A DNA stretch of 64,000 bases from Miscanthus floridulus (taxonomy: Eukaryota > Streptophyta > Magnoliopsida > Poales > Poaceae), in the NCBI RefSeq assembly GCF_019320115.1, contig NC_089581.1:94672802-94736801 (forward strand), written 5' to 3'. This document shows, piece after piece, positions 1 through 64,000 of this stretch. Every line of letters starts with the position of its first letter. The stretch's first letter is position 1. Position numbers and translations under genes: made by a program. A model generated the notes under the pieces. That model had not been told where the DNA came from and made no database searches. It was given only the letters and a program-made list of their open reading frames with translations.

Positions 1-450
1 ACATGAGCAAGTCTTCTATGCCATAGCCACCCAAGTGTTGTTTTGGTGAATAGGCATGTCTTCAAGTTAGCATCTTCGGAGGTGAAATCCACTAAATATA
101 GGTTGTTGTATCTAAATCCTTTGAATATCACTTGATCATCATCCTTCTTAGATACAACAACTTCCTTCTCGGTGAACAAGCATTGGAAACCAAGATCACA
201 TAATTGTCCAATGGATAGCAAGTTGGAGCTCAATGAAGCAACATAGAGCACATTTGAGATAGAATGATCATTTGATATTGCCACTTTGCCTAATCCTTTA
301 ACCTTGCCCTTTGAATTATCTCCAAATGTGATTCTTTCTTGTCCATCTACTTCTTCATCTAGTGAGGTGAACATACGAGGATCACCGGTCATATGTTGTG
401 TGCAACCACTATCAATAACCCAATAACTTTCACCAGGTCTTGTAGTTCAC
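1..450 (-). CDS. copia pol fragment: protease and start of integrase region
   Basis: Open on the minus strand from 450 to the window edge. The protease active-site block reads WVIDSGCTQHMTGDPRMF (copia proteases carry D-S-G followed by C-T-x-H-M), and the last visible residues WLWHRRLAH are the start of the GAG-pre-integrase zinc module. The frame is closed on its upstream side by a TAG at 451-453, and the preceding gag segment ends in another stop. Pol is therefore separated from gag by two close stop codons, as reported for some SIRE-like elements. The 3' part (integrase core, RT, RNase H) is outside the window. Confidence 0.85.
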
Positions 451-464
451 CTACACACAAGAGA

Positions 465-803
465 TCAAGCTTTAGGAACCCAAACTTGTTGAGGGCCCTT
501 CACCTTCTCAACAAGTGACTTTGCAACCCAAATTTTCTTAGGCCTATTAATGTGTGGAGGTCCTAAGAACATGACTTTCATCTTTCCACTAGAATCCTTT
601 CTAAGCATGTAATGAGCATTGAAGGCAAAAGGTCTAGCATGCTTGGGCAAGGGTTGTGGTTGTGCAGTTTGGCACTCATGGGCAAAGTGGCCTTCTTGTC
701 CACACTCAAAACACTTCTTTGGCTTTGGCTTTTGTTGTTGTTGAGCTTGAGCCTTCTTCTCTTTGTTTGCCATGTACCCAATGCCACTTCTATCCATCTT
801 CAT
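465..803 (-). CDS. copia gag C-terminal segment with second zinc knuckle
   Basis: A 112-aa frame containing CFECGQEGHFAHEC, a CCHC zinc knuckle (C-x2-C-x4-H-x4-C) typical of nucleocapsid RNA-binding segments. It is flanked by Gln/Lys/Pro-rich sequence and ends VWVPKA before a stop. It overlaps the end of the long gag frame (790-2796) by 14 bases in another frame, so it is probably the true C-terminus of gag displaced by a frameshift near position 800. A separate small gene is less likely, because the segment has no independent start context and sits exactly between gag and pol. Confidence 0.75.
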   Translation of the reverse strand: MKMDRSGIGYMANKEKKAQAQQQQKPKPKKCFECGQEGHFAHECQTAQPQPLPKHARPFAFNAHYMLRKDSSGKMKVMFLGPPHINRPKKIWVAKSLVEKVKGPQQVWVPKA

Positions 804-2796
804 GATGGCTGTTCATTAGTAGCTCACTTTGAAGATGCTTGCCTCTTGTGAACTTGCTCAATCCAATCTTGAGATGCTCTTTCTCTAACTGGACCTTCTT
901 GTTCTCTTCCTTGAGAGCATCATTATTTTTCTCTTGCTTGAGCTTCTTGTTCTCTTCTTTGAGCTTCTCATTCTCAAGAATTAAGTCACCATCATGATCA
1001 CTAGTTTCAAGCACTATGGTGTTGGTGGTCTTGAGCTCTTCAAGATCTTTCTTGAGCTTTTCATTGTCATTCTTGAGCTTGACAAACTCATCATAATCAT
1101 CGGCCTCAACCACTTGCTTGCCCTTGCTACTAGAACTTTGCTCAATGCTCTCAATGATCAAATCATCACATGATGTAGCTGTATCAATCTTAACAACATT
1201 GTTAGTAGCATCATGTGGCTCATTGGATAGAAATTCTTGAGCAATGACAAGATTATCATGATTAATCTTAAGAGTAGTATATTCTTCTTTTAGCTTGTTG
1301 TGGCTAGTGATGAGCTCTTTGTGCATCCCCTCAAGTTTATCATGTTTATCTTTAAGCTCTTTCTTAGAAGATTTGAGCTCCTTGAGTTTGGATGATATAG
1401 CATCATTTGCTTCTCTAAGCTCAACACTAGCCTTTTCAGCTATATCACATTTTGCTAAAAGTGAATCATTCTTAGCTTCTAGTTTTTCATTCTTAGCTCT
1501 ACTCTTTCTAATGATCTTAGTGTATTGCTTTAACAATTTAACAAGATCATCATAAGAAGGTGATTCATATTCATCATCATCACTATTGCTATCATCATTG
1601 CTAGCATGTTCATCACCACTACTATCATCATTTGATACCTTACGATCACCCTTGGCCATAAGGCATAGGTGTGTAGGGGATGATGGTGGTGGTGGCGGTG
1701 AAGATGATGAAGAGTCAATAACAATGATGGCCACCTTCTCATTGTCACTATCATCACCAGATGAGCCACTAGATGAATCAATGTCTGTGAGATAATCACT
1801 AATGATGTATTCCTTTCCACTTTTCTTCTTCTTGTGGAAGTCCTTCTTCTTGCCATCTCTCTTCTTGTATGGCTTGTTTTTCTTCTTCTCATCTTCTTCT
1901 TCATTGCTTGAGTCATCTTTCTTGCCCTTGTACTTGTTCTTGAACTTGTCTTTTTTGGGCTTGGTGCATTGGTGTGCTAGATGACCAAGTTCTCCACAAT
2001 TATAGCAATCCATCTCAGAGATTGGCTTCCTTCTAGAGCTAGTGAAGAACTTCTTCTTCTTGCCATCACACTTGATGCCACTCTTGTTGAGCTTCTTTAG
2101 CATCTTGGTGGTTCTTCTCACCATGAGAGCAAGACTTGCATCATCAATTTCATCATCACTTGAGCTCTCATACTCAAGCCTTGCTTTTCCCTTCTCTTGG
2201 CTAGCCTTGAATGCCAAGTCTTTGTCTTTCTTCTTGTTAGAGGATGAGCCATCTTGAGGTGTGATGTGCATGTATATCTCATGAGCATTGATCTTTCCCA
2301 AGATTTGTGTCGGTGTAGCGGTGGAAAGATCACCTTGATGAAGTACGGTCACAATATGCCCATATTTGTCAATGGGGAGGACACTCAAGATCTTTCTTAC
2401 AACATCAGATGGTTGCATTTGAGTGAGTTCAAGCCCATTGACTTCCTCTACAAGAACATTCAAGCATGAGTACATTTCATTAGCACATTCTTTAGGAAGC
2501 ATCTCAAAAGAGTTAAGCTTTTTCATGACAAGATGATAGCATTCCTCATGCTCACTCTTTGTTCCCTCATGGAGCGTACAAACGTCCGACCATAGTGCAT
2601 GTGTATCTTTGTGGTTCCTCACCCGATTGAACACATCTTTGCAAAGGCCTCTAAAGATGGTGTTCTGAGCCTTTGCATTCCATTTTTCATAATTCACCTC
2701 ATTGCCTTGTAGGTGTGTAGCATCCCGAGGTTTTGGGAAGCCTTGTGAGGTGGCTCTAAGTATTCCAACATCTAGAGCTTCTAGATACGCCTCCAT
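790..2796 (-). CDS. copia gag (UBN2-type capsid, CCHC zinc knuckle, coiled coil)
   Basis: A 668-aa gag that would form the virus-like particle and bind element RNA. Residues about 1-180 are the capsid-like UBN2-type domain (YLEALDVGIL, KWNAKAQN, ALWSDVCTLHEGT). A CCHC knuckle CYNCGELGHLAHQC lies near residues 264-277. Then come Lys-rich and Asp/Ser-rich low-complexity stretches, and from about residue 420 a long charged coiled coil. The same frame continues upstream of the annotated Met with conserved-looking residues (PPIFEGDDFPYWKIR), but a TAG at about 2866-2868 closes it without an ATG. The original start codon therefore seems lost. The frame ends with a probable frameshift near 800. Confidence 0.85.
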   Translation of the reverse strand: MEAYLEALDVGILRATSQGFPKPRDATHLQGNEVNYEKWNAKAQNTIFRGLCKDVFNRVRNHKDTHALWSDVCTLHEGTKSEHEECYHLVMKKLNSFEMLPKECANEMYSCLNVLVEEVNGLELTQMQPSDVVRKILSVLPIDKYGHIVTVLHQGDLSTATPTQILGKINAHEIYMHITPQDGSSSNKKKDKDLAFKASQEKGKARLEYESSSDDEIDDASLALMVRRTTKMLKKLNKSGIKCDGKKKKFFTSSRRKPISEMDCYNCGELGHLAHQCTKPKKDKFKNKYKGKKDDSSNEEEDEKKKNKPYKKRDGKKKDFHKKKKSGKEYIISDYLTDIDSSSGSSGDDSDNEKVAIIVIDSSSSSPPPPPSSPTHLCLMAKGDRKVSNDDSSGDEHASNDDSNSDDDEYESPSYDDLVKLLKQYTKIIRKSRAKNEKLEAKNDSLLAKCDIAEKASVELREANDAISSKLKELKSSKKELKDKHDKLEGMHKELITSHNKLKEEYTTLKINHDNLVIAQEFLSNEPHDATNNVVKIDTATSCDDLIIESIEQSSSSKGKQVVEADDYDEFVKLKNDNEKLKKDLEELKTTNTIVLETSDHDGDLILENEKLKEENKKLKQEKNNDALKEENKKVQLEKEHLKIGLSKFTRGKHLQSELLMNSHHEDG

Positions 2797-2901
2797 GCGG
2801 ATTTTCCAATATGGAAAATCATCCCCCTCAAAGATAGGAGGAGATCCATCCCCGTGAGATATCTTTCTCTAGGCAGTTAAGCCTAAATATGTGAGCACGA
2901 G

Positions 2902-2913
2902 GCTCTGATACCA
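2902..2913 (-). other. primer binding site, copia element
   Basis: On the minus strand this reads TGGTATCAGAGC, the standard complement of the initiator tRNA-Met 3' end used by many plant copia elements. It lies 2 bases inside the LTR terminus at 2916, which fixes 2916-4403 as the 5' LTR. Confidence 0.92.
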
Positions 2914-2915
2914 AT

Positions 2916-4403
2916 TGAAATGATCAAGATGCCCAAGAGGGAGGGTGAATTGGGCTAATTCTAAATTTCTTTTGCAATAATTAAGTCCTGTGGTTAGCCC
3001 AATTAACCCCTTGTGCCTAGAAAGTGTTTCTATTGATCTACCGCACAAAAGTTTAGCAACCTATGTTCCAATCCTACTCTAGCATGACAATTCTATCAAT
3101 GTAAATGACAAGAATTGAATTGCTTAAAGTAAATGCTCAAAGTAAAGAGAGAAGGAGGAACGCGGCGATGTTTTGCCGAGGTATCAGAGAGTCGCCACTC
3201 CCCACTAGTCCTTGTTGGAGCACCCACGCAAGGGTGTAGCTCCCCCTTGATCTGCGCAAGGATCAAGTGCTCTCTACGGGTTGATTCTTTGACACTCCAT
3301 TGTGGTGAATCAACCACAACCGCTCACAACTTGAGTTGGGTCATCCACAATCTCTGCCGGATGATCACCAAGCTCCCAATCACCACCAAGCCGTCTAGGT
3401 GATGGCGATCACCAAGAGTAACAAGCACAAACTCTCACTTGACCATGACAAGCCTAATGAGAAGGGTGGATGCACACTTTTCTACTCTTGCTTTCACTAA
3501 TGAGGGCTCTCTTTGGGATTCTCAAATCTCAATCACCTCACTAGGACCTTGCTCTTCTTGGCACTCTCAAAGGTGTTTCTCAGCTGTTTGAATGAGCAAA
3601 AGTACCCCCACACACAAATGAAGGAAGTATTTATAACAATGGCTGAAAAACGAACCGTTATGTGCCTCTATAGAGTGACCGGACGCTTCGGTCATGTTGA
3701 CCGAACGCTCCAGTCAGTTCTCCCTAAACTCCAGTGTTTAAGATGTGACCGGACGCTTGACAATGTCCGGTCAACACTGACCAGACGCATCTAGTCATGA
3801 TTTTCCCTCTCTAGAACCTTACTGGAGTCAACCGGACGCTAGAACTCAATGTCCGGTCACTTCACCTCTCAGCGTCCGGTCGCACCAGACGATTTCACCT
3901 TGATCAAATGAACTGACCGGACTCTGCGCTAGCGTCCGGTCACCCCGAAGCCAGCGTCTGATCAGTATTTGACCCTCCATTCACTTCCAACTCTCAATCA
4001 TATGTGAATGAAGTTTGCTCCAATGGATCTAAGGGCTTCTTAGGAGCTACCTAGTGCTAGATTTAGCAAGTGTGCACCACACCTAACTCACTAGACTCAC
4101 CTAGGTCAAGCTACCCGTCCATACCCCCCTTAATAGTATGGCCAAAGGAAAAACAAAGTCCTAAACTACTCTAAGTGTCTCTTCAACTCCAATCGACACT
4201 TAGAACTAGTCCATTCTTAACCTTGTCGTCCATCCTTTGAAAACTGAAACGATTTCCATCATAGGGGCATGATCACCATGATAGCCCAATCGATCTCCAT
4301 TACCATGACCTAACTTAATTGCCTCTGCAAAACACACGTTAGTCATAGTAATCATGTATTGTCATTAATCATCGAAACCCAACTAGGGGCCTTGATGCTT
4401 TCA
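2916..4403 (-). repeat. copia 5' LTR (1488 bp)
   Basis: Bounded by TG...CA. On its own strand it starts TGAAAGCATCAAGGCC and ends TTGATCATTTCA, next to the PBS. The 10-base termini are imperfect inverted repeats. As a 5' LTR it should hold the element promoter and polyadenylation signal; I could not place them with confidence. It contains a cluster of CCGGACGCT-like motifs (separate entry). The outer boundary is an abrupt change to GC-rich Tat-element coding sequence. Confidence 0.92.
3670..3965. repeat. degenerate ACCGGACGCT / AGCGTCCGGT motif cluster in the copia LTR
   Basis: In about 300 bp the motif ACCGGACGCT, its complement AGCGTCCGGT and one- or two-base variants occur roughly ten times in both orientations, separated by 10-40 bp of ordinary sequence. 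The copies are not a head-to-tail tandem. The rest of the LTR does not contain the motif. Clustered palindrome-prone short repeats in LTRs are often transcription-factor sites or expanded promoter modules; which applies here is unknown. Confidence 0.7.
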
Positions 4404-7306
4404 CCGACGTTCACCAGCGGGAGGCCAGAGAAGCAGGATAGTTGGTCATGGGGCTGTTCCTGTCGGGAGAAGAAGAAGGTGGAGGTCATCGAGGAGGAGC
4501 TCTAGAAGCTCATGCGACATGGCCTTGATAGGGTACGGGTGTTCCACACCCTCTACCACTGCCGGGTTGCTCTGTTGGCAGAGAGGTCATGGCCAATGTG
4601 GAGGTAGGGTGGCGTGTCAAACCCTGATCGTGCATCACCTAAGGAGCTGGCGGATGACGAGGTCTGGAGTCACCTCGACTAGGTGCTGCAGCTGAAGCCC
4701 AAAGAGAAGGTCGAGGGAAGCCCAGACCTCTCAACGCCTCGGTGGTGTCCAAACTGGTATGCTCCTCTCTCTTTACTTCGTGTTCTTTTCCCCTTTGCTT
4801 TCCTACTTTTTGATCTTGAGTAGCTTGTTGCATAGGGGCTTGATGCTTACAGGTCCTAGCCGCACCTTCCGAAGGGACCAGAGGGCGTAGCTCAGTAGGC
4901 AACCTAGAAGGAGGAGGCGGATGCCAGGAAGAAAAAGAAAACCAAGGTGGCTCAGCAGAAGTACAAGAAGGAGAAGGAGATTGCCTGATGCATGAAGGCC
5001 AGGGAAAATAAGAGTGACGTCGAGTCCGAGCTTGAGTTGGAGGATCCCACAGCTGTGGATGACATGGTTTTCTCTGAGGAGGAGAAAGGCCGGGAGGCCA
5101 TTGTGACCTCGGTGGAGCATCACAACCCTACAGCGATGTCCGCTGGTGATGAGTAGGAGGTAGAGCGGCGCGCGGTGGTTCCCATGCCGAGGAAGCGTGT
5201 GGCGAGCGCGGACACCATCGGCGAACGGGAGGCGAAGCGGACATGGTCACCATGCCCTCGGTGGCATCGCCGGTCTCGTCCCCACCTATCGTGGATGCGG
5301 CCGAGCAAGTCAGGCGGTCTGAGGAGCGGGCTTACACCCATGTGTCACCGGGACCGGTGCCAGTGCGCAACTCACAACTGAAGGATGCCCCGTCTGCTGC
5401 TCCAGTCGTGGCATCCTGAGCCAAGGGTCGCGGTGACCCACAGGCCGAGCTGGAGCCAGTTGAGATGACTCTGCCCCCGGCTAAAGTGAGGGGGCGTGGG
5501 TCGCAGCCTAGGAGCGGTCCTTGCCCTATAGGCCCATCGACGTCGGGTCTTGGCTTTAGAGTCGTGCCGCTTACCTCCTGGTATGTTTTTCTTTGTTTCT
5601 TTTTTATTTTTTGCTGTTCTGTCTTTTTGGAGTATGACTTACCTGTACTTTTTTGTCAGCCACCGGGCGATGATGGGGTTAAGCATCGCCCCGACCCCTG
5701 TGTAGGAGGTTTGGAGGCCCACCCTGTAGTGTGCCACGGTGAGCGGTGGGGGGAATAGGATGGTGGCATTGAACCCTTCCCTTTCAAGGGTGGTGCTCCC
5801 TAGGTCAGTTGCTAGCACTGTGACAGCGGCAGCGATGGTGCTGGCGGCGATCCTGGTGGTGATGGTGGAGGCTTCGCCGGTGGTGACCCTTGTAGCCCCT
5901 CCTCCACTAGCCATGGCGGAAGAGGAGAAGGAGATTAAGACCCCTACCATGCTAGGAGGAGGGCTTCATGGCTCACCCTCACGGTCGGAGTTGAAGGTGC
6001 CAGGGGAGATGCATCCGGGATAGAGTCAGAATGCCCGACGGCGGCCCACGCAACCGAGGTGGTGGAGATCCCATCCGATGATGAAGCGGATGATGCGGTG
6101 TAGCTGCCGGTACCATCACGGGAGCTAGCGGTGGTTCAGTCAGAGGCTGGGCCCTCCGGTAGGCTACCAGAGGGTGATCTAGAGTGGCCCTGCCCCAAGG
6201 ACCTATCAAAGGTGCGGTTCATCCTTTGGGATTTCTAGGAATATCAGCTCTAGGACATCCTTGGGGGAAGGACTTGCCATGGAGTCTGAACTCACCAACC
6301 TATCAATGAAGCTTGAGGATGCCTAGGAGCGGGTTAAGTCCACCCAACAGTTAGTCAAGGTCTACCTGCAGCTCGCCGTGGAGGTGAGTTTCTGGTATTT
6401 GTCCTTGACCTCTGAGTCTCTTGTTGGTTGCCTCAGCATGCTTGCTTTTCGTTTTCGTAGGGTCTGAAGGAGATGTCGTCCCGCTTCCTCTAGATGGAGC
6501 ATGCCTGGGTGGCTAAGCTTGAGCGTCAGCTAGAGTCCGCCCATCATGAGTCCTAGGACTGAGCGGCCGAGGTGTCCGTGGTTCGAGCGAAGGAGCAGAG
6601 TGCAGCGGAGCGGGCGACCACTACCGAGCAGGGGCTGGAGGCGGCGAAGGCCTGCCAGGTGGAGACCAAGGCGGGGTTGCAGAAATCCCTAGCAGACACT
6701 GAGGCAGTGCTCCAGAAATCCCTAGAGACCCTTGAGTCAGAGTAGAGTGCCTTAGTGTCGGAGCGGATTGCCCTGGAGTCGGCACAAAAGGCCCTGGAGT
6801 CAGAGCGAAAGGCCTGGTTGGAGGCAGACCAGGAAGTGCTCGTGCTTCAGGGCTAGGTGATGGGGACGGAGGAGGTGAGCGCCCGACTGCATGAGCAGGT
6901 GGCCCGACAGGCGGAGGAATTCTCCACCCTTGAGAACTTCTGCCTCGGTACATACCTTTTCTATTTTTCGTCATGTTGGTTTCTTCCTTCAGCCTGTTTC
7001 TAAGCTTGCCGCCCTTCTTCCAGAGCTAGGCGGAAAGGTGAAGTCGTTGGAGCAGGACCTAGAGATGGTCAAGGTGACTTTTGGCCAGAATGCAGAGGAG
7101 CTGGCCAAGTCCCTTGAAGAGCGATGTGCTCTCAAGGGGGAACTTGACTAGATCCACAATGTTGCCTAGCTTGTCATCTCAAAGGTCTTCGGGTCAGCGC
7201 CAAGTACTAGCGTGCCCGCCGTCCAACTGGTAGAGGTTTCGAATGAGGTCCGAGCACTTATCACAAGTGGGTTGTTCTACGGAGCATCAGGGGTGTTGAC
7301 TTCAAT
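4404..7306 (-). mobile_element. Tat-type Ty3/gypsy element, left internal fragment
   Basis: GC-rich internal DNA of the Tat element whose 5' LTR lies at 42723-43973. The left edge was broken by the copia insertion and the right edge by the Tekay insertion at TCAAT (7302-7306). It continues without loss at 40066. The element's own sense strand is minus; the visible gene here runs on the plus strand (next entry). The 3' LTR must lie left of the window. Confidence 0.75.
4404..7306 (+). pseudogene. antisense coiled-coil gene of the Tat element, decayed, with intron-like gaps
   Basis: A plus-strand reading frame rich in Glu, Ala, Leu, Lys and Gln (for example ALESERKA, LEQDLEMVKVTFGQNAEELA), predicting a long coiled coil of the kind annotated in grasses as 'gypsy-type transposon' protein. 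It is broken by many in-frame TAG codons. Four GT...AG gaps of similar size interrupt it: about 4757-4835, 5581-5659 (79 bp, T-rich), 6384-6460 (77 bp) and 6948-7023 (76 bp). The frame runs across the Tekay insertion into 40066-40408 when one TSD copy is counted. Antisense ORFs between pol and the 3' LTR are known in the Tat lineage (for example Grande). The function is unknown. Confidence 0.65.
7302..7306. repeat. target-site duplication TCAAT, left copy
   Basis: TCAAT directly precedes the TG of LTR A1 (7307) and recurs directly after the CA of LTR C (40061-40065). This defines 7307-40060 as one insertion into the Tat antisense gene. A third copy sits at 13892-13896 because of the tandem duplication. 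Confidence 0.93.
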
Positions 7307-10300
7307 TGTTGCAGAACCGACCAATTTATAAGAATACAAGTATAATGGCAATCCGCAAGCGGTTGCACTGTCATACTTGAACCCATATAAACCCGGTAGT
7401 CCGTCGAGTACCACGACGGGTCTCGATAAACGATTTACAACAACCAAGATCGTATAGGATTCAACATACATGCCACATATTACATAAAGTTCACAGATAC
7501 TTTTCATCATCAGAGTACGAATAGAAAGTTATTACAAACCGAGTTTGATAATTAAAGCGGAAGCAAATAAGTTCGAAGATAAGTTTCCAACGTAGTTTGA
7601 TACAGTGCCATGCCAGATCACGATCCACAAAAGCAAAGATAGGAATTACTAAGGAAGGCTGCCCAAGGCTTACTCCTCATCCACAGCGGGATAGAAGCAA
7701 CTCTTGCAATAACCATGATACACAGTGCCATCTGCAACAATGGGAAAATAAACCCTAAGTACGAGAAGGTACTCAGCTAGACTTACCCGTCATGAACCAG
7801 AAATAAAATGACTCCAAGGATCATGCAAGGCTGTATAAGTGGACGTAACTTGACAACATTTTGCGTAAAAGGCAATTACCCGTTGTACAATTATGATTCC
7901 TTTATCAAGTTAATTATAACTAACCATTTCTAGATTAGCAACTATCCTGTGCCAAACATGTGTATATCATTTAGAAGCATCCAATAGTAACCATAGCAGG
8001 TATTGTAATTCCATATTCATCTGAACCATCATGTTTCATAACATAGTTACTACGATGTTGGAGCTAGCCAAGTTTCTCACTATCCGGGAGAGACGGCGAT
8101 TCGAATCGATTTCTACCAGCTGGGAATTTATTCCTAACACAAACCCAGATCTACCAGCCACGATAGTCTTAGGTCACCTTTGGTACAACTCAGGTACACA
8201 TTTCGCGGGTCCGTACCGTGCCGCACAATCTGGAACACCAGATGCCAGGATGCTCAGGCCAAGCCTACCCTTGGGCTCAGTCTGATCGTTCCCCGGAAGG
8301 AGCGCACAACAGAACGGTTCCCGGCCTGAGTTGAATTACTCGGCTTCGCGGTCGGAACGAATTATCCGGCCAGCTAAGTGAGAGGCATGCGTTCAATCTT
8401 GTCAGAAGTTCCAACAACGGTACGGTCCTTGATCGACACAGACGGGGATAGATCCACACCCAAGACCTCCATGCCTTGTTGCTTTTCTATCGACCTCCCG
8501 TCCGGTCTCAATTTACTTTTACCTCATGGTTCTGTTCCACGATAGCAGATATAGCCAACCGTGCTCCGGTATCCACCTATATCTCACAGGTGACAGGACA
8601 TCACCCGACTTCTACCGGTCTAAGCATGGCTAAGCATATATATTCGATCCTGGACCTATACCGGTTAAAGGGATAATATCTGGACAAGGATTGTACATGC
8701 ATCAAGTGGTTTCATTCAACTCTTATAACCTAATGCATCAATCATAAGTACGTAAGTAACCATTTGTAAATTATTGGGAGACTTATAATGCTCTGGGGCT
8801 TGCCTCGCAGAAAGGAAGTAGGGCGATGGTCAGGGCACTCCGGAAGCTCTTCAGGGTTCTGCTCCATGCCTTCGGGAGCTGCGGCTTGCGGATCCTCCTG
8901 CGGGTTCCCTTCCTCTACTTCTTCGAATTCCAGCAACGTGATCTCTTCCTCCGATCCTAGATGCATGAGTATGGTATAAGTATTACGAATGCATATGTGT
9001 TAACAAGTGCATCATGTTGTTTGAGTAGGTGCATATCTCTTCTTGATTACTACTTAACTACTTTTGCAATGCATCGACTATGCCATACAGTAGCTACTTG
9101 TTTCACTCATAACTGGAGTTCTATAAATCCAAAAGTAGTGATCCTAGACTTTCTGGAAAGCTTATCAAATTCTCTACGACTTTGTTATTAACCATTTTTA
9201 CAGTCTACATTAGTTTCAACATGTAACTCCTCACACTCTAGAATCAGTCCGGAAATGATTTAACATGCAATATAAAGTAAGACTACTTCTACTTTATGTA
9301 ATCATTCACAATTTGACAACCTAGAACCTACCAACAGTTGAAGCATACCAAATACAGTTAAGATAATATAATGGTGAAGCCCAAACTATTTATTAAATTG
9401 CCTTTATTATTTTATTTAGATATCTAGGTTAAATAATAATTATATATCAGATGTGCTTAATAAATTCTCAAAAATTTACAGAGCCTTACTAATGCTATCA
9501 AAGGACTACTATAAAAATTTCATGTCATTTTACTAAGTAGAACATCCTATGCAAAAATGATAAGGAAGCAAGGCTTGAAATAGCATAAATGGAAAATCCT
9601 ATTGAAAAGTGTCAAGCAACAGATTTCTTATTTTTCCTAACATCCATATGGTACTAGTATTACCTCCAACAAATTTCATGAATTTTGGACTCATAATTAA
9701 TTTATAAAAATTCATGCAAGGATTAACTATTTATAAAAGAAAAATCTATAACTATAGATCTACACATGCACTGGTCTTCAAATTTTTATCCAAGCTCATG
9801 TATGCTAAGACTAGCTTACCACAAAAATTTCATAATTTTTGGAGCACAGGAACTCTAGATATAAAATAAACAAATTTGAATGCATTCAAAAGCACCTTTG
9901 AAATCCCTATTTAAATCTCCAGAAATTTCTACTGTGGAAGCCAAGAACATATTTTTACTAAATACTACACTTCCTAAGCAACACAATCATATTTATTTCA
10001 CAATTTTTGGAGCTACCAAACTAAAGATACAAATTTCACAAAACAATTCAAAAACTGGATTCAAAATGAGTTAGCCTTCACTACTGCTGTCGCTGACAGG
10101 TGGGACCCGCTGGTCAGGGGACCCCACGCGTCAGTGACACAGAGCAGAGTAGCGGCGCTGCTGGGCACTGCGCGGCTGCGGCTCGTCGACGGCGAGCTTC
10201 GCCGGTGGTGAGGTCATCACGGTATGACCTACACGACCTAGCGCGTTGATTGGTATACTTGGCCGGCCCTATTGTCGCCACCCGCGACGACGGCGGCGGC

Positions 10301-11691
10301 AATGGCGGAGCGGCGGGGCTGGACCACGGCAAAACGCCGGTGGAGGCTACGGTGGTTCGACCTAAAGCTCGGACGAGCACCAGCTACCTAAGACGCACTC
10401 GACGCACTAGCTAACGCATGGATAGGTGGACTGTGGCGCTCCGGCCACGGTGACGGGGCTTGCGGCGGAGCTCCGGCGAGCTTAAACGCGCGGCGATGGC
10501 TTACCAAGCTTGGTCAGCGAGCACGGGAGGGAGCAGTGGTTCGCTGGGGAGGCGGAGGAGCTATGGTGGTGGTGCTGGAGTGGCTAGGCACGGGCTACGC
10601 GCGGCTATGGCGACGGCGGGGCTCCGAGAGCTCGGTGGCTACTGCTGCGAGGAAGAAAAGGCGCCGGGAGCGAAATGGGAGCGCGGGATGGCTCGGGCGG
10701 GTGCTGGCGTGATGAAGGCGTGCTCGGGCGCGGCGTGGCCTGCGCGGTCAGGGCAACGGCGACGCGCGGCCGTCGCCGGGGACACGCGGTGCGCGAACTC
10801 TGCCGGTGTCGGCCACTGACGCTCGCGATTTAGTTTCGTCAGTTAACTGAAAGGGGCGCCTGACAGCCGGTTTTGGCGATGACTTAACTTCCAATACGTG
10901 ATGAATTAGTGCTAGGTTACTAAACCAACTTTTAGACCTAAGTACCAGTTACAATTGTTGTTCAATGATCGAGTTCTAATTCTCACCCGAACTCGAGTTA
11001 TAATGCCCTGAAGGTCAGCTTGTCAGGCTGTCAGGGTTTCACGACTTAGCAAGAATTTGCTAAGTGTAGAATTTGTGATTTCTCTGATTTTTGAAACCCA
11101 AATTCACACATGTTAGGAGCTGAATCAGTCAAGGGCCCAAAAATCAAAGTTGTTCCTTATGTCAAACACTACAACTTTGCTTTAGTGAACTCCTCCATGC
11201 AAGGTCCCTAACACCTAGTTCAACTTTAGTCAAACATGTCACTTTGAAATCATGATACACATTCAAACCATGGCTAAATGACCAAACTAGCCCTAGCACT
11301 AAATACCAAAGTTGTTCCTAATGATACTCTAAGCATGTTAAAACAATTTGCAAGGTCATTTAAGCATTTCATGTAGTAGTCACTCATATAGCTATTGAAA
11401 GTAATCACATGAAATATCACTCAAGTGCTTGGTCATGAAATGTGGACTTCATGAACAAGGTTCCTTTTGTTAACCTAAGTGTAGCTAAGGTGTTTTAGTG
11501 ACTAGCACTACCCACTTGCATTCATTTGCACATGACCACATGCATATGTTACCAGAAACACGAGATCACAAGCAATGTTTCATATGTTTTGATCAAATGT
11601 TTCAATTGTAAATGATGATTTATGAATGCTTGATGCTCATGCTCATGTTATGCAAGTCAAGTTATGCAAGGCTAACACCCGAGGTGTTACA
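7307..11691 (-). repeat. Tekay LTR A1 (4385 bp)
   Basis: Begins TGTTGCAGAACC on the plus strand and ends GGTGTTACA; on the element strand it starts TGTAACACC and ends GGTTCTGCAACA. It is AT-rich overall, with a sharply GC-rich island at about 10085-10835. The ORF-like stretches in that island are not supported as genes. It appears identical to LTR A2. The plus-strand terminus TGTTG, against TGTCG in LTRs B and C, is a CpG transition. A perfect 7-bp inverted repeat (TAACACC/GGTGTTA) lies at 11673-11689 beside the terminus. Confidence 0.93.
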
Positions 11692-11704
11692 GCCCCTCCC
11701 CCTT
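11692..11704 (-). other. polypurine tract beside LTR A1
   Basis: Minus strand AAGGGGGAGGGGC immediately upstream of the 3' LTR start TGTAACACC. This is the plus-strand priming site for reverse transcription and confirms the minus orientation and 3' LTR identity. Equivalent tracts are at 18282-18294 and 29175-29187. Confidence 0.9.
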
Positions 11705-11708
11705 ATAA

Positions 11709-11727
11709 AAATCTCGTCCCGAGATTT
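11709..11727. promoter_or_regulatory. 8-bp inverted repeat just upstream of the polypurine tract
   Basis: AAATCTCG, three bases, CGAGATTT: a perfect hairpin 4 bases before the polypurine tract on the element strand. It is conserved at 18299-18317 and 29192-29210. Similar palindromes near the polypurine tract occur in other plant chromoviruses. A role in plus-strand priming or RNA structure is an inference. Confidence 0.6.
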
Positions 11728-11734
11728 GCAAGAC

Positions 11735-12270
11735 CTACCATTCTTGGAAAAAGGCGGGATAAACTTCTTGCAGATAATCTTCTCTTTCCCATGTAGCATC
11801 TTGTTCATTGTGATTGTTCCACACCACCTTATAGAACTTAATAATCTTACTCCTTGTTACTCTCTCCATCTCTTCTAATACTCGAATTGGCTTTTCTTCA
11901 TAGGTCAAATCCAATTGAAGTTGCACGTTGGTGGGTGCAATAGCTTCTTCCGGTACTCGAAGACATTTCTTTAGCTGCGAAACATGGAACACATCAAAGA
12001 TTGCACTCATCTCTGGTGGTAGTTGTAGCTTGTACGCAACATTTCCTTTTCGTTCCAAAATTTTGTATGGCCCTACATATCTTGGTGAAAGCTTCTTTTT
12101 CATCCCAAATCTCTTCACACCTTTCATGGGTGATACTCTCAAGTACACATAGTCACCTACTTCAAAAGTTAGTGGTCTTCTTCTTCTATCAGCATAACTC
12201 TTCTGTCTTGATTGAGCTGCCTTCATGTGTTGTTGGATGATACGTACTTGTTCTTCGGCTTCAGTAACAA
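11735..12270 (-). pseudogene. Tekay integrase C-terminus remnant with chromodomain
   Basis: The last about 178 codons of gag-pol, identical in protein to the end of 18325-22740. It contains the GPY/F module ([11 protein letters not shown]), the [11 protein letters not shown] segment and the chromodomain ([11 protein letters not shown]...ATWEREDYL). It is cut on its upstream side at the tandem-duplication junction (12270/12271), where Tat coiled-coil DNA follows directly. No start codon or catalytic core is left, so it is a by-product of the duplication. Confidence 0.9.
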
Positions 12271-13896
12271 AAGCATCGCCCCGACCCCTGTGTAGGAGGT
12301 TTGGAGGCCCACCCTGTAGTGTGCCACGGTGAGCGGTGGGGGGAATAGGATGGTGGCATTGAACCCTTCCCTTTCAAGGGTGGTGCTCCCTAGGTCAGTT
12401 GCTAGCACTGTGACAGCGGCAGCGATGGTGCTGGCGGCGATCCTGGTGGTGATGGTGGAGGCTTCGCCGGTGGTGACCCTTGTAGCCCCTCCTCCACTAG
12501 CCATGGCGGAAGAGGAGAAGGAGATTAAGACCCCTACCATGCTAGGAGGAGGGCTTCATGGCTCACCCTCACGGTCGGAGTTGAAGGTGCCAGGGGAGAT
12601 GCATCCGGGATAGAGTCAGAATGCCCGACGGCGGCCCACGCAACCGAGGTGGTGGAGATCCCATCCGATGATGAAGCGGATGATGCGGTGTAGCTGCCGG
12701 TACCATCACGGGAGCTAGCGGTGGTTCAGTCAGAGGCTGGGCCCTCCGGTAGGCTACCAGAGGGTGATCTAGAGTGGCCCTGCCCCAAGGACCTATCAAA
12801 GGTGCGGTTCATCCTTTGGGATTTCTAGGAATATCAGCTCTAGGACATCCTTGGGGGAAGGACTTGCCATGGAGTCTGAACTCACCAACCTATCAATGAA
12901 GCTTGAGGATGCCTAGGAGCGGGTTAAGTCCACCCAACAGTTAGTCAAGGTCTACCTGCAGCTCGCCGTGGAGGTGAGTTTCTGGTATTTGTCCTTGACC
13001 TCTGAGTCTCTTGTTGGTTGCCTCAGCATGCTTGCTTTTCGTTTTCGTAGGGTCTGAAGGAGATGTCGTCCCGCTTCCTCTAGATGGAGCATGCCTGGGT
13101 GGCTAAGCTTGAGCGTCAGCTAGAGTCCGCCCATCATGAGTCCTAGGACTGAGCGGCCGAGGTGTCCGTGGTTCGAGCGAAGGAGCAGAGTGCAGCGGAG
13201 CGGGCGACCACTACCGAGCAGGGGCTGGAGGCGGCGAAGGCCTGCCAGGTGGAGACCAAGGCGGGGTTGCAGAAATCCCTAGCAGACACTGAGGCAGTGC
13301 TCCAGAAATCCCTAGAGACCCTTGAGTCAGAGTAGAGTGCCTTAGTGTCGGAGCGGATTGCCCTGGAGTCGGCACAAAAGGCCCTGGAGTCAGAGCGAAA
13401 GGCCTGGTTGGAGGCAGACCAGGAAGTGCTCGTGCTTCAGGGCTAGGTGATGGGGACGGAGGAGGTGAGCGCCCGACTGCATGAGCAGGTGGCCCGACAG
13501 GCGGAGGAATTCTCCACCCTTGAGAACTTCTGCCTCGGTACATACCTTTTCTATTTTTCGTCATGTTGGTTTCTTCCTTCAGCCTGTTTCTAAGCTTGCC
13601 GCCCTTCTTCCAGAGCTAGGCGGAAAGGTGAAGTCGTTGGAGCAGGACCTAGAGATGGTCAAGGTGACTTTTGGCCAGAATGCAGAGGAGCTGGCCAAGT
13701 CCCTTGAAGAGCGATGTGCTCTCAAGGGGGAACTTGACTAGATCCACAATGTTGCCTAGCTTGTCATCTCAAAGGTCTTCGGGTCAGCGCCAAGTACTAG
13801 CGTGCCCGCCGTCCAACTGGTAGAGGTTTCGAATGAGGTCCGAGCACTTATCACAAGTGGGTTGTTCTACGGAGCATCAGGGGTGTTGACTTCAAT
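12271..13896 (+). pseudogene. second copy of the Tat antisense coiled-coil gene segment
   Basis: Duplicate of 5681-7306, including the intron-like gaps at about 12974-13050 and 13538-13613 and all in-frame TAG codons. It begins abruptly inside the gene at the duplication junction and ends at TCAAT (13892-13896) before LTR A2. It has no protein-coding potential. Confidence 0.88.
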
Positions 13897-16800
13897 TGTT
13901 GCAGAACCGACCAATTTATAAGAATACAAGTATAATGGCAATCCGCAAGCGGTTGCACTGTCATACTTGAACCCATATAAACCCGGTAGTCCGTCGAGTA
14001 CCACGACGGGTCTCGATAAACGATTTACAACAACCAAGATCGTATAGGATTCAACATACATGCCACATATTACATAAAGTTCACAGATACTTTTCATCAT
14101 CAGAGTACGAATAGAAAGTTATTACAAACCGAGTTTGATAATTAAAGCGGAAGCAAATAAGTTCGAAGATAAGTTTCCAACGTAGTTTGATACAGTGCCA
14201 TGCCAGATCACGATCCACAAAAGCAAAGATAGGAATTACTAAGGAAGGCTGCCCAAGGCTTACTCCTCATCCACAGCGGGATAGAAGCAACTCTTGCAAT
14301 AACCATGATACACAGTGCCATCTGCAACAATGGGAAAATAAACCCTAAGTACGAGAAGGTACTCAGCTAGACTTACCCGTCATGAACCAGAAATAAAATG
14401 ACTCCAAGGATCATGCAAGGCTGTATAAGTGGACGTAACTTGACAACATTTTGCGTAAAAGGCAATTACCCGTTGTACAATTATGATTCCTTTATCAAGT
14501 TAATTATAACTAACCATTTCTAGATTAGCAACTATCCTGTGCCAAACATGTGTATATCATTTAGAAGCATCCAATAGTAACCATAGCAGGTATTGTAATT
14601 CCATATTCATCTGAACCATCATGTTTCATAACATAGTTACTACGATGTTGGAGCTAGCCAAGTTTCTCACTATCCGGGAGAGACGGCGATTCGAATCGAT
14701 TTCTACCAGCTGGGAATTTATTCCTAACACAAACCCAGATCTACCAGCCACGATAGTCTTAGGTCACCTTTGGTACAACTCAGGTACACATTTCGCGGGT
14801 CCGTACCGTGCCGCACAATCTGGAACACCAGATGCCAGGATGCTCAGGCCAAGCCTACCCTTGGGCTCAGTCTGATCGTTCCCCGGAAGGAGCGCACAAC
14901 AGAACGGTTCCCGGCCTGAGTTGAATTACTCGGCTTCGCGGTCGGAACGAATTATCCGGCCAGCTAAGTGAGAGGCATGCGTTCAATCTTGTCAGAAGTT
15001 CCAACAACGGTACGGTCCTTGATCGACACAGACGGGGATAGATCCACACCCAAGACCTCCATGCCTTGTTGCTTTTCTATCGACCTCCCGTCCGGTCTCA
15101 ATTTACTTTTACCTCATGGTTCTGTTCCACGATAGCAGATATAGCCAACCGTGCTCCGGTATCCACCTATATCTCACAGGTGACAGGACATCACCCGACT
15201 TCTACCGGTCTAAGCATGGCTAAGCATATATATTCGATCCTGGACCTATACCGGTTAAAGGGATAATATCTGGACAAGGATTGTACATGCATCAAGTGGT
15301 TTCATTCAACTCTTATAACCTAATGCATCAATCATAAGTACGTAAGTAACCATTTGTAAATTATTGGGAGACTTATAATGCTCTGGGGCTTGCCTCGCAG
15401 AAAGGAAGTAGGGCGATGGTCAGGGCACTCCGGAAGCTCTTCAGGGTTCTGCTCCATGCCTTCGGGAGCTGCGGCTTGCGGATCCTCCTGCGGGTTCCCT
15501 TCCTCTACTTCTTCGAATTCCAGCAACGTGATCTCTTCCTCCGATCCTAGATGCATGAGTATGGTATAAGTATTACGAATGCATATGTGTTAACAAGTGC
15601 ATCATGTTGTTTGAGTAGGTGCATATCTCTTCTTGATTACTACTTAACTACTTTTGCAATGCATCGACTATGCCATACAGTAGCTACTTGTTTCACTCAT
15701 AACTGGAGTTCTATAAATCCAAAAGTAGTGATCCTAGACTTTCTGGAAAGCTTATCAAATTCTCTACGACTTTGTTATTAACCATTTTTACAGTCTACAT
15801 TAGTTTCAACATGTAACTCCTCACACTCTAGAATCAGTCCGGAAATGATTTAACATGCAATATAAAGTAAGACTACTTCTACTTTATGTAATCATTCACA
15901 ATTTGACAACCTAGAACCTACCAACAGTTGAAGCATACCAAATACAGTTAAGATAATATAATGGTGAAGCCCAAACTATTTATTAAATTGCCTTTATTAT
16001 TTTATTTAGATATCTAGGTTAAATAATAATTATATATCAGATGTGCTTAATAAATTCTCAAAAATTTACAGAGCCTTACTAATGCTATCAAAGGACTACT
16101 ATAAAAATTTCATGTCATTTTACTAAGTAGAACATCCTATGCAAAAATGATAAGGAAGCAAGGCTTGAAATAGCATAAATGGAAAATCCTATTGAAAAGT
16201 GTCAAGCAACAGATTTCTTATTTTTCCTAACATCCATATGGTACTAGTATTACCTCCAACAAATTTCATGAATTTTGGACTCATAATTAATTTATAAAAA
16301 TTCATGCAAGGATTAACTATTTATAAAAGAAAAATCTATAACTATAGATCTACACATGCACTGGTCTTCAAATTTTTATCCAAGCTCATGTATGCTAAGA
16401 CTAGCTTACCACAAAAATTTCATAATTTTTGGAGCACAGGAACTCTAGATATAAAATAAACAAATTTGAATGCATTCAAAAGCACCTTTGAAATCCCTAT
16501 TTAAATCTCCAGAAATTTCTACTGTGGAAGCCAAGAACATATTTTTACTAAATACTACACTTCCTAAGCAACACAATCATATTTATTTCACAATTTTTGG
16601 AGCTACCAAACTAAAGATACAAATTTCACAAAACAATTCAAAAACTGGATTCAAAATGAGTTAGCCTTCACTACTGCTGTCGCTGACAGGTGGGACCCGC
16701 TGGTCAGGGGACCCCACGCGTCAGTGACACAGAGCAGAGTAGCGGCGCTGCTGGGCACTGCGCGGCTGCGGCTCGTCGACGGCGAGCTTCGCCGGTGGTG

Positions 16801-18281
16801 AGGTCATCACGGTATGACCTACACGACCTAGCGCGTTGATTGGTATACTTGGCCGGCCCTATTGTCGCCACCCGCGACGACGGCGGCGGCAATGGCGGAG
16901 CGGCGGGGCTGGACCACGGCAAAACGCCGGTGGAGGCTACGGTGGTTCGACCTAAAGCTCGGACGAGCACCAGCTACCTAAGACGCACTCGACGCACTAG
17001 CTAACGCATGGATAGGTGGACTGTGGCGCTCCGGCCACGGTGACGGGGCTTGCGGCGGAGCTCCGGCGAGCTTAAACGCGCGGCGATGGCTTACCAAGCT
17101 TGGTCAGCGAGCACGGGAGGGAGCAGTGGTTCGCTGGGGAGGCGGAGGAGCTATGGTGGTGGTGCTGGAGTGGCTAGGCACGGGCTACGCGCGGCTATGG
17201 CGACGGCGGGGCTCCGAGAGCTCGGTGGCTACTGCTGCGAGGAAGAAAAGGCGCCGGGAGCGAAATGGGAGCGCGGGATGGCTCGGGCGGGTGCTGGCGT
17301 GATGAAGGCGTGCTCGGGCGCGGCGTGGCCTGCGCGGTCAGGGCAACGGCGACGCGCGGCCGTCGCCGGGGACACGCGGTGCGCGAACTCTGCCGGTGTC
17401 GGCCACTGACGCTCGCGATTTAGTTTCGTCAGTTAACTGAAAGGGGCGCCTGACAGCCGGTTTTGGCGATGACTTAACTTCCAATACGTGATGAATTAGT
17501 GCTAGGTTACTAAACCAACTTTTAGACCTAAGTACCAGTTACAATTGTTGTTCAATGATCGAGTTCTAATTCTCACCCGAACTCGAGTTATAATGCCCTG
17601 AAGGTCAGCTTGTCAGGCTGTCAGGGTTTCACGACTTAGCAAGAATTTGCTAAGTGTAGAATTTGTGATTTCTCTGATTTTTGAAACCCAAATTCACACA
17701 TGTTAGGAGCTGAATCAGTCAAGGGCCCAAAAATCAAAGTTGTTCCTTATGTCAAACACTACAACTTTGCTTTAGTGAACTCCTCCATGCAAGGTCCCTA
17801 ACACCTAGTTCAACTTTAGTCAAACATGTCACTTTGAAATCATGATACACATTCAAACCATGGCTAAATGACCAAACTAGCCCTAGCACTAAATACCAAA
17901 GTTGTTCCTAATGATACTCTAAGCATGTTAAAACAATTTGCAAGGTCATTTAAGCATTTCATGTAGTAGTCACTCATATAGCTATTGAAAGTAATCACAT
18001 GAAATATCACTCAAGTGCTTGGTCATGAAATGTGGACTTCATGAACAAGGTTCCTTTTGTTAACCTAAGTGTAGCTAAGGTGTTTTAGTGACTAGCACTA
18101 CCCACTTGCATTCATTTGCACATGACCACATGCATATGTTACCAGAAACACGAGATCACAAGCAATGTTTCATATGTTTTGATCAAATGTTTCAATTGTA
18201 AATGATGATTTATGAATGCTTGATGCTCATGCTCATGTTATGCAAGTCAAGTTATGCAAGGCTAACACCCGAGGTGTTACA
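13897..18281 (-). repeat. Tekay LTR A2 (3' LTR of internal region 2)
   Basis: 4385 bp, identical to LTR A1 as far as I can read. It differs from LTR B at more than ten positions in its left half (14045, 14634 and 15736 region, mostly C/T or G/A). It matches B without difference from 16142 to its right end. It differs from LTR C throughout. Its GC-rich island is at about 16675-17425. Confidence 0.93.
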
Positions 18282-18317
18282 GCCCCTCCCCCTTATAAAA
18301 ATCTCGTCCCGAGATTT
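18282..18317 (-). other. polypurine tract and adjacent hairpin of internal region 2
   Basis: PPT at 18282-18294 (minus strand AAGGGGGAGGGGC) and the perfect 8-bp hairpin at 18299-18317. This is the functional 3' end of internal region 2. Confidence 0.88.
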
Positions 18318-18324
18318 GCAAGAC

Positions 18325-21300
18325 CTACCATTCTTGGAAAAAGGCGGGATAAACTTCTTGCAGATAATCTTCTCTTTCCCATGTAGCATCTTGTTCATTG
18401 TGATTGTTCCACACCACCTTATAGAACTTAATAATCTTACTCCTTGTTACTCTCTCCATCTCTTCTAATACTCGAATTGGCTTTTCTTCATAGGTCAAAT
18501 CCAATTGAAGTTGCACGTTGGTGGGTGCAATAGCTTCTTCCGGTACTCGAAGACATTTCTTTAGCTGCGAAACATGGAACACATCAAAGATTGCACTCAT
18601 CTCTGGTGGTAGTTGTAGCTTGTACGCAACATTTCCTTTTCGTTCCAAAATTTTGTATGGCCCTACATATCTTGGTGAAAGCTTCTTTTTCATCCCAAAT
18701 CTCTTCACACCTTTCATGGGTGATACTCTCAAGTACACATAGTCACCTACTTCAAAAGTTAGTGGTCTTCTTCTTCTATCAGCATAACTCTTCTGTCTTG
18801 ATTGAGCTGCCTTCATGTGTTGTTGGATGATACGTACTTGTTCTTCGGCTTCATTAACAAAATCAATACCAAAATATCTCCTTTCACCGGGCTCAATCCA
18901 ATTCAATGGAGTTCTGCACTTTCTGCCATATAAGGCTTCAAGTGGAGCCATTTTGATACTCGCTTGATAACTGTTGTTATAGGAGAATTCAGCTAAAGGT
19001 AACCATTTCTCCCATGAACCTTTTGAAGATATAACACAAGCCCTAAGTAAATCTTCTAGGATTTGGTTCACTCTCTCTGTCTGCCCTGAAGTTTGCGGAT
19101 GATAAGCTGAACTCCTAATTAGCTTGGTTCCCAAAGCTTGGTGTAGGTGCTCCCAGAAACGAGCTATGAACTGTGGTCCTCTATCTGAGATTATGGTCCT
19201 GGGTACTCCATGCAATTTCACGATCTGGGAAACATATAACTCAGAGTATTTACCCGCGTGATATGTTGTGTGAACTGGTACAAAATGTGCTGACTTGGTG
19301 AGACGATCAACAATGACCCAGATTGAATCGTGACCTTGGGGTGTTGTTGGAAGGCCTGTGATAAAGTCCATGCTGATTTCCTCCCATTTCCATCCTGGAA
19401 TAGGCAATGGCTGAAGTAATCCAGCGGTTTTCATATGGACGGCTTTCACTCTACTGCAGTTATCACACCTAGCAACATAGGCTGCGATCTCTTTCTTCAT
19501 CTTAGTCCACCAAAAACGGTTTCTTAGATCCTGATACATTTTACTACTACCCGGGTGGATAGACAATTTGGAGGAGTGAGCTTCTTCTAAAATTTGATTC
19601 CTTAGCTCACGGTCTTTCGGCACCACTAGCCGGTCCTCAAACCATAATACACCTCTTTCGTCCAATCTAAAATGTTTGGTTTCTTGCTCTTGCATTTTTC
19701 TCTTGATGTGACTTATTCCTACATCAGTCTGCTGTAGCTCTATGATTTTGCCCTCAAGCGAACAACTGATTGTGATATTGTGTAGTACAGCAGGATGTAG
19801 CAAGTTGAATCCATCTTCCAATAGCGCTTCCATAGTGTTGCAATGGGACTTCCGACTAAGTGCATCGGCTACTACATTAGCTTTGCCCGGATGGTAATGC
19901 ACTTCCAAATTATAGTCCTTAATCAATTCCAACCATCTACGTTGTCTCATGTTCAGTTCTGGTTGGGTAAAGATATACTTGAGGCTTTTGTGGTCAGTAT
20001 AGATATGACATACATTGCCCAACAAGTAATGTCTCCATATCTTTAATGCATGGACAACAGCTGCAAGTTCCAAATCATGTGTAGGGTAGTTGACTTCATG
20101 TTTTCTCAGTTGCCTAGAGGCATATGCAATTACTCTCCCTTCTTGCATAAGTACACATCCCAAACCTATTCCTGATGCATCACAAAATACATCAAAAGGC
20201 TTTTCAATGTCTGGTTGTGCTAGCACTGGCGCTGTAGTCAACAAAGTTCTGAGAGTGTGAAAAGTTGTTTCACATTCTGGTGTCCACTTGTATTTCTCAT
20301 CTTTCTGAAGTAGTCGGGTCATAGGCTTAGCTATCTTTGAGAAGTCTGGAATAAACCGATGATAGTATCCTGCTAACCCTAGAAAACTCCGAACTTCATG
20401 CACTGAAGTTGGGGCTTTCCAATCCATGACCTCTTGTACTTTTGATGGGTCTACTGAGATTCCATCTCTTGATAATATGTGACCTAAGAAAGGTACTTTG
20501 CTCATCCAAAATTCACATTTGCTAAACTTGGCATATAGCTTATGCTCCCTCAGTCTGGATAGGACAATCCTCAGATGCTCTTCATGATCTGACTCATTTT
20601 CTGAATAAATCAATATGTCATCGATAAACACAACCACGAACTTATCAAGTTCGGGCATGAATACCGAATTCATTAGGTACATAAAGTAGGCTGGAGCATT
20701 TGTTAGTCCGAAAGACATAACCAGATACTCGTATAAGCCGTACCTAGTAGAGAAAGCAGTCTTAGGTATATCCTCCGGTCTGATCTTTATCTGGTGGTAA
20801 CCTGATCTTAAGTCAATTTTGGAGAATACCTTTGCCTTTGCTAGCTGATCGAACAAGATGTCGATGCGGGGTAACGGATATTTGTTTTGATGGTCACAGC
20901 ATTGAGTGGTCTGTAATCTACACACATCCTCAGTGACTTATCCTTCTTTTTCACAAACAGTGCTGGACATCCCCACGGAGATGAGCTAGGTTGGATAAGA
21001 CCTTTGTCCAATAGATCTTGCAATTGAACCTTGAGTTCTGCTAACTCATTGGGTGGCATTCTATAGGGCCTTCTGGATATGGGTGCGGTACCTGGCACTA
21101 ATTCGATCTTAAATTCCACGTCCCTATCCGGTGGTAGACCTAGGTAATTCTTCTGGAAATACATCTGGAAACTCACAAACCACTGGGGATATCACATATT
21201 GTGGTGGTTTGGATAGCACAGGCTAAATGTTGGGGTTCGAAATCGCGGGAGAGTGGAACTAGAAAAGCATTCCCTCCCGTGGGTTCTCTCAACATGATAG

Positions 21301-22740
21301 TACGGGTGCTAGTGTCAATAAGAACACCATGATCCTTCATCCAATTCATGCCTAAGATTACACTTATCGACAATCCCGGCAATATTATCAAATCTGTTGT
21401 GTACTCCCTCCCTTGTATCAAAATGAGTACATTTTTGACTATCTTTTTGGTAGTAACAGTACCCCCTGCTGAACTTATGTTATAACCCCCTTTACTTACT
21501 TCTATTATTTCTTGATCATGTCTAGATGCAAATGCTTGACTCATAAATGAATGAGAAGCTCCCGAATCAAATAAAACAACAGCGGGGTGCTTGTTGACAA
21601 GAAACATACCAGCCGTGACAACTTCTCCAGCGGGCACTTCCTCCACAGCAGGTATAATGCACTTGTCCCTGACGTGCCCTGGCATTCACCTGCCTCTGAT
21701 TGTTCTGATTTGGGTTGCCATTCCTCTTGGGGTGGGGGCACTCCTTGGACCAATGACCCAGTTGGTTGCAGTTGAAACAAGGTTGATTACTTCTGAATCC
21801 GGCGGAGCTGTCCTGATTACCATTCCCTTTTGGTAAGGCAATAGTGAACGCCTTACGAAATGGTTTCTGTGGCCTGTTATTCTGAGCTTTCGGTGGTGGA
21901 GGCCTGAACTTGGGTGCAGGTGGACGGAATTGTGGCCTAGCTGTGATAGGCGCTTTTGACTGGAAAGATCCGGATGCACCGGCCTCATAGGCCCTCTTGC
22001 GACCTTTAGCAACTGCATGCATGTTGTTGTGGTTTTCTTGGGTCAAGGCATCACTAATAAACTCATTGTACGTGGCACATCGAGAGTTTGCCATAGTCTT
22101 CATTAATTTGGTACCCAGACCCTCGCTTGAAACTCTCAATCTTTTTCTCTTCAGTATCCACGAAACTTGGAGCATATCTTGACAAGTTGTTGAATGCGTG
22201 CATATATTCTGTGAGTGACTTGGTTCCCTGAGTGAGCCTCATAAATTCTGCTGCTTTCATGCGCATCAGGCCCGGGGGAATATGGTGTCCCCTAAAAGCC
22301 AGCTTGAATTGATCCCAGGTCACTCTCGCATTAGCAGGCAGAGACGACAGAAAGTGCGTCCACCAGATTCCTGCTGGTCCTTGCAATTGATGAGAAGCAT
22401 ATTCTGCTTTCAGGTGCTCTGTGACCCTTAGCAGACGAAATTTCTGCTCGATGGTATTCAGCCACTCATCGGCCTGCAGTGGTTCCTCAGCCACCTTGAA
22501 GATCGGAGGCTTCGTGTCCAGAAACTCCTTGAATGAACTGTGCTGATTTGGCTCGGCCCCTGGTTGCTGTGGGTGGCCACGAGCAGTGTTTTGCGCGATG
22601 AGGCGCAAAGCTTCTTCCATTGTCCTCTGGCTCCCTAGGAACTGGGCAAAGAATTCCTGAGCAGACGGTGGCGGTGGGGGTGGCAAGTCATCCTGGTTGC
22701 CATCCTGGCTGCCACCAGCTCCAGCACGGGTGCGCGTCAT
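18325..22740 (-). pseudogene. Tekay gag-pol, copy 2, frameshifted
   Basis: Same gene as 29218-33630, starting at the equivalent ATG (22740) but broken by single-base changes: an extra C near 22121, an extra G near 21651, an extra C near 21183, an extra G near 21143 and a missing T near 20886. The frame from 20883 to 18325 (most of RT, RNase H, integrase, chromodomain) is open and appears identical to copy 1. All five breaks fall in the gag-protease-RT start. Each is a one-base indel, several of them next to a run of the same base, so they may be sequencing or consensus errors. Confidence 0.92.
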
Positions 22741-23092
22741 CTGCGAAGTTGCAACAATAAGCGATTATTGGTCGATGCCAAGAGATTGCAGATGAATTAG
22801 GTACTCATGCCAAACTGAAATTACTGGAGAAAATTCTCAAAAGCACAATAAAAACAGAGGCATAATAATTCATTCTCGCAACATGACATCACCAATTTGA
22901 CCACTTATCGTGCTCATAACGCATGCAATTTTAAAGCGTGATTCACGACAAAGTACAGGAATTGCATTGACGTTCATCCAAACGTGCGATTAACATTACA
23001 TGATAGTCTGGTTACTAGTGCCAACTTGGAACTACAGGTCCATTACATAAATAAAGGTGATACATTAGTCTTCCCACTACACGCTAAGCGAT
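22741..23092 (-). other. spacer between ORF0 and gag-pol, copy 2
   Basis: About 350 bp with no coding frame. The base context immediately before the gag-pol ATG is CAG, resembling a 3' splice site, with a T-rich stretch upstream on the minus strand. It differs from copy 1 (33631-33981) by a few substitutions and a one-base run-length change. Confidence 0.7.
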
Positions 23093-24055
23093 CTAATCCT
23101 CATCATGATCACTATCGAGGTCAGACGCAGAATCATCTCCTTCCCCAGGTTCTATTCCTTCTTAGGTGCCACTTCTTCTTCTTCCTCGTACCCTTCTAGA
23201 TCCATTTCTGCGGCTCCAGGTGGTACATAAGGGTGGAGCTGATTGTGCAGTAGATGAACCTCTTCATGCAGATTATCATTGTATTCTTCCGCATTGGCCA
23301 GCTGCTGTTCCAGCTCAAACTGTCGAGCTCTCAGGACATCTTCCCTGGACCAGGCTGCATTCCGTTGGTGAGTTAACCGAGTCATCTCTTCGGTGAGCCT
23401 CTCAATCTCGATGTCGTGCTCCCTCTGAAGCTGACGTCGGTCCTTCACGGGCATGACCAAGAGCACCAGACACACGTCTGAGGCTACCTTCAACTCCATC
23501 TAACACTCTCATCACTTGCGAACATGGCGCTCATGGCAGGGTTATCGCTGTTCTGCCCTTCTGCTGCACCAATTTCCAAGGGTCTTCCTCTTGCCTGCTG
23601 CCATGAGTCAGTGGAGGGATTACCTCTTGGAAAGACTCCAACCAAAGCGGCTGCCAGCTCCTGAGGAAAACGATCCATGATATCCTCAAGATCCCAAAGG
23701 CTGCCCTGCCAGCTGCTTCTTCAGCAGTCCTGCCAGTCGACTCATAACACCAGCCTGTCCACTCAGAATCGTCACCTCGGGGACGAACAACGGCCTCCAC
23801 AGTAACTAAGAGACCTTCTCCCAACCGCTCATTCGCCCAGAAGTAGCGGGGTTCCATTCCATCAGGATAACCTACATAGCTGAGCACTCTCCACAAGAGT
23901 GTAGGCATCCCAAACTCTCCAAGGAACGTGTGACGTTGACGGGTACGTGGAGCAAGCTGACGGCTAGGAGCTCTGCCTCCGGTGGACTTGCGAGCAGTCT
24001 GCTTGGTGCGTGCCATCTGCACCATTAACATGTACCCTTGGTGAGACAATGCCAT
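23093..24055 (-). pseudogene. ORF0, copy 2: H3-tail-mimic protein, frameshifted
   Basis: Counterpart of 33982-34944. The N-terminal 125 or so codons are open and keep the H3-like tail (ARTKQTARKSTGG from the ATG at 24016) with a synonymous GGA/GGC difference in the tail. One-base indels near 23682, 23516, 23442 and 23160 then break the coiled-coil and acidic parts into short frames. The tail itself is unchanged at the protein level, while the rest of the copy has several amino-acid changes (for example a Val/Ala change and an Ile/Thr change in the middle domain). Confidence 0.88.
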
Positions 24056-24775
24056 AATGGATAAGAGTTACATAACCGAGTAAGAATCTTTATAAGGGGA
24101 GGAACAAATGTAATTATGTGAATGGTATTTTAACATGATGCATGCTCGTATGCCGTACGTCCTCACAAACTTAGGAAAAATTTGTTTCTAACGGTAGACA
24201 CGGTGGCATACATACGTTCTCTCATAAATAGCGTAACTAGTCGAGCTACACGTTTCGTTGTTAGTGTACCTGCATAAAATTTCATTTCAGCCCTAAACCC
24301 ATAATGAAATATGCAGAATGTAATTGTAAATACTTTCCATATATGTATACCCATACATATACTTCCGTATCAATCTACCCGATAAGAATTTAAACCCACA
24401 ATTAAATACGTACCATATACACATGCAAGCATGTATACATAGCCGTACCAAAGCTAACTCTTCCCGACCGCACGCTCACATCTTGCGGTCATACACTCAT
24501 CTTACCTTGGCGTAGAGGCATTTGATCCATACATTACCACTCAAGTGAATGGCATCCATACTATAGCACGCCGTATGGACGACGAAGTAAAAACCCCCAT
24601 GTTAGTACTTAAATAGCCACCTAATAGTCCTTAATTTGGGCATAAGGAAAGTGATCATTGGCACACTTTAGATTTCAAATACCTATTATATAACTAATAG
24701 TTGCTAGAGAAGGGTTTTTTGGAAAACAAAAACTTTTGTTTTTAAATACACTTGTGACAATTAACGTTGAATCTT
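24056..24775 (-). other. 5' leader of internal region 2
   Basis: About 720 bp between the PBS and ORF0. On the minus strand it holds a consensus splice donor AAG/GTAAG at 24506/24505 and the short in-frame leader frame upstream of it described for copy 1. It is AT-rich, and several run-length differences from copy 1 are present. No other gene is seen. Confidence 0.6.
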
Positions 24776-24787
24776 GCTCTGATGCCA
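24776..24787 (-). other. primer binding site, internal region 2
   Basis: Minus strand TGGCATCAGAGC, one mismatch from the initiator tRNA-Met complement TGGTATCAGAGC, located 2 bases from the LTR B terminus (24790). Confidence 0.85.
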
Positions 24788-24789
24788 GC

Positions 24790-27700
24790 TGTCGCAGAAC
24801 CGACCAATTTATAAGAATACAAGTATAATGGCAATCCGCAAGCGGTTGCACTGTCATACTTGAACCCATATAAACCCGGTAGTCCGTCGAGTACCACGAC
24901 GGGTCTCGATAAACGATTTACAACAACCAAGATCGTACAGGATTCAACATACATGCCACATATTACATAAAGTTCACAGATACTTTTCATCATCAGAGTA
25001 CGAATAGAAAGTTATTACAAACCGAGTTTGATAATTAAAGCGGAAGCAAATAAGTTCGAAGATAAGTTTCCAACGTAGTTTGATACAGTGCCATGCCAGA
25101 TCACGATCCACAAAAGCAAAGATAGGAATTACTAAGGAAGCCTGCCCAAGGCTTACTCCTCATCCACAGCGGGATAGAAGCAACTCTTGCAATAACCATG
25201 ATACACAGTGCCATCTGCAACAATGGGAAAATAAACCCTGAGTACGAGAAGGTACTCAGCTAGACTTACCCGTCATGAACCAGAAATAAAATGACTCCAA
25301 GGATCATGCAAGGCTGTATAAGTGGACGTAACTTGACAACATTTTGCGTAAAAGGCAATTACCCGTTGTACAATTATGATTCCTTTATCAAGTTAATTAT
25401 AACTAACCATTTCTAGATTAGCAACTATCCTGTGCCAAACATGTGGTATATCATTTAGAAGCATCCAATAGTAACCATAGCAGGTATTGTAATTCCATAT
25501 TCATCTGAACCATCATGTTTCATAACACAGTTACTACGATGTTGGAGCTAGCCAAGTTTCTCACTATCCGGGAGAGACGGCGATTCGAATCGATTTCTAC
25601 CAGCTGGGAATTTATTCCTAACACAAACCCAGATCTACCAGCCACGATAGTCTTAGGTCACCTTTGGTACAACTCAGGTACACATTTCGCGGGTCCGTAC
25701 CGCGCCGCACAATCTGGAACACCAGATGCCAGGATGCTCAGGCCAAGCCTGCCCTTGGGCTCAGTCTGATCGTTCCCCGGAAGGAGCGCACAACAGAACG
25801 GTTCCCGGCCTGAGTTGAATTACTCGGCTTCGCGGTCGGAACGAATTATCCGGCCAGCTAAGTGAGAGGCATGCGTTCAATCTTGTCAGAAGTTCCAACA
25901 ACGGTACGGTCCTTGATCGACACAGACGGGGATAGATCCACACCCAAGACCTCCATGCCTTGTTGCTTTCTATCGACCTCCCGTCCGGTCTCAATTTACT
26001 TTTACCTCATGGTTCTGTTCCACGATAGCAGATATAGCCAACCGTGCTCCGGTATCCACCTATATCTCGCAGGTGACAGGACATCACCCGACTTCTACCG
26101 GTCTAAGCATGGCTAAGCATATATATTCGATCCTGGACCTATACCGGTTAAAGGGATAATATCTGGACAAGGATTGTACATGCATCAAGTGGTTTCATTC
26201 AACTCTTATAACCTAATGCATCAATCATAAGTACGTAAGTAACCATTTGTAAATTACTGGGAGACTTATAATGCTCCGGGGCTTGCCTCGCAGAAAGGAA
26301 GTAGGGCGATGGTCAGGGCACTCCGGAAGCTCTTCAGGGTTCTGCTCCACGCCTTCGGGAGCTGCGGCTTGCGGATCCTCCTGCGGGTTCCCTTCCTCTG
26401 CTTCTTCGAATTCCAGCAACGTGATCTCTTCCTCCGATCCTAGATGCATGAGTATGGTATAAGTATTACGAATGCATATGTGTTAACAAGTGCATCATGT
26501 TGTTTGAGTAGGTGCATATCTCTTCTTGATTACTACTTAACTACTTTTGCAATGCATCGACTATGCCATACAGTAGCTACTTGTTTCACTCATAACTGGA
26601 GTTCTATAAATCCAAAAGCAGTGATCCTGGACTTTCTGGAAAGCTTATCAAATTCTCTACGACTTTGTTATTAACCATTTTTACAGTCTACATTAGTTTC
26701 AACATGTAACTCCTCACACTCTAGAATCAGTCCGGAAATGATTTAACATGCAATATAAAGTAAGACTACTTCTACTTTATGTAATCATTCACAATTTGAC
26801 AACCTAGAACCTACCAACAGTTGAAGCATACCAAATACAGTTAAGATAATATAATGGTGAAGCCCAAACTATTTATTAAATTGCCTTTATTATTTTATTT
26901 AGATATCTAGGTTAAATAATAATTATATATCAGATGTGCTTAATAAATTCTCAAAAATTTACAGAGCCTTACTAATGCTATCAAAGGACTACTATAAAAA
27001 TTTCATGTCATTTTACTAAGTAGAACATCCTATACAAAAATGATAAGGAAGCAAGGCTTGAAATAGCATAAATGGAAAATCCTATTGAAAAGTGTCAAGC
27101 AACAGATTTCTTATTTTTCCTAACATCCATATGGTACTAGTATTACCTCCAACAAATTTCATGAATTTTGGACTCATAATTAATTTATAAAAATTCATGC
27201 AAGGATTAACTATTTATAAAAGAAAAATCTATAACTATAGATCTACACATGCACTGGTCTTCAAATTTTTATCCAAGCTCATGTATGCTAAGACTAGCTT
27301 ACCACAAAAATTTCATAATTTTTGGAGCACAGGAACTCTAGATATAAAATAAACAAATTTGAATGCATTCAAAAGCACCTTTGAAATCCCTATTTAAATC
27401 TCCAGAAATTTCTACTGTGGAAGCCAAGAACATATTTTTACTAAATACTACACTTCCTAAGCAACACAATCATATTTATTTCACAATTTTTGGAGCTACC
27501 AAACTAAAGATACAAATTTCACAAAACAATTCAAAAACTGGATTCAAAATGAGTTAGCCTTCACTACTGCTGTCGCTGACAGGTGGGACCCGCTGGTCAG
27601 GGGACCCCACGCGTCAGTGACACAGAGCAGAGTAGCGGCGCTGCTGGGCACTGCGCGGCTGCGGCTCGTCGACGGCGAGCTTCGCCGGTGGTGAGGTCAT

Positions 27701-29174
27701 CACGGTATGACCTACACGACCTAGCGCGTTGATTGGTATACTTGGCCGGCCCTATTGTCGCCACCCGCGACGACGGCGGCGGCAATGGCGGAGCGGCGGG
27801 GCTGGACCACGGCAAAACGCCGGTGGAGGCTACGGTGGTTCGACCTAAAGCTCGGACGAGCACCAGCTACCTAAGACGCACTCGACGCACTAGCTAACGC
27901 ATGGATAGGTGGACTGTGGCGCTCCGGCCACGGTGACGGGGCTTGCGGCGGAGCTCCGGCGAGCTTAAACGCGCGGCGATGGCTTACCAAGCTTGGTCAG
28001 CGAGCACGGGAGGGAGCAGTGGTTCGCTGGGGAGGCGGAGGAGCTATGGTGGTGGTGCTGGAGTGGCTAGGCACGGGCTACGCGCGGCTATGGCGACGGC
28101 GGGGCTCCGAGAGCTCGGTGGCTACTGCTGCGAGGAAGAAAAGGCGCCGGGAGCGAAATGGGAGCGCGGGATGGCTCGGGCGGGTGCTGGCGTGATGAAG
28201 GCGTGCTCGGGCGCGGCGTGGCCTGCGCGGTCAGGGCAACGGCGACGCGCGGCCGTCGCCGGGGACACGCGGTGCGCGAACTCTGCCGGTGTCGGCCACT
28301 GACGCTCGCGATTTAGTTTCGTCAGTTAACTGAAAGGGGCGCCTGACAGCCGGTTTTGGCGATGACTTAACTTCCAATACGTGATGAATTAGTGCTAGGT
28401 TACTAAACCAACTTTTAGACCTAAGTACCAGTTACAATTGTTGTTCAATGATCGAGTTCTAATTCTCACCCGAACTCGAGTTATAATGCCCTGAAGGTCA
28501 GCTTGTCAGGCTGTCAGGGTTTCACGACTTAGCAAGAATTTGCTAAGTGTAGAATTTGTGATTTCTCTGATTTTTGAAACCCAAATTCACACATGTTAGG
28601 AGCTGAATCAGTCAAGGGCCCAAAAATCAAAGTTGTTCCTTATGTCAAACACTACAACTTTGCTTTAGTGAACTCCTCCATGCAAGGTCCCTAACACCTA
28701 GTTCAACTTTAGTCAAACATGTCACTTTGAAATCATGATACACATTCAAACCATGGCTAAATGACCAAACTAGCCCTAGCACTAAATACCAAAGTTGTTC
28801 CTAATGATACTCTAAGCATGTTAAAACAATTTGCAAGGTCATTTAAGCATTTCATGTAGTAGTCACTCATATAGCTATTGAAAGTAATCACATGAAATAT
28901 CACTCAAGTGCTTGGTCATGAAATGTGGACTTCATGAACAAGGTTCCTTTTGTTAACCTAAGTGTAGCTAAGGTGTTTTAGTGACTAGCACTACCCACTT
29001 GCATTCATTTGCACATGACCACATGCATATGTTACCAGAAACACGAGATCACAAGCAATGTTTCATATGTTTTGATCAAATGTTTCAATTGTAAATGATG
29101 ATTTATGAATGCTTGATGCTCATGCTCATGTTATGCAAGTCAAGTTATGCAAGGCTAACACCCGAGGTGTTACA
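24790..29174 (-). repeat. Tekay LTR B, middle LTR, recombinant
   Basis: 4385 bp. Its left half (24790 to about 26629) shares diagnostic bases with LTR C against A (C at 24938, C at 25528, C at 26619, G at 26629). Its right half (from 26982) shares bases with LTR A against C. The switch lies between 26629 and 26982. This is the expected product of crossing-over between a 3' LTR and a 5' LTR. Private one-base indels occur near 25443 (+G) and 25969 (-T). Confidence 0.92.
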
Positions 29175-29210
29175 GCCCCTCCCCCTTATAAAAATCTCGT
29201 CCCGAGATTT
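29175..29210 (-). other. polypurine tract and hairpin of internal region 1
   Basis: PPT at 29175-29187 and the 8-bp hairpin at 29192-29210, identical to the other two copies. Confidence 0.88.
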
Positions 29211-29217
29211 GCAAGAC

Positions 29218-32200
29218 CTACCATTCTTGGAAAAAGGCGGGATAAACTTCTTGCAGATAATCTTCTCTTTCCCATGTAGCATCTTGTTCATTGTGATTGT
29301 TCCACACCACCTTATAGAACTTAATAATCTTACTCCTTGTTACTCTCTCCATCTCTTCTAATACTCGAATTGGCTTTTCTTCATAGGTCAAATCCAATTG
29401 AAGTTGCACGTTGGTGGGTGCAATAGCTTCTTCCGGTACTCGAAGACATTTCTTTAGCTGCGAAACATGGAACACATCAAAGATTGCACTCATCTCTGGT
29501 GGTAGTTGTAGCTTGTACGCAACATTTCCTTTTCGTTCCAAAATTTTGTATGGCCCTACATATCTTGGTGAAAGCTTCTTTTTCATCCCAAATCTCTTCA
29601 CACCTTTCATGGGTGATACTCTCAAGTACACATAGTCACCTACTTCAAAAGTTAGTGGTCTTCTTCTTCTATCAGCATAACTCTTCTGTCTTGATTGAGC
29701 TGCCTTCATGTGTTGTTGGATGATACGTACTTGTTCTTCGGCTTCATTAACAAAATCAATACCAAAATATCTCCTTTCACCGGGCTCAATCCAATTCAAT
29801 GGAGTTCTGCACTTTCTGCCATATAAGGCTTCAAGTGGAGCCATTTTGATACTCGCTTGATAACTGTTGTTATAGGAGAATTCAGCTAAAGGTAACCATT
29901 TCTCCCATGAACCTTTTGAAGATATAACACAAGCCCTAAGTAAATCTTCTAGGATTTGGTTCACTCTCTCTGTCTGCCCTGAAGTTTGCGGATGATAAGC
30001 TGAACTCCTAATTAGCTTGGTTCCCAAAGCTTGGTGTAGGTGCTCCCAGAAACGAGCTATGAACTGTGGTCCTCTATCTGAGATTATGGTCCTGGGTACT
30101 CCATGCAATTTCACGATCTGGGAAACATATAACTCAGAGTATTTACCCGCGTGATATGTTGTGTGAACTGGTACAAAATGTGCTGACTTGGTGAGACGAT
30201 CAACAATGACCCAGATTGAATCGTGACCTTGGGGTGTTGTTGGAAGGCCTGTGATAAAGTCCATGCTGATTTCCTCCCATTTCCATCCTGGAATAGGCAA
30301 TGGCTGAAGTAATCCAGCGGTTTTCATATGGACGGCTTTCACTCTACTGCAGTTATCACACCTAGCAACATAGGCTGCGATCTCTTTCTTCATCTTAGTC
30401 CACCAAAAACGGTTTCTTAGATCCTGATACATTTTACTACTACCCGGGTGGATAGACAATTTGGAGGAGTGAGCTTCTTCTAAAATTTGATTCCTTAGCT
30501 CACGGTCTTTCGGCACCACTAGCCGGTCCTCAAACCATAATACACCTCTTTCGTCCAATCTAAAATGTTTGGTTTCTTGCTCTTGCATTTTTCTCTTGAT
30601 GTGACTTATTCCTACATCAGTCTGCTGTAGCTCTATGATTTTGCCCTCAAGCGAACAACTGATTGTGATATTGTGTAGTACAGCAGGATGTAGCAAGTTG
30701 AATCCATCTTCCAATAGCGCTTCCATAGTGTTGCAATGGGACTTCCGACTAAGTGCATCGGCTACTACATTAGCTTTGCCCGGATGGTAATGCACTTCCA
30801 AATTATAGTCCTTAATCAATTCCAACCATCTACGTTGTCTCATGTTCAGTTCTGGTTGGGTAAAGATATACTTGAGGCTTTTGTGGTCAGTATAGATATG
30901 ACATACATTGCCCAACAAGTAATGTCTCCATATCTTTAATGCATGGACAACAGCTGCAAGTTCCAAATCATGTGTAGGGTAGTTGACTTCATGTTTTCTC
31001 AGTTGCCTAGAGGCATATGCAATTACTCTCCCTTCTTGCATAAGTACACATCCCAAACCTATTCCTGATGCATCACAAAATACATCAAAAGGCTTTTCAA
31101 TGTCTGGTTGTGCTAGCACTGGCGCTGTAGTCAACAAAGTTCTGAGAGTGTGAAAAGTTGTTTCACATTCTGGTGTCCACTTGTATTTCTCATCTTTCTG
31201 AAGTAGTCGGGTCATAGGCTTAGCTATCTTTGAGAAGTCTGGAATAAACCGATGATAGTATCCTGCTAACCCTAGAAAACTCCGAACTTCATGCACTGAA
31301 GTTGGGGCTTTCCAATCCATGACCTCTTGTACTTTTGATGGGTCTACTGAGATTCCATCTCTTGATAATATGTGACCTAAGAAAGGTACTTTGCTCATCC
31401 AAAATTCACATTTGCTAAACTTGGCATATAGCTTATGCTCCCTCAGTCTGGATAGGACAATCCTCAGATGCTCTTCATGATCTGACTCATTTTCTGAATA
31501 AATCAATATGTCATCGATAAACACAACCACGAACTTATCAAGTTCGGGCATGAATACCGAATTCATTAGGTACATAAAGTAGGCTGGAGCATTTGTTAGT
31601 CCGAAAGACATAACCAGATACTCGTATAAGCCGTACCTAGTAGAGAAAGCAGTCTTAGGTATATCCTCCGGTCTGATCTTTATCTGGTGGTAACCTGATC
31701 TTAAGTCAATTTTGGAGAATACCTTTGCCTTTGCTAGCTGATCGAACAAGATGTCGATGCGGGGTAACGGATATTTGTTTTTGATGGTCACAGCATTGAG
31801 TGGTCTGTAATCTACACACATCCTCAGTGACTTATCCTTCTTTTTCACAAACAGTGCTGGACATCCCCACGGAGATGAGCTAGGTTGGATAAGACCTTTG
31901 TCCAATAGATCTTGCAATTGAACCTTGAGTTCTGCTAACTCATTGGGTGGCATTCTATAGGGCCTTCTGGATATGGGTGCGGTACCTGGCACTAATTCGA
32001 TCTTAAATTCCACGTCCCTATCCGGTGGTAGACCTAGTAATTCTTCTGGAAATACATCTGGAAACTCACAAACCATGGGGATATCACATATTGTGGTGGT
32101 TTGGATAGCACAGGCTAAATGTTGGGGTTCGAAATCGCGGGAGAGTGGAACTAGAAAAGCATTCCCTCCCGTGGGTTCTCTCAACATGATAGTACGGGTG

Positions 32201-33630
32201 CTAGTGTCAATAAGAACACCATGATCCTTCATCCAATTCATGCCTAAGATTACACTTATCGACAATCCCGGCAATATTATCAAATCTGTTGTGTACTCCC
32301 TCCCTTGTATCAAAATGAGTACATTTTTGACTATCTTTTTGGTAGTAACAGTACCCCCTGCTGAACTTATGTTATAACCCCCTTTACTTACTTCTATTAT
32401 TTCTTGATCATGTCTAGATGCAAATGCTTGACTCATAAATGAATGAGAAGCTCCCGAATCAAATAAAACAACAGCGGGGTGCTTGTTGACAAGAAACATA
32501 CCAGCCGTGACAACTTCTCTGGCGGGCACTTCCTCCACAGCAGTATAATGCACTTGTCCCTGACGTGCCCTGGCATTCACCTGCCTCTGATTGTTCTGAT
32601 TTGGGTTGCCATTCCTCTTGGGGTGGGGGCACTCCTTGGACCAATGACCCAGTTGGTTGCAGTTGAAACAAGGTTGATTGCTTCTGAATCCGGCGGAGCT
32701 GTCCTGATTACCATTCCCTTTTGGTAAGGCAATAGTGAACGCCTTACGAAATGGTTTCTGTGGCCTGTTATTCTGAGCTTTCGGTGGTGGAGGCCTGAAC
32801 TTGGGTGCAGGTGGACGGAATTGTGGCCTAGCTGTGATAGGCGCTTTTGACTGGAAAGATCCGGATGCACCGGCTTCATACGTCCTTTTGCGACCCTTTG
32901 CAACTGCATGCATGTTGTTGTGGTTTTCTTGGGTCAAGGCATCACTAATAAACTCATTGTACGTGGCACATCGAGAGTTTGCCATAGTCTTCATTAATTT
33001 GGTACCCAGACCTCGCTTGAAACTCTCAATCTTTTTCTCTTCAGTATCCACGAAACTTGGAGCATATCTTGACAAGTTGTTGAATGCGTGCATATATTCT
33101 GTGAGTGACTTTGTTCCCTGAGTGAGCCTCATAAATTCTGCTGCTTTCATGCGCATCAGGCCCAGGGGAATATGGTGTCCCCTAAAAGCCAGCTTGAATT
33201 GATCCCAGGTCACTCTCGCATTAGCAGGCAGAGACGACAGAAAGTGCGTCCACCAGATTCCTGCTGGTCCTTGCAATTGATGAGAAGCATATTCTGCTTT
33301 CAGGTGCTCTGTGACCCTTAGCAGACGAAATTTCTGCTCGATGGTATTCAGCCACTCATCGGCCTGCAGTGGTTCCTCAGCCACCTTGAAGATCGGAGGC
33401 TTCGTGTCCAGAAACTCCTTGAATGAACTGTGCTGATTTGGCTCGTCCCCTGGTTGCTGTGGGTGGCCACGAGCAGTGTTTTGCGCGATAAGGCGCAAAG
33501 CTTCTTCCATTGTCCTCTGGCTCCCTAGGAACTGGGCAAAGAATTCTTGAGCAGACGGTGGCGGTGGGGGTGGCAAGTCATCCTGGTTGCCATCCTGGCT
33601 GCCACCAGCTCCAGCACGGGTGCGCGTCAT
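29218..33630 (-). CDS. Tekay-type gag-pol polyprotein with C-terminal chromodomain, intact
   Basis: 1470 aa, uninterrupted. Gag capsid (retrotrans_gag-like) lies at about 60-235. The zinc knuckle [14 protein letters not shown] is at about 321-334. Protease active site is DSGASHSF near 391. Reverse transcriptase runs at about 560-780, with the catalytic block [10 protein letters not shown] near 703-712. RNase H has D in FCDASG near 853, E in HDLELAA and D in YTDHKSL. The integrase HHCC zinc finger spans about 1054-1094, and the core has D in MDFITG near 1124, D in SDRGPQF near 1185 and E in GQTERVN near 1221. The GPY module is near 1359 and the chromodomain at about 1417-1466. Length and order fit an autonomous Ty3/gypsy chromovirus. 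The start follows CAG. ORF0 lies 351 bp upstream. Confidence 0.96.
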
Positions 33631-33981
33631 CTGTGAAGTTGCAACAATAAGCGATTATTGGTCGATGCCAAGAGATTGCAGATGAATTAGGTACTCATGC
33701 CAAACTGAAATTACTGGAGAAAATTCTCAAAAGCACAATAAAAACAGAGGCATAATAATTCATTCTCGCAACATGACATCACCAATTTGACCACTTATCG
33801 TGCTCATAACGCATGCAATTTAAAGCGTGATTCACGACAAAGTACAGGAATTGCATTGACGTTTACCCAAACGTGCGATTAACATTACATGATAGTCTGG
33901 TTACTAGTGCCAACTTGGAACTACAGGTCCATTACATAAATAAAGGTGATACATTAGTCTTCCCACTACACGCTAAGCGAT
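33631..33981 (-). other. spacer between ORF0 and gag-pol, copy 1
   Basis: 351 bp, no coding frame. Its end nearest gag-pol reads as a plausible 3' splice site on the minus strand (U-rich stretch, then CACAG directly before the gag-pol ATG) with a CTAAT branch-site-like element further upstream. Confidence 0.6.
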
Positions 33982-34944
33982 CTAATCCTCATCATGATCA
34001 CTATCGAGGTCAGACGCAGAATCATCTCCTTCCCCAGGTTCTATTCCTTCTTTAGGTGCCACTTCTTCTTCTTCCCCGTAACCTTCTAGATCCATTTCTG
34101 CAGCTCCAGGTGGTACATAAGGGTGGAGCTGATTGTGCAGTAGATGAACCTCTTCATGCAGATTATCGTTGTATTCTTCCGCATTTGCTAGCTGCTGTTC
34201 CAGCTCAAACTGTCGAGCTCTCAGGACATCTTCCCTGGACCAGGCTGCATTCCGTTGGTGAGTTAACCGAGTCATCTCTTCGGTGAGCCTCTCAACCTCA
34301 ATGTCGTGCTCCCTCTGAAGCTGACGTCGGTCTTCACGGGCATGACCAAGAGCACCAGACACACGTCTGAGGCTACCTTCAACTCCATCCAACACTCTCA
34401 TCACTGCGAACATGGCGCTCATGGAAGGGTTATCACTGTTCTGCCTTTCTGCTGCACCAATTTCTAAGGGTCTTCCTCTTGCCTGCTGCCATGAGTCAGT
34501 GGATGGGTTACCTCTTGGAAAGACTCCAACCAAAGCGGCTGCCAGCTCCTGAGGAAAACGATCCATGATATTCCTCAAGATCCCAAAAGCTGCCCTACCA
34601 GCTGCTTCTTCAGCAGTCCTGCCAGTTGACTCATAACACCAGCCTATCCACTCAGAATCGTCACCTCGGGGACGAACAACGACCTCCACAGTAACTAAGA
34701 GACCTTCTCCCAACCGCTCATTCGCCCAGAAGTAGCGGGGTTCCATTCCATCAGGATAACCTACATAGCTGAGCACTCTCCACAAAAGTGTAGGCATCCC
34801 AAACTCTCCAAGGAACGTGTGACGTTGACGGGTACGTGGAGCAAGCTGACGGCTAGGAGCTCTTCCTCCGGTGGACTTGCGAGCAGTCTGCTTGGTGCGT
34901 GCCATCTGTACCATTAACATGTACCCTTGGTGAGACAATGCCAT
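33982..34944 (-). CDS. ORF0: histone H3 N-terminal tail mimic fused to a coiled-coil protein
   Basis: 320 aa from the first ATG (34944, A at -3 and G at +4), or 307 aa from the ATG at 34905. From the second, ARTKQTARKSTGG equals H3 residues 1-13, followed by R-A-P-S-R-Q-L-A, giving 18 of 21 matches with the H3 tail. No histone fold follows, so this is not an H3 gene. Residues about 50-140 form a compact domain (EGLLVTVEVVVRP; GRTAEEAAGRAAFGIL) with a beta-then-alpha pattern reminiscent of double-stranded-RNA-binding domains, which is an inference. About 180-272 is a charged coiled coil and 284-320 an acidic tail. It lies between the PBS leader and gag. Extra ORFs upstream of gag are, as I recall, described in some rice gypsy elements, but I know no report of an H3 tail. 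Its function is unknown; chromatin-factor binding is the obvious hypothesis. Confidence 0.9.
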   Translation of the reverse strand: MALSHQGYMLMVQMARTKQTARKSTGGRAPSRQLAPRTRQRHTFLGEFGMPTLLWRVLSYVGYPDGMEPRYFWANERLGEGLLVTVEVVVRPRGDDSEWIGWCYESTGRTAEEAAGRAAFGILRNIMDRFPQELAAALVGVFPRGNPSTDSWQQARGRPLEIGAAERQNSDNPSMSAMFAVMRVLDGVEGSLRRVSGALGHAREDRRQLQREHDIEVERLTEEMTRLTHQRNAAWSREDVLRARQFELEQQLANAEEYNDNLHEEVHLLHNQLHPYVPPGAAEMDLEGYGEEEEVAPKEGIEPGEGDDSASDLDSDHDED

Positions 34945-35660
34945 AATGGATAAGAGTTACATAACTGAGTAAGAATCTTTATAAGGGGAGGAACAAATGT
35001 AATTATGTGAATGGTATTTTAACATGATGCATGCTCATATGGTACGTCCTCACAAACTTAGGAAGAATTTGCTTCTAACGGTAGACACGGTGGCATACAT
35101 ACGTTCTCTCATAAATAGCGTAACTAGTCGAGCTACACGTTTCGTTGTTAGTGTACCTGCATAAAATTTCATTTCAGCCCTAAACCCATAATGAAATATG
35201 CAGAATGTAATTGTAAATACTTCCATATATGTATACCCATACATATACTTTCGTATCAATCTACCCGATAAGAATTTAACCCACAATTAAATACATACCA
35301 TATACACATGCAAGCATGTATACATAGCCGTACCAAAGCTAACTCTTCCCGACCGCACGCTCACATCTTGCGGTCATACACTCATCTTACCTTGGCGTAG
35401 AGGCATTTGATCCATACATTACCACTCAAGTGAATGGCATCCATACTATAGCACGCCGTATGGACGACGAAGTAAAAACCCCCAATGTTAGTACTTACAT
35501 AGCCACCTAATAGTCCTTAATTTGGGCATAAGGAAAGTGATCATTGGCACACTTTAGATTTCAAATACCTATTAAATAACTATTAGTTGCTAGAGAAGGG
35601 TTTTTGGAAAACAAAAACTTTTGTTTTTAAATACACTTGTGACAATTAACGTTAAATCTT
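34945..35660 (-). other. 5' leader of internal region 1
   Basis: About 716 bp of AT-rich sequence between PBS and ORF0. On the minus strand a consensus donor AAG/GTAAGATGAG lies at 35391/35390. An 18-codon frame starting at 35444 runs to that donor. Joined to an acceptor at the CAG before 34905 or before 33630, it would stay in frame with the H3-tail Met or with gag-pol. Short upstream ORFs also occur. No experimental support is available. Confidence 0.5.
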
Positions 35661-35672
35661 GCTCTAATGCCA
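35661..35672 (-). other. primer binding site, internal region 1
   Basis: Minus strand TGGCATTAGAGC, two mismatches from the initiator tRNA-Met complement; one of them (T for C) is private to this copy. It lies 2 bases from the LTR C terminus. Confidence 0.85.
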
Positions 35673-35674
35673 GC

Positions 35675-38600
35675 TGTCGCAGAACCGACCAATTTATAAG
35701 AATACAAGTATAATGGCAATCCGCAAGCGGTTGCACTGTCATACTTGAACCCATATAAACCCGGTAGTCCGTCGAGTACCACGACGGGTCTCGATAAACG
35801 ATTTACAACAACCAAGATCGTACAGGATTCAACATACATGCCACATATTACATAAAGTTCACAGATACTTTTCATCATCAGAGTACGAATAGAAAGTTAT
35901 TACAAACCGAGTTTGATAATTAAAGCGGAAGCAAATAAGTTCGAAGATAAGTTTCCAATGTAGTTTGATACAGTGCCATGCCAGATCACGATCCACAAAA
36001 GCAAAGATAGGAATTACTAAGGAAGCCTGCCCAAGGCTTACTCCTCATCCACAGCGGGATAGAAGCAACTCTTGCAATAACCATGATACACAGTGCCATC
36101 TGCAACAATGGGAAAATAAACCCTAAGTACGAGAAGGTACTCAGCTAGACTTACCCGTCATGAACCAGAAATAAAATGACTCCAAGGATCATGCAAGGCT
36201 GTATAAGTGGACGTAACTTGACAACATTTTGCGTAAAAGGCAATTACCCGTTGTACAATTATGATTCCTTTATCAAGTTAATTATAACTAACCATTTCTA
36301 GATTAGCAACTATCCTGTGCCAAACATGTGTATATCATTTAGAAGCATCCAATAGTAACCATAGCAGGTATTGTAATTCCATATTCATCTGAACCATCAT
36401 GTTTCATAACACAGTTACTACGATGTTGGAGCTAGCCAAGTTTCTCACTATCCGGGAGAGACGGCGATTCGAATCGATTTCTACCAGCTGGGAATTTATT
36501 CCTAACACAAACCCAGATCTACCAGCCACGATAGTCTTAGGTCACCTTTGGTACAACTCAGGTACACATTTCGCGGGTCCATACCGCGCCGCACAATCTG
36601 GAACACCAGATGCCAGGATGCTCAGGCCAAGCCTGCCCTTGGGCTCAGTCTGATCGTTCCCCGGAAGGAGCGCACAACAGAACGGTTCCCGGCCTGAGTT
36701 GAATTACTTGGCTTCGCGGTCGGAACGAATTATCCGGCCAGCTAAGTGAGAGGCATGCGTTCAATCTTGTCAGAAGTTCCAACAATGGTACGGTCCTTGA
36801 TCGACACAGACAGGGATAGATCTACACCCAAGACCTCCATGCCTTGTTGCTTTTCTATCGACCTCCCGTCCGGTCTCAATTTACTTTTACCTCATGGTTC
36901 TGTTCCACGATAGCAGATATAGCCAACCGTGCTCCGGTATCCACCTATATCTCGCAGGTGACAGGACATCACCCAACTTCTACCGGTCTAAGCATGGCTA
37001 AGCATATATATTCGATCCTGGACCTATACCGGTTAAAGGGATAATATCTGGACAAGGATTGTACATGCATCAAGTGGTTTCATTCAACTCTTATAACCTA
37101 ATGCATCAATCATAAGTACGTAAGTAACCATTTGTAAATTACTGGGAGACTTATAATGCTCCGGGGCTTGCCTCGCAGAAAGGAAGTAGGGCGATGGTCA
37201 GGGCACTCCGGAAGCTCTTCAGGGTTCTGCTCCACGCCTTCGGGAGCTGCGGCTTGCAGATCCTCCTGCGGGTTCCCTTCCTCTGCTTCTTCGAATTCCA
37301 GCAACGTGATCTCTTCCTCCGATCCTAGATGCATGAGTATGGTATAAGTATTACGAATGCATATGTGTTAACAAGTGCATCATGTTGTTTGAGTAGGTGC
37401 ATATCTCTTCTTGATTACTACTTAACTACTTTTGCAATGCATCGACTATGCCATACAGTAGCTACTTGTTTCACTCATAACTGGAGTTCTATAAATCCAA
37501 AAGCAGTGATCCTGGACTTTCTGGAAAGCTTATCAAATTCTCTACGACTTTGTTATTAACCATTTTTACAGTCTACATTAGTTTCAACATGTAACTCCTC
37601 ACACTCTAGAATCAGTCCGGAAATGATTTAACATGCAATATAAAGTAAGACTACTTCTACTTTATGTAATCATTCACAATTTGACAACCTAGAACCTACC
37701 AACAGTTGAAGCATACCAAATACAGTTAAGATAATATAATGGTGAAGCCCAAACTATTTATTAAATTGCCTTTATTATTTTATTTAGATATCTAGGTTAA
37801 ATAATAATTATATATCAGATGTGCTTAATAAATTCTCAAAAATTTACAGAGCCTTACTAATGCTATGAAAGGACTACTATAAAAATTTCATGTCATTTTA
37901 CTAAGTAGAACATCCTATGCAAAAATGATAAGGAAGCAAGGCTTGAAATAGCATAAATGGAAAATCCTATTGAAAAGTGTCAAGCAACAGATTTCTTATT
38001 TTTCCTAACATCCATATGGTACTAGTATTACCTCCAACAAATTTCATGAATTTTGGACTCATAATTAATTTATAAAAATTCATGCAAGGATTAACTATTT
38101 ATAAAAGAAAAATCTATAACTATAGATCTACACATGCACTGGTCTTCAAATTTTTATCCAAGCTCATGTATGCTAAGACTAGCTTACCACAAAAATTTCA
38201 TAATTTTTGGAGCAAAGGAACTCTAGATATAAAATAAACAAATTTGAATGCATTCAAAAGCACCTTTGAAATCCCTATTTAAATCTCCAGAAATTTCTAC
38301 TGTGGAAGCCAAGAACATATTTTTACTAAATACTACACTTCCTAAGCAACACAATCATATTTATTTCACAATTTTTGGAGCTACCAAACTAAAGATACAA
38401 ATTTCACAAAACAATTCAAAAACTGGATTCAAAATGAGTTAGCCTTCACTACTGCTGTTGCTGACAGGTGGGACCCGCTGGTCAGGGGACCCCACGCGTC
38501 AGTGACACAGAGCAGAGCAGCGGCGCTGCTGGGCACTGCGCGGCTGCGGCTCGTCGACGGCGAGCTTCACCGGCGGTGAGGTCATCACGGTATGACCTAC

Positions 38601-40060
38601 ATGACCTAGCGCGTTGATTGGTATACTTGGCCGGCCCTATCGTCGCCACCCGCGACGACGGCGGCGGCAATGGCGGAGCGGCGGGGCTGGACCACGGCAA
38701 AACGCCGGTGGAGGCTATGGTGGTTCAACCTAAAGCTCGGACGAGCACCAGCTACCTAAGACGCACTCGACGCACTAGCTAACGCATGGATAGGTGGACT
38801 GTGGCGCTCCGGCCACGGTGACGGGGCTTGCGGCGGAGCTCCGGCGAGCTTAAACGCGCGGCGATGGCTTACCAAGCTTGGTCAGCGAGCACGGGAGGGA
38901 GCAGTGGTTCGCTGGGGAGGCGGAGGAGCTATGGTGGTGGTGCTGGAGTGGCTAGGCGCGGGCTGCGCGCGGCTATGGCGACGGCGGGGCTCCGAGAGCT
39001 CGGCGGCTGCTGCTGCGAGGAAGAAAAGGCGCCAGGAGCGAAATGGGAGCGCGGGATGGCTCGGGCGGGCGCTGGCGTGATGAAGGCGCGCTCGGGCGCG
39101 GCGTGGCCTGCGCGGTCAGGGCAACGGCGACACGCGGCCGTCGCCGGGGACACGCGGCGCGCGAACTCTGCCGGTGTCGGCCACTGACGCTCGCGATTCA
39201 GTTTCGTCAGTTAACTGAAAGGGGCGCCTGACAGCTGGTTTTGGCGATGACTTAACTTCCAATACGTGACGAATTAGTGCTAGGTTACTAAACCAACTTT
39301 GTAGACCTAAGTACCAGTTACAATTGTTGTTCAATGATCGAGTTCTAATTCTCACCCGAACTCGAGTTATAATGCCCTGAAGGTCAGCTTGTCAGGCTGT
39401 CAGGGTTTCACGACTTAGCAAGAATTTGCTAAGTGTAGAATTTGTGATTTCTCTGATTTTTGAAACCCAAATTCACACATGTTAGGAGCTGAATCAGTCA
39501 AGGGCCCAAAAATCAAAGTTGTTCCTTATGTCAAACACTACAACTTTGCTTTAGTGAACTCCTCCATGCAAGGTCCCTAACACCTAGTTCAACTTTAGTC
39601 AAACATGTCACTTTGAAATCATGATACACATTCAAACCATGGCTAAATGACCAAACTAGCCCTAGCACTAAATACCAAAGTTGTTCCTAATGATACTCTA
39701 AGCATGTTAAAACAATTTGCAAGGTCATTTAAGCATTTCATATAGTAGTCACTCATATAGCTATTGAAAGTAATCACATGAAATATCACTCAAGTGCTTG
39801 GTCATGAAATGTGGACTTCATGAACAAGGTTCCTTTTGTTAACCTAAGTGTAGCTAAGGTGTTTTAGTGACTAGCACTACCCACTTGCATTCATTTGCAC
39901 ATGACCACATGCATATGTTACCAGAAACACGAGATCACAAGCAATGTTTCATATGTTTCGATCAAATGTTTCAATTGTAAATGATGATTTATGAATGCTT
40001 GATGCTCATGCTCATGTTATGCAAGTCAAGTTATGCAAGGCTAACACCCGAGGTGTTACA
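35675..40060 (-). repeat. Tekay LTR C (5' LTR of the array, 4386 bp)
   Basis: TGTCGCAGAACC...GGTGTTACA on the plus strand, followed by TCAAT. It is the least A-like of the four LTRs: many private transitions in the right half (for example 37867 G, and several in the GC-rich island at about 38455-39225) and a one-base insertion near 39301. As the outer 5' LTR it should contain the promoter that drives transcription of internal region 1. Confidence 0.93.
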
Positions 40061-40065
40061 TCAAT
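40061..40065. repeat. target-site duplication TCAAT, right copy
   Basis: Pairs with 7302-7306. Removing the insertion together with one TSD copy restores an open junction in the Tat antisense frame, which supports a precise insertion. Confidence 0.93.
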
Positions 40066-40408
40066 GGCGACGTACCACCCGAACCTAGACTTTGCCACTA
40101 TCTACAGCGGGTATGCCGATGGCTTGAGCATGGAGGACATCCAATCGCTCAGGGAGAGCTTGCTGCCGCACACAAGGTTGGTGGAAGAGCAAGTCTCTAT
40201 GAAGTGGGTGATGGATGTCCATTGTGAAGACATGGCCAGAAGCGTGGATCAGGGTGACGTTGCCTAGCCTGCGGATGGCATGGAGCCTGGGTTAGAAGTG
40301 GACGTTGTCCTGCCTTCAACCGAGCCAAATGTGGTCCCGCTAGGGAGTGAGCAGCCCACGCCTTCACCGGTCACACCGACAGCAGATGCCGCTGAGCCAC
40401 CCCAATAG
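40061..40408 (+). pseudogene. last exon of the Tat antisense gene
   Basis: Continues the frame from 7306 with HPNLDFATIYSGYADG and an amphipathic stretch. A TAG at 40265-40267 interrupts the frame, probably a former CAG. The same frame then runs on to a TAG at 40406-40408 through a Pro/Thr/Glu-rich C-terminus. It is adjacent to, and convergent with, the pol tail on the other strand, the typical place of Tat antisense ORFs. Confidence 0.7.
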
Positions 40409-40920
40409 CTTGTAAAGTATAAGTAGTTTAGTAGATGCAAAAAGTCTAAGTTTATGGGGGAGCCCTGTGTAAATGTTCTTGTGTATTCAATGACTACAAT
40501 CAGTTTTGTTTTTTGTGATGGAGTCACTTCATTCGGGGAAGCTTGTCCCTTTCGTTCCTTAGTTTTTCCCTTAGCATAATTTTGTTTTTTATTCTTTCTT
40601 TCTTGTACTTGCCCATTCGTCTCATAGGTTGCAACCTTAGGAGCCTAGGGCGTGGCCCGTGAGGCTCAGTTGCTCGTAACCATAGGTAGAGGCGGGGTGC
40701 GATTGGTCGGAATATTTTAAAGCTAAGCTACATAAGGCAAATTAAAGGAATGAACTACCATTTTGTCTGGGTAGGAAGGAGTTTCACCATATGATAGTAA
40801 ACGAAAAAGAGAGGTAGTAGTGCACCCTCGTGGAGCCCCAAGCGACCTAGGGCGAAAAGTGTTTGGGTCGGGGTGCTCTTATAGGAGCAATTGCTAAGTA
40901 AACAATGGTAAGACTAAATT
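40409..40920 (+). other. 3' trailer of the antisense gene / inter-ORF spacer
   Basis: About 510 bp without coding frames, T-rich in the first half. It would be the 3' untranslated part of the plus-strand transcript. No clear polyadenylation motif was identified. Confidence 0.4.
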
Positions 40921-41010
40921 TTAGGGGAAGAAAAAACAACATAGCTGTTCCGAGCATTTGGTGAGAATGTCATTGTTGTCGTCCTTTAGTCGGTAGGCAT
41001 CCGGTCGAAT
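40921..41010 (-). pseudogene. Tat pol C-terminal tail remnant
   Basis: Minus-strand frame reading RPDAYRLKDDNNDILT and ending FFFP before a stop. It resembles the last residues of Tat-lineage integrases, where a P-x-A/S-Y-x-L-x-D segment is followed by a short E/Q-L-R-R-F/Y-F/Y end. The catalytic core is missing upstream, where gag-like sequence follows directly. Confidence 0.5.
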
Positions 41011-41104
41011 CACTTCAACCTTCAGTCGTCTGGATCCTTGTCCGCTATGCCCCCTTTCTTGGCCGCTGCTTCTTCGCATTCTTCTTCCTTTGGCCTGCCG
41101 GCCT

Positions 41105-42642
41105 GTCATAGAAGGCGCTTGAGGAGCTCATAGTCCTTGTAGAGGTGTTTGATGGGATAGGCATGGTTGGTGCACGGGCTCTCCATGAGCTCATGGAAGT
41201 GGCCTAGAAGGTCCTGCTGGGACTGTTTGCCTGTGTGATCAGCCGTGGCGACCAACACGGAGTTGGCCGGTCGGTGGTGAACTTTTCTGTTCTTTTTCCC
41301 GCTTTGTGTGGAGGGGCCCTCGTCCTGATCTTAGCGCTTGGCCTTTCCTTTGCCTCAACCTCTATTGGAGCGCGGCGGGAGCGGCGCTCGCTGGATGTGT
41401 TGGTCAAAGGCCCGTGGTCCTAGGCCATAAGGGCTAGGACTCTGGTCACTGCTGTGGGCGTCTCGGTTCGGCCCAAGCCGCTCGTGTGTAGGCAGTCGGT
41501 GTGGAGCGGTCGTCAAGTTAAGATGAGGCACAGATGTGGCCTCTTGTGCCGCGCTTGGTGGTTGTAGCGGTGAGCGGGTGGAGCAACTCATTTGCTTTGT
41601 CCCCATTCCCCTGGTGGGGAGTGAGGCCTTGAGTCGGTGTCACGATACGGAGCTCTCCGCCTGTTGAACGGCGGTAGTCTCTACTAGTGCCCGGAGGTTC
41701 TGGTGGATCGCCTGTTCCTAAGGGTCATTTGGCTTGGGAAGGCCGCGAAGAAGCATTGCCACAGCGGTGATGTTCTGACTGGCCCAAGCGAACTATGGGG
41801 ATCATTCCCCTTGTCCATGGTGTTGCGCTGGACCCGATGGGCGTGACCCTAGGCGCCGCTCGCCGGTTTATGCGCACAGGGCACAGTGTGGTGCACCGAG
41901 CGTGCTGGCGTAGTCGGTGGCTGGTGCAGCCACTATTGTCATAGTTCCTCACCGTGCTCCCATGAGAGCGCAGGGGTCTCCGCATGAGGGTTCAGAGGGG
42001 TGTGAGTCTGTAAGGACTCTGTTACCACCGATGCCTGTCCTAGAGCGTCCGCCACAGCACACTCCAAGATAGACGGTGGCTAGGCGCCACGTCGCCAATG
42101 CTGGAGCCGTCACTCTCAACATCATCATCCATGAGGTCGAGGAAATATGTAGGAGCATAGCTCGCCATCCCCATGAATTTGGATGTGAGAGGGGGCGGTG
42201 CCAGCATCCTTTGGAGCCCCTGAGCATATGCGTCCATGGGAGACACGGGCCCATAGGGGAACCGGTCATATGGCGGTCGTGGTGGGGACAACAGGGTCCC
42301 TCTGGATAATTGGCGGAAGATAGAGGATAGCAAGTAAATAACAGCATGTACATTACTCACAGTGGGGTTTGAGCAGAGAGTTTGCTCGGAATGAAGCGCA
42401 GATGCCTCGTTGTTGAAGTCGTCATGCGTCCTAGAGCCGATGGAGGGCGCCCCTTCGACGAGCTCCAGAATGAGTGCCTCCTCGTGGAGGTGTAGTATGC
42501 CGAGCCGGTCGGCGATGAAGTCCATGCTTCCAAGGAGGAAGGCCTGGGATGGCTCAAAGATGAGTGGAACCCACATCCCAATAGGTGGGAGTGCAGGAAA
42601 CTCCAGTGAGCCAAAGCGAATCGTATCGCTTGAGCCTGCCAT
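41105..42642 (-). pseudogene. Tat gag remnant
   Basis: Starts at the ATG at 42642 (MAGSSDTIRFGSLEFPALPP). It stays open past GMWVPLIFEPSQAFLLGSMDFIADRLGIL and PYDRFPYGPVSPMDAYAQGLQRML to about 42040. Frameshifts and stops follow. Recognisable later pieces are GLGPRAFDQHI near 41400 and MESPCTNHAYPIKHLYKDYELLKRLL-like sequence near 41105-41200, which belong before and after the capsid core. The core between them is deleted. The N-terminal type is common in grass Tat elements. Confidence 0.65.
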
Positions 42643-42703
42643 GGTGAAGGTGGCAGAAAAGTGGGCCATCCGATGACCAAAAAGTGTTGAACGTACAACA
42701 TCT

Positions 42704-42720
42704 TCCCACAGACAGCGCCA
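42704..42720 (-). other. primer binding site of the Tat element
   Basis: Minus strand TGGCGCTGTCTGTGGGA, the TGGCGC-type PBS of Tat elements, 2 bases from the LTR terminus at 42723. Confidence 0.8.
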
Positions 42721-42722
42721 AC

Positions 42723-43973
42723 TGTTGGTGCAGAAAGTGACCAACAAGTAAATATTTGTAGTTTTGCCATACGTTGTGATTAGAGGTGTCCTAGCACTCA
42801 ATGACACAGGGTTTATACTGGTTTAGGCAACGTGCCCTACATCCAGTTTGAGTCGGTCGATGACTTTATTCCTAAGCCTAGGTGCTCGAAGTTTGCAGTG
42901 GGGTTACAAACAAGGGAGAAAGATGGGGGTACAAGAGGTCCGATTGGACTCTGATCGGAAGGGCTGAGAGTGATAGGAGCCCCACTATGAGCTAAGTGTT
43001 CAAGCGTGTGCTTGTGGTTCAAACCTGGCGGTTCTATGGTTGTGTACTACTGAACTTGATCGATTAGATCAATCTCTATCAACTTACTTTGTTGGGAGAG
43101 AGCACATCCCCTTTTATAGATGAAGGGGATAGCCTTACAAGTGAGTGGAAGGGAGTACATATGCTTCTAAGCCTTATTGCCTACACCAGCGGGTACAGGA
43201 TGATTGTAGGCGCCCACAACACTGTTGGATGTTAGATGCACGTGGGAGGTTGCGTCGTCTTGTTCGGGTATGGCAGATGTTGGTACCTGCTATACTGTTG
43301 ATGCCCATAGGCATGTGAGGAGTTTTACCATGTTCACTCGGTACGGTAAAAGCCGACGCCCACAACACTGCCGATGCCCAGAGGCATGTGGGGGAGCCTT
43401 ACCGTATGGGAGTTAATGGCGCCCACAATACTATAGGGAAAATGTTGGCGCCTACAACACTGTTTGGGCTTTGTTGTGCCACGAAGGTTGCAGAGTACTA
43501 TTTCTACAGGTGTACAGGGTACGGTCCCTGGTATCGTGGTTTGACTTGTGCGCCCTGCCTTGCTTTCTCTATTTGTTCCCTAGTCTTTTCCAAGTGGGCA
43601 TCCTCGGTTGGTTGGTCCTAGACGGCTCTGATCGTGCCAGTCGGAGAAGAGCCGTGAGCAGGGGTTTGGCACATCCCCGGTCGGAGACGTGGGTCGGAGT
43701 CGAAAGTAGTGCTTTGGCCAGGCCTTCCGGTCGGAGAGGCCATCCAGAGGCGGGCTGGAGAATGAAGCGAGTGCTCCAGTTGGAGAGGTGGGCCAGAATT
43801 GGAAAGCAGGTGCTGTTCTTCCTCGGCCAGGCCTCCTAATCGGAGATTCAATCGCCCCTTTGGCCTATCATTTAGGTACTTGGGCCGGCCTATGAGTTGT
43901 GCGTTTGTCTGCTTAGGCTGAACCTTTGTCGGGAGGTCGGTCTGCGAGGGACCCCGGGTTTATGAACTCGACA
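42723..43973 (-). repeat. Tat 5' LTR (1251 bp)
   Basis: Plus strand starts TGTTGGTGCAG and ends GAACTCGACA; on the element strand it begins TGTCGAGTTCATAAACC and ends CTGCACCAACA. TG...CA ends, an adjacent PBS on one side and unrelated AT-rich Athila-type DNA on the other fix both boundaries. Confidence 0.87.
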
Positions 43974-44271
43974 ATTACAAAGCAGCTATTCATCATCTCC
44001 AAATAAGTTTATCATCATTTATTAGAGCAGAGTTTCTTTTAAGATAAATTTCAAGGCACTCCTCTCTACATTCTATGATCACAGATTTGACATGTAAAAC
44101 AAAACATGAATGCAAAGAGAGGGTTTAATATTTTTCATACCTAAGCAGGTAGAGATGTCTCCGTTAAGCTTGTCTTTTGCATAGGTTGAAATGTCTTCTG
44201 ACAGCTCTTTGATTCTTTCTTTATTGACTAACTACTACTAGAATGCATAAATGACTAAATGAACAAACTTA
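43974..44271. other. Athila element A internal non-coding DNA
   Basis: About 300 bp of AT-rich sequence between the Tat LTR and the solo LTR, continuous with 47390 once the solo LTR is removed. No reading frame or RNA gene was recognised. Confidence 0.6.
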
Positions 44272-47200
44272 TATCACACCCGATTTTAAGGACAAAATCG
44301 AATGTAGAAATCCTATGTATGCCCAAGAATCAGTCACACATAAGATGACAAATTACATTGTATCAAGCTCAGACTTTATTATATATCGAATGATAATCCA
44401 TACACTGGAACAAATAAATTATCAAAGTAGTGGAAACTCAAATCTAATCTTCATGTGAGGCCTCTAAGCGCCACAAGGATGGATGACTAGTGAACCACAA
44501 GTCTAGTAATCCTTAGGACAGTTATCATAACCGCCATAATCTGTTACCTATCCAGGATTTTTGTTAAAATAATGAAAATAAACAAGCATAAGTACATCTC
44601 ATACTTAACAAATATAACATGGGGTTCATGAGGCTCAAAAAGGCTGAGACACGGGTTTACAGCGTTAAGCATTTTAATGAGTCAAATTTTAGCATTAGTA
44701 GCAACAAGTTTTGCAATGCCCCAATTAATCATATGAAACTGATAACATGAATAATGAGATAGCATTTAAAAACATCGTCGATCATTTGTTATTATTCCAC
44801 AAGGAGTTCAAGCCACACGTGTCTATGAGCATGGCTGTTATAACAGTTTTTAACACTCTACATAGGTTATACATCTTTACCCATGGGCCAAGATTTACCC
44901 TTTTGCTTGAGGTAGCTAATCTCTTGACCCACTACCAAGGAAGGTTGGTAGGGTTCACTATGAAGTCTTTCAAAGGTTCGTCTAACAAGTTAGGGCCGCT
45001 AGGTTTTCATGGCAAGCAGGTGTAGGAGCCCCCTTTGGAATGTCACAATTCCTTCTCGGCTATACTCATAAGAACAAAGGCTGTCCTATACCCATCTCGT
45101 CACAGTCCTTTTGTGCCCTTTTGGGTAACCACTAACAAGCTAGAAAATGTCCTCATACTTGACTAAAGCCAGAGCCATATAGCACTCATGGTTGTATTGT
45201 AAGTCCTAGGTGATCACTTACAAATAAGTCCTTAGGGAGGACAAGAGCATCTGGTATAAAGCCAAATGCTCTCAACCTTTAATTCACGCTGCTAAAAGGC
45301 ATCTTTTATTTTTCATTACATATTCCATTAATCAAGTTATAGTTCATGATTATAATTAATTGAGCACTAGCATCAGCTACCCATATGCAAATTTTCCCAA
45401 GGTGATAAGGAATCAGGGTATCAATTAGCTAGGATAAAACTCTACGGGTATCAAGGTAGACACATGCATATGATTAATGTTACTAGGGTGAATAGGACAA
45501 CAAGGATGATCCCATGCTATACTTGCCTTGCTTAAAGTTTCCCTACTGATCCTGGTCATCAAAGTATTTCTCCTGATCACCGTAGTATTACTCACCGTCT
45601 ATACTCGATTATATATCAACATACAAGCATCCATAGGCTAGGCAATCATGCATGAAGCAAGCAAGAATTACAATTAGAACATTACACCAACAGTGGAAAA
45701 AGATGTTGAAAAACTTATAGAACTAATCTACACATTTCTACAAACACATAGACGCGAATAGCATTCTAATCGAAGCTATGGTGGAAAAGAAACTACTACC
45801 GAAAATTTATTTATTAAACCACATTATTCAAGTTAGGATTAAACCATGAAATTCCAGAGCTATTGACATTGTAAACATTGTTACTAACGCGTAGATTATA
45901 TTGTTATGAATCTAACGTAACTTGAATGGATCAAAACGGAGTTTAAACCGAGAAGATATGAGGTTTCTAAGGGCTAGATGGCAAAACCGTAAATACTACG
46001 AACTATATACGAAATAAAATAAATAAAAATCAGATTTTAAAATCGGCGTAGGGACCACAGCCATCAATCAGTTCAAACACGGGGGTTCTTTTGCAAAACT
46101 TGAACGGCTAACCGGTATTGACTCCATGCGAGCCGTTATTCTGGGATTGGATGGCTCAGATTAGATGGTAGAGAGGGAGGGGATTTCAGCCTGCCAGAAC
46201 AGGAGACGGCTGCCATTGGAGGCGTGGCGAGTTCGCCGGCGAACACAGAGATGGACCTACATGCCATGATTTGTCTCAGTAAAAACACGGGCTAAAAGAG
46301 GAGATGAAGGCGAGCTCACCATGGGGATTCTGGCGGTCGGAGGCGGCTTCGACGATGGCGTACGGCTCAGCGAGCGGACGACAACTCCGACGAGGTCGGT
46401 GAGAGGCCAAAAGGCCACGGATCGATTGCAAGATGTATCTGAGGAGCTTTGGCATGTCCTTGAAAGGCCAATGGTGGGATTGGTGAGGCGAGAGGTGGCC
46501 TATAGTGGGAGTTTGAGAGTTTGGAGGTGTGCTCGTCAATGGTGGTGGTGGTTGGTGGCGCTAGCACTGCAGGGCAAGATATGGATCGAGGAGCGACTAG
46601 GTGGATGCGGGCTATGTGCGTGACGCCTCCGTCCATTGAAGTGAGTAGAGGAGGGTGTGGAGGGAGAGAAGAGGCCGGGTCTCGAGCTTGTCATGTCGGC
46701 CATGGCGGTCATGACTTGGTGCTCATGCAAGAGAGTGACTCGCGGGCGGGGAAAGGGTCGTGGGCGGCTACGGGGTGTGCGGGGCCTGGTATACATGGAT
46801 GGGTCCACGCGGTGGCTTGGTCTGCGTGGCGGCTTGGTCCTTGCAGACGAGCGACGGCGATGGCGTTGTCCATTTTGTTCAGACGAAGGTAGGAGATGAA
46901 GTCCCATTCGGCTGTCGTGTGGGGTCTACTTGCCAGCAGCTGAGAGAGAAGGGGAGGCAGGGCCCTACTGCAGTGATAGCGGGAGGATGCGGCGCGGGCT
47001 GTGACTACTGCTAGTTGCTGGGCTATGCCCCATGTGAGGAGGGAGAGAGGAGGCCGATCTAGGCCTGAGGGCAGGCTGGGCCACTGCGCCGAGAGGGGGA
47101 GATGGCCACCAGGCCAAAAGGAGTGAGGGGGAGGATGAAATCCTTTTCTTTTCTTAAACAAATTTTCAAATGCATTTTCAAAAGAATTTTAAATCCTTTT

Positions 47201-47389
47201 GAGTTTTGCTCAAAACCAGACAATACAAGAACAAAAATGCAACAACATGAATGCATGAACATGTTAATAACCTTATGATTTATTTTAATTTGGCAAAAAT
47301 TATTATTCTCCTAAATTTGTATGCACGCATAAAAGCATAATTAAATTAATTTAGGCTAATTCAAAAGATGAAATTTTTAGGGAGTTACA
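44272..47389 (-). repeat. solo gypsy-type LTR (3118 bp)
   Basis: Plus strand starts TATCACACCCG (expected TGTCACACCCG, G to A at 44273) and ends GGGAGTTACA. Flanks are ACTTA (44267-44271) and ACCTA (47390-47394), a target duplication with one transition. No internal region remains. A perfect hairpin CGATTTT/AAAATCG sits at 44281-44300 beside the terminus. A GC-rich island lies at about 46090-47130, as in the Tekay LTRs, but the sequence is a different family. Orientation is inferred from the TGTAACTCC-type start on the minus strand. Confidence 0.75.
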
Positions 47390-47640
47390 ACCTATTACTA
47401 CTAGATAACTTATTCATTAATATTTATTTATTAAATATGTTTTTATAGTTTATTTTATTTAAATGCAAACCCTATCATGCATAGCTACTACAGAACTTTA
47501 TTATTAACATAGAGTAGCTAAATGCAACTAACTAATTATTCAATGCAAAGCAAATTTATTGGAAATTGAAATATGAGATGCAAATACTTAAAATATGGTA
47601 AATATGCAAGGGATAGAAAACTTACCTTTTTGATGGGCTC
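47390..47640 (-). other. non-coding DNA downstream of protease, Athila element A
   Basis: AT-rich, no frame. On the minus strand a consensus splice donor AAAAG/GTAAGT lies at 47626/47625, shortly after the end of the protease frame. Whether it is used is unknown. Confidence 0.45.
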
Positions 47641-47786
47641 AAGGTCATTCTTCCTTGAGTGGGGGTGTTTCCTCTTGTTCCACCTCGGAGGCCTTGTCGA
47701 GATCAGGGGATGACGAATTTGAGGACAGATCTTTCTTTTTACGCCATCTCTTTCTGTTCTTCTTCTTGACAGGCTTCTCTGGTTCT

Positions 47787-48272
47787 TCAATTAGATTTGG
47801 TTTCTTCATCATGATTCTCTTTGGATGCTTCTTCTTTTCCTGTTTTTATCAAAGAGGGATTGTCTAGAGGCAAAAGTAAATATTTCTTTCTAGCAAAGTG
47901 GAATTGGATTTGCCCAGAAGCCACATATATGCAAGAATTTACGGTATTAAGGAAAGGACGACCAAGGATTAATGTTGTATCCTTGTCATTGCCCATGTCT
48001 AAGATCATAAAATCTACATGGGCAAAAGTGTCTCTCACTTTAACTAATAAATCAGTGGCTACTCCCTCGAGATAATAGGTAGATTGATCAGCTAGCTGTA
48101 AGTAAACTAAGGTTGGAGCTAAGGTAGTGTAAAACAATCTATCATGAGTTTTCTTAGACATAATGTTAACACTAGACCCTAGATCACAAATGGCATTATG
48201 AAAAGTGTGGGGTCCTATGGAGCAAGTAATGACGGGGTTCCTAGGGTCACCTTTCTTAATAGGAAACCCCAA
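47787..48272 (-). CDS. Athila-type aspartic protease, element A
   Basis: 161-aa open stretch. The active-site block is CDLGSSVNIMSK (D-x-G, with L where S or T is usual; D-[LIF]-G-[AS]-S-V-N is the common Athila form). The second conserved block is LILGRPFLNT, and the central segment LADQSTYYLEGVATDLLVKV is diagnostic for this lineage. The Lys/Glu-rich tail continues in another frame to about 47640, indicating a frameshift. The gag frame lies immediately upstream. Confidence 0.8.
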   Translation of the reverse strand: MGFPIKKGDPRNPVITCSIGPHTFHNAICDLGSSVNIMSKKTHDRLFYTTLAPTLVYLQLADQSTYYLEGVATDLLVKVRDTFAHVDFMILDMGNDKDTTLILGRPFLNTVNSCIYVASGQIQFHFARKKYLLLPLDNPSLIKTGKEEASKENHDEETKSN

Positions 48273-48349
48273 CCATTTTTAGAAAAAAGTCATACCTTGC
48301 CATGACACGGTTGGCTGTCTCCATGGTTCCTTCAGGTTTGCCAGGAATT

Positions 48350-49529
48350 CTATCTTTTTTTATAGGATGGTATGGCAACAACTATTTGGGCTAATTGGGT
48401 TTCTATCTTCTTATTGAAACTAAGTTGATTGTCTAAGGCAGAAGAAAACTCATCCAATTTAGCATTTATATTTTCCAACATCTTGTCATGAGCATGCAAC
48501 TTCTTATTAATGCTATCAGTCATTCTACCATTGCTATAAACAAGATCTTTAAGGAAAGCATAACTATTATTACCTTGATTATTCACACGTTGAGAAGAGT
48601 AATAATTGTTACCCCCTTGATTGTTGGAGCGCTGATTCCATCCTTGATGTTGTTGTGGATGAAACCCGTTGTCGGTGTTGATGAAGTTAAGATCCTCTGG
48701 GGTCTCAGGATAGGAATTTCCTGAATGTCCAACATCTCCACAGACTTCACAAGTAATGTGGGAATCCATGGCTTTGAGTGTCTCTTGGGCACTTATTTTC
48801 TCATAATGTTCTACTCACTTCGCGAGTATATCCATCTTAGCTGAAAGCATGTTAATTTATTTAATTGAATGCATACCTCGTTTATGGGGTTGGAGTCGAT
48901 CGTCGCTCCATCCTAGGTTGGAGACCATCTTCTCGATCAGTGTCTTGGCATCTGCAACACTTAGCGAAAAGAATGCTCTACCAGCACCAGCATCTAAATG
49001 GCTCCTATCTAACAAAACTAATCCATGGTAGAAGTTCTGGATCAAAAGCCAGTCTTCCATGCCATGGTGTGGGCATGTAGAGACATACTCTTGCATCTGT
49101 TCCCAAGCTTCAGGAATCGACTCATCTGCTAGTTGTTGAAAACTAGAGATCTTATTGTGAAGATCATTAGTCCTTCCCATAGGGAAAAACTTGACTAGGA
49201 AAGTGTTGGAATACTTGTCCTAGGTATCTACAGCGTTGGGGTTAGAGTAAAACCATTGCTTACCTTTCCTAACAAAGAGAAGGGGAACGACGAAGACGTA
49301 TAGCCTCTTTGGTCACCCCCTTTATGGTGAATGTGCTACAAATCTCCAAAAAGTATTGGAGGTGAGCATTTGCATCCTCATGGGCTTTCCCACAAAATGG
49401 ACTACCTTGAACCATCATAATTAACGCTGATTTAAGCTCAAAGTTAGCATCCCCATTGATAACATTGGGTCTAGTGGCTACATTAGTAGCCGAGGGTGTA
49501 GAAAAATCACGAATGGACTTATCGGCCAT
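48350..49529 (-). pseudogene. Athila-type gag, element A, frameshifted
   Basis: Start at the ATG at 49529 (MADKSIRDFSTP); N-terminal part to about 49300 (NFELKSALIMMVQGSPFCGK, DANAHLQYFLEICSTF). The central capsid part in another frame is 48857-49180 (PEAWEQMQEYVSTCPHHGMEDWLLIQNFYHGL). The C-terminal part 48350-48769 has a zinc knuckle CEVCGDVGHSGNSY in which the last Cys is Tyr. At least two frameshifts, plus the damaged knuckle, make it non-functional. Confidence 0.82.
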
Positions 49530-49640
49530 GGTTGTGTTGGGTAGTGATAGGATATGAGTAGAAAAGGATAAACTACTTAGGATAACAAAAAGCCTAGTTA
49601 GCAAAGCTAACACAAAAAAAATTCGATGCTAGTTGCCTTC

Positions 49641-49656
49641 CCTGGCAACGGCGCCA
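49641..49656 (-). other. primer binding site, Athila element A
   Basis: Minus strand TGGCGCCGTTGCCAGG, the Athila-type PBS (close to the tRNA-Asp-type complement), 8 bases from the LTR terminus at 49665. Confidence 0.85.
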
Positions 49657-49664
49657 GAAATGCT

Positions 49665-50586
49665 TGTTGATACTTCTTAACGACTAGTGGAGGAATTCCA
49701 CAAGCGCACAGAACTAACACGTAGCACTTCGCTCAGTGAGTATCGAGTGTCAAATTTATATTTTCCCACAGGAAGGCAGAAGGCTAAATTTATATTTTTA
49801 CATTAGGATTGCTAAAGGTAATCCTAAGTGTATCCTAGGTAGGTGAATGATAATGGTAGGTTGAGTGTGAACTACCTAAACCAACTACTAAACAAGCTAC
49901 ACTAGAGATAGCTAGGTGGGAGAGCGAGCGGTATATCTTTTAGTAACAAGGGGTAAACTAATGACTAGGAGAAATATGCTAGTGCTTTAGGGCACAACCC
50001 ACCTTCCAACTAGGAGAGTTAAATAGATAAGGTCTGCCATGAGCCCTACGATTTAATAACTAGACCTAATGTGGTGGAATACAGAGGATGGACAAGGTTG
50101 TCACCACTTGCCAACTACCATAATCTATCCGAAGGCCTAGCCATATCCACAGGTAATCTATAGCCTAAGCATCTCGCTTAATCTATAGGCTTACTACTTC
50201 AATCCGAGCTCCCATGAAATGAGATCAAAACACCCTAACCAGACGGTGGAACCGATACTAACGAACGACTACTAACTAAAAGATAACCTATGCTACTAAT
50301 GCCAAGCAATAAGCACCAAAGCTCACTAATGATGAACAATAATGAATAAGTACTTAAGCAAAGCAAAGCAAAGCAATAATACTGAATAAAGTACTGAATA
50401 TAAAGTACTGAATAAAGTAAATGCTAAATGATAGAATTACAAAAAGAGCTATACCAGACCCAGAAGACTCTTTCAGACTCCGAGAGAAGCTCTGCTCTTG
50501 CTCTACTTCCACTACTAGACTACTACTCTAAAGCTAAGCTAATCTAGAAAGCTTGGAGAAACTTGGAGAGCTTGGAATTGAATGGG
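49665..50586 (-). repeat. Athila LTR 1, truncated
   Basis: Starts TGTTGATACTTCTTAAC beside the PBS and is cut at 50586 by the start of LTR 2. It contains an imperfect AAAGC-type short tandem (about 50355-50375) and a duplicated ACTGAATA-type stretch (50381-50420). Only the 3' half of the LTR (on its own strand) is present. Confidence 0.7.
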
Positions 50587-51771
50587 TGTTGGTACTTTCT
50601 AGCATCATTACTAGAATGACACTAAGAAGTACTTTGGTATTTTATTGTGACTCAGAATTAATGCAATTATATAAATGAAGAGTTGTGTAAGCACATAGAT
50701 AATATACCATTGTAGCACTTCACCTGGGAGTATTCCAGGTGTCATTATTTATATTTTTACCATAGGGAAGGATGAGAAAAAGGAAATATATTGATAACTT
50801 ATACTTATGATGGAGAAATAAACCGTAACCAATCTTCTACTCACAACTAGGGTAAGTCAAGGGATAAATGTAATATGAATGTTAAATGATAATTGATAAT
50901 TGAACACTTAGAGTACTCCTTTGGATGACATTAGCATGGCTAAGTAGATACAATAGAGAAATAATTTCTAAGTCATTCTTAATTACAAGTCAAAGCATAC
51001 TATAATTAGTGCAATTACACTTAATAATCATGGCTAAGATCAACTTCATATCTACACATAAGGGATATTACTAAGGAAGATCAAGAACAGAGCCTGACTT
51101 CTTCCACAACTAGATCCTACTTGTCCTATATTCGGGGAGTGGACTACAAAGGACTCAACAAGAGTGTCACACTTGTGATCTACCACATGGCAAAGGATTC
51201 AACAAGAGTGTCACAGGTAAACAACGTATAAGCACCACACTTACACAATGTCGACCACTCACCCCGTGTACATTAGAGTGAGCGCTATATGAACTTATGC
51301 TTGAACATAAAGATAATCTAGCTAGACTCAGCATATAATCAAAGTAAACGATGAACATGATAACTAGGAACTTGAATAATATTAAGAATAATGTCATAAC
51401 AAATGTAGCAAACATATGGAATATGAAAGATACAAGAGAGGATACAAAAGACTATACCAAGCCACGCTCTTGACAAGATTAGGAATCCAAGCGAAGCTTG
51501 CCTCCCCCTAGATCTAACTTAACTAGCTATGCCCTAAATATTTGTGGAGCTCTAAGGTTCTTCTCTTGACAATGATAGATGATTATGGAGGAGATATTCT
51601 GCCAGGGGGGTAGGGGCTGATATATATAGGGGGAACCATCAATCCTGAGCCATCGGATCAAACTGACGAAAAGCAATAGAATAGATCTAATCTATTAGGC
51701 GGTGGAGAACCGACATAGTGAAGGGGGACTGACATGTGGGCCCAGGGGGCCAGCTGACCTGCGGGTGGGCC
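50587..51771 (-). repeat. Athila LTR 2, truncated on the right
   Basis: Starts TGTTGGTACTTTC. It is homologous to LTR 4 over most of its length (blocks around 50700-50770, 51120-51260 and 51600-51770). The TATA-like stretch GATATATATAGG near 51629 matches the equivalent site in LTR 4. It is lost after GGTGGGCC at about 51771, where internal 5' sequence of another element begins. Confidence 0.7.
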
Positions 51772-51846
51772 TATTGTTGGCATTTCTTAGCGCAATGTCC
51801 AAGTAAGGAGATGGAATCCATTCCTAGCAACAGCACTAGAAATGCT
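51772..51846 (-). other. Athila 5' internal remnant with decayed PBS
   Basis: About 75 bp whose right end (51823-51839) is a mutated version of the Athila PBS seen at 49641-49656. It marks the 5' boundary of a second, otherwise deleted element whose LTR is LTR 3. Confidence 0.55.
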
Positions 51847-52650
51847 TGTTGGTACTTCTTAGTTCCATCACTAAGATTAGCAATGCCGACAAGGAACACC
51901 AACATGATAGTTCTTAACGATTATAGACATTATCCGCAAGCGCACAGATATATCATTGTAGCATTTCACCCGAAAGTATTCAGGGTATCATTATTTATAT
52001 TTTCCCAAACAAAGGCATGGTGTAAAGAGTCTAGCATGGATATGAACAAGATTACATGCTTGCATAGCGAACCAAAGTTTATGATAGGGGTAAACAAGGT
52101 ATTTTTAAGGATAGTGGACACACACTTGGGCCAACCTCAAGGATAAAAGAGAAACAAAGAATAAAAGAATATTCCTAAGTGGAGCAGGCTTGTTCTAATA
52201 TAGCCGTGCATAGAACAGTTGATGATCATACAAATTACATGGTTAGAGCTAGAACTAAGTGTAAGATGGATGGAAGATCTCCGAGCACTGGTCTGCCAGC
52301 AAGCGCGAGAGACTTTAAGACTCCTACACAATACTCGAACGTGGAGGATTACAAGGGACGGACATGACTGTCACCACCTGCTGCCTACCCCTCAACCGTG
52401 GAGTACCATCATATCAGAAGGTTCCTATGCACCTAGGCACCATGCCCGTATACAAAGAAACTACCCACATCCCCCCAGGACTCCAACCCTACAGATCGAC
52501 AAGCATAGGGCATGGGCAAACCCAAAGGAATGATGAACCACCACCTCAACTTAGCTCTACATCTAATCATACAAGTCATATGAATGATTAAGCATAAAGT
52601 TCTACATGTTAAGCTCATAACATACAAACTATGTGCTAGTTCATATGTGT
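51847..52650 (-). repeat. Athila LTR 3, truncated
   Basis: Starts TGTTGGTACTTCTTAG after the decayed PBS. It shares the conserved block around 51930-52010 (ATTGTAGCATTTCACCC, TATTTATATTTTCCC) with the other LTRs. It ends near 52650, where another internal remnant with a TGTTGGTATTTATT start follows; the exact end is uncertain. Confidence 0.6.
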
Positions 52651-52757
52651 TGGTATTTATTAACTTGTCACTTGTTTAGTAGCCACCTATTATAAACCTA
52701 TATCTCCTAACATTACTTGACAAGGTTGTTATCCCTAGTGATGATGACAGAGATGCT
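52651..52757 (-). other. second Athila 5' internal remnant
   Basis: About 105 bp ending in a strongly decayed PBS-like stretch (52731-52750) before LTR 4. No coding potential. Confidence 0.45.
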
Positions 52758-54236
52758 TGTAGGTACTACATAGCATTACTACAAGCATAATACTAAGTAG
52801 TTCTTTATTAATTTATGTGACTAGGAAGAATATATAAATATATGAATGAAAAGAATTTGCAAGCGCATAGATAATTATACCATTGTAGCACTTCACCCAG
52901 GAGTATTCCAGGTATCGTTATTTATATTTTTACCTCAGGGAAGGTCTAGCATGGACATGTATTGATAACTTATACTATTGATAGAGAAGTAAACCATAAC
53001 CAATATTCTACTCATAACAGGGGTAAGTCATAGGATAGGCTATATATATATGATAAGTATTGATCATCAATAATGATAAATCACTCAGAGTGATTCTTTC
53101 TATGGCATTAGCATATTTAGGTAGAATATTAGAGGAATAATTCCTAAGTCATTCATAATTACAAGTCAAAGCATACATTGATTAGTGCAATTACACCTAG
53201 TAGTCATGGCTAAGGTTATCTTTATATCAAGACATAAGGGATATTACTAAGGAAGATTAAGAATAGAGCTTGTTCTTCCTTCGTAATCGGACCCTACATG
53301 CACCTATATTCGGGGAGTGAACTACAAAGGACTCAATGGGAGTGTCACATCCGTGATCTACCACATGACCCAGAATATAGGATGTATCTGCAGGTAAACA
53401 ACGTATAAGCACCACACTTACACAATGTCAACCACCCACCCCGTGTACATAAGAGTGAGCGCTATACGAACTTATGCATAAACATAATGATAAAGTAGCT
53501 ATACTAAGTATATAATCAAAGTAGACGTTGAACATTATAACGAAGAACATGAATAAGATGAATCCTAATATTGTCATAACAATTATAGCAAGCATATAAA
53601 AATAATGAAGGTACAAAGGAGATGGGGTACAAAGATTATACCAAACCACGCTCTTGACATGATCGGGAATCCAAGCGAAGCCTGCTTGCCTCCCTCTAGA
53701 CCTAGCCTAACTAGCTATTCCCTAGAATATGGTGGAGCTCTAAGGATGACTAGGGTTTCTGTCTTCTCAAATGACTTGATGACTAGGGTCATGGCTAGGG
53801 GGTGGTAGGGGCTGGTATATATAGGCCAAAGCATCCAACATGAGCCCTTGGATCAAACTGACTTAAAGGATGGCATAGATGCAACCTAGGAGGCGGTGGA
53901 GAACCGACATAACAACGAGGGGCTAACAGGTGGGCCCTAGGGGCTGGTCGGCCTGTAGGTGGGGCCGGCCATGGCATCTCGCCCTCCGCTTTGGTGTGGA
54001 GTCCTCTCGAGTCTTTTGGAACCTTCTGGTGTCCGTTTTGCTCTAGATAAGCACAATTAAATCTAACATCTTGGTCCACCTTGATGGTTTTGTGGATAAA
54101 CCCTGCAGAAAATCAAGATTCACTAAAACTTATGGAATCTGTTAGTTTAAACCCCTAGACCTTTGTTAGTGATTATATTTATGCCCTTATGTATGTTATA
54201 TTGACGGTTTATAATGGTTGTTAACTTTTGTCAACA
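52758..54236 (-). repeat. Athila LTR 4, complete (1479 bp)
   Basis: Starts TGTAGGTACTACATAGC and ends TTTTGTCAACA, matching the element-strand start TGTTGACAAAA. The TATA-like GGTATATATAGGCC at 53813-53826 reads as a promoter element on the minus strand (GGCCTATATATACC). Confidence 0.7.
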
Positions 54237-54386
54237 ATATGTCACGATTATAACATGAAGACTATGCTCTAATTCCATAGCACAACTATATTGATAATAT
54301 GAGAGCAAGACTTTGGAAGAACTCTTCATAGTATTCATACCGAGATTTCTCTCTTCTTTAAAAGAGCCAAGCTCTCCTTGATAGAA
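54237..54386. other. unassigned 150 bp between two Athila LTRs
   Basis: AT-rich sequence with no recognisable homology to the neighbouring LTRs and no reading frame. It may be filler or a relic of an older element. Confidence 0.4.
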
Positions 54387-55535
54387 TATTAGAGTACTTC
54401 TTTCTATGGCATTAGCATGGTTAGGTAGAATATTAGAGGAATAATTCCTAAGTTATTCTTAATTACAAGTCAAAGCATACATTGATTAGTGCAATTACAC
54501 CTAGTAGTCATGGCTAAGGTTATCTTTATATCTACACATAAGGGATATTACTAAGGAAGATTAAGAACAAAGCTTGTTCTTCCTTCGTAACCGGACCCTA
54601 CTTGCACCTATATTCGGGGAGTGGACTACAAAGGACTCAACGGGAGTGTCACATCCGCAATCTACCACATGACCTAGAATATAGGGTGTATCTGCTGGTA
54701 AACAACGTATAAGCACCATGCTTACACAATGTCGACCACCCACCCCGTGTACTTTAGATTGAGAGCTATATAAACTTATGCATAAACATAATGATAAACT
54801 AGCTATACTAAGTATAGAATCAAAGTAGACATTGAACATTATAACGAAGACACATGAATAAGATGAATACTAATATTGTCATAACAATTATAGCAAGCGT
54901 ATAAAAATAATAGAGGTACAAAAGAGAGGGGGTACAAAGATTATATGAAACCACACTCTTGACATGATCGGGAACCTAGCTAAGCCTGCTTGCCTCCCTC
55001 TAGACCTAGCCTAACTAGCTATGCCCTAGAATATGGTGGAGCTCTGAGGGTGATTAGGGTTTCTATCTTCTCAAATGACTTGATGACTAGGGTTATGCCT
55101 ATGGGGGTGGCAGGGGCTGGTATATACAGGCCAGAGCATCCAACATAAGCCCTTGGATCAAACCAACTTAAAGGATGGCGTAGATGCAACCTAGGAGGCA
55201 CTAGAGAACTGACATAACAACAGAGGGCTGATAGGTGGGCCCTAGGGGACAGGCGGCCTATAGGTGGGGCCATCGTCTCGCCCTCTGCTTCGGTGTGGAG
55301 TCCTCTTGAGTCTTCTAGAACCTTCTGGTGTTCGTTTCACTATGGATAAGCGCAATTAAATCTGGCATCTTGGTCCACCTTGACGATTTTCTCGATAAAC
55401 CCTACAGAAAATATAGATTCACTAAAACTTGTTGAATTTGTTAGTTTAAACCCCTAGACCTTCGTTGGTGATTATATTTATGCCCTTATGTATGTTATAT
55501 TGATGGTTTATAATGGTTGTTAACTACCATCAACA
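54387..55535 (-). repeat. Athila LTR 5, 3' LTR of element B, truncated on the left
   Basis: Homologous to 53087-54236 of LTR 4 with scattered substitutions. It ends ACCATCAACA followed directly by a polypurine tract, so it is the 3' LTR of the element to its right. A TATA-like site is at about 55119-55127. The left part is missing. Confidence 0.75.
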
Positions 55536-55550
55536 AAGTCCCCCAAGCTT
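55536..55550 (-). other. polypurine tract of Athila element B
   Basis: Minus strand AAGCTTGGGGGACTT immediately before the LTR start TGTTGATGG. The same A/G-rich tract is typical of Athila 3' ends. Confidence 0.8.
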
Positions 55551-57042
55551 AACCTTTGCTAGTCCCTCAGCAAAGCTAAACTTAGTAAATGGATCAGGAG
55601 TTGCGTTGATGCTTTCACTCCTCAAGAGTACACATGCGTTCAAACAAGAATTCTCCTCCAGATTGGAATAAACCGATCTGACTTTCAAACGTACCCATAT
55701 TATCTTCAACCATGGAGCTTTTTTGCCTTCACTTGGGTCTTGAGCATTTGAAAGATAGAATGATCAAGTCAAGCACTATGTCTCAAGTTCTTTGCTCAAC
55801 CATTATTCTAGAGTTTTTTTTATAGATTTTTAAAATAAAACTCAGAGCTTCCTTTGTATGACACTCTCAAGTCTCTCAATATATGTGGTATTTGTGGATC
55901 CTCACCAAGGCAAAAGTGATGTTATGCCTTTCTCTTCCTACAACTAAGGCTTATGTGGAGCTCATAGGAGTGGAAAAGCATGAAAGAGCATACTTGCAAT
56001 ACATATATTGTAAAGTCAAACCTCGGATCCAAAGAGAGTTGATTCATACAATCAAATTAATATGTGCATGTGTGTGGATGTATGATGGATATATTTGGTG
56101 GCTACCCTAATTCTACTATGCTCCTTGAAAACATATCTATCTTTTGAAACTTGAAAACAACTTTGCAAGAAAACATGGGCTATCTTATTCATGTTTTCTT
56201 CTCTTTTTATTTCCGAGTGGGCATCTAAGTACCCATTGTTTTAAATATCTCAGACGCTTATCCATTTTTCTCATCTTTCTTTTTTTGAATAACTTTTGCA
56301 TAGCCACATGCTTCTTTTCTGCAATAGAACTTTTGAGAGATAGCAACAAGAACTTTGGAGCATTTATTTGGTGCATATCCTATCAAGAATATTTTTGGTG
56401 TTTACTCCCAGTGTAGGAGTAAAACATTTTTGGATGGTTCTAGATGGAATGGCATGTTATTGCGCTTACCCCCAGTGTAGGAGTAGTACATATTTGGGTG
56501 GTGTGTACGTGATCTTGATTTTAAAAGCATGACAAACCTCTCATAAGGGTCAACAAAGCTTGACTAAACTCAATGCAATGCAAGCAGCATATATGAGTGG
56601 AAATTTTCCTAATCTAAATATTATATACGGCTCTGGTAGGAATACAAGCTTTGTCATATAGGAGCTCATCATGTAGGATTTTCATATTTTTTAAAAGATA
56701 AATCTCTAGAACTTTAGTGTCACTTGGAACAAGATAAACAACAGCTCAGACCTTCTCATATCATATCTATCAATTACCTAGACTTAGATCAAGCATATGC
56801 TACCTACGAGTTTTAAGTTCAGAGTAAATTCTTATATCAAAACAGTCATATCCAAAACTTAGGAGAATTCAAGGCTAAAAACTAGGTACTTGAAAGGAAT
56901 TACGATAGAGCAACTATTCATTATTTCCATTGCAAGAGATTATCCTCAGAATTCATTTATTTTATTTAGCTCTTAAAAATCAAGCTTAAAGAAAACTTAA
57001 CACACCTTTTATTTTGTTTTCAAAAATTAAGATCACACCTTA

Positions 57043-57057
57043 ATATATATATATATA
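57043..57057. repeat. (TA)n microsatellite
   Basis: Simple alternating TA run in the non-coding region of Athila element B. Confidence 0.85.
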
Positions 57058-57551
57058 ACTAGCTAAGATAAATTTTTATTTTGCTTTTAGTTTGTTATGC
57101 ATCTTTTGATTTCATTAGCAAATATGAAGCAAACTTAAAAATAGTAAAACCAAAAGAGAAAGAAATACTTAGCTAGATACATGGGGGATGCTCCTCCCCT
57201 AAGTTGGATGTTGTTGTGGTCTTTCTTAGAGTGAGTCTACCAATAGAAGTCTTTCTCATCCATCTAGAAATTGTATTCCTCGTGCAGCGAGTGTAGCGAC
57301 AGTTCGGGAAAATATACAGCGGATGGATGACTTTACTCTTGATCATCATGCAAAATACTCCAACAAGAACACCAAAACTCTTGGCACAGATTAGGATAAG
57401 GGGTTAGCGGTCAGCCATTTAGAGATTTGTTGTCCTTTGGGGTTTAGACAGATTTCCTAATTGGCAAAGTTCTAGTAGGATGTCTATTTAATATTTTTTT
57501 GGATATTCTTATTTATATAATATAGAAAGAAAATATGCATGCATAATATAT

Positions 57552-57571
57552 GATTATTATTATTATTATTT
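57552..57571. repeat. (ATT)n microsatellite
   Basis: Six or so ATT units in the same AT-rich region. Confidence 0.85.
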
Positions 57572-57958
57572 TTATGCCACTACAGTGAATATGCCCTTGG
57601 GCTTTTACACATCGAGAAATTTTTTCATATGGGGCTTAGGCTTTATGATGCAATGATGTAATGCAGTCATAAAACTTTTTATCTTTATTTTCTAAATGTA
57701 ATGCTAATGCATAAAAATGAATATGCTAAAGTGAAAAGTAATTCATGCAATACTAAAAAGTAAATATGGATAACTACCGATGTTACCTCACGGTTAGGGT
57801 TTGGATTTTTAAGTCCTCTGGATAGGACTTGGCTAGAAAAAAGTTCTTCACTCTTCAGGTGCATCATCTGGTCTCAACAATGGAGACCCAGATGGCTACA
57901 CATCTTGTGACGGTGTCTCTAATGGTGATATCACCTTTTCTTTCCATACCTGCTTGGT

Positions 57959-58502
57959 TTATGGGCTTGACTTAGGTGGAGTAGGTTCATCTTTCTCAAC
58001 TTCTTTAGGTTCTTCATCTTCTTTCCATTCATTCTTTGGAGGTTGATTCTTCCAGCATTGGGATGATCGATGTCTCCTCATAGAGCGAGTCTTCTTGGGC
58101 TGCTCATAACTGGTATAACTATTAAAATAATAGCGTATCTTTTCTCTAGGGAATTGGAAGTGGACTTGTCCAGATCCGACGTAGATGATTGCGTTGGTTG
58201 TGTTGAGGAATGGTCTTCCCAACATAATAGGTGTATCATCTTCTTCTTCACCCATGTCTAGAACCATGAAGTTAGCAGGGGCAAACTGATCGTGTATTCT
58301 TACCATGATATCTTTTGCTATTCCTTCTGGAAATTGGATTGATTGGTCCGCCATCTACAATTGCATATATGTAGGGAACAAAGGTTCATCACCGAATAAG
58401 TATTCATACGTTAACTTGAACATTATATTGACACCCGACCCAATGTCACAGAAGGTCTTGTGAAAAATTCTTTGTCCAATGGTACTCTCGATCGTGGGTA
58501 TG
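57959..58502 (-). pseudogene. Athila-type protease, element B
   Basis: Open from 58354 to 57959 (MADQSIQFPEGIAKDIMVRI, PIMLGRPFLNTTNAI). The upstream part is readable to 58502 as HKTFCDIGSGVNIM, holding the active-site D, but a TAG at about 58355-58357 separates the two, again a likely former CAG. The C-terminal tail is Lys/Glu/Pro-rich. The gene is cut at 58503 by the opposite-strand LTR. Confidence 0.75.
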
Positions 58503-59800
58503 TGTTGACGATCACTAACATCAATTATAAACCATCAACATAACCTGCATATATACTTAATTCCATAACCAAACATAGGTATTGGGATTTAAACTAATAA
58601 ATTCCACGAGTTTTGGGGAATCTGTATTTTCAGCAGGGTTTATCTAGAAAACTATTAAGGGGGACCTATTCATCAAAGGAAATTATGGAATTCTGCCGTG
58701 TAATCGATGTGGGAATACTCTAGAAGACTCTAGAAGGCGAATCACCGAAGCGGAGCCTGTGTGTCTGACATTTGGGACCGGCCAGCTCCACCTAGAGGCT
58801 GCTCAACCTATGGCCCCCCATGTCAGCCTCCCGTTGTTATGTTGGTTCTCCATGGCCTCCTAGGTTGCATCTACGCTGTCCTTTAAGTCGATTTGATCCA
58901 AGGGCTCACGTTGGATGCTCCAGCCTATATATATCAGCCTCTACCACCCTCCCTGGAGCCATCCTAAAACCCTAGTTCATATTGTCCTTGTTAGGATCAA
59001 AGCCAGCTATCAAGAGAAGATTAGTCCTCTATAGGATCTAGTCTTATAAATAATAGCAGGATAGAGAGTGAGGGAAGAGTTTGAAGGAGGTGCTAGCCTA
59101 TCGGTGCTCTCTCTATGGCTTGTACCTTGGCAGATTCAAGTTCTATTTGAGATTGCCTCTGAGATTTCTCTAGTAATCAACTTCTGATTCAAGTAAACAT
59201 CTTGTTTATATTGTTCTTCAAGTTCACGTCTCTTTTGAGTGCTTTATTCCTGTTCTAGAGGGAGTAGAGTATTAATCGTAAGTGTAAGCGTGGTGCTTAG
59301 ACTTAGGTTAATTGTGGATGCACCCTGCATTCCAGAAGGTGATAGATCGCGTGAGTGACATAAGTTCTATATAGCTTCGTTGATCCTTTGTAGTCCACCT
59401 CCTATCTATAGGCGCACGTAGGACGCGGTTGCGAAGGAAAGCATCCTCTGCTGGTGTCTTTCCCTAGTAATATCCCTAGTTGAATAGTAGAAGACATAAG
59501 CTTACCCAAGTTAGAACTAGAGAACTTTAGTTATCCTCTCTACGCTCCTATTTATCCTAACCTTGTTGCTACCCTTAGTTAAGTTAGACCGTAGTTAGTC
59601 TCACATGTTTCCCTATGGATACGATACTTGGAATACTTCTGAGTGAAAGCTATAGCGGTATTCGTATGCTTGCGAATTTATCTGTGTGCGTTAAATATAC
59701 CAATAGTACGCCGGGGTCATCCTTCTTAGCAAGGAATGGTGAAGCGAGTAGGTGGTCATACCCTGATCAAAGTGTGTTGATCTTGTTAACTGGTTCTTCT
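58503..59800 (+). repeat. Athila-type LTR on the plus strand
   Basis: Starts TGTTGACGATCACTAAC and follows the element-strand order of LTR 4 (AAACCATCAACATAACC, TTTAAACTAATAAATTCC, GCAGGGTTTATC). It has a TATA-like CCTATATATATCAGCC near 58924 and a clear reverse copy of the 3' block near 59610-59700. The right boundary is not distinct; I place it near 59800, where a third protease begins. Internal sequence is absent, so it may be a solo LTR or a deletion relic. Confidence 0.6.
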
Positions 59801-59805
59801 TGAGG

Positions 59806-60458
59806 CTACCTGGCCTTGTTCTTCCTCCTTCTAATATTCTTCTTCTTCTTGGTCACTGTTGTCTCTTTGGGCAGGTAAGGCATCTGCAGATGTCTAGGAG
59901 ATTGTAGGATGTGGTTCTTGAAAGAAAACTTCTCCTTCCTATCCTTGATTCTGAAGCAGATCTTGGCATTGTCAATGTATATGATGGCTTTTGCGGTGCT
60001 TAGGAAAGGTTGGCCAAAAATAATGGGTGCCCTTACATCTCCACCTATTTCCAAAACCACAAAGTCTATGGGAACATATGATTGTCCCACTCAAACAATG
60101 GCATCTTCAAGAACACTCCTAGGGTAATAGAGTGACTGATCTGCATGCTGCAAATGCATATTTGTGTACAACAAAGTATCTTTATTAATTTGATCATGAA
60201 TTACCTTAGGCATGATGTTGATACTTGCTCTGAAGTCATAGACAACTTCTTGAAAATGTGAGGTCCAATGGCGAAGGGGATGACAGGTCTCCCTGGATCG
60301 CTCTTCTTTTCTATCAAGGTATAGTCTATCCACCTTCCCATCGATGATTGTATATAATAATATGTTGCATTGTGAATATCAACAAGATTTGTAGTTTCTA
60401 GATCTTTCGGTTGCCCCAGAATCTTACCTTTGTCGAACAGAGGAACAACAGCTACCAA
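59806..60458 (-). pseudogene. Athila-type protease, element C
   Basis: Readable in three overlapping frames: DPGRPVIPFAIGPHIFKK (60201-60458), FRASINIMPKVIHDQI with the active-site region altered (60091-60333), and PIIFGQPFLSTAKAIIYI then a Lys/Arg-rich tail (59806-60090). At least two frameshifts, plus D-F-R in place of D-x-G, make it inactive. It is clearly distinct from the protease at 57959-58502. Confidence 0.75.
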
Positions 60459-60710
60459 CTAAGCTATTTGTGATTCTATCATTTTATTAAAGCTATGCTG
60501 GTTCTTAATGGCAGAATCAAAGCTATTCATTCTGTTATTTATGTTCTCTAGAATTTTATCATTGGTAGCTACCTTTCTAGATAATCCCTCCATAAGTTTG
60601 GATTGGCTAGCAATTAATTCTCTCAAGGGCGGTTGATCAAAATTATTAAAATTATTACCTTGATAGTTACCTTAGTAGTTCGGTCTTTGTTGCTGGTTCC
60701 ATCCTTGATT

Positions 60711-61568
60711 CTATTGAGGACGAAAGTAGTTGCTGTTGTTGACAAAATTTACATCCTCTTGGGTTTCAGGACAGCTATTCCCTGAATGCCCAGTATTTCC
60801 ACACTCTTCACATGTCATGCGAGAATCATGAATGTGCATGACTTCTTGCTTCTCATTGGCTTGATCTTCAAGCTTCTTCATCAGTAGGTCCATCTTGGCA
60901 GACAACATGTCTACCTCCTTGAGTTGATGCATACCTCCACCTCTCTTGTGGGTCTGAAGACATTCTTCATTCCAACCTTGGTTGGAGGCCACCTTCTCCA
61001 CAAGAGCTATTGTAGCTAGTATGGTGAGTGATAGGAATGCACCTCCAACAGTAGCATCCATAGTCTTATGGGTACTTTTAGTCAACCTATGGTAGAAAGT
61101 CTACATGAGTAGCCAATTCTACAATCCCAAGATGAGAGCATTCTGTAATGTAATGTTGAAAGCGTTCTCATGCCTCAGGGACAAATTCATCATGTTGTTG
61201 CTAAAAGCTTGAAATTCTCCCACGCAGAGCATTAGTCTTGCCTGTAGGAAAGAACTTTGCTAGGAAGGTAGTGGAGTAGTTATCCCATGTAGTATTTCTA
61301 TCATTGTTGGCGTAGAACCATTGCCTTGCCTTCCCCAAGAGTGAGAATGGGAAGAGGTGAAGTAGTATGGCATCTTGGGTCACTCCTTTGATGGTGAAAG
61401 TGCTACAAATCTCTAGAAAGTGTTGGAGATGTGCACTTGCATCTTCATGTGTCTTTCCACAAAACTAGATTACTTGCACCATGTCGATGAGGGCTGGCTT
61501 GAGGTCAAATCCATTGTCTCCAACATTGACTGTTGGTCTAGTATAGATGTTGGCCGTAGTTGGAGCAG
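60711..61568 (-). pseudogene. Athila-type gag, element C
   Basis: Minus-strand pieces: N-terminal (61568 to about 61480: NIYTRPTVNVGDNGFDLKPA), capsid (61201-61383: LFPFSLLGKARQWFYANNDRNTTWDNY), and C-terminal with a knuckle CEECGNTGHSGNSC (60711-61085, C-x2-C-x4-H-x4-C intact). Frameshifts separate them. The N-terminus is cut at 61568/61569 by the Tekay-type LTR. Confidence 0.78.
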
Positions 61569-64000
61569 TGTAATAGAACCATCCAATTTATAAGAGCACA
61601 AGTACAATGGTAGCCCACAAGCGGTCACACTATCATACTTGAGCCCATATAAACCCAATAGTCCATCGAGTACCACGAAGGGTCTCGATTCATTGCCAAC
61701 ATACAACCAAGATCGTACATGATTCAACATACATGCCACATGTTACATAGAGTTCACTAATATATTGCCATATATCAGAGTACGATTAAAGTTATTACAA
61801 ACCAAGTTCAAATAAAGTAGTAGCGAAAGCAAAGTAGTTTTTAAACCAACGTCTCACACCATTGTTTAATACAAGCCAGTTTGTGATGACCACCCACAAA
61901 AGCATCACAGATAAGATATATAAGTAGAAGCGCCTTGCCCAAGGCCTGCTCCTCATCCACAGCGGGACAGAAGCAATTCTTATAGTAGCCATAATAAACA
62001 GTGTTATCTGGAACAAGTGGGAAATAAACCTTGAGTACAAAGAAGGTACTCAGCTAGACTTACCCATCATAAACCAAAAATAAAGTGACTCCAAGGATCA
62101 TGCAAGGCTTTATAAGTGGAGCTAGCTTGACAACATTTTGCATAAAAAGCTACTAATTCAGCTATACATTTTATAATTCAGTCATCAAGTTAATTATAGC
62201 TATTCATCTCTAGATTGGCAACTAACCTATGCTAAACATGTGGTATCTTAGTAGTGACAGAACAATAGTAACCATAGCAATTTATTATATCATTCACTTG
62301 CCATTATCACTACGATAGAAGGAAGCTCAGTCAAGTTTCTCACTATCTGGGAGAGATGGCGATTCGAATCGATTGTACCTAGCTAGGAAGTATTCCTAAG
62401 ACAAACTTAGGTAGACCAGATCAATGGTCACCTTAGGTCACCTTTGGTACAACTTGGGTCCAATTCACATGTTCGATCAGCACCACATAATCAAGGACAC
62501 TACTGGATGCCAGGTCGATCAGGACTCTAACCTGCCCTTGGCCTCACACCGGCTCCCCACACATCCTTACTACCTCAATTGTGCGCACTCTAATAGAACA
62601 AGGCCTAGACTAAGTTGAGCTACTTAGCTTCACGGTCGGAATGAGTTATCCGATCAGCTAAATGAGAGGCATGCATTCAAAATTACCGAGGACCAACAAC
62701 GATGCGGTCCTTAATCAGTGCAGACGGAATCACATGAGTCAACCTACAACATAGACTCTGTCCAGCCTCAATTTACAACATCCCAAGGTTCGTTTACATG
62801 ATAGCAAATATAGCCAACCATGGTCAGTGTCCACCTATATCTCGCAAGTGATAGGAAATCACCCGACTTCTACCGAGCTAAGCATTGCTAAGCAGTTATT
62901 TGATCCTAGACCTATACTAGGTTAAAGGTATATATATCTGGACAAGGTAGTTCGATGCATCAAGGGTTTCCAATCAACTCTTATAACCTAATGCATCAAA
63001 CATAAATGACTCAAGTGATATTTTATAAAACATAGGAGGCTTATAATGCTCCGGGGCTTGCCTTTTAGGAAAGAAGTGGGTCGGTGGTCAAGGCACTCTG
63101 GAAGTTCGTCAGTGGCTGGCTCCTCTCCTTTGGGAGCTGCAGGTTGGGGTGCCTCTTGATTGTCCTCCGACACTTCTTCTAATTCCAGTAGGGTTACTCC
63201 TTCGGGTGATGCTATATGTATGAGTATGAAATAAGATATTATGGATGCATAGATAATGACATGGATGATATAATATGATAAAATGCATACTCATAAGTGT
63301 ACTTAACAGTAATGTATTAGGGTGATAACAAGATAAATTTTCTTTTACTGAGTAGGTGCATATCTCTTCTTTAGTAATTAAACAAACACCTATTTAAAAT
63401 ATTTTCTGGACTACAAGACAGCAGCCACTTGTTTTGACCATAACTAGAGTTTTACACATCCAAACAATATGATCTTGGACTTTTTGTAAAGCTTATAAAA
63501 TTGTCTACAACGTTCTTTTAATCATCTTAAGGTGATTCAGTAGCTATCTAGGTCAAACAATTCAATCTTTCAGATCTGTAAAGAGGACAAGCAAATCTAA
63601 CAGACTTCTAACAGCTATAACTCTTAAACCATTAGGCCTATGACCATAAAATTTTAGGAAAAGCAAGATGAGTAAGTTATATACAACTTTGGTATTAACA
63701 AGTTTCACAGGAAAGATCATTATCATCATGAAATTGTCACCACAACAGAAACTACACATGCAGCCATCTAGTTGAATTATAGAGCAATAATTAACTAGCT
63801 GCCTAAAACCAATTAACTTTGAGCATAACTACCAATACCAACAGACCATATGCATCAGAAGCACCCTAGAAATCATCATGGTAAAACCCCAATAACTTAT
63901 TTACATGCATTTATTAATTTCCTTATGTAATAAGGTGATTTAAAAGATAAATATTTCTAGCGCTCAATAAATTCTGAGAACATTACAGTACGTTACATAT
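61569..64000 (-). repeat. diverged Tekay-type LTR, partial
   Basis: Starts TGTAATAGAACCATCC and follows LTR A base by base with frequent substitutions and small indels (for example CTCATCCACAGCGGGA near 61951, GACTCCAAGGATCATGCAAGG near 62088, CCTATATCTCGCAAGTGA near 62833). It runs off the right edge at an equivalent point about 2.4 kb into the LTR. It inserted into the Athila element C gag; the bases before it are AGCAG. Divergence is far greater than among LTRs A-C, so it is an old copy of a related subfamily. I could not tell whether it is solo or one end of a full element. Confidence 0.85.

What the first reader, a model, noticed from the sequence alone, without database searches (positions are those of the whole stretch)
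33982..34944. A retrotransposon ORF that begins with the histone H3 tail
Seen: ORF0 of the Tekay-type element reads ARTKQTARKSTGG right after an in-frame Met (codon 14), exactly H3 residues 1-13, and 18 of 21 residues match overall. No histone fold follows; instead there is a small domain, a coiled coil and an acidic tail. Known: pathogen and host proteins that mimic the H3 tail bind or titrate chromatin readers and methyltransferases. Inference: ORF0 is a transposon-encoded histone mimic that could recruit or sequester H3-tail factors (SUVH/CMT-type methyltransferases, PHD or chromo readers), either to evade silencing or to steer integration.
Basis: partly seen in the sequence, partly recalled or inferred. 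Interest (0 to 1): 0.93.

Follow-up and report, generated by a model that had tools for sequence, protein, structure and literature searches.

The report
Jumping gene mimics histone H3 tail
An abundant grass retrotransposon encodes an extra protein that begins with a near-copy of the first 23 residues of histone H3, keeping lysines 4 and 9 but not the other tail lysines, joined to a predicted Dicer-partner-like fold, which makes it a strong candidate for a transposon-encoded histone mimic acting on the machinery that silences transposons.

Summary
ORF0 (33982-34944, minus strand) of a young Tekay-type chromovirus starts, at Met14, with H3 residues 1-13 exactly and matches 18 of 21 overall. In the same genome (Miscanthus floridulus, inferred) four ORF0 queries gave 123-150 scored matches each, reaching into the tail; K4 and K9 are lysine in 53 of 53 tails read. 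Another grass, Aristida, has the tail on a very different protein. Across 16 chosen representatives the tail averages 78% identity, the rest 28%; K14, K18 and K23 are never lysine there, though some variants insert a lysine beside position 14. The window's ORF0 body has 1 lysine and 28 arginines. The small domain is predicted to be a dsRBD, nearest to plant DCL4 and DRB7.2 domains. Host intron-bearing H3 genes have a coding exon of Met plus residues 1-23, a plausible source. My reading: a multimeric H3-tail mimic that competes for H3-tail readers or writers in transposon silencing. Conservation and fold rest on computation; binding and anti-silencing are inferred. Against: dN/dS between close subfamilies is not lower in tail than body, one subfamily's tail has drifted, and there are no expression or binding data.

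The parts
33982..34944 (-). ORF0, 320 aa
34834..34902 (-). H3-like tail, equivalent of H3 residues 1-23 (ORF0 residues 15-37); its start codon is at 34903-34905
34525..34800 (-). dsRBD-like domain (residues 49-140), predicted alpha-beta-beta-beta-alpha, net charge -4
34126..34428 (-). long predicted helix, presumed coiled coil (residues 173-273), with the family motif LHEEVHxLxNQL
33985..34125 (-). acidic C-terminal tail, net charge -17
34906..34911 (-). GTACAG directly before the ORF0 ATG (CTACAG in most copies of other subfamilies): 3' splice-site-like
36149..36157 (-). CGG|GTAAGT, strong 5' splice-site-like sequence in the 5' LTR, 1249 nt upstream of the ATG; also in the subfamily B and C loci scanned, not in the P0112 type
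29218..33630 (-). gag-pol, 1470 aa: gag, zinc knuckle, protease, RT, RNase H, integrase, chromodomain
29221..29346 (-). integrase C-terminal chromodomain (below Pfam cut-off); third cage aromatic is H, tryptophan kept
35675..40060 (-). 5' LTR (4386 bp)
35661..35672 (-). primer-binding-site-like TGGCATTAGAGC
   Evidence: position worked out by hand from the printed string
24790..29174 (-). middle LTR of the tandem array
13897..18281 (-). outer 3' LTR, 98.95% identical to 35675-40060
40061..40065 (.). target-site duplication ATTGA as read on the minus strand (other copy 13892-13896)
23531..24055 (-). second ORF0 copy, tail identical, frame broken downstream; tail Met at 24016

Best explanation
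ORF0 is an accessory nuclear protein of grass Tekay-type chromoviruses whose N-terminus is a captured and then remodelled histone H3 tail. After removal of the initiator Met it would expose A1-R2-T3-K4...R8-K9-S10 as in H3, and the coiled coil would present several tails at once. In the window's ORF0 K14, K18 and K23 are gone and the body holds one lysine, so K4 and K9 are nearly the only modifiable lysines: the tail can be methylated but not acetylated at the usual sites. I propose that it competes as a decoy for host factors that read or write the K4-unmethylated/K9-methylated tail (recalled candidates: the SAWADEE reader SHH1 that brings in Pol IV, SUVH H3K9 methyltransferases, CMT methyltransferases), and that in dsRBD-bearing subfamilies the acidic dsRBD pairs with DCL or DRB proteins. 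Both would dampen RdDM/H3K9 silencing of the element. Resting on computed results: sequence, retention across subfamilies, residue pattern, predicted fold, host exon match. Inferred: splicing of the mRNA, Met removal, multimerisation, nuclear action, partners, anti-silencing effect.
Confidence: 0.5

Rival explanations
1. The tail is a ligand for the element's own integrase chromodomain (or tethers the integration complex to heterochromatin readers), so it serves assembly or target choice rather than silencing evasion.
For: Both tail-bearing elements examined with open gag-pol (window and L040) end in a chromodomain-like stretch. Plant group II chromodomains lack cage aromatics and their partner is unknown (passages of PMC3350952 and PMC6317226), so a self-encoded ligand would fill a gap.
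Against: The window's chromodomain has lost the third cage aromatic (Y to H) and lost or shifted the first (first one by eye), so H3K9me binding is doubtful; tail-less dsRBD-ORF elements exist, although their class was not resolved.
Confidence: 0.2
2. The tail is only a nuclear-import or basic nucleic-acid-binding segment taken from H3; specific mimicry is not used.
For: The H3 tail is basic and can act in import (recalled); tail plus linker has net charge +8.
Against: Non-basic residues A1, T6, G12, P16, L20 are 16/16 and T3, T11 15/16, while K14 and K18 change to R, H or G. The tail stays at the start Met on very different bodies.
Confidence: 0.2
3. An accidental capture of an H3 exon that has hitch-hiked without function at the tail.
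For: The tail ends where the host H3 coding exon ends; the P0112 subfamily has drifted.
Against: Tail dN/dS well below 1 between subfamilies, synonymous differences with the same residues, retention on very divergent bodies including Aristida.
Confidence: 0.07

Closest known systems
Retrosat2 ORF0 family of rice and relatives (PMC3485330, passages read)
   Same: Extra ORF beside ORF1 (gag-pol) in long-LTR elements of grasses; ORF1 conserved, ORF0 fast-evolving (about 10% between Retrosat2 and the sorghum homolog). PMC6317226 (passages) places Retrosat-2 in Tekay.
   Different: The main text of that paper has no occurrence of 'histone' and infers hydrolase- or transferase-like roles from models; I could not test whether its ORF0s carry the tail.
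Histone mimics of viruses and host proteins (search listing, otherwise recalled)
   Same: A short H3-like sequence on a non-histone protein, proposed to engage H3-tail factors.
   Different: Known motifs are short (about 4-6 residues, recalled); here some 23 positions from the true N-terminus are copied, on a retrotransposon protein, in many copies.
VANC anti-silencing proteins of VANDAL transposons (PMC10398659, abstract and outline seen)
   Same: Transposon-encoded protein against plant epigenetic silencing, in a race with RdDM (for ORF0 this is hypothesis).
   [quoted passage not shown] ORF0 would act through chromatin or Dicer-pathway proteins. Sequences not compared here.
Histone H3 captured and amplified by a hAT transposon in fungi (PMC6710886, abstract and outline seen)
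   Same: A TE captured H3 coding sequence and amplified it.
   Different: There the amplified H3 copies were inactivated by RIP; here only the tail is kept, as the N-terminus of another protein family.
Plant DRB/DCL dsRBDs (DRB7.2 8igd, DCL4 dsRBD2 9k9p)
   Different: 14-17% identity; no KKxAK-like start of helix 2 (by eye; motif recalled), net charge -4; works more like a protein-pairing dsRBD than an RNA binder (inferred).

Membership tests
Tekay clade chromovirus | gag-PR-RT-RH-INT order with C-terminal chromodomain | tested here: met
   Pfam domains in order; PF00385 lies below its curated cut-off (17.1 against 25.1 bits in the window, 24.6 in L040); PDB: CLR4 chromodomain E 0.013, an unnamed protein 2m2l E 1e-4
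Tekay clade chromovirus | Tekay chromodomain motifs (K/R)X(L/T)RX(k/r) and EEXTWEXE (from PMC3350952) | tested here: inconclusive
   By eye: first motif in window (RVTRSK) and L040 (RVTRRR); second in L040 (EEATWESE), only partly in the window (QDATWERE)
Tekay clade chromovirus | RT/INT phylogenetic placement | not tested
Histone H3 (family member) | histone fold | tested here: not met
   no histone family among matches; the model has dsRBD-like and long-helix parts
Histone H3-tail mimic | H3-like sequence including K4 and K9 on a non-histone protein | tested here: met
Histone H3-tail mimic | free N-terminal A1 after Met removal | not testable with these tools
   start at the MARTK Met is supported by upstream stops in some copies
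Histone H3-tail mimic | binds or is modified by H3-tail factors | not testable with these tools
   needs biochemistry
dsRBD | alpha-beta-beta-beta-alpha fold | tested here: met
   predicted models only
dsRBD | Pfam dsRBD profile above cut-off | tested here: not met
   no dsRBD family for P0001; for the 42 relatives only 25 of 124 matching families were shown, none a dsRBD
dsRBD | RNA-contacting KKxAK at helix 2 | tested here: not met
   GRTAEEAAGR in the window; by eye, motif recalled
Retrosat2 ORF0 | sequence homology to rice Retrosat2 ORF0 | not tested
   rice sequence not at hand; position and element type agree

The most novel reading that the evidence does not exclude
Grass Tekay retrotransposons carry a two-pronged RdDM antagonist: a multimeric, non-acetylatable H3 K4/K9 tail that titrates the readers or writers marking TEs (SHH1/Pol IV, SUVH, CMT), joined to a DRB-like dsRBD that interferes with Dicer pairing, expressed from a spliced, PBS-less regulatory mRNA. 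It would be the first transposon-encoded histone mimic known to me, and one reason why these elements reach such copy numbers.
Probability: 0.25. Interest if true: 0.97.

Novelty: new variant of a known kind. Interest (0 to 1): 0.88.

Why it matters
Histone mimicry is known from viruses and host proteins. A long H3-tail copy kept by an abundant retrotransposon family would put it in the genome itself, possibly aimed at the pathway that silences transposons. It gives a concrete function to test for the unexplained ORF0 of long-LTR grass elements and a candidate partner for plant group II chromodomains, whose ligand is reported as unknown (passages). It also predicts that anti-H3K4me/K9me antibodies may detect a non-histone protein when the element is expressed. 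I saw no report of it in the listings of paper searches (open-licence PMC papers; several listings showed only part of the papers found; few subscription journals are held).

Tried and rejected
Viral-contig scans with ORF0 and gag-pol and the GTDB genome scan with ORF0 gave no relatives, as expected for a plant element. The P0069 query found no tail-bearing ORF in this genome but a tail-less dsRBD-like lineage (122 matches, none reaching the tail's start; 10 loci read). dN/dS did not show the tail to be more constrained than the body in close subfamilies. Nucleotide similarity to host H3 genes favours intron-bearing genes for the window's tail (36-39 of the first 42 nt, against 33-36 for intronless genes) but does not discriminate for subfamilies B and C. 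Exact exon-boundary capture is not proven: P0093 and L022 match H3 also at A24 and R26. The viral structure library gave no clean match: the best rows have rmsd of 17-26. For the second model ribosome-hibernation proteins appear among the lower VIA rows.

Selections made: searches used 16 representatives that I chose from the 48 tail-bearing proteins (P0044, P0055, P0147 and P0164, also tail-bearing, were not among the 48); the pattern that located tails required K at position 9 and K or R at position 4, so those two counts are partly forced, and in six of the 16 with an insertion I dropped the inserted residue (K in four, H in two) before counting. Of 47 proteins with the C-terminal coil motif, 25 matched the tail pattern and P0044 also has the tail; of the other 21, 20 start inside the body and cannot be judged, and P0058 is a mixed annotation. 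One search used 23 loci (7 A, 12 B, 4 C; L004, L024, L048 left out, among others). Five loci where the first script saw no tail (L053-L055, L057, L058) were re-read and have it. The 53 tails are L001-L008, L019-L038 and L044-L068, without repeats of the same place (L040, L041, L043); they are best-scoring or hand-picked copies, not a random sample. The splice-donor matrix is recalled.

Full report
What is there. On the minus strand the window holds a Ty3/gypsy array LTR-internal-LTR-internal-LTR with a 10.89 kb unit, LTRs of 4.39 kb at 35675-40060, 24790-29174 and 13897-18281, outer LTRs 98.95% identical, a 5-bp duplication ATTGA at 40061-40065 and 13892-13896, and a primer-binding-site-like TGGCATTAGAGC next to the 5' LTR. 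At a recalled grass rate of 1.3e-8 per site and year that is roughly 0.4 million years. gag-pol (29218-33630) is open, with gag, zinc knuckle, protease, RT, RNase H, integrase and a weakly scoring chromodomain. ORF0 lies between the leader and gag-pol. The genome is 2.68 Gb; its contig C18 is exactly as long (137,204,425 bp) as the contig of P0058, a protein named from Miscanthus floridulus, so I take it to be that species.

The tail. ORF0 reads MARTKQTARKSTGGRAPSRQLAPR from Met14. An ORF0 profile finds H3 tails in the PDB at E 3e-9. Translation start at this Met fits other subfamilies, where the upstream frame differs or holds stops. In most copies shown CTACAG lies right before the ATG (GTACAG or GTGCAG in the window's subfamily A; CTACAGT in the P0112 type). 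A strong donor-like CGG|GTAAGT lies 1.24-1.33 kb upstream in the seven loci of subfamilies A, B and C that reach so far; the two P0112-type loci scanned lack it but have other donor-like sites. The 770 nt from LTR to ORF0 hold 32 ATGs. I infer that ORF0 is read from a spliced mRNA without the primer-binding site; no transcript was seen.

How widespread. Protein searches gave 64, 19 and 150 (one listed) matches; each set also holds some histones or fungal proteins. Most plant-like ones come from metagenome contigs without a named host. The one named plant protein with the tail and no histone domain is from Aristida adscensionis (P0067), of another subfamily of the PACMAD grasses. In the window's genome four ORF0 queries gave 125, 123, 150 and 150 scored matches (best candidates only, so lower bounds). 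K4 and K9 are lysine in 53 of 53 tails read. L040, of the P0112 type, has ORF0 followed by an open gag-pol ending in a chromodomain-like stretch.

Conservation. For 16 representatives, tail identity averages 78% and the rest 28%; the tail is higher in 119 of 120 pairs; in the 90 pairs with rest below 35% the tail still averages 78%, lowest 58%. By H3 position: A1, T6, K9, G12, P16, L20 16/16; T3, K4, T11 15/16; A7, R8, Q19, A21 14/16; R2, S10, R17 13/16; G13 9/16; Q5 8/16; A15 4/16; K14, K18, T22, K23 0/16. K23 has become R in all 16, K18 H or R, K14 R or G. Six of the 16 have an inserted residue beside position 14 (K in four, H in two) that I dropped before counting, so 'no lysine near 14' is not true of four of them. 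Outside the 16, P0093 keeps K14 and T22 and two genome copies have K at 14 (L052, L058). Between subfamilies A-B, A-C and B-C dN/dS of residues 2-24 is 0.30, 0.15, 0.16 (body 0.16, 0.11, 0.15); for residues 2-14 it is 0.09, 0.18, 0.23. So the tail is under purifying selection, but over short times not more than the body. It outlasts the body only over long times, and part of that contrast is ascertainment, because many relatives were found through the tail.

Lysines. The body of the window's ORF0 has 1 K and 28 R; gag-pol has 100 K and 94 R (P 2e-8 by a binomial on the K share). P0048 and P0112 bodies have no lysine; the other 16 sequences counted have 1 to 10. With the loss of K14/K18/K23 this leaves K4 and K9 as the only or nearly the only lysines in P0048, P0001 and P0060; in P0112 all lysines are in the tail, but there are four. 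The usual acetylation sites of the tail are thus missing while the methylation sites stay (site roles recalled).

Origin. Nine intron-bearing H3 genes of this genome (H3.3-type by recalled gene structure) have a coding exon of exactly Met plus residues 1-23 followed by GT, and in three of them CAG stands right before the ATG. ORF0 resembles H3 over the same 24 codons. The window's tail is nearer to seven of these exons (74-81% over 72 nt) than to 12 intronless H3 genes (65-71%); two other subfamilies do not discriminate, and P0093 and L022 match H3 at two further residues. Capture of an H3 exon is the likeliest origin, not a proven one.

Mechanism. Shown: an H3-like N-terminus at a start Met, K4/K9 kept, on a protein of a chromovirus with a long predicted helix. 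Inferred: the mimic binds factors that bind the H3 tail. Lysines kept at 4 and 9 fit a reader of both, such as SHH1/SAWADEE, which brings Pol IV to methylated K9 with unmethylated K4 (recalled); the dsRBD resembles Dicer-partner domains of the same silencing route. Hence the decoy model: about 0.5 for mimicry acting on host H3-tail factors and 0.25 for the full two-pronged form. Binding to the element's own chromodomain (0.2) is attractive because the ligand of plant group II chromodomains is unknown (PMC3350952 and PMC6317226 passages), but the cage is degenerate (group II in general).

Novelty. ORF0 of Retrosat2, a Tekay element, is described without any mention of histones (PMC3485330 passages and term counts). 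The listings of eight paper searches showed no transposon-encoded H3-tail mimic. H3 capture by a fungal hAT element (PMC6710886, abstract) and VANC anti-silencing proteins (PMC10398659, abstract) are the nearest precedents seen.

Noticed in passing
P0063 (Daedalea quercina), P0066 (Armillaria mellea), P0061 (unnamed source); Proteins with three or four H3-tail-like repeats (ARKSTGG...) and no histone domain: apparently independent multi-tail H3 mimics, fungal where the source is named.
   Followed up: no
P0068, P0071, P0073 (Talaromyces pinophilus), P0135; A protein family starting MARTKQTARKSTGGRAPRKQ(L/I) followed by a conserved non-histone part of up to about 300 aa; one member is named from a fungus.
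   Followed up: no
P0138, P0160 (Podospora comata), P0080, P0079; H3 tails in front of F-box (PF00646, PF12937), AAA ATPase (PF00004) and other proteins, at least one fungal.
   Followed up: no
ORF0 body, window 33985-34833; P0048, P0112: Lysine-depleted bodies (0-1 K) with normal arginine, while gag-pol has 6.8% K: a possible lysine desert that avoids ubiquitination.
   Followed up: partly
L039:8774-9658(-), L042:8774-9667(-), L009-L018: Abundant tail-less ORFs with a related dsRBD-like domain (starts such as MAGAW or MAEEG); class of the host element not resolved.
   Followed up: partly
window 5681-12272 and 12271-18862: A 6.59 kb tandem duplication (99.985% identical) that includes the element's 3' end and about 1.6 kb of flank: very recent duplication or assembly artefact.
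   Followed up: no
window 790-2796 (-): copia-type gag (PF14223) with a long C-terminal extension that weakly matches coiled-coil families, another element.
   Followed up: no
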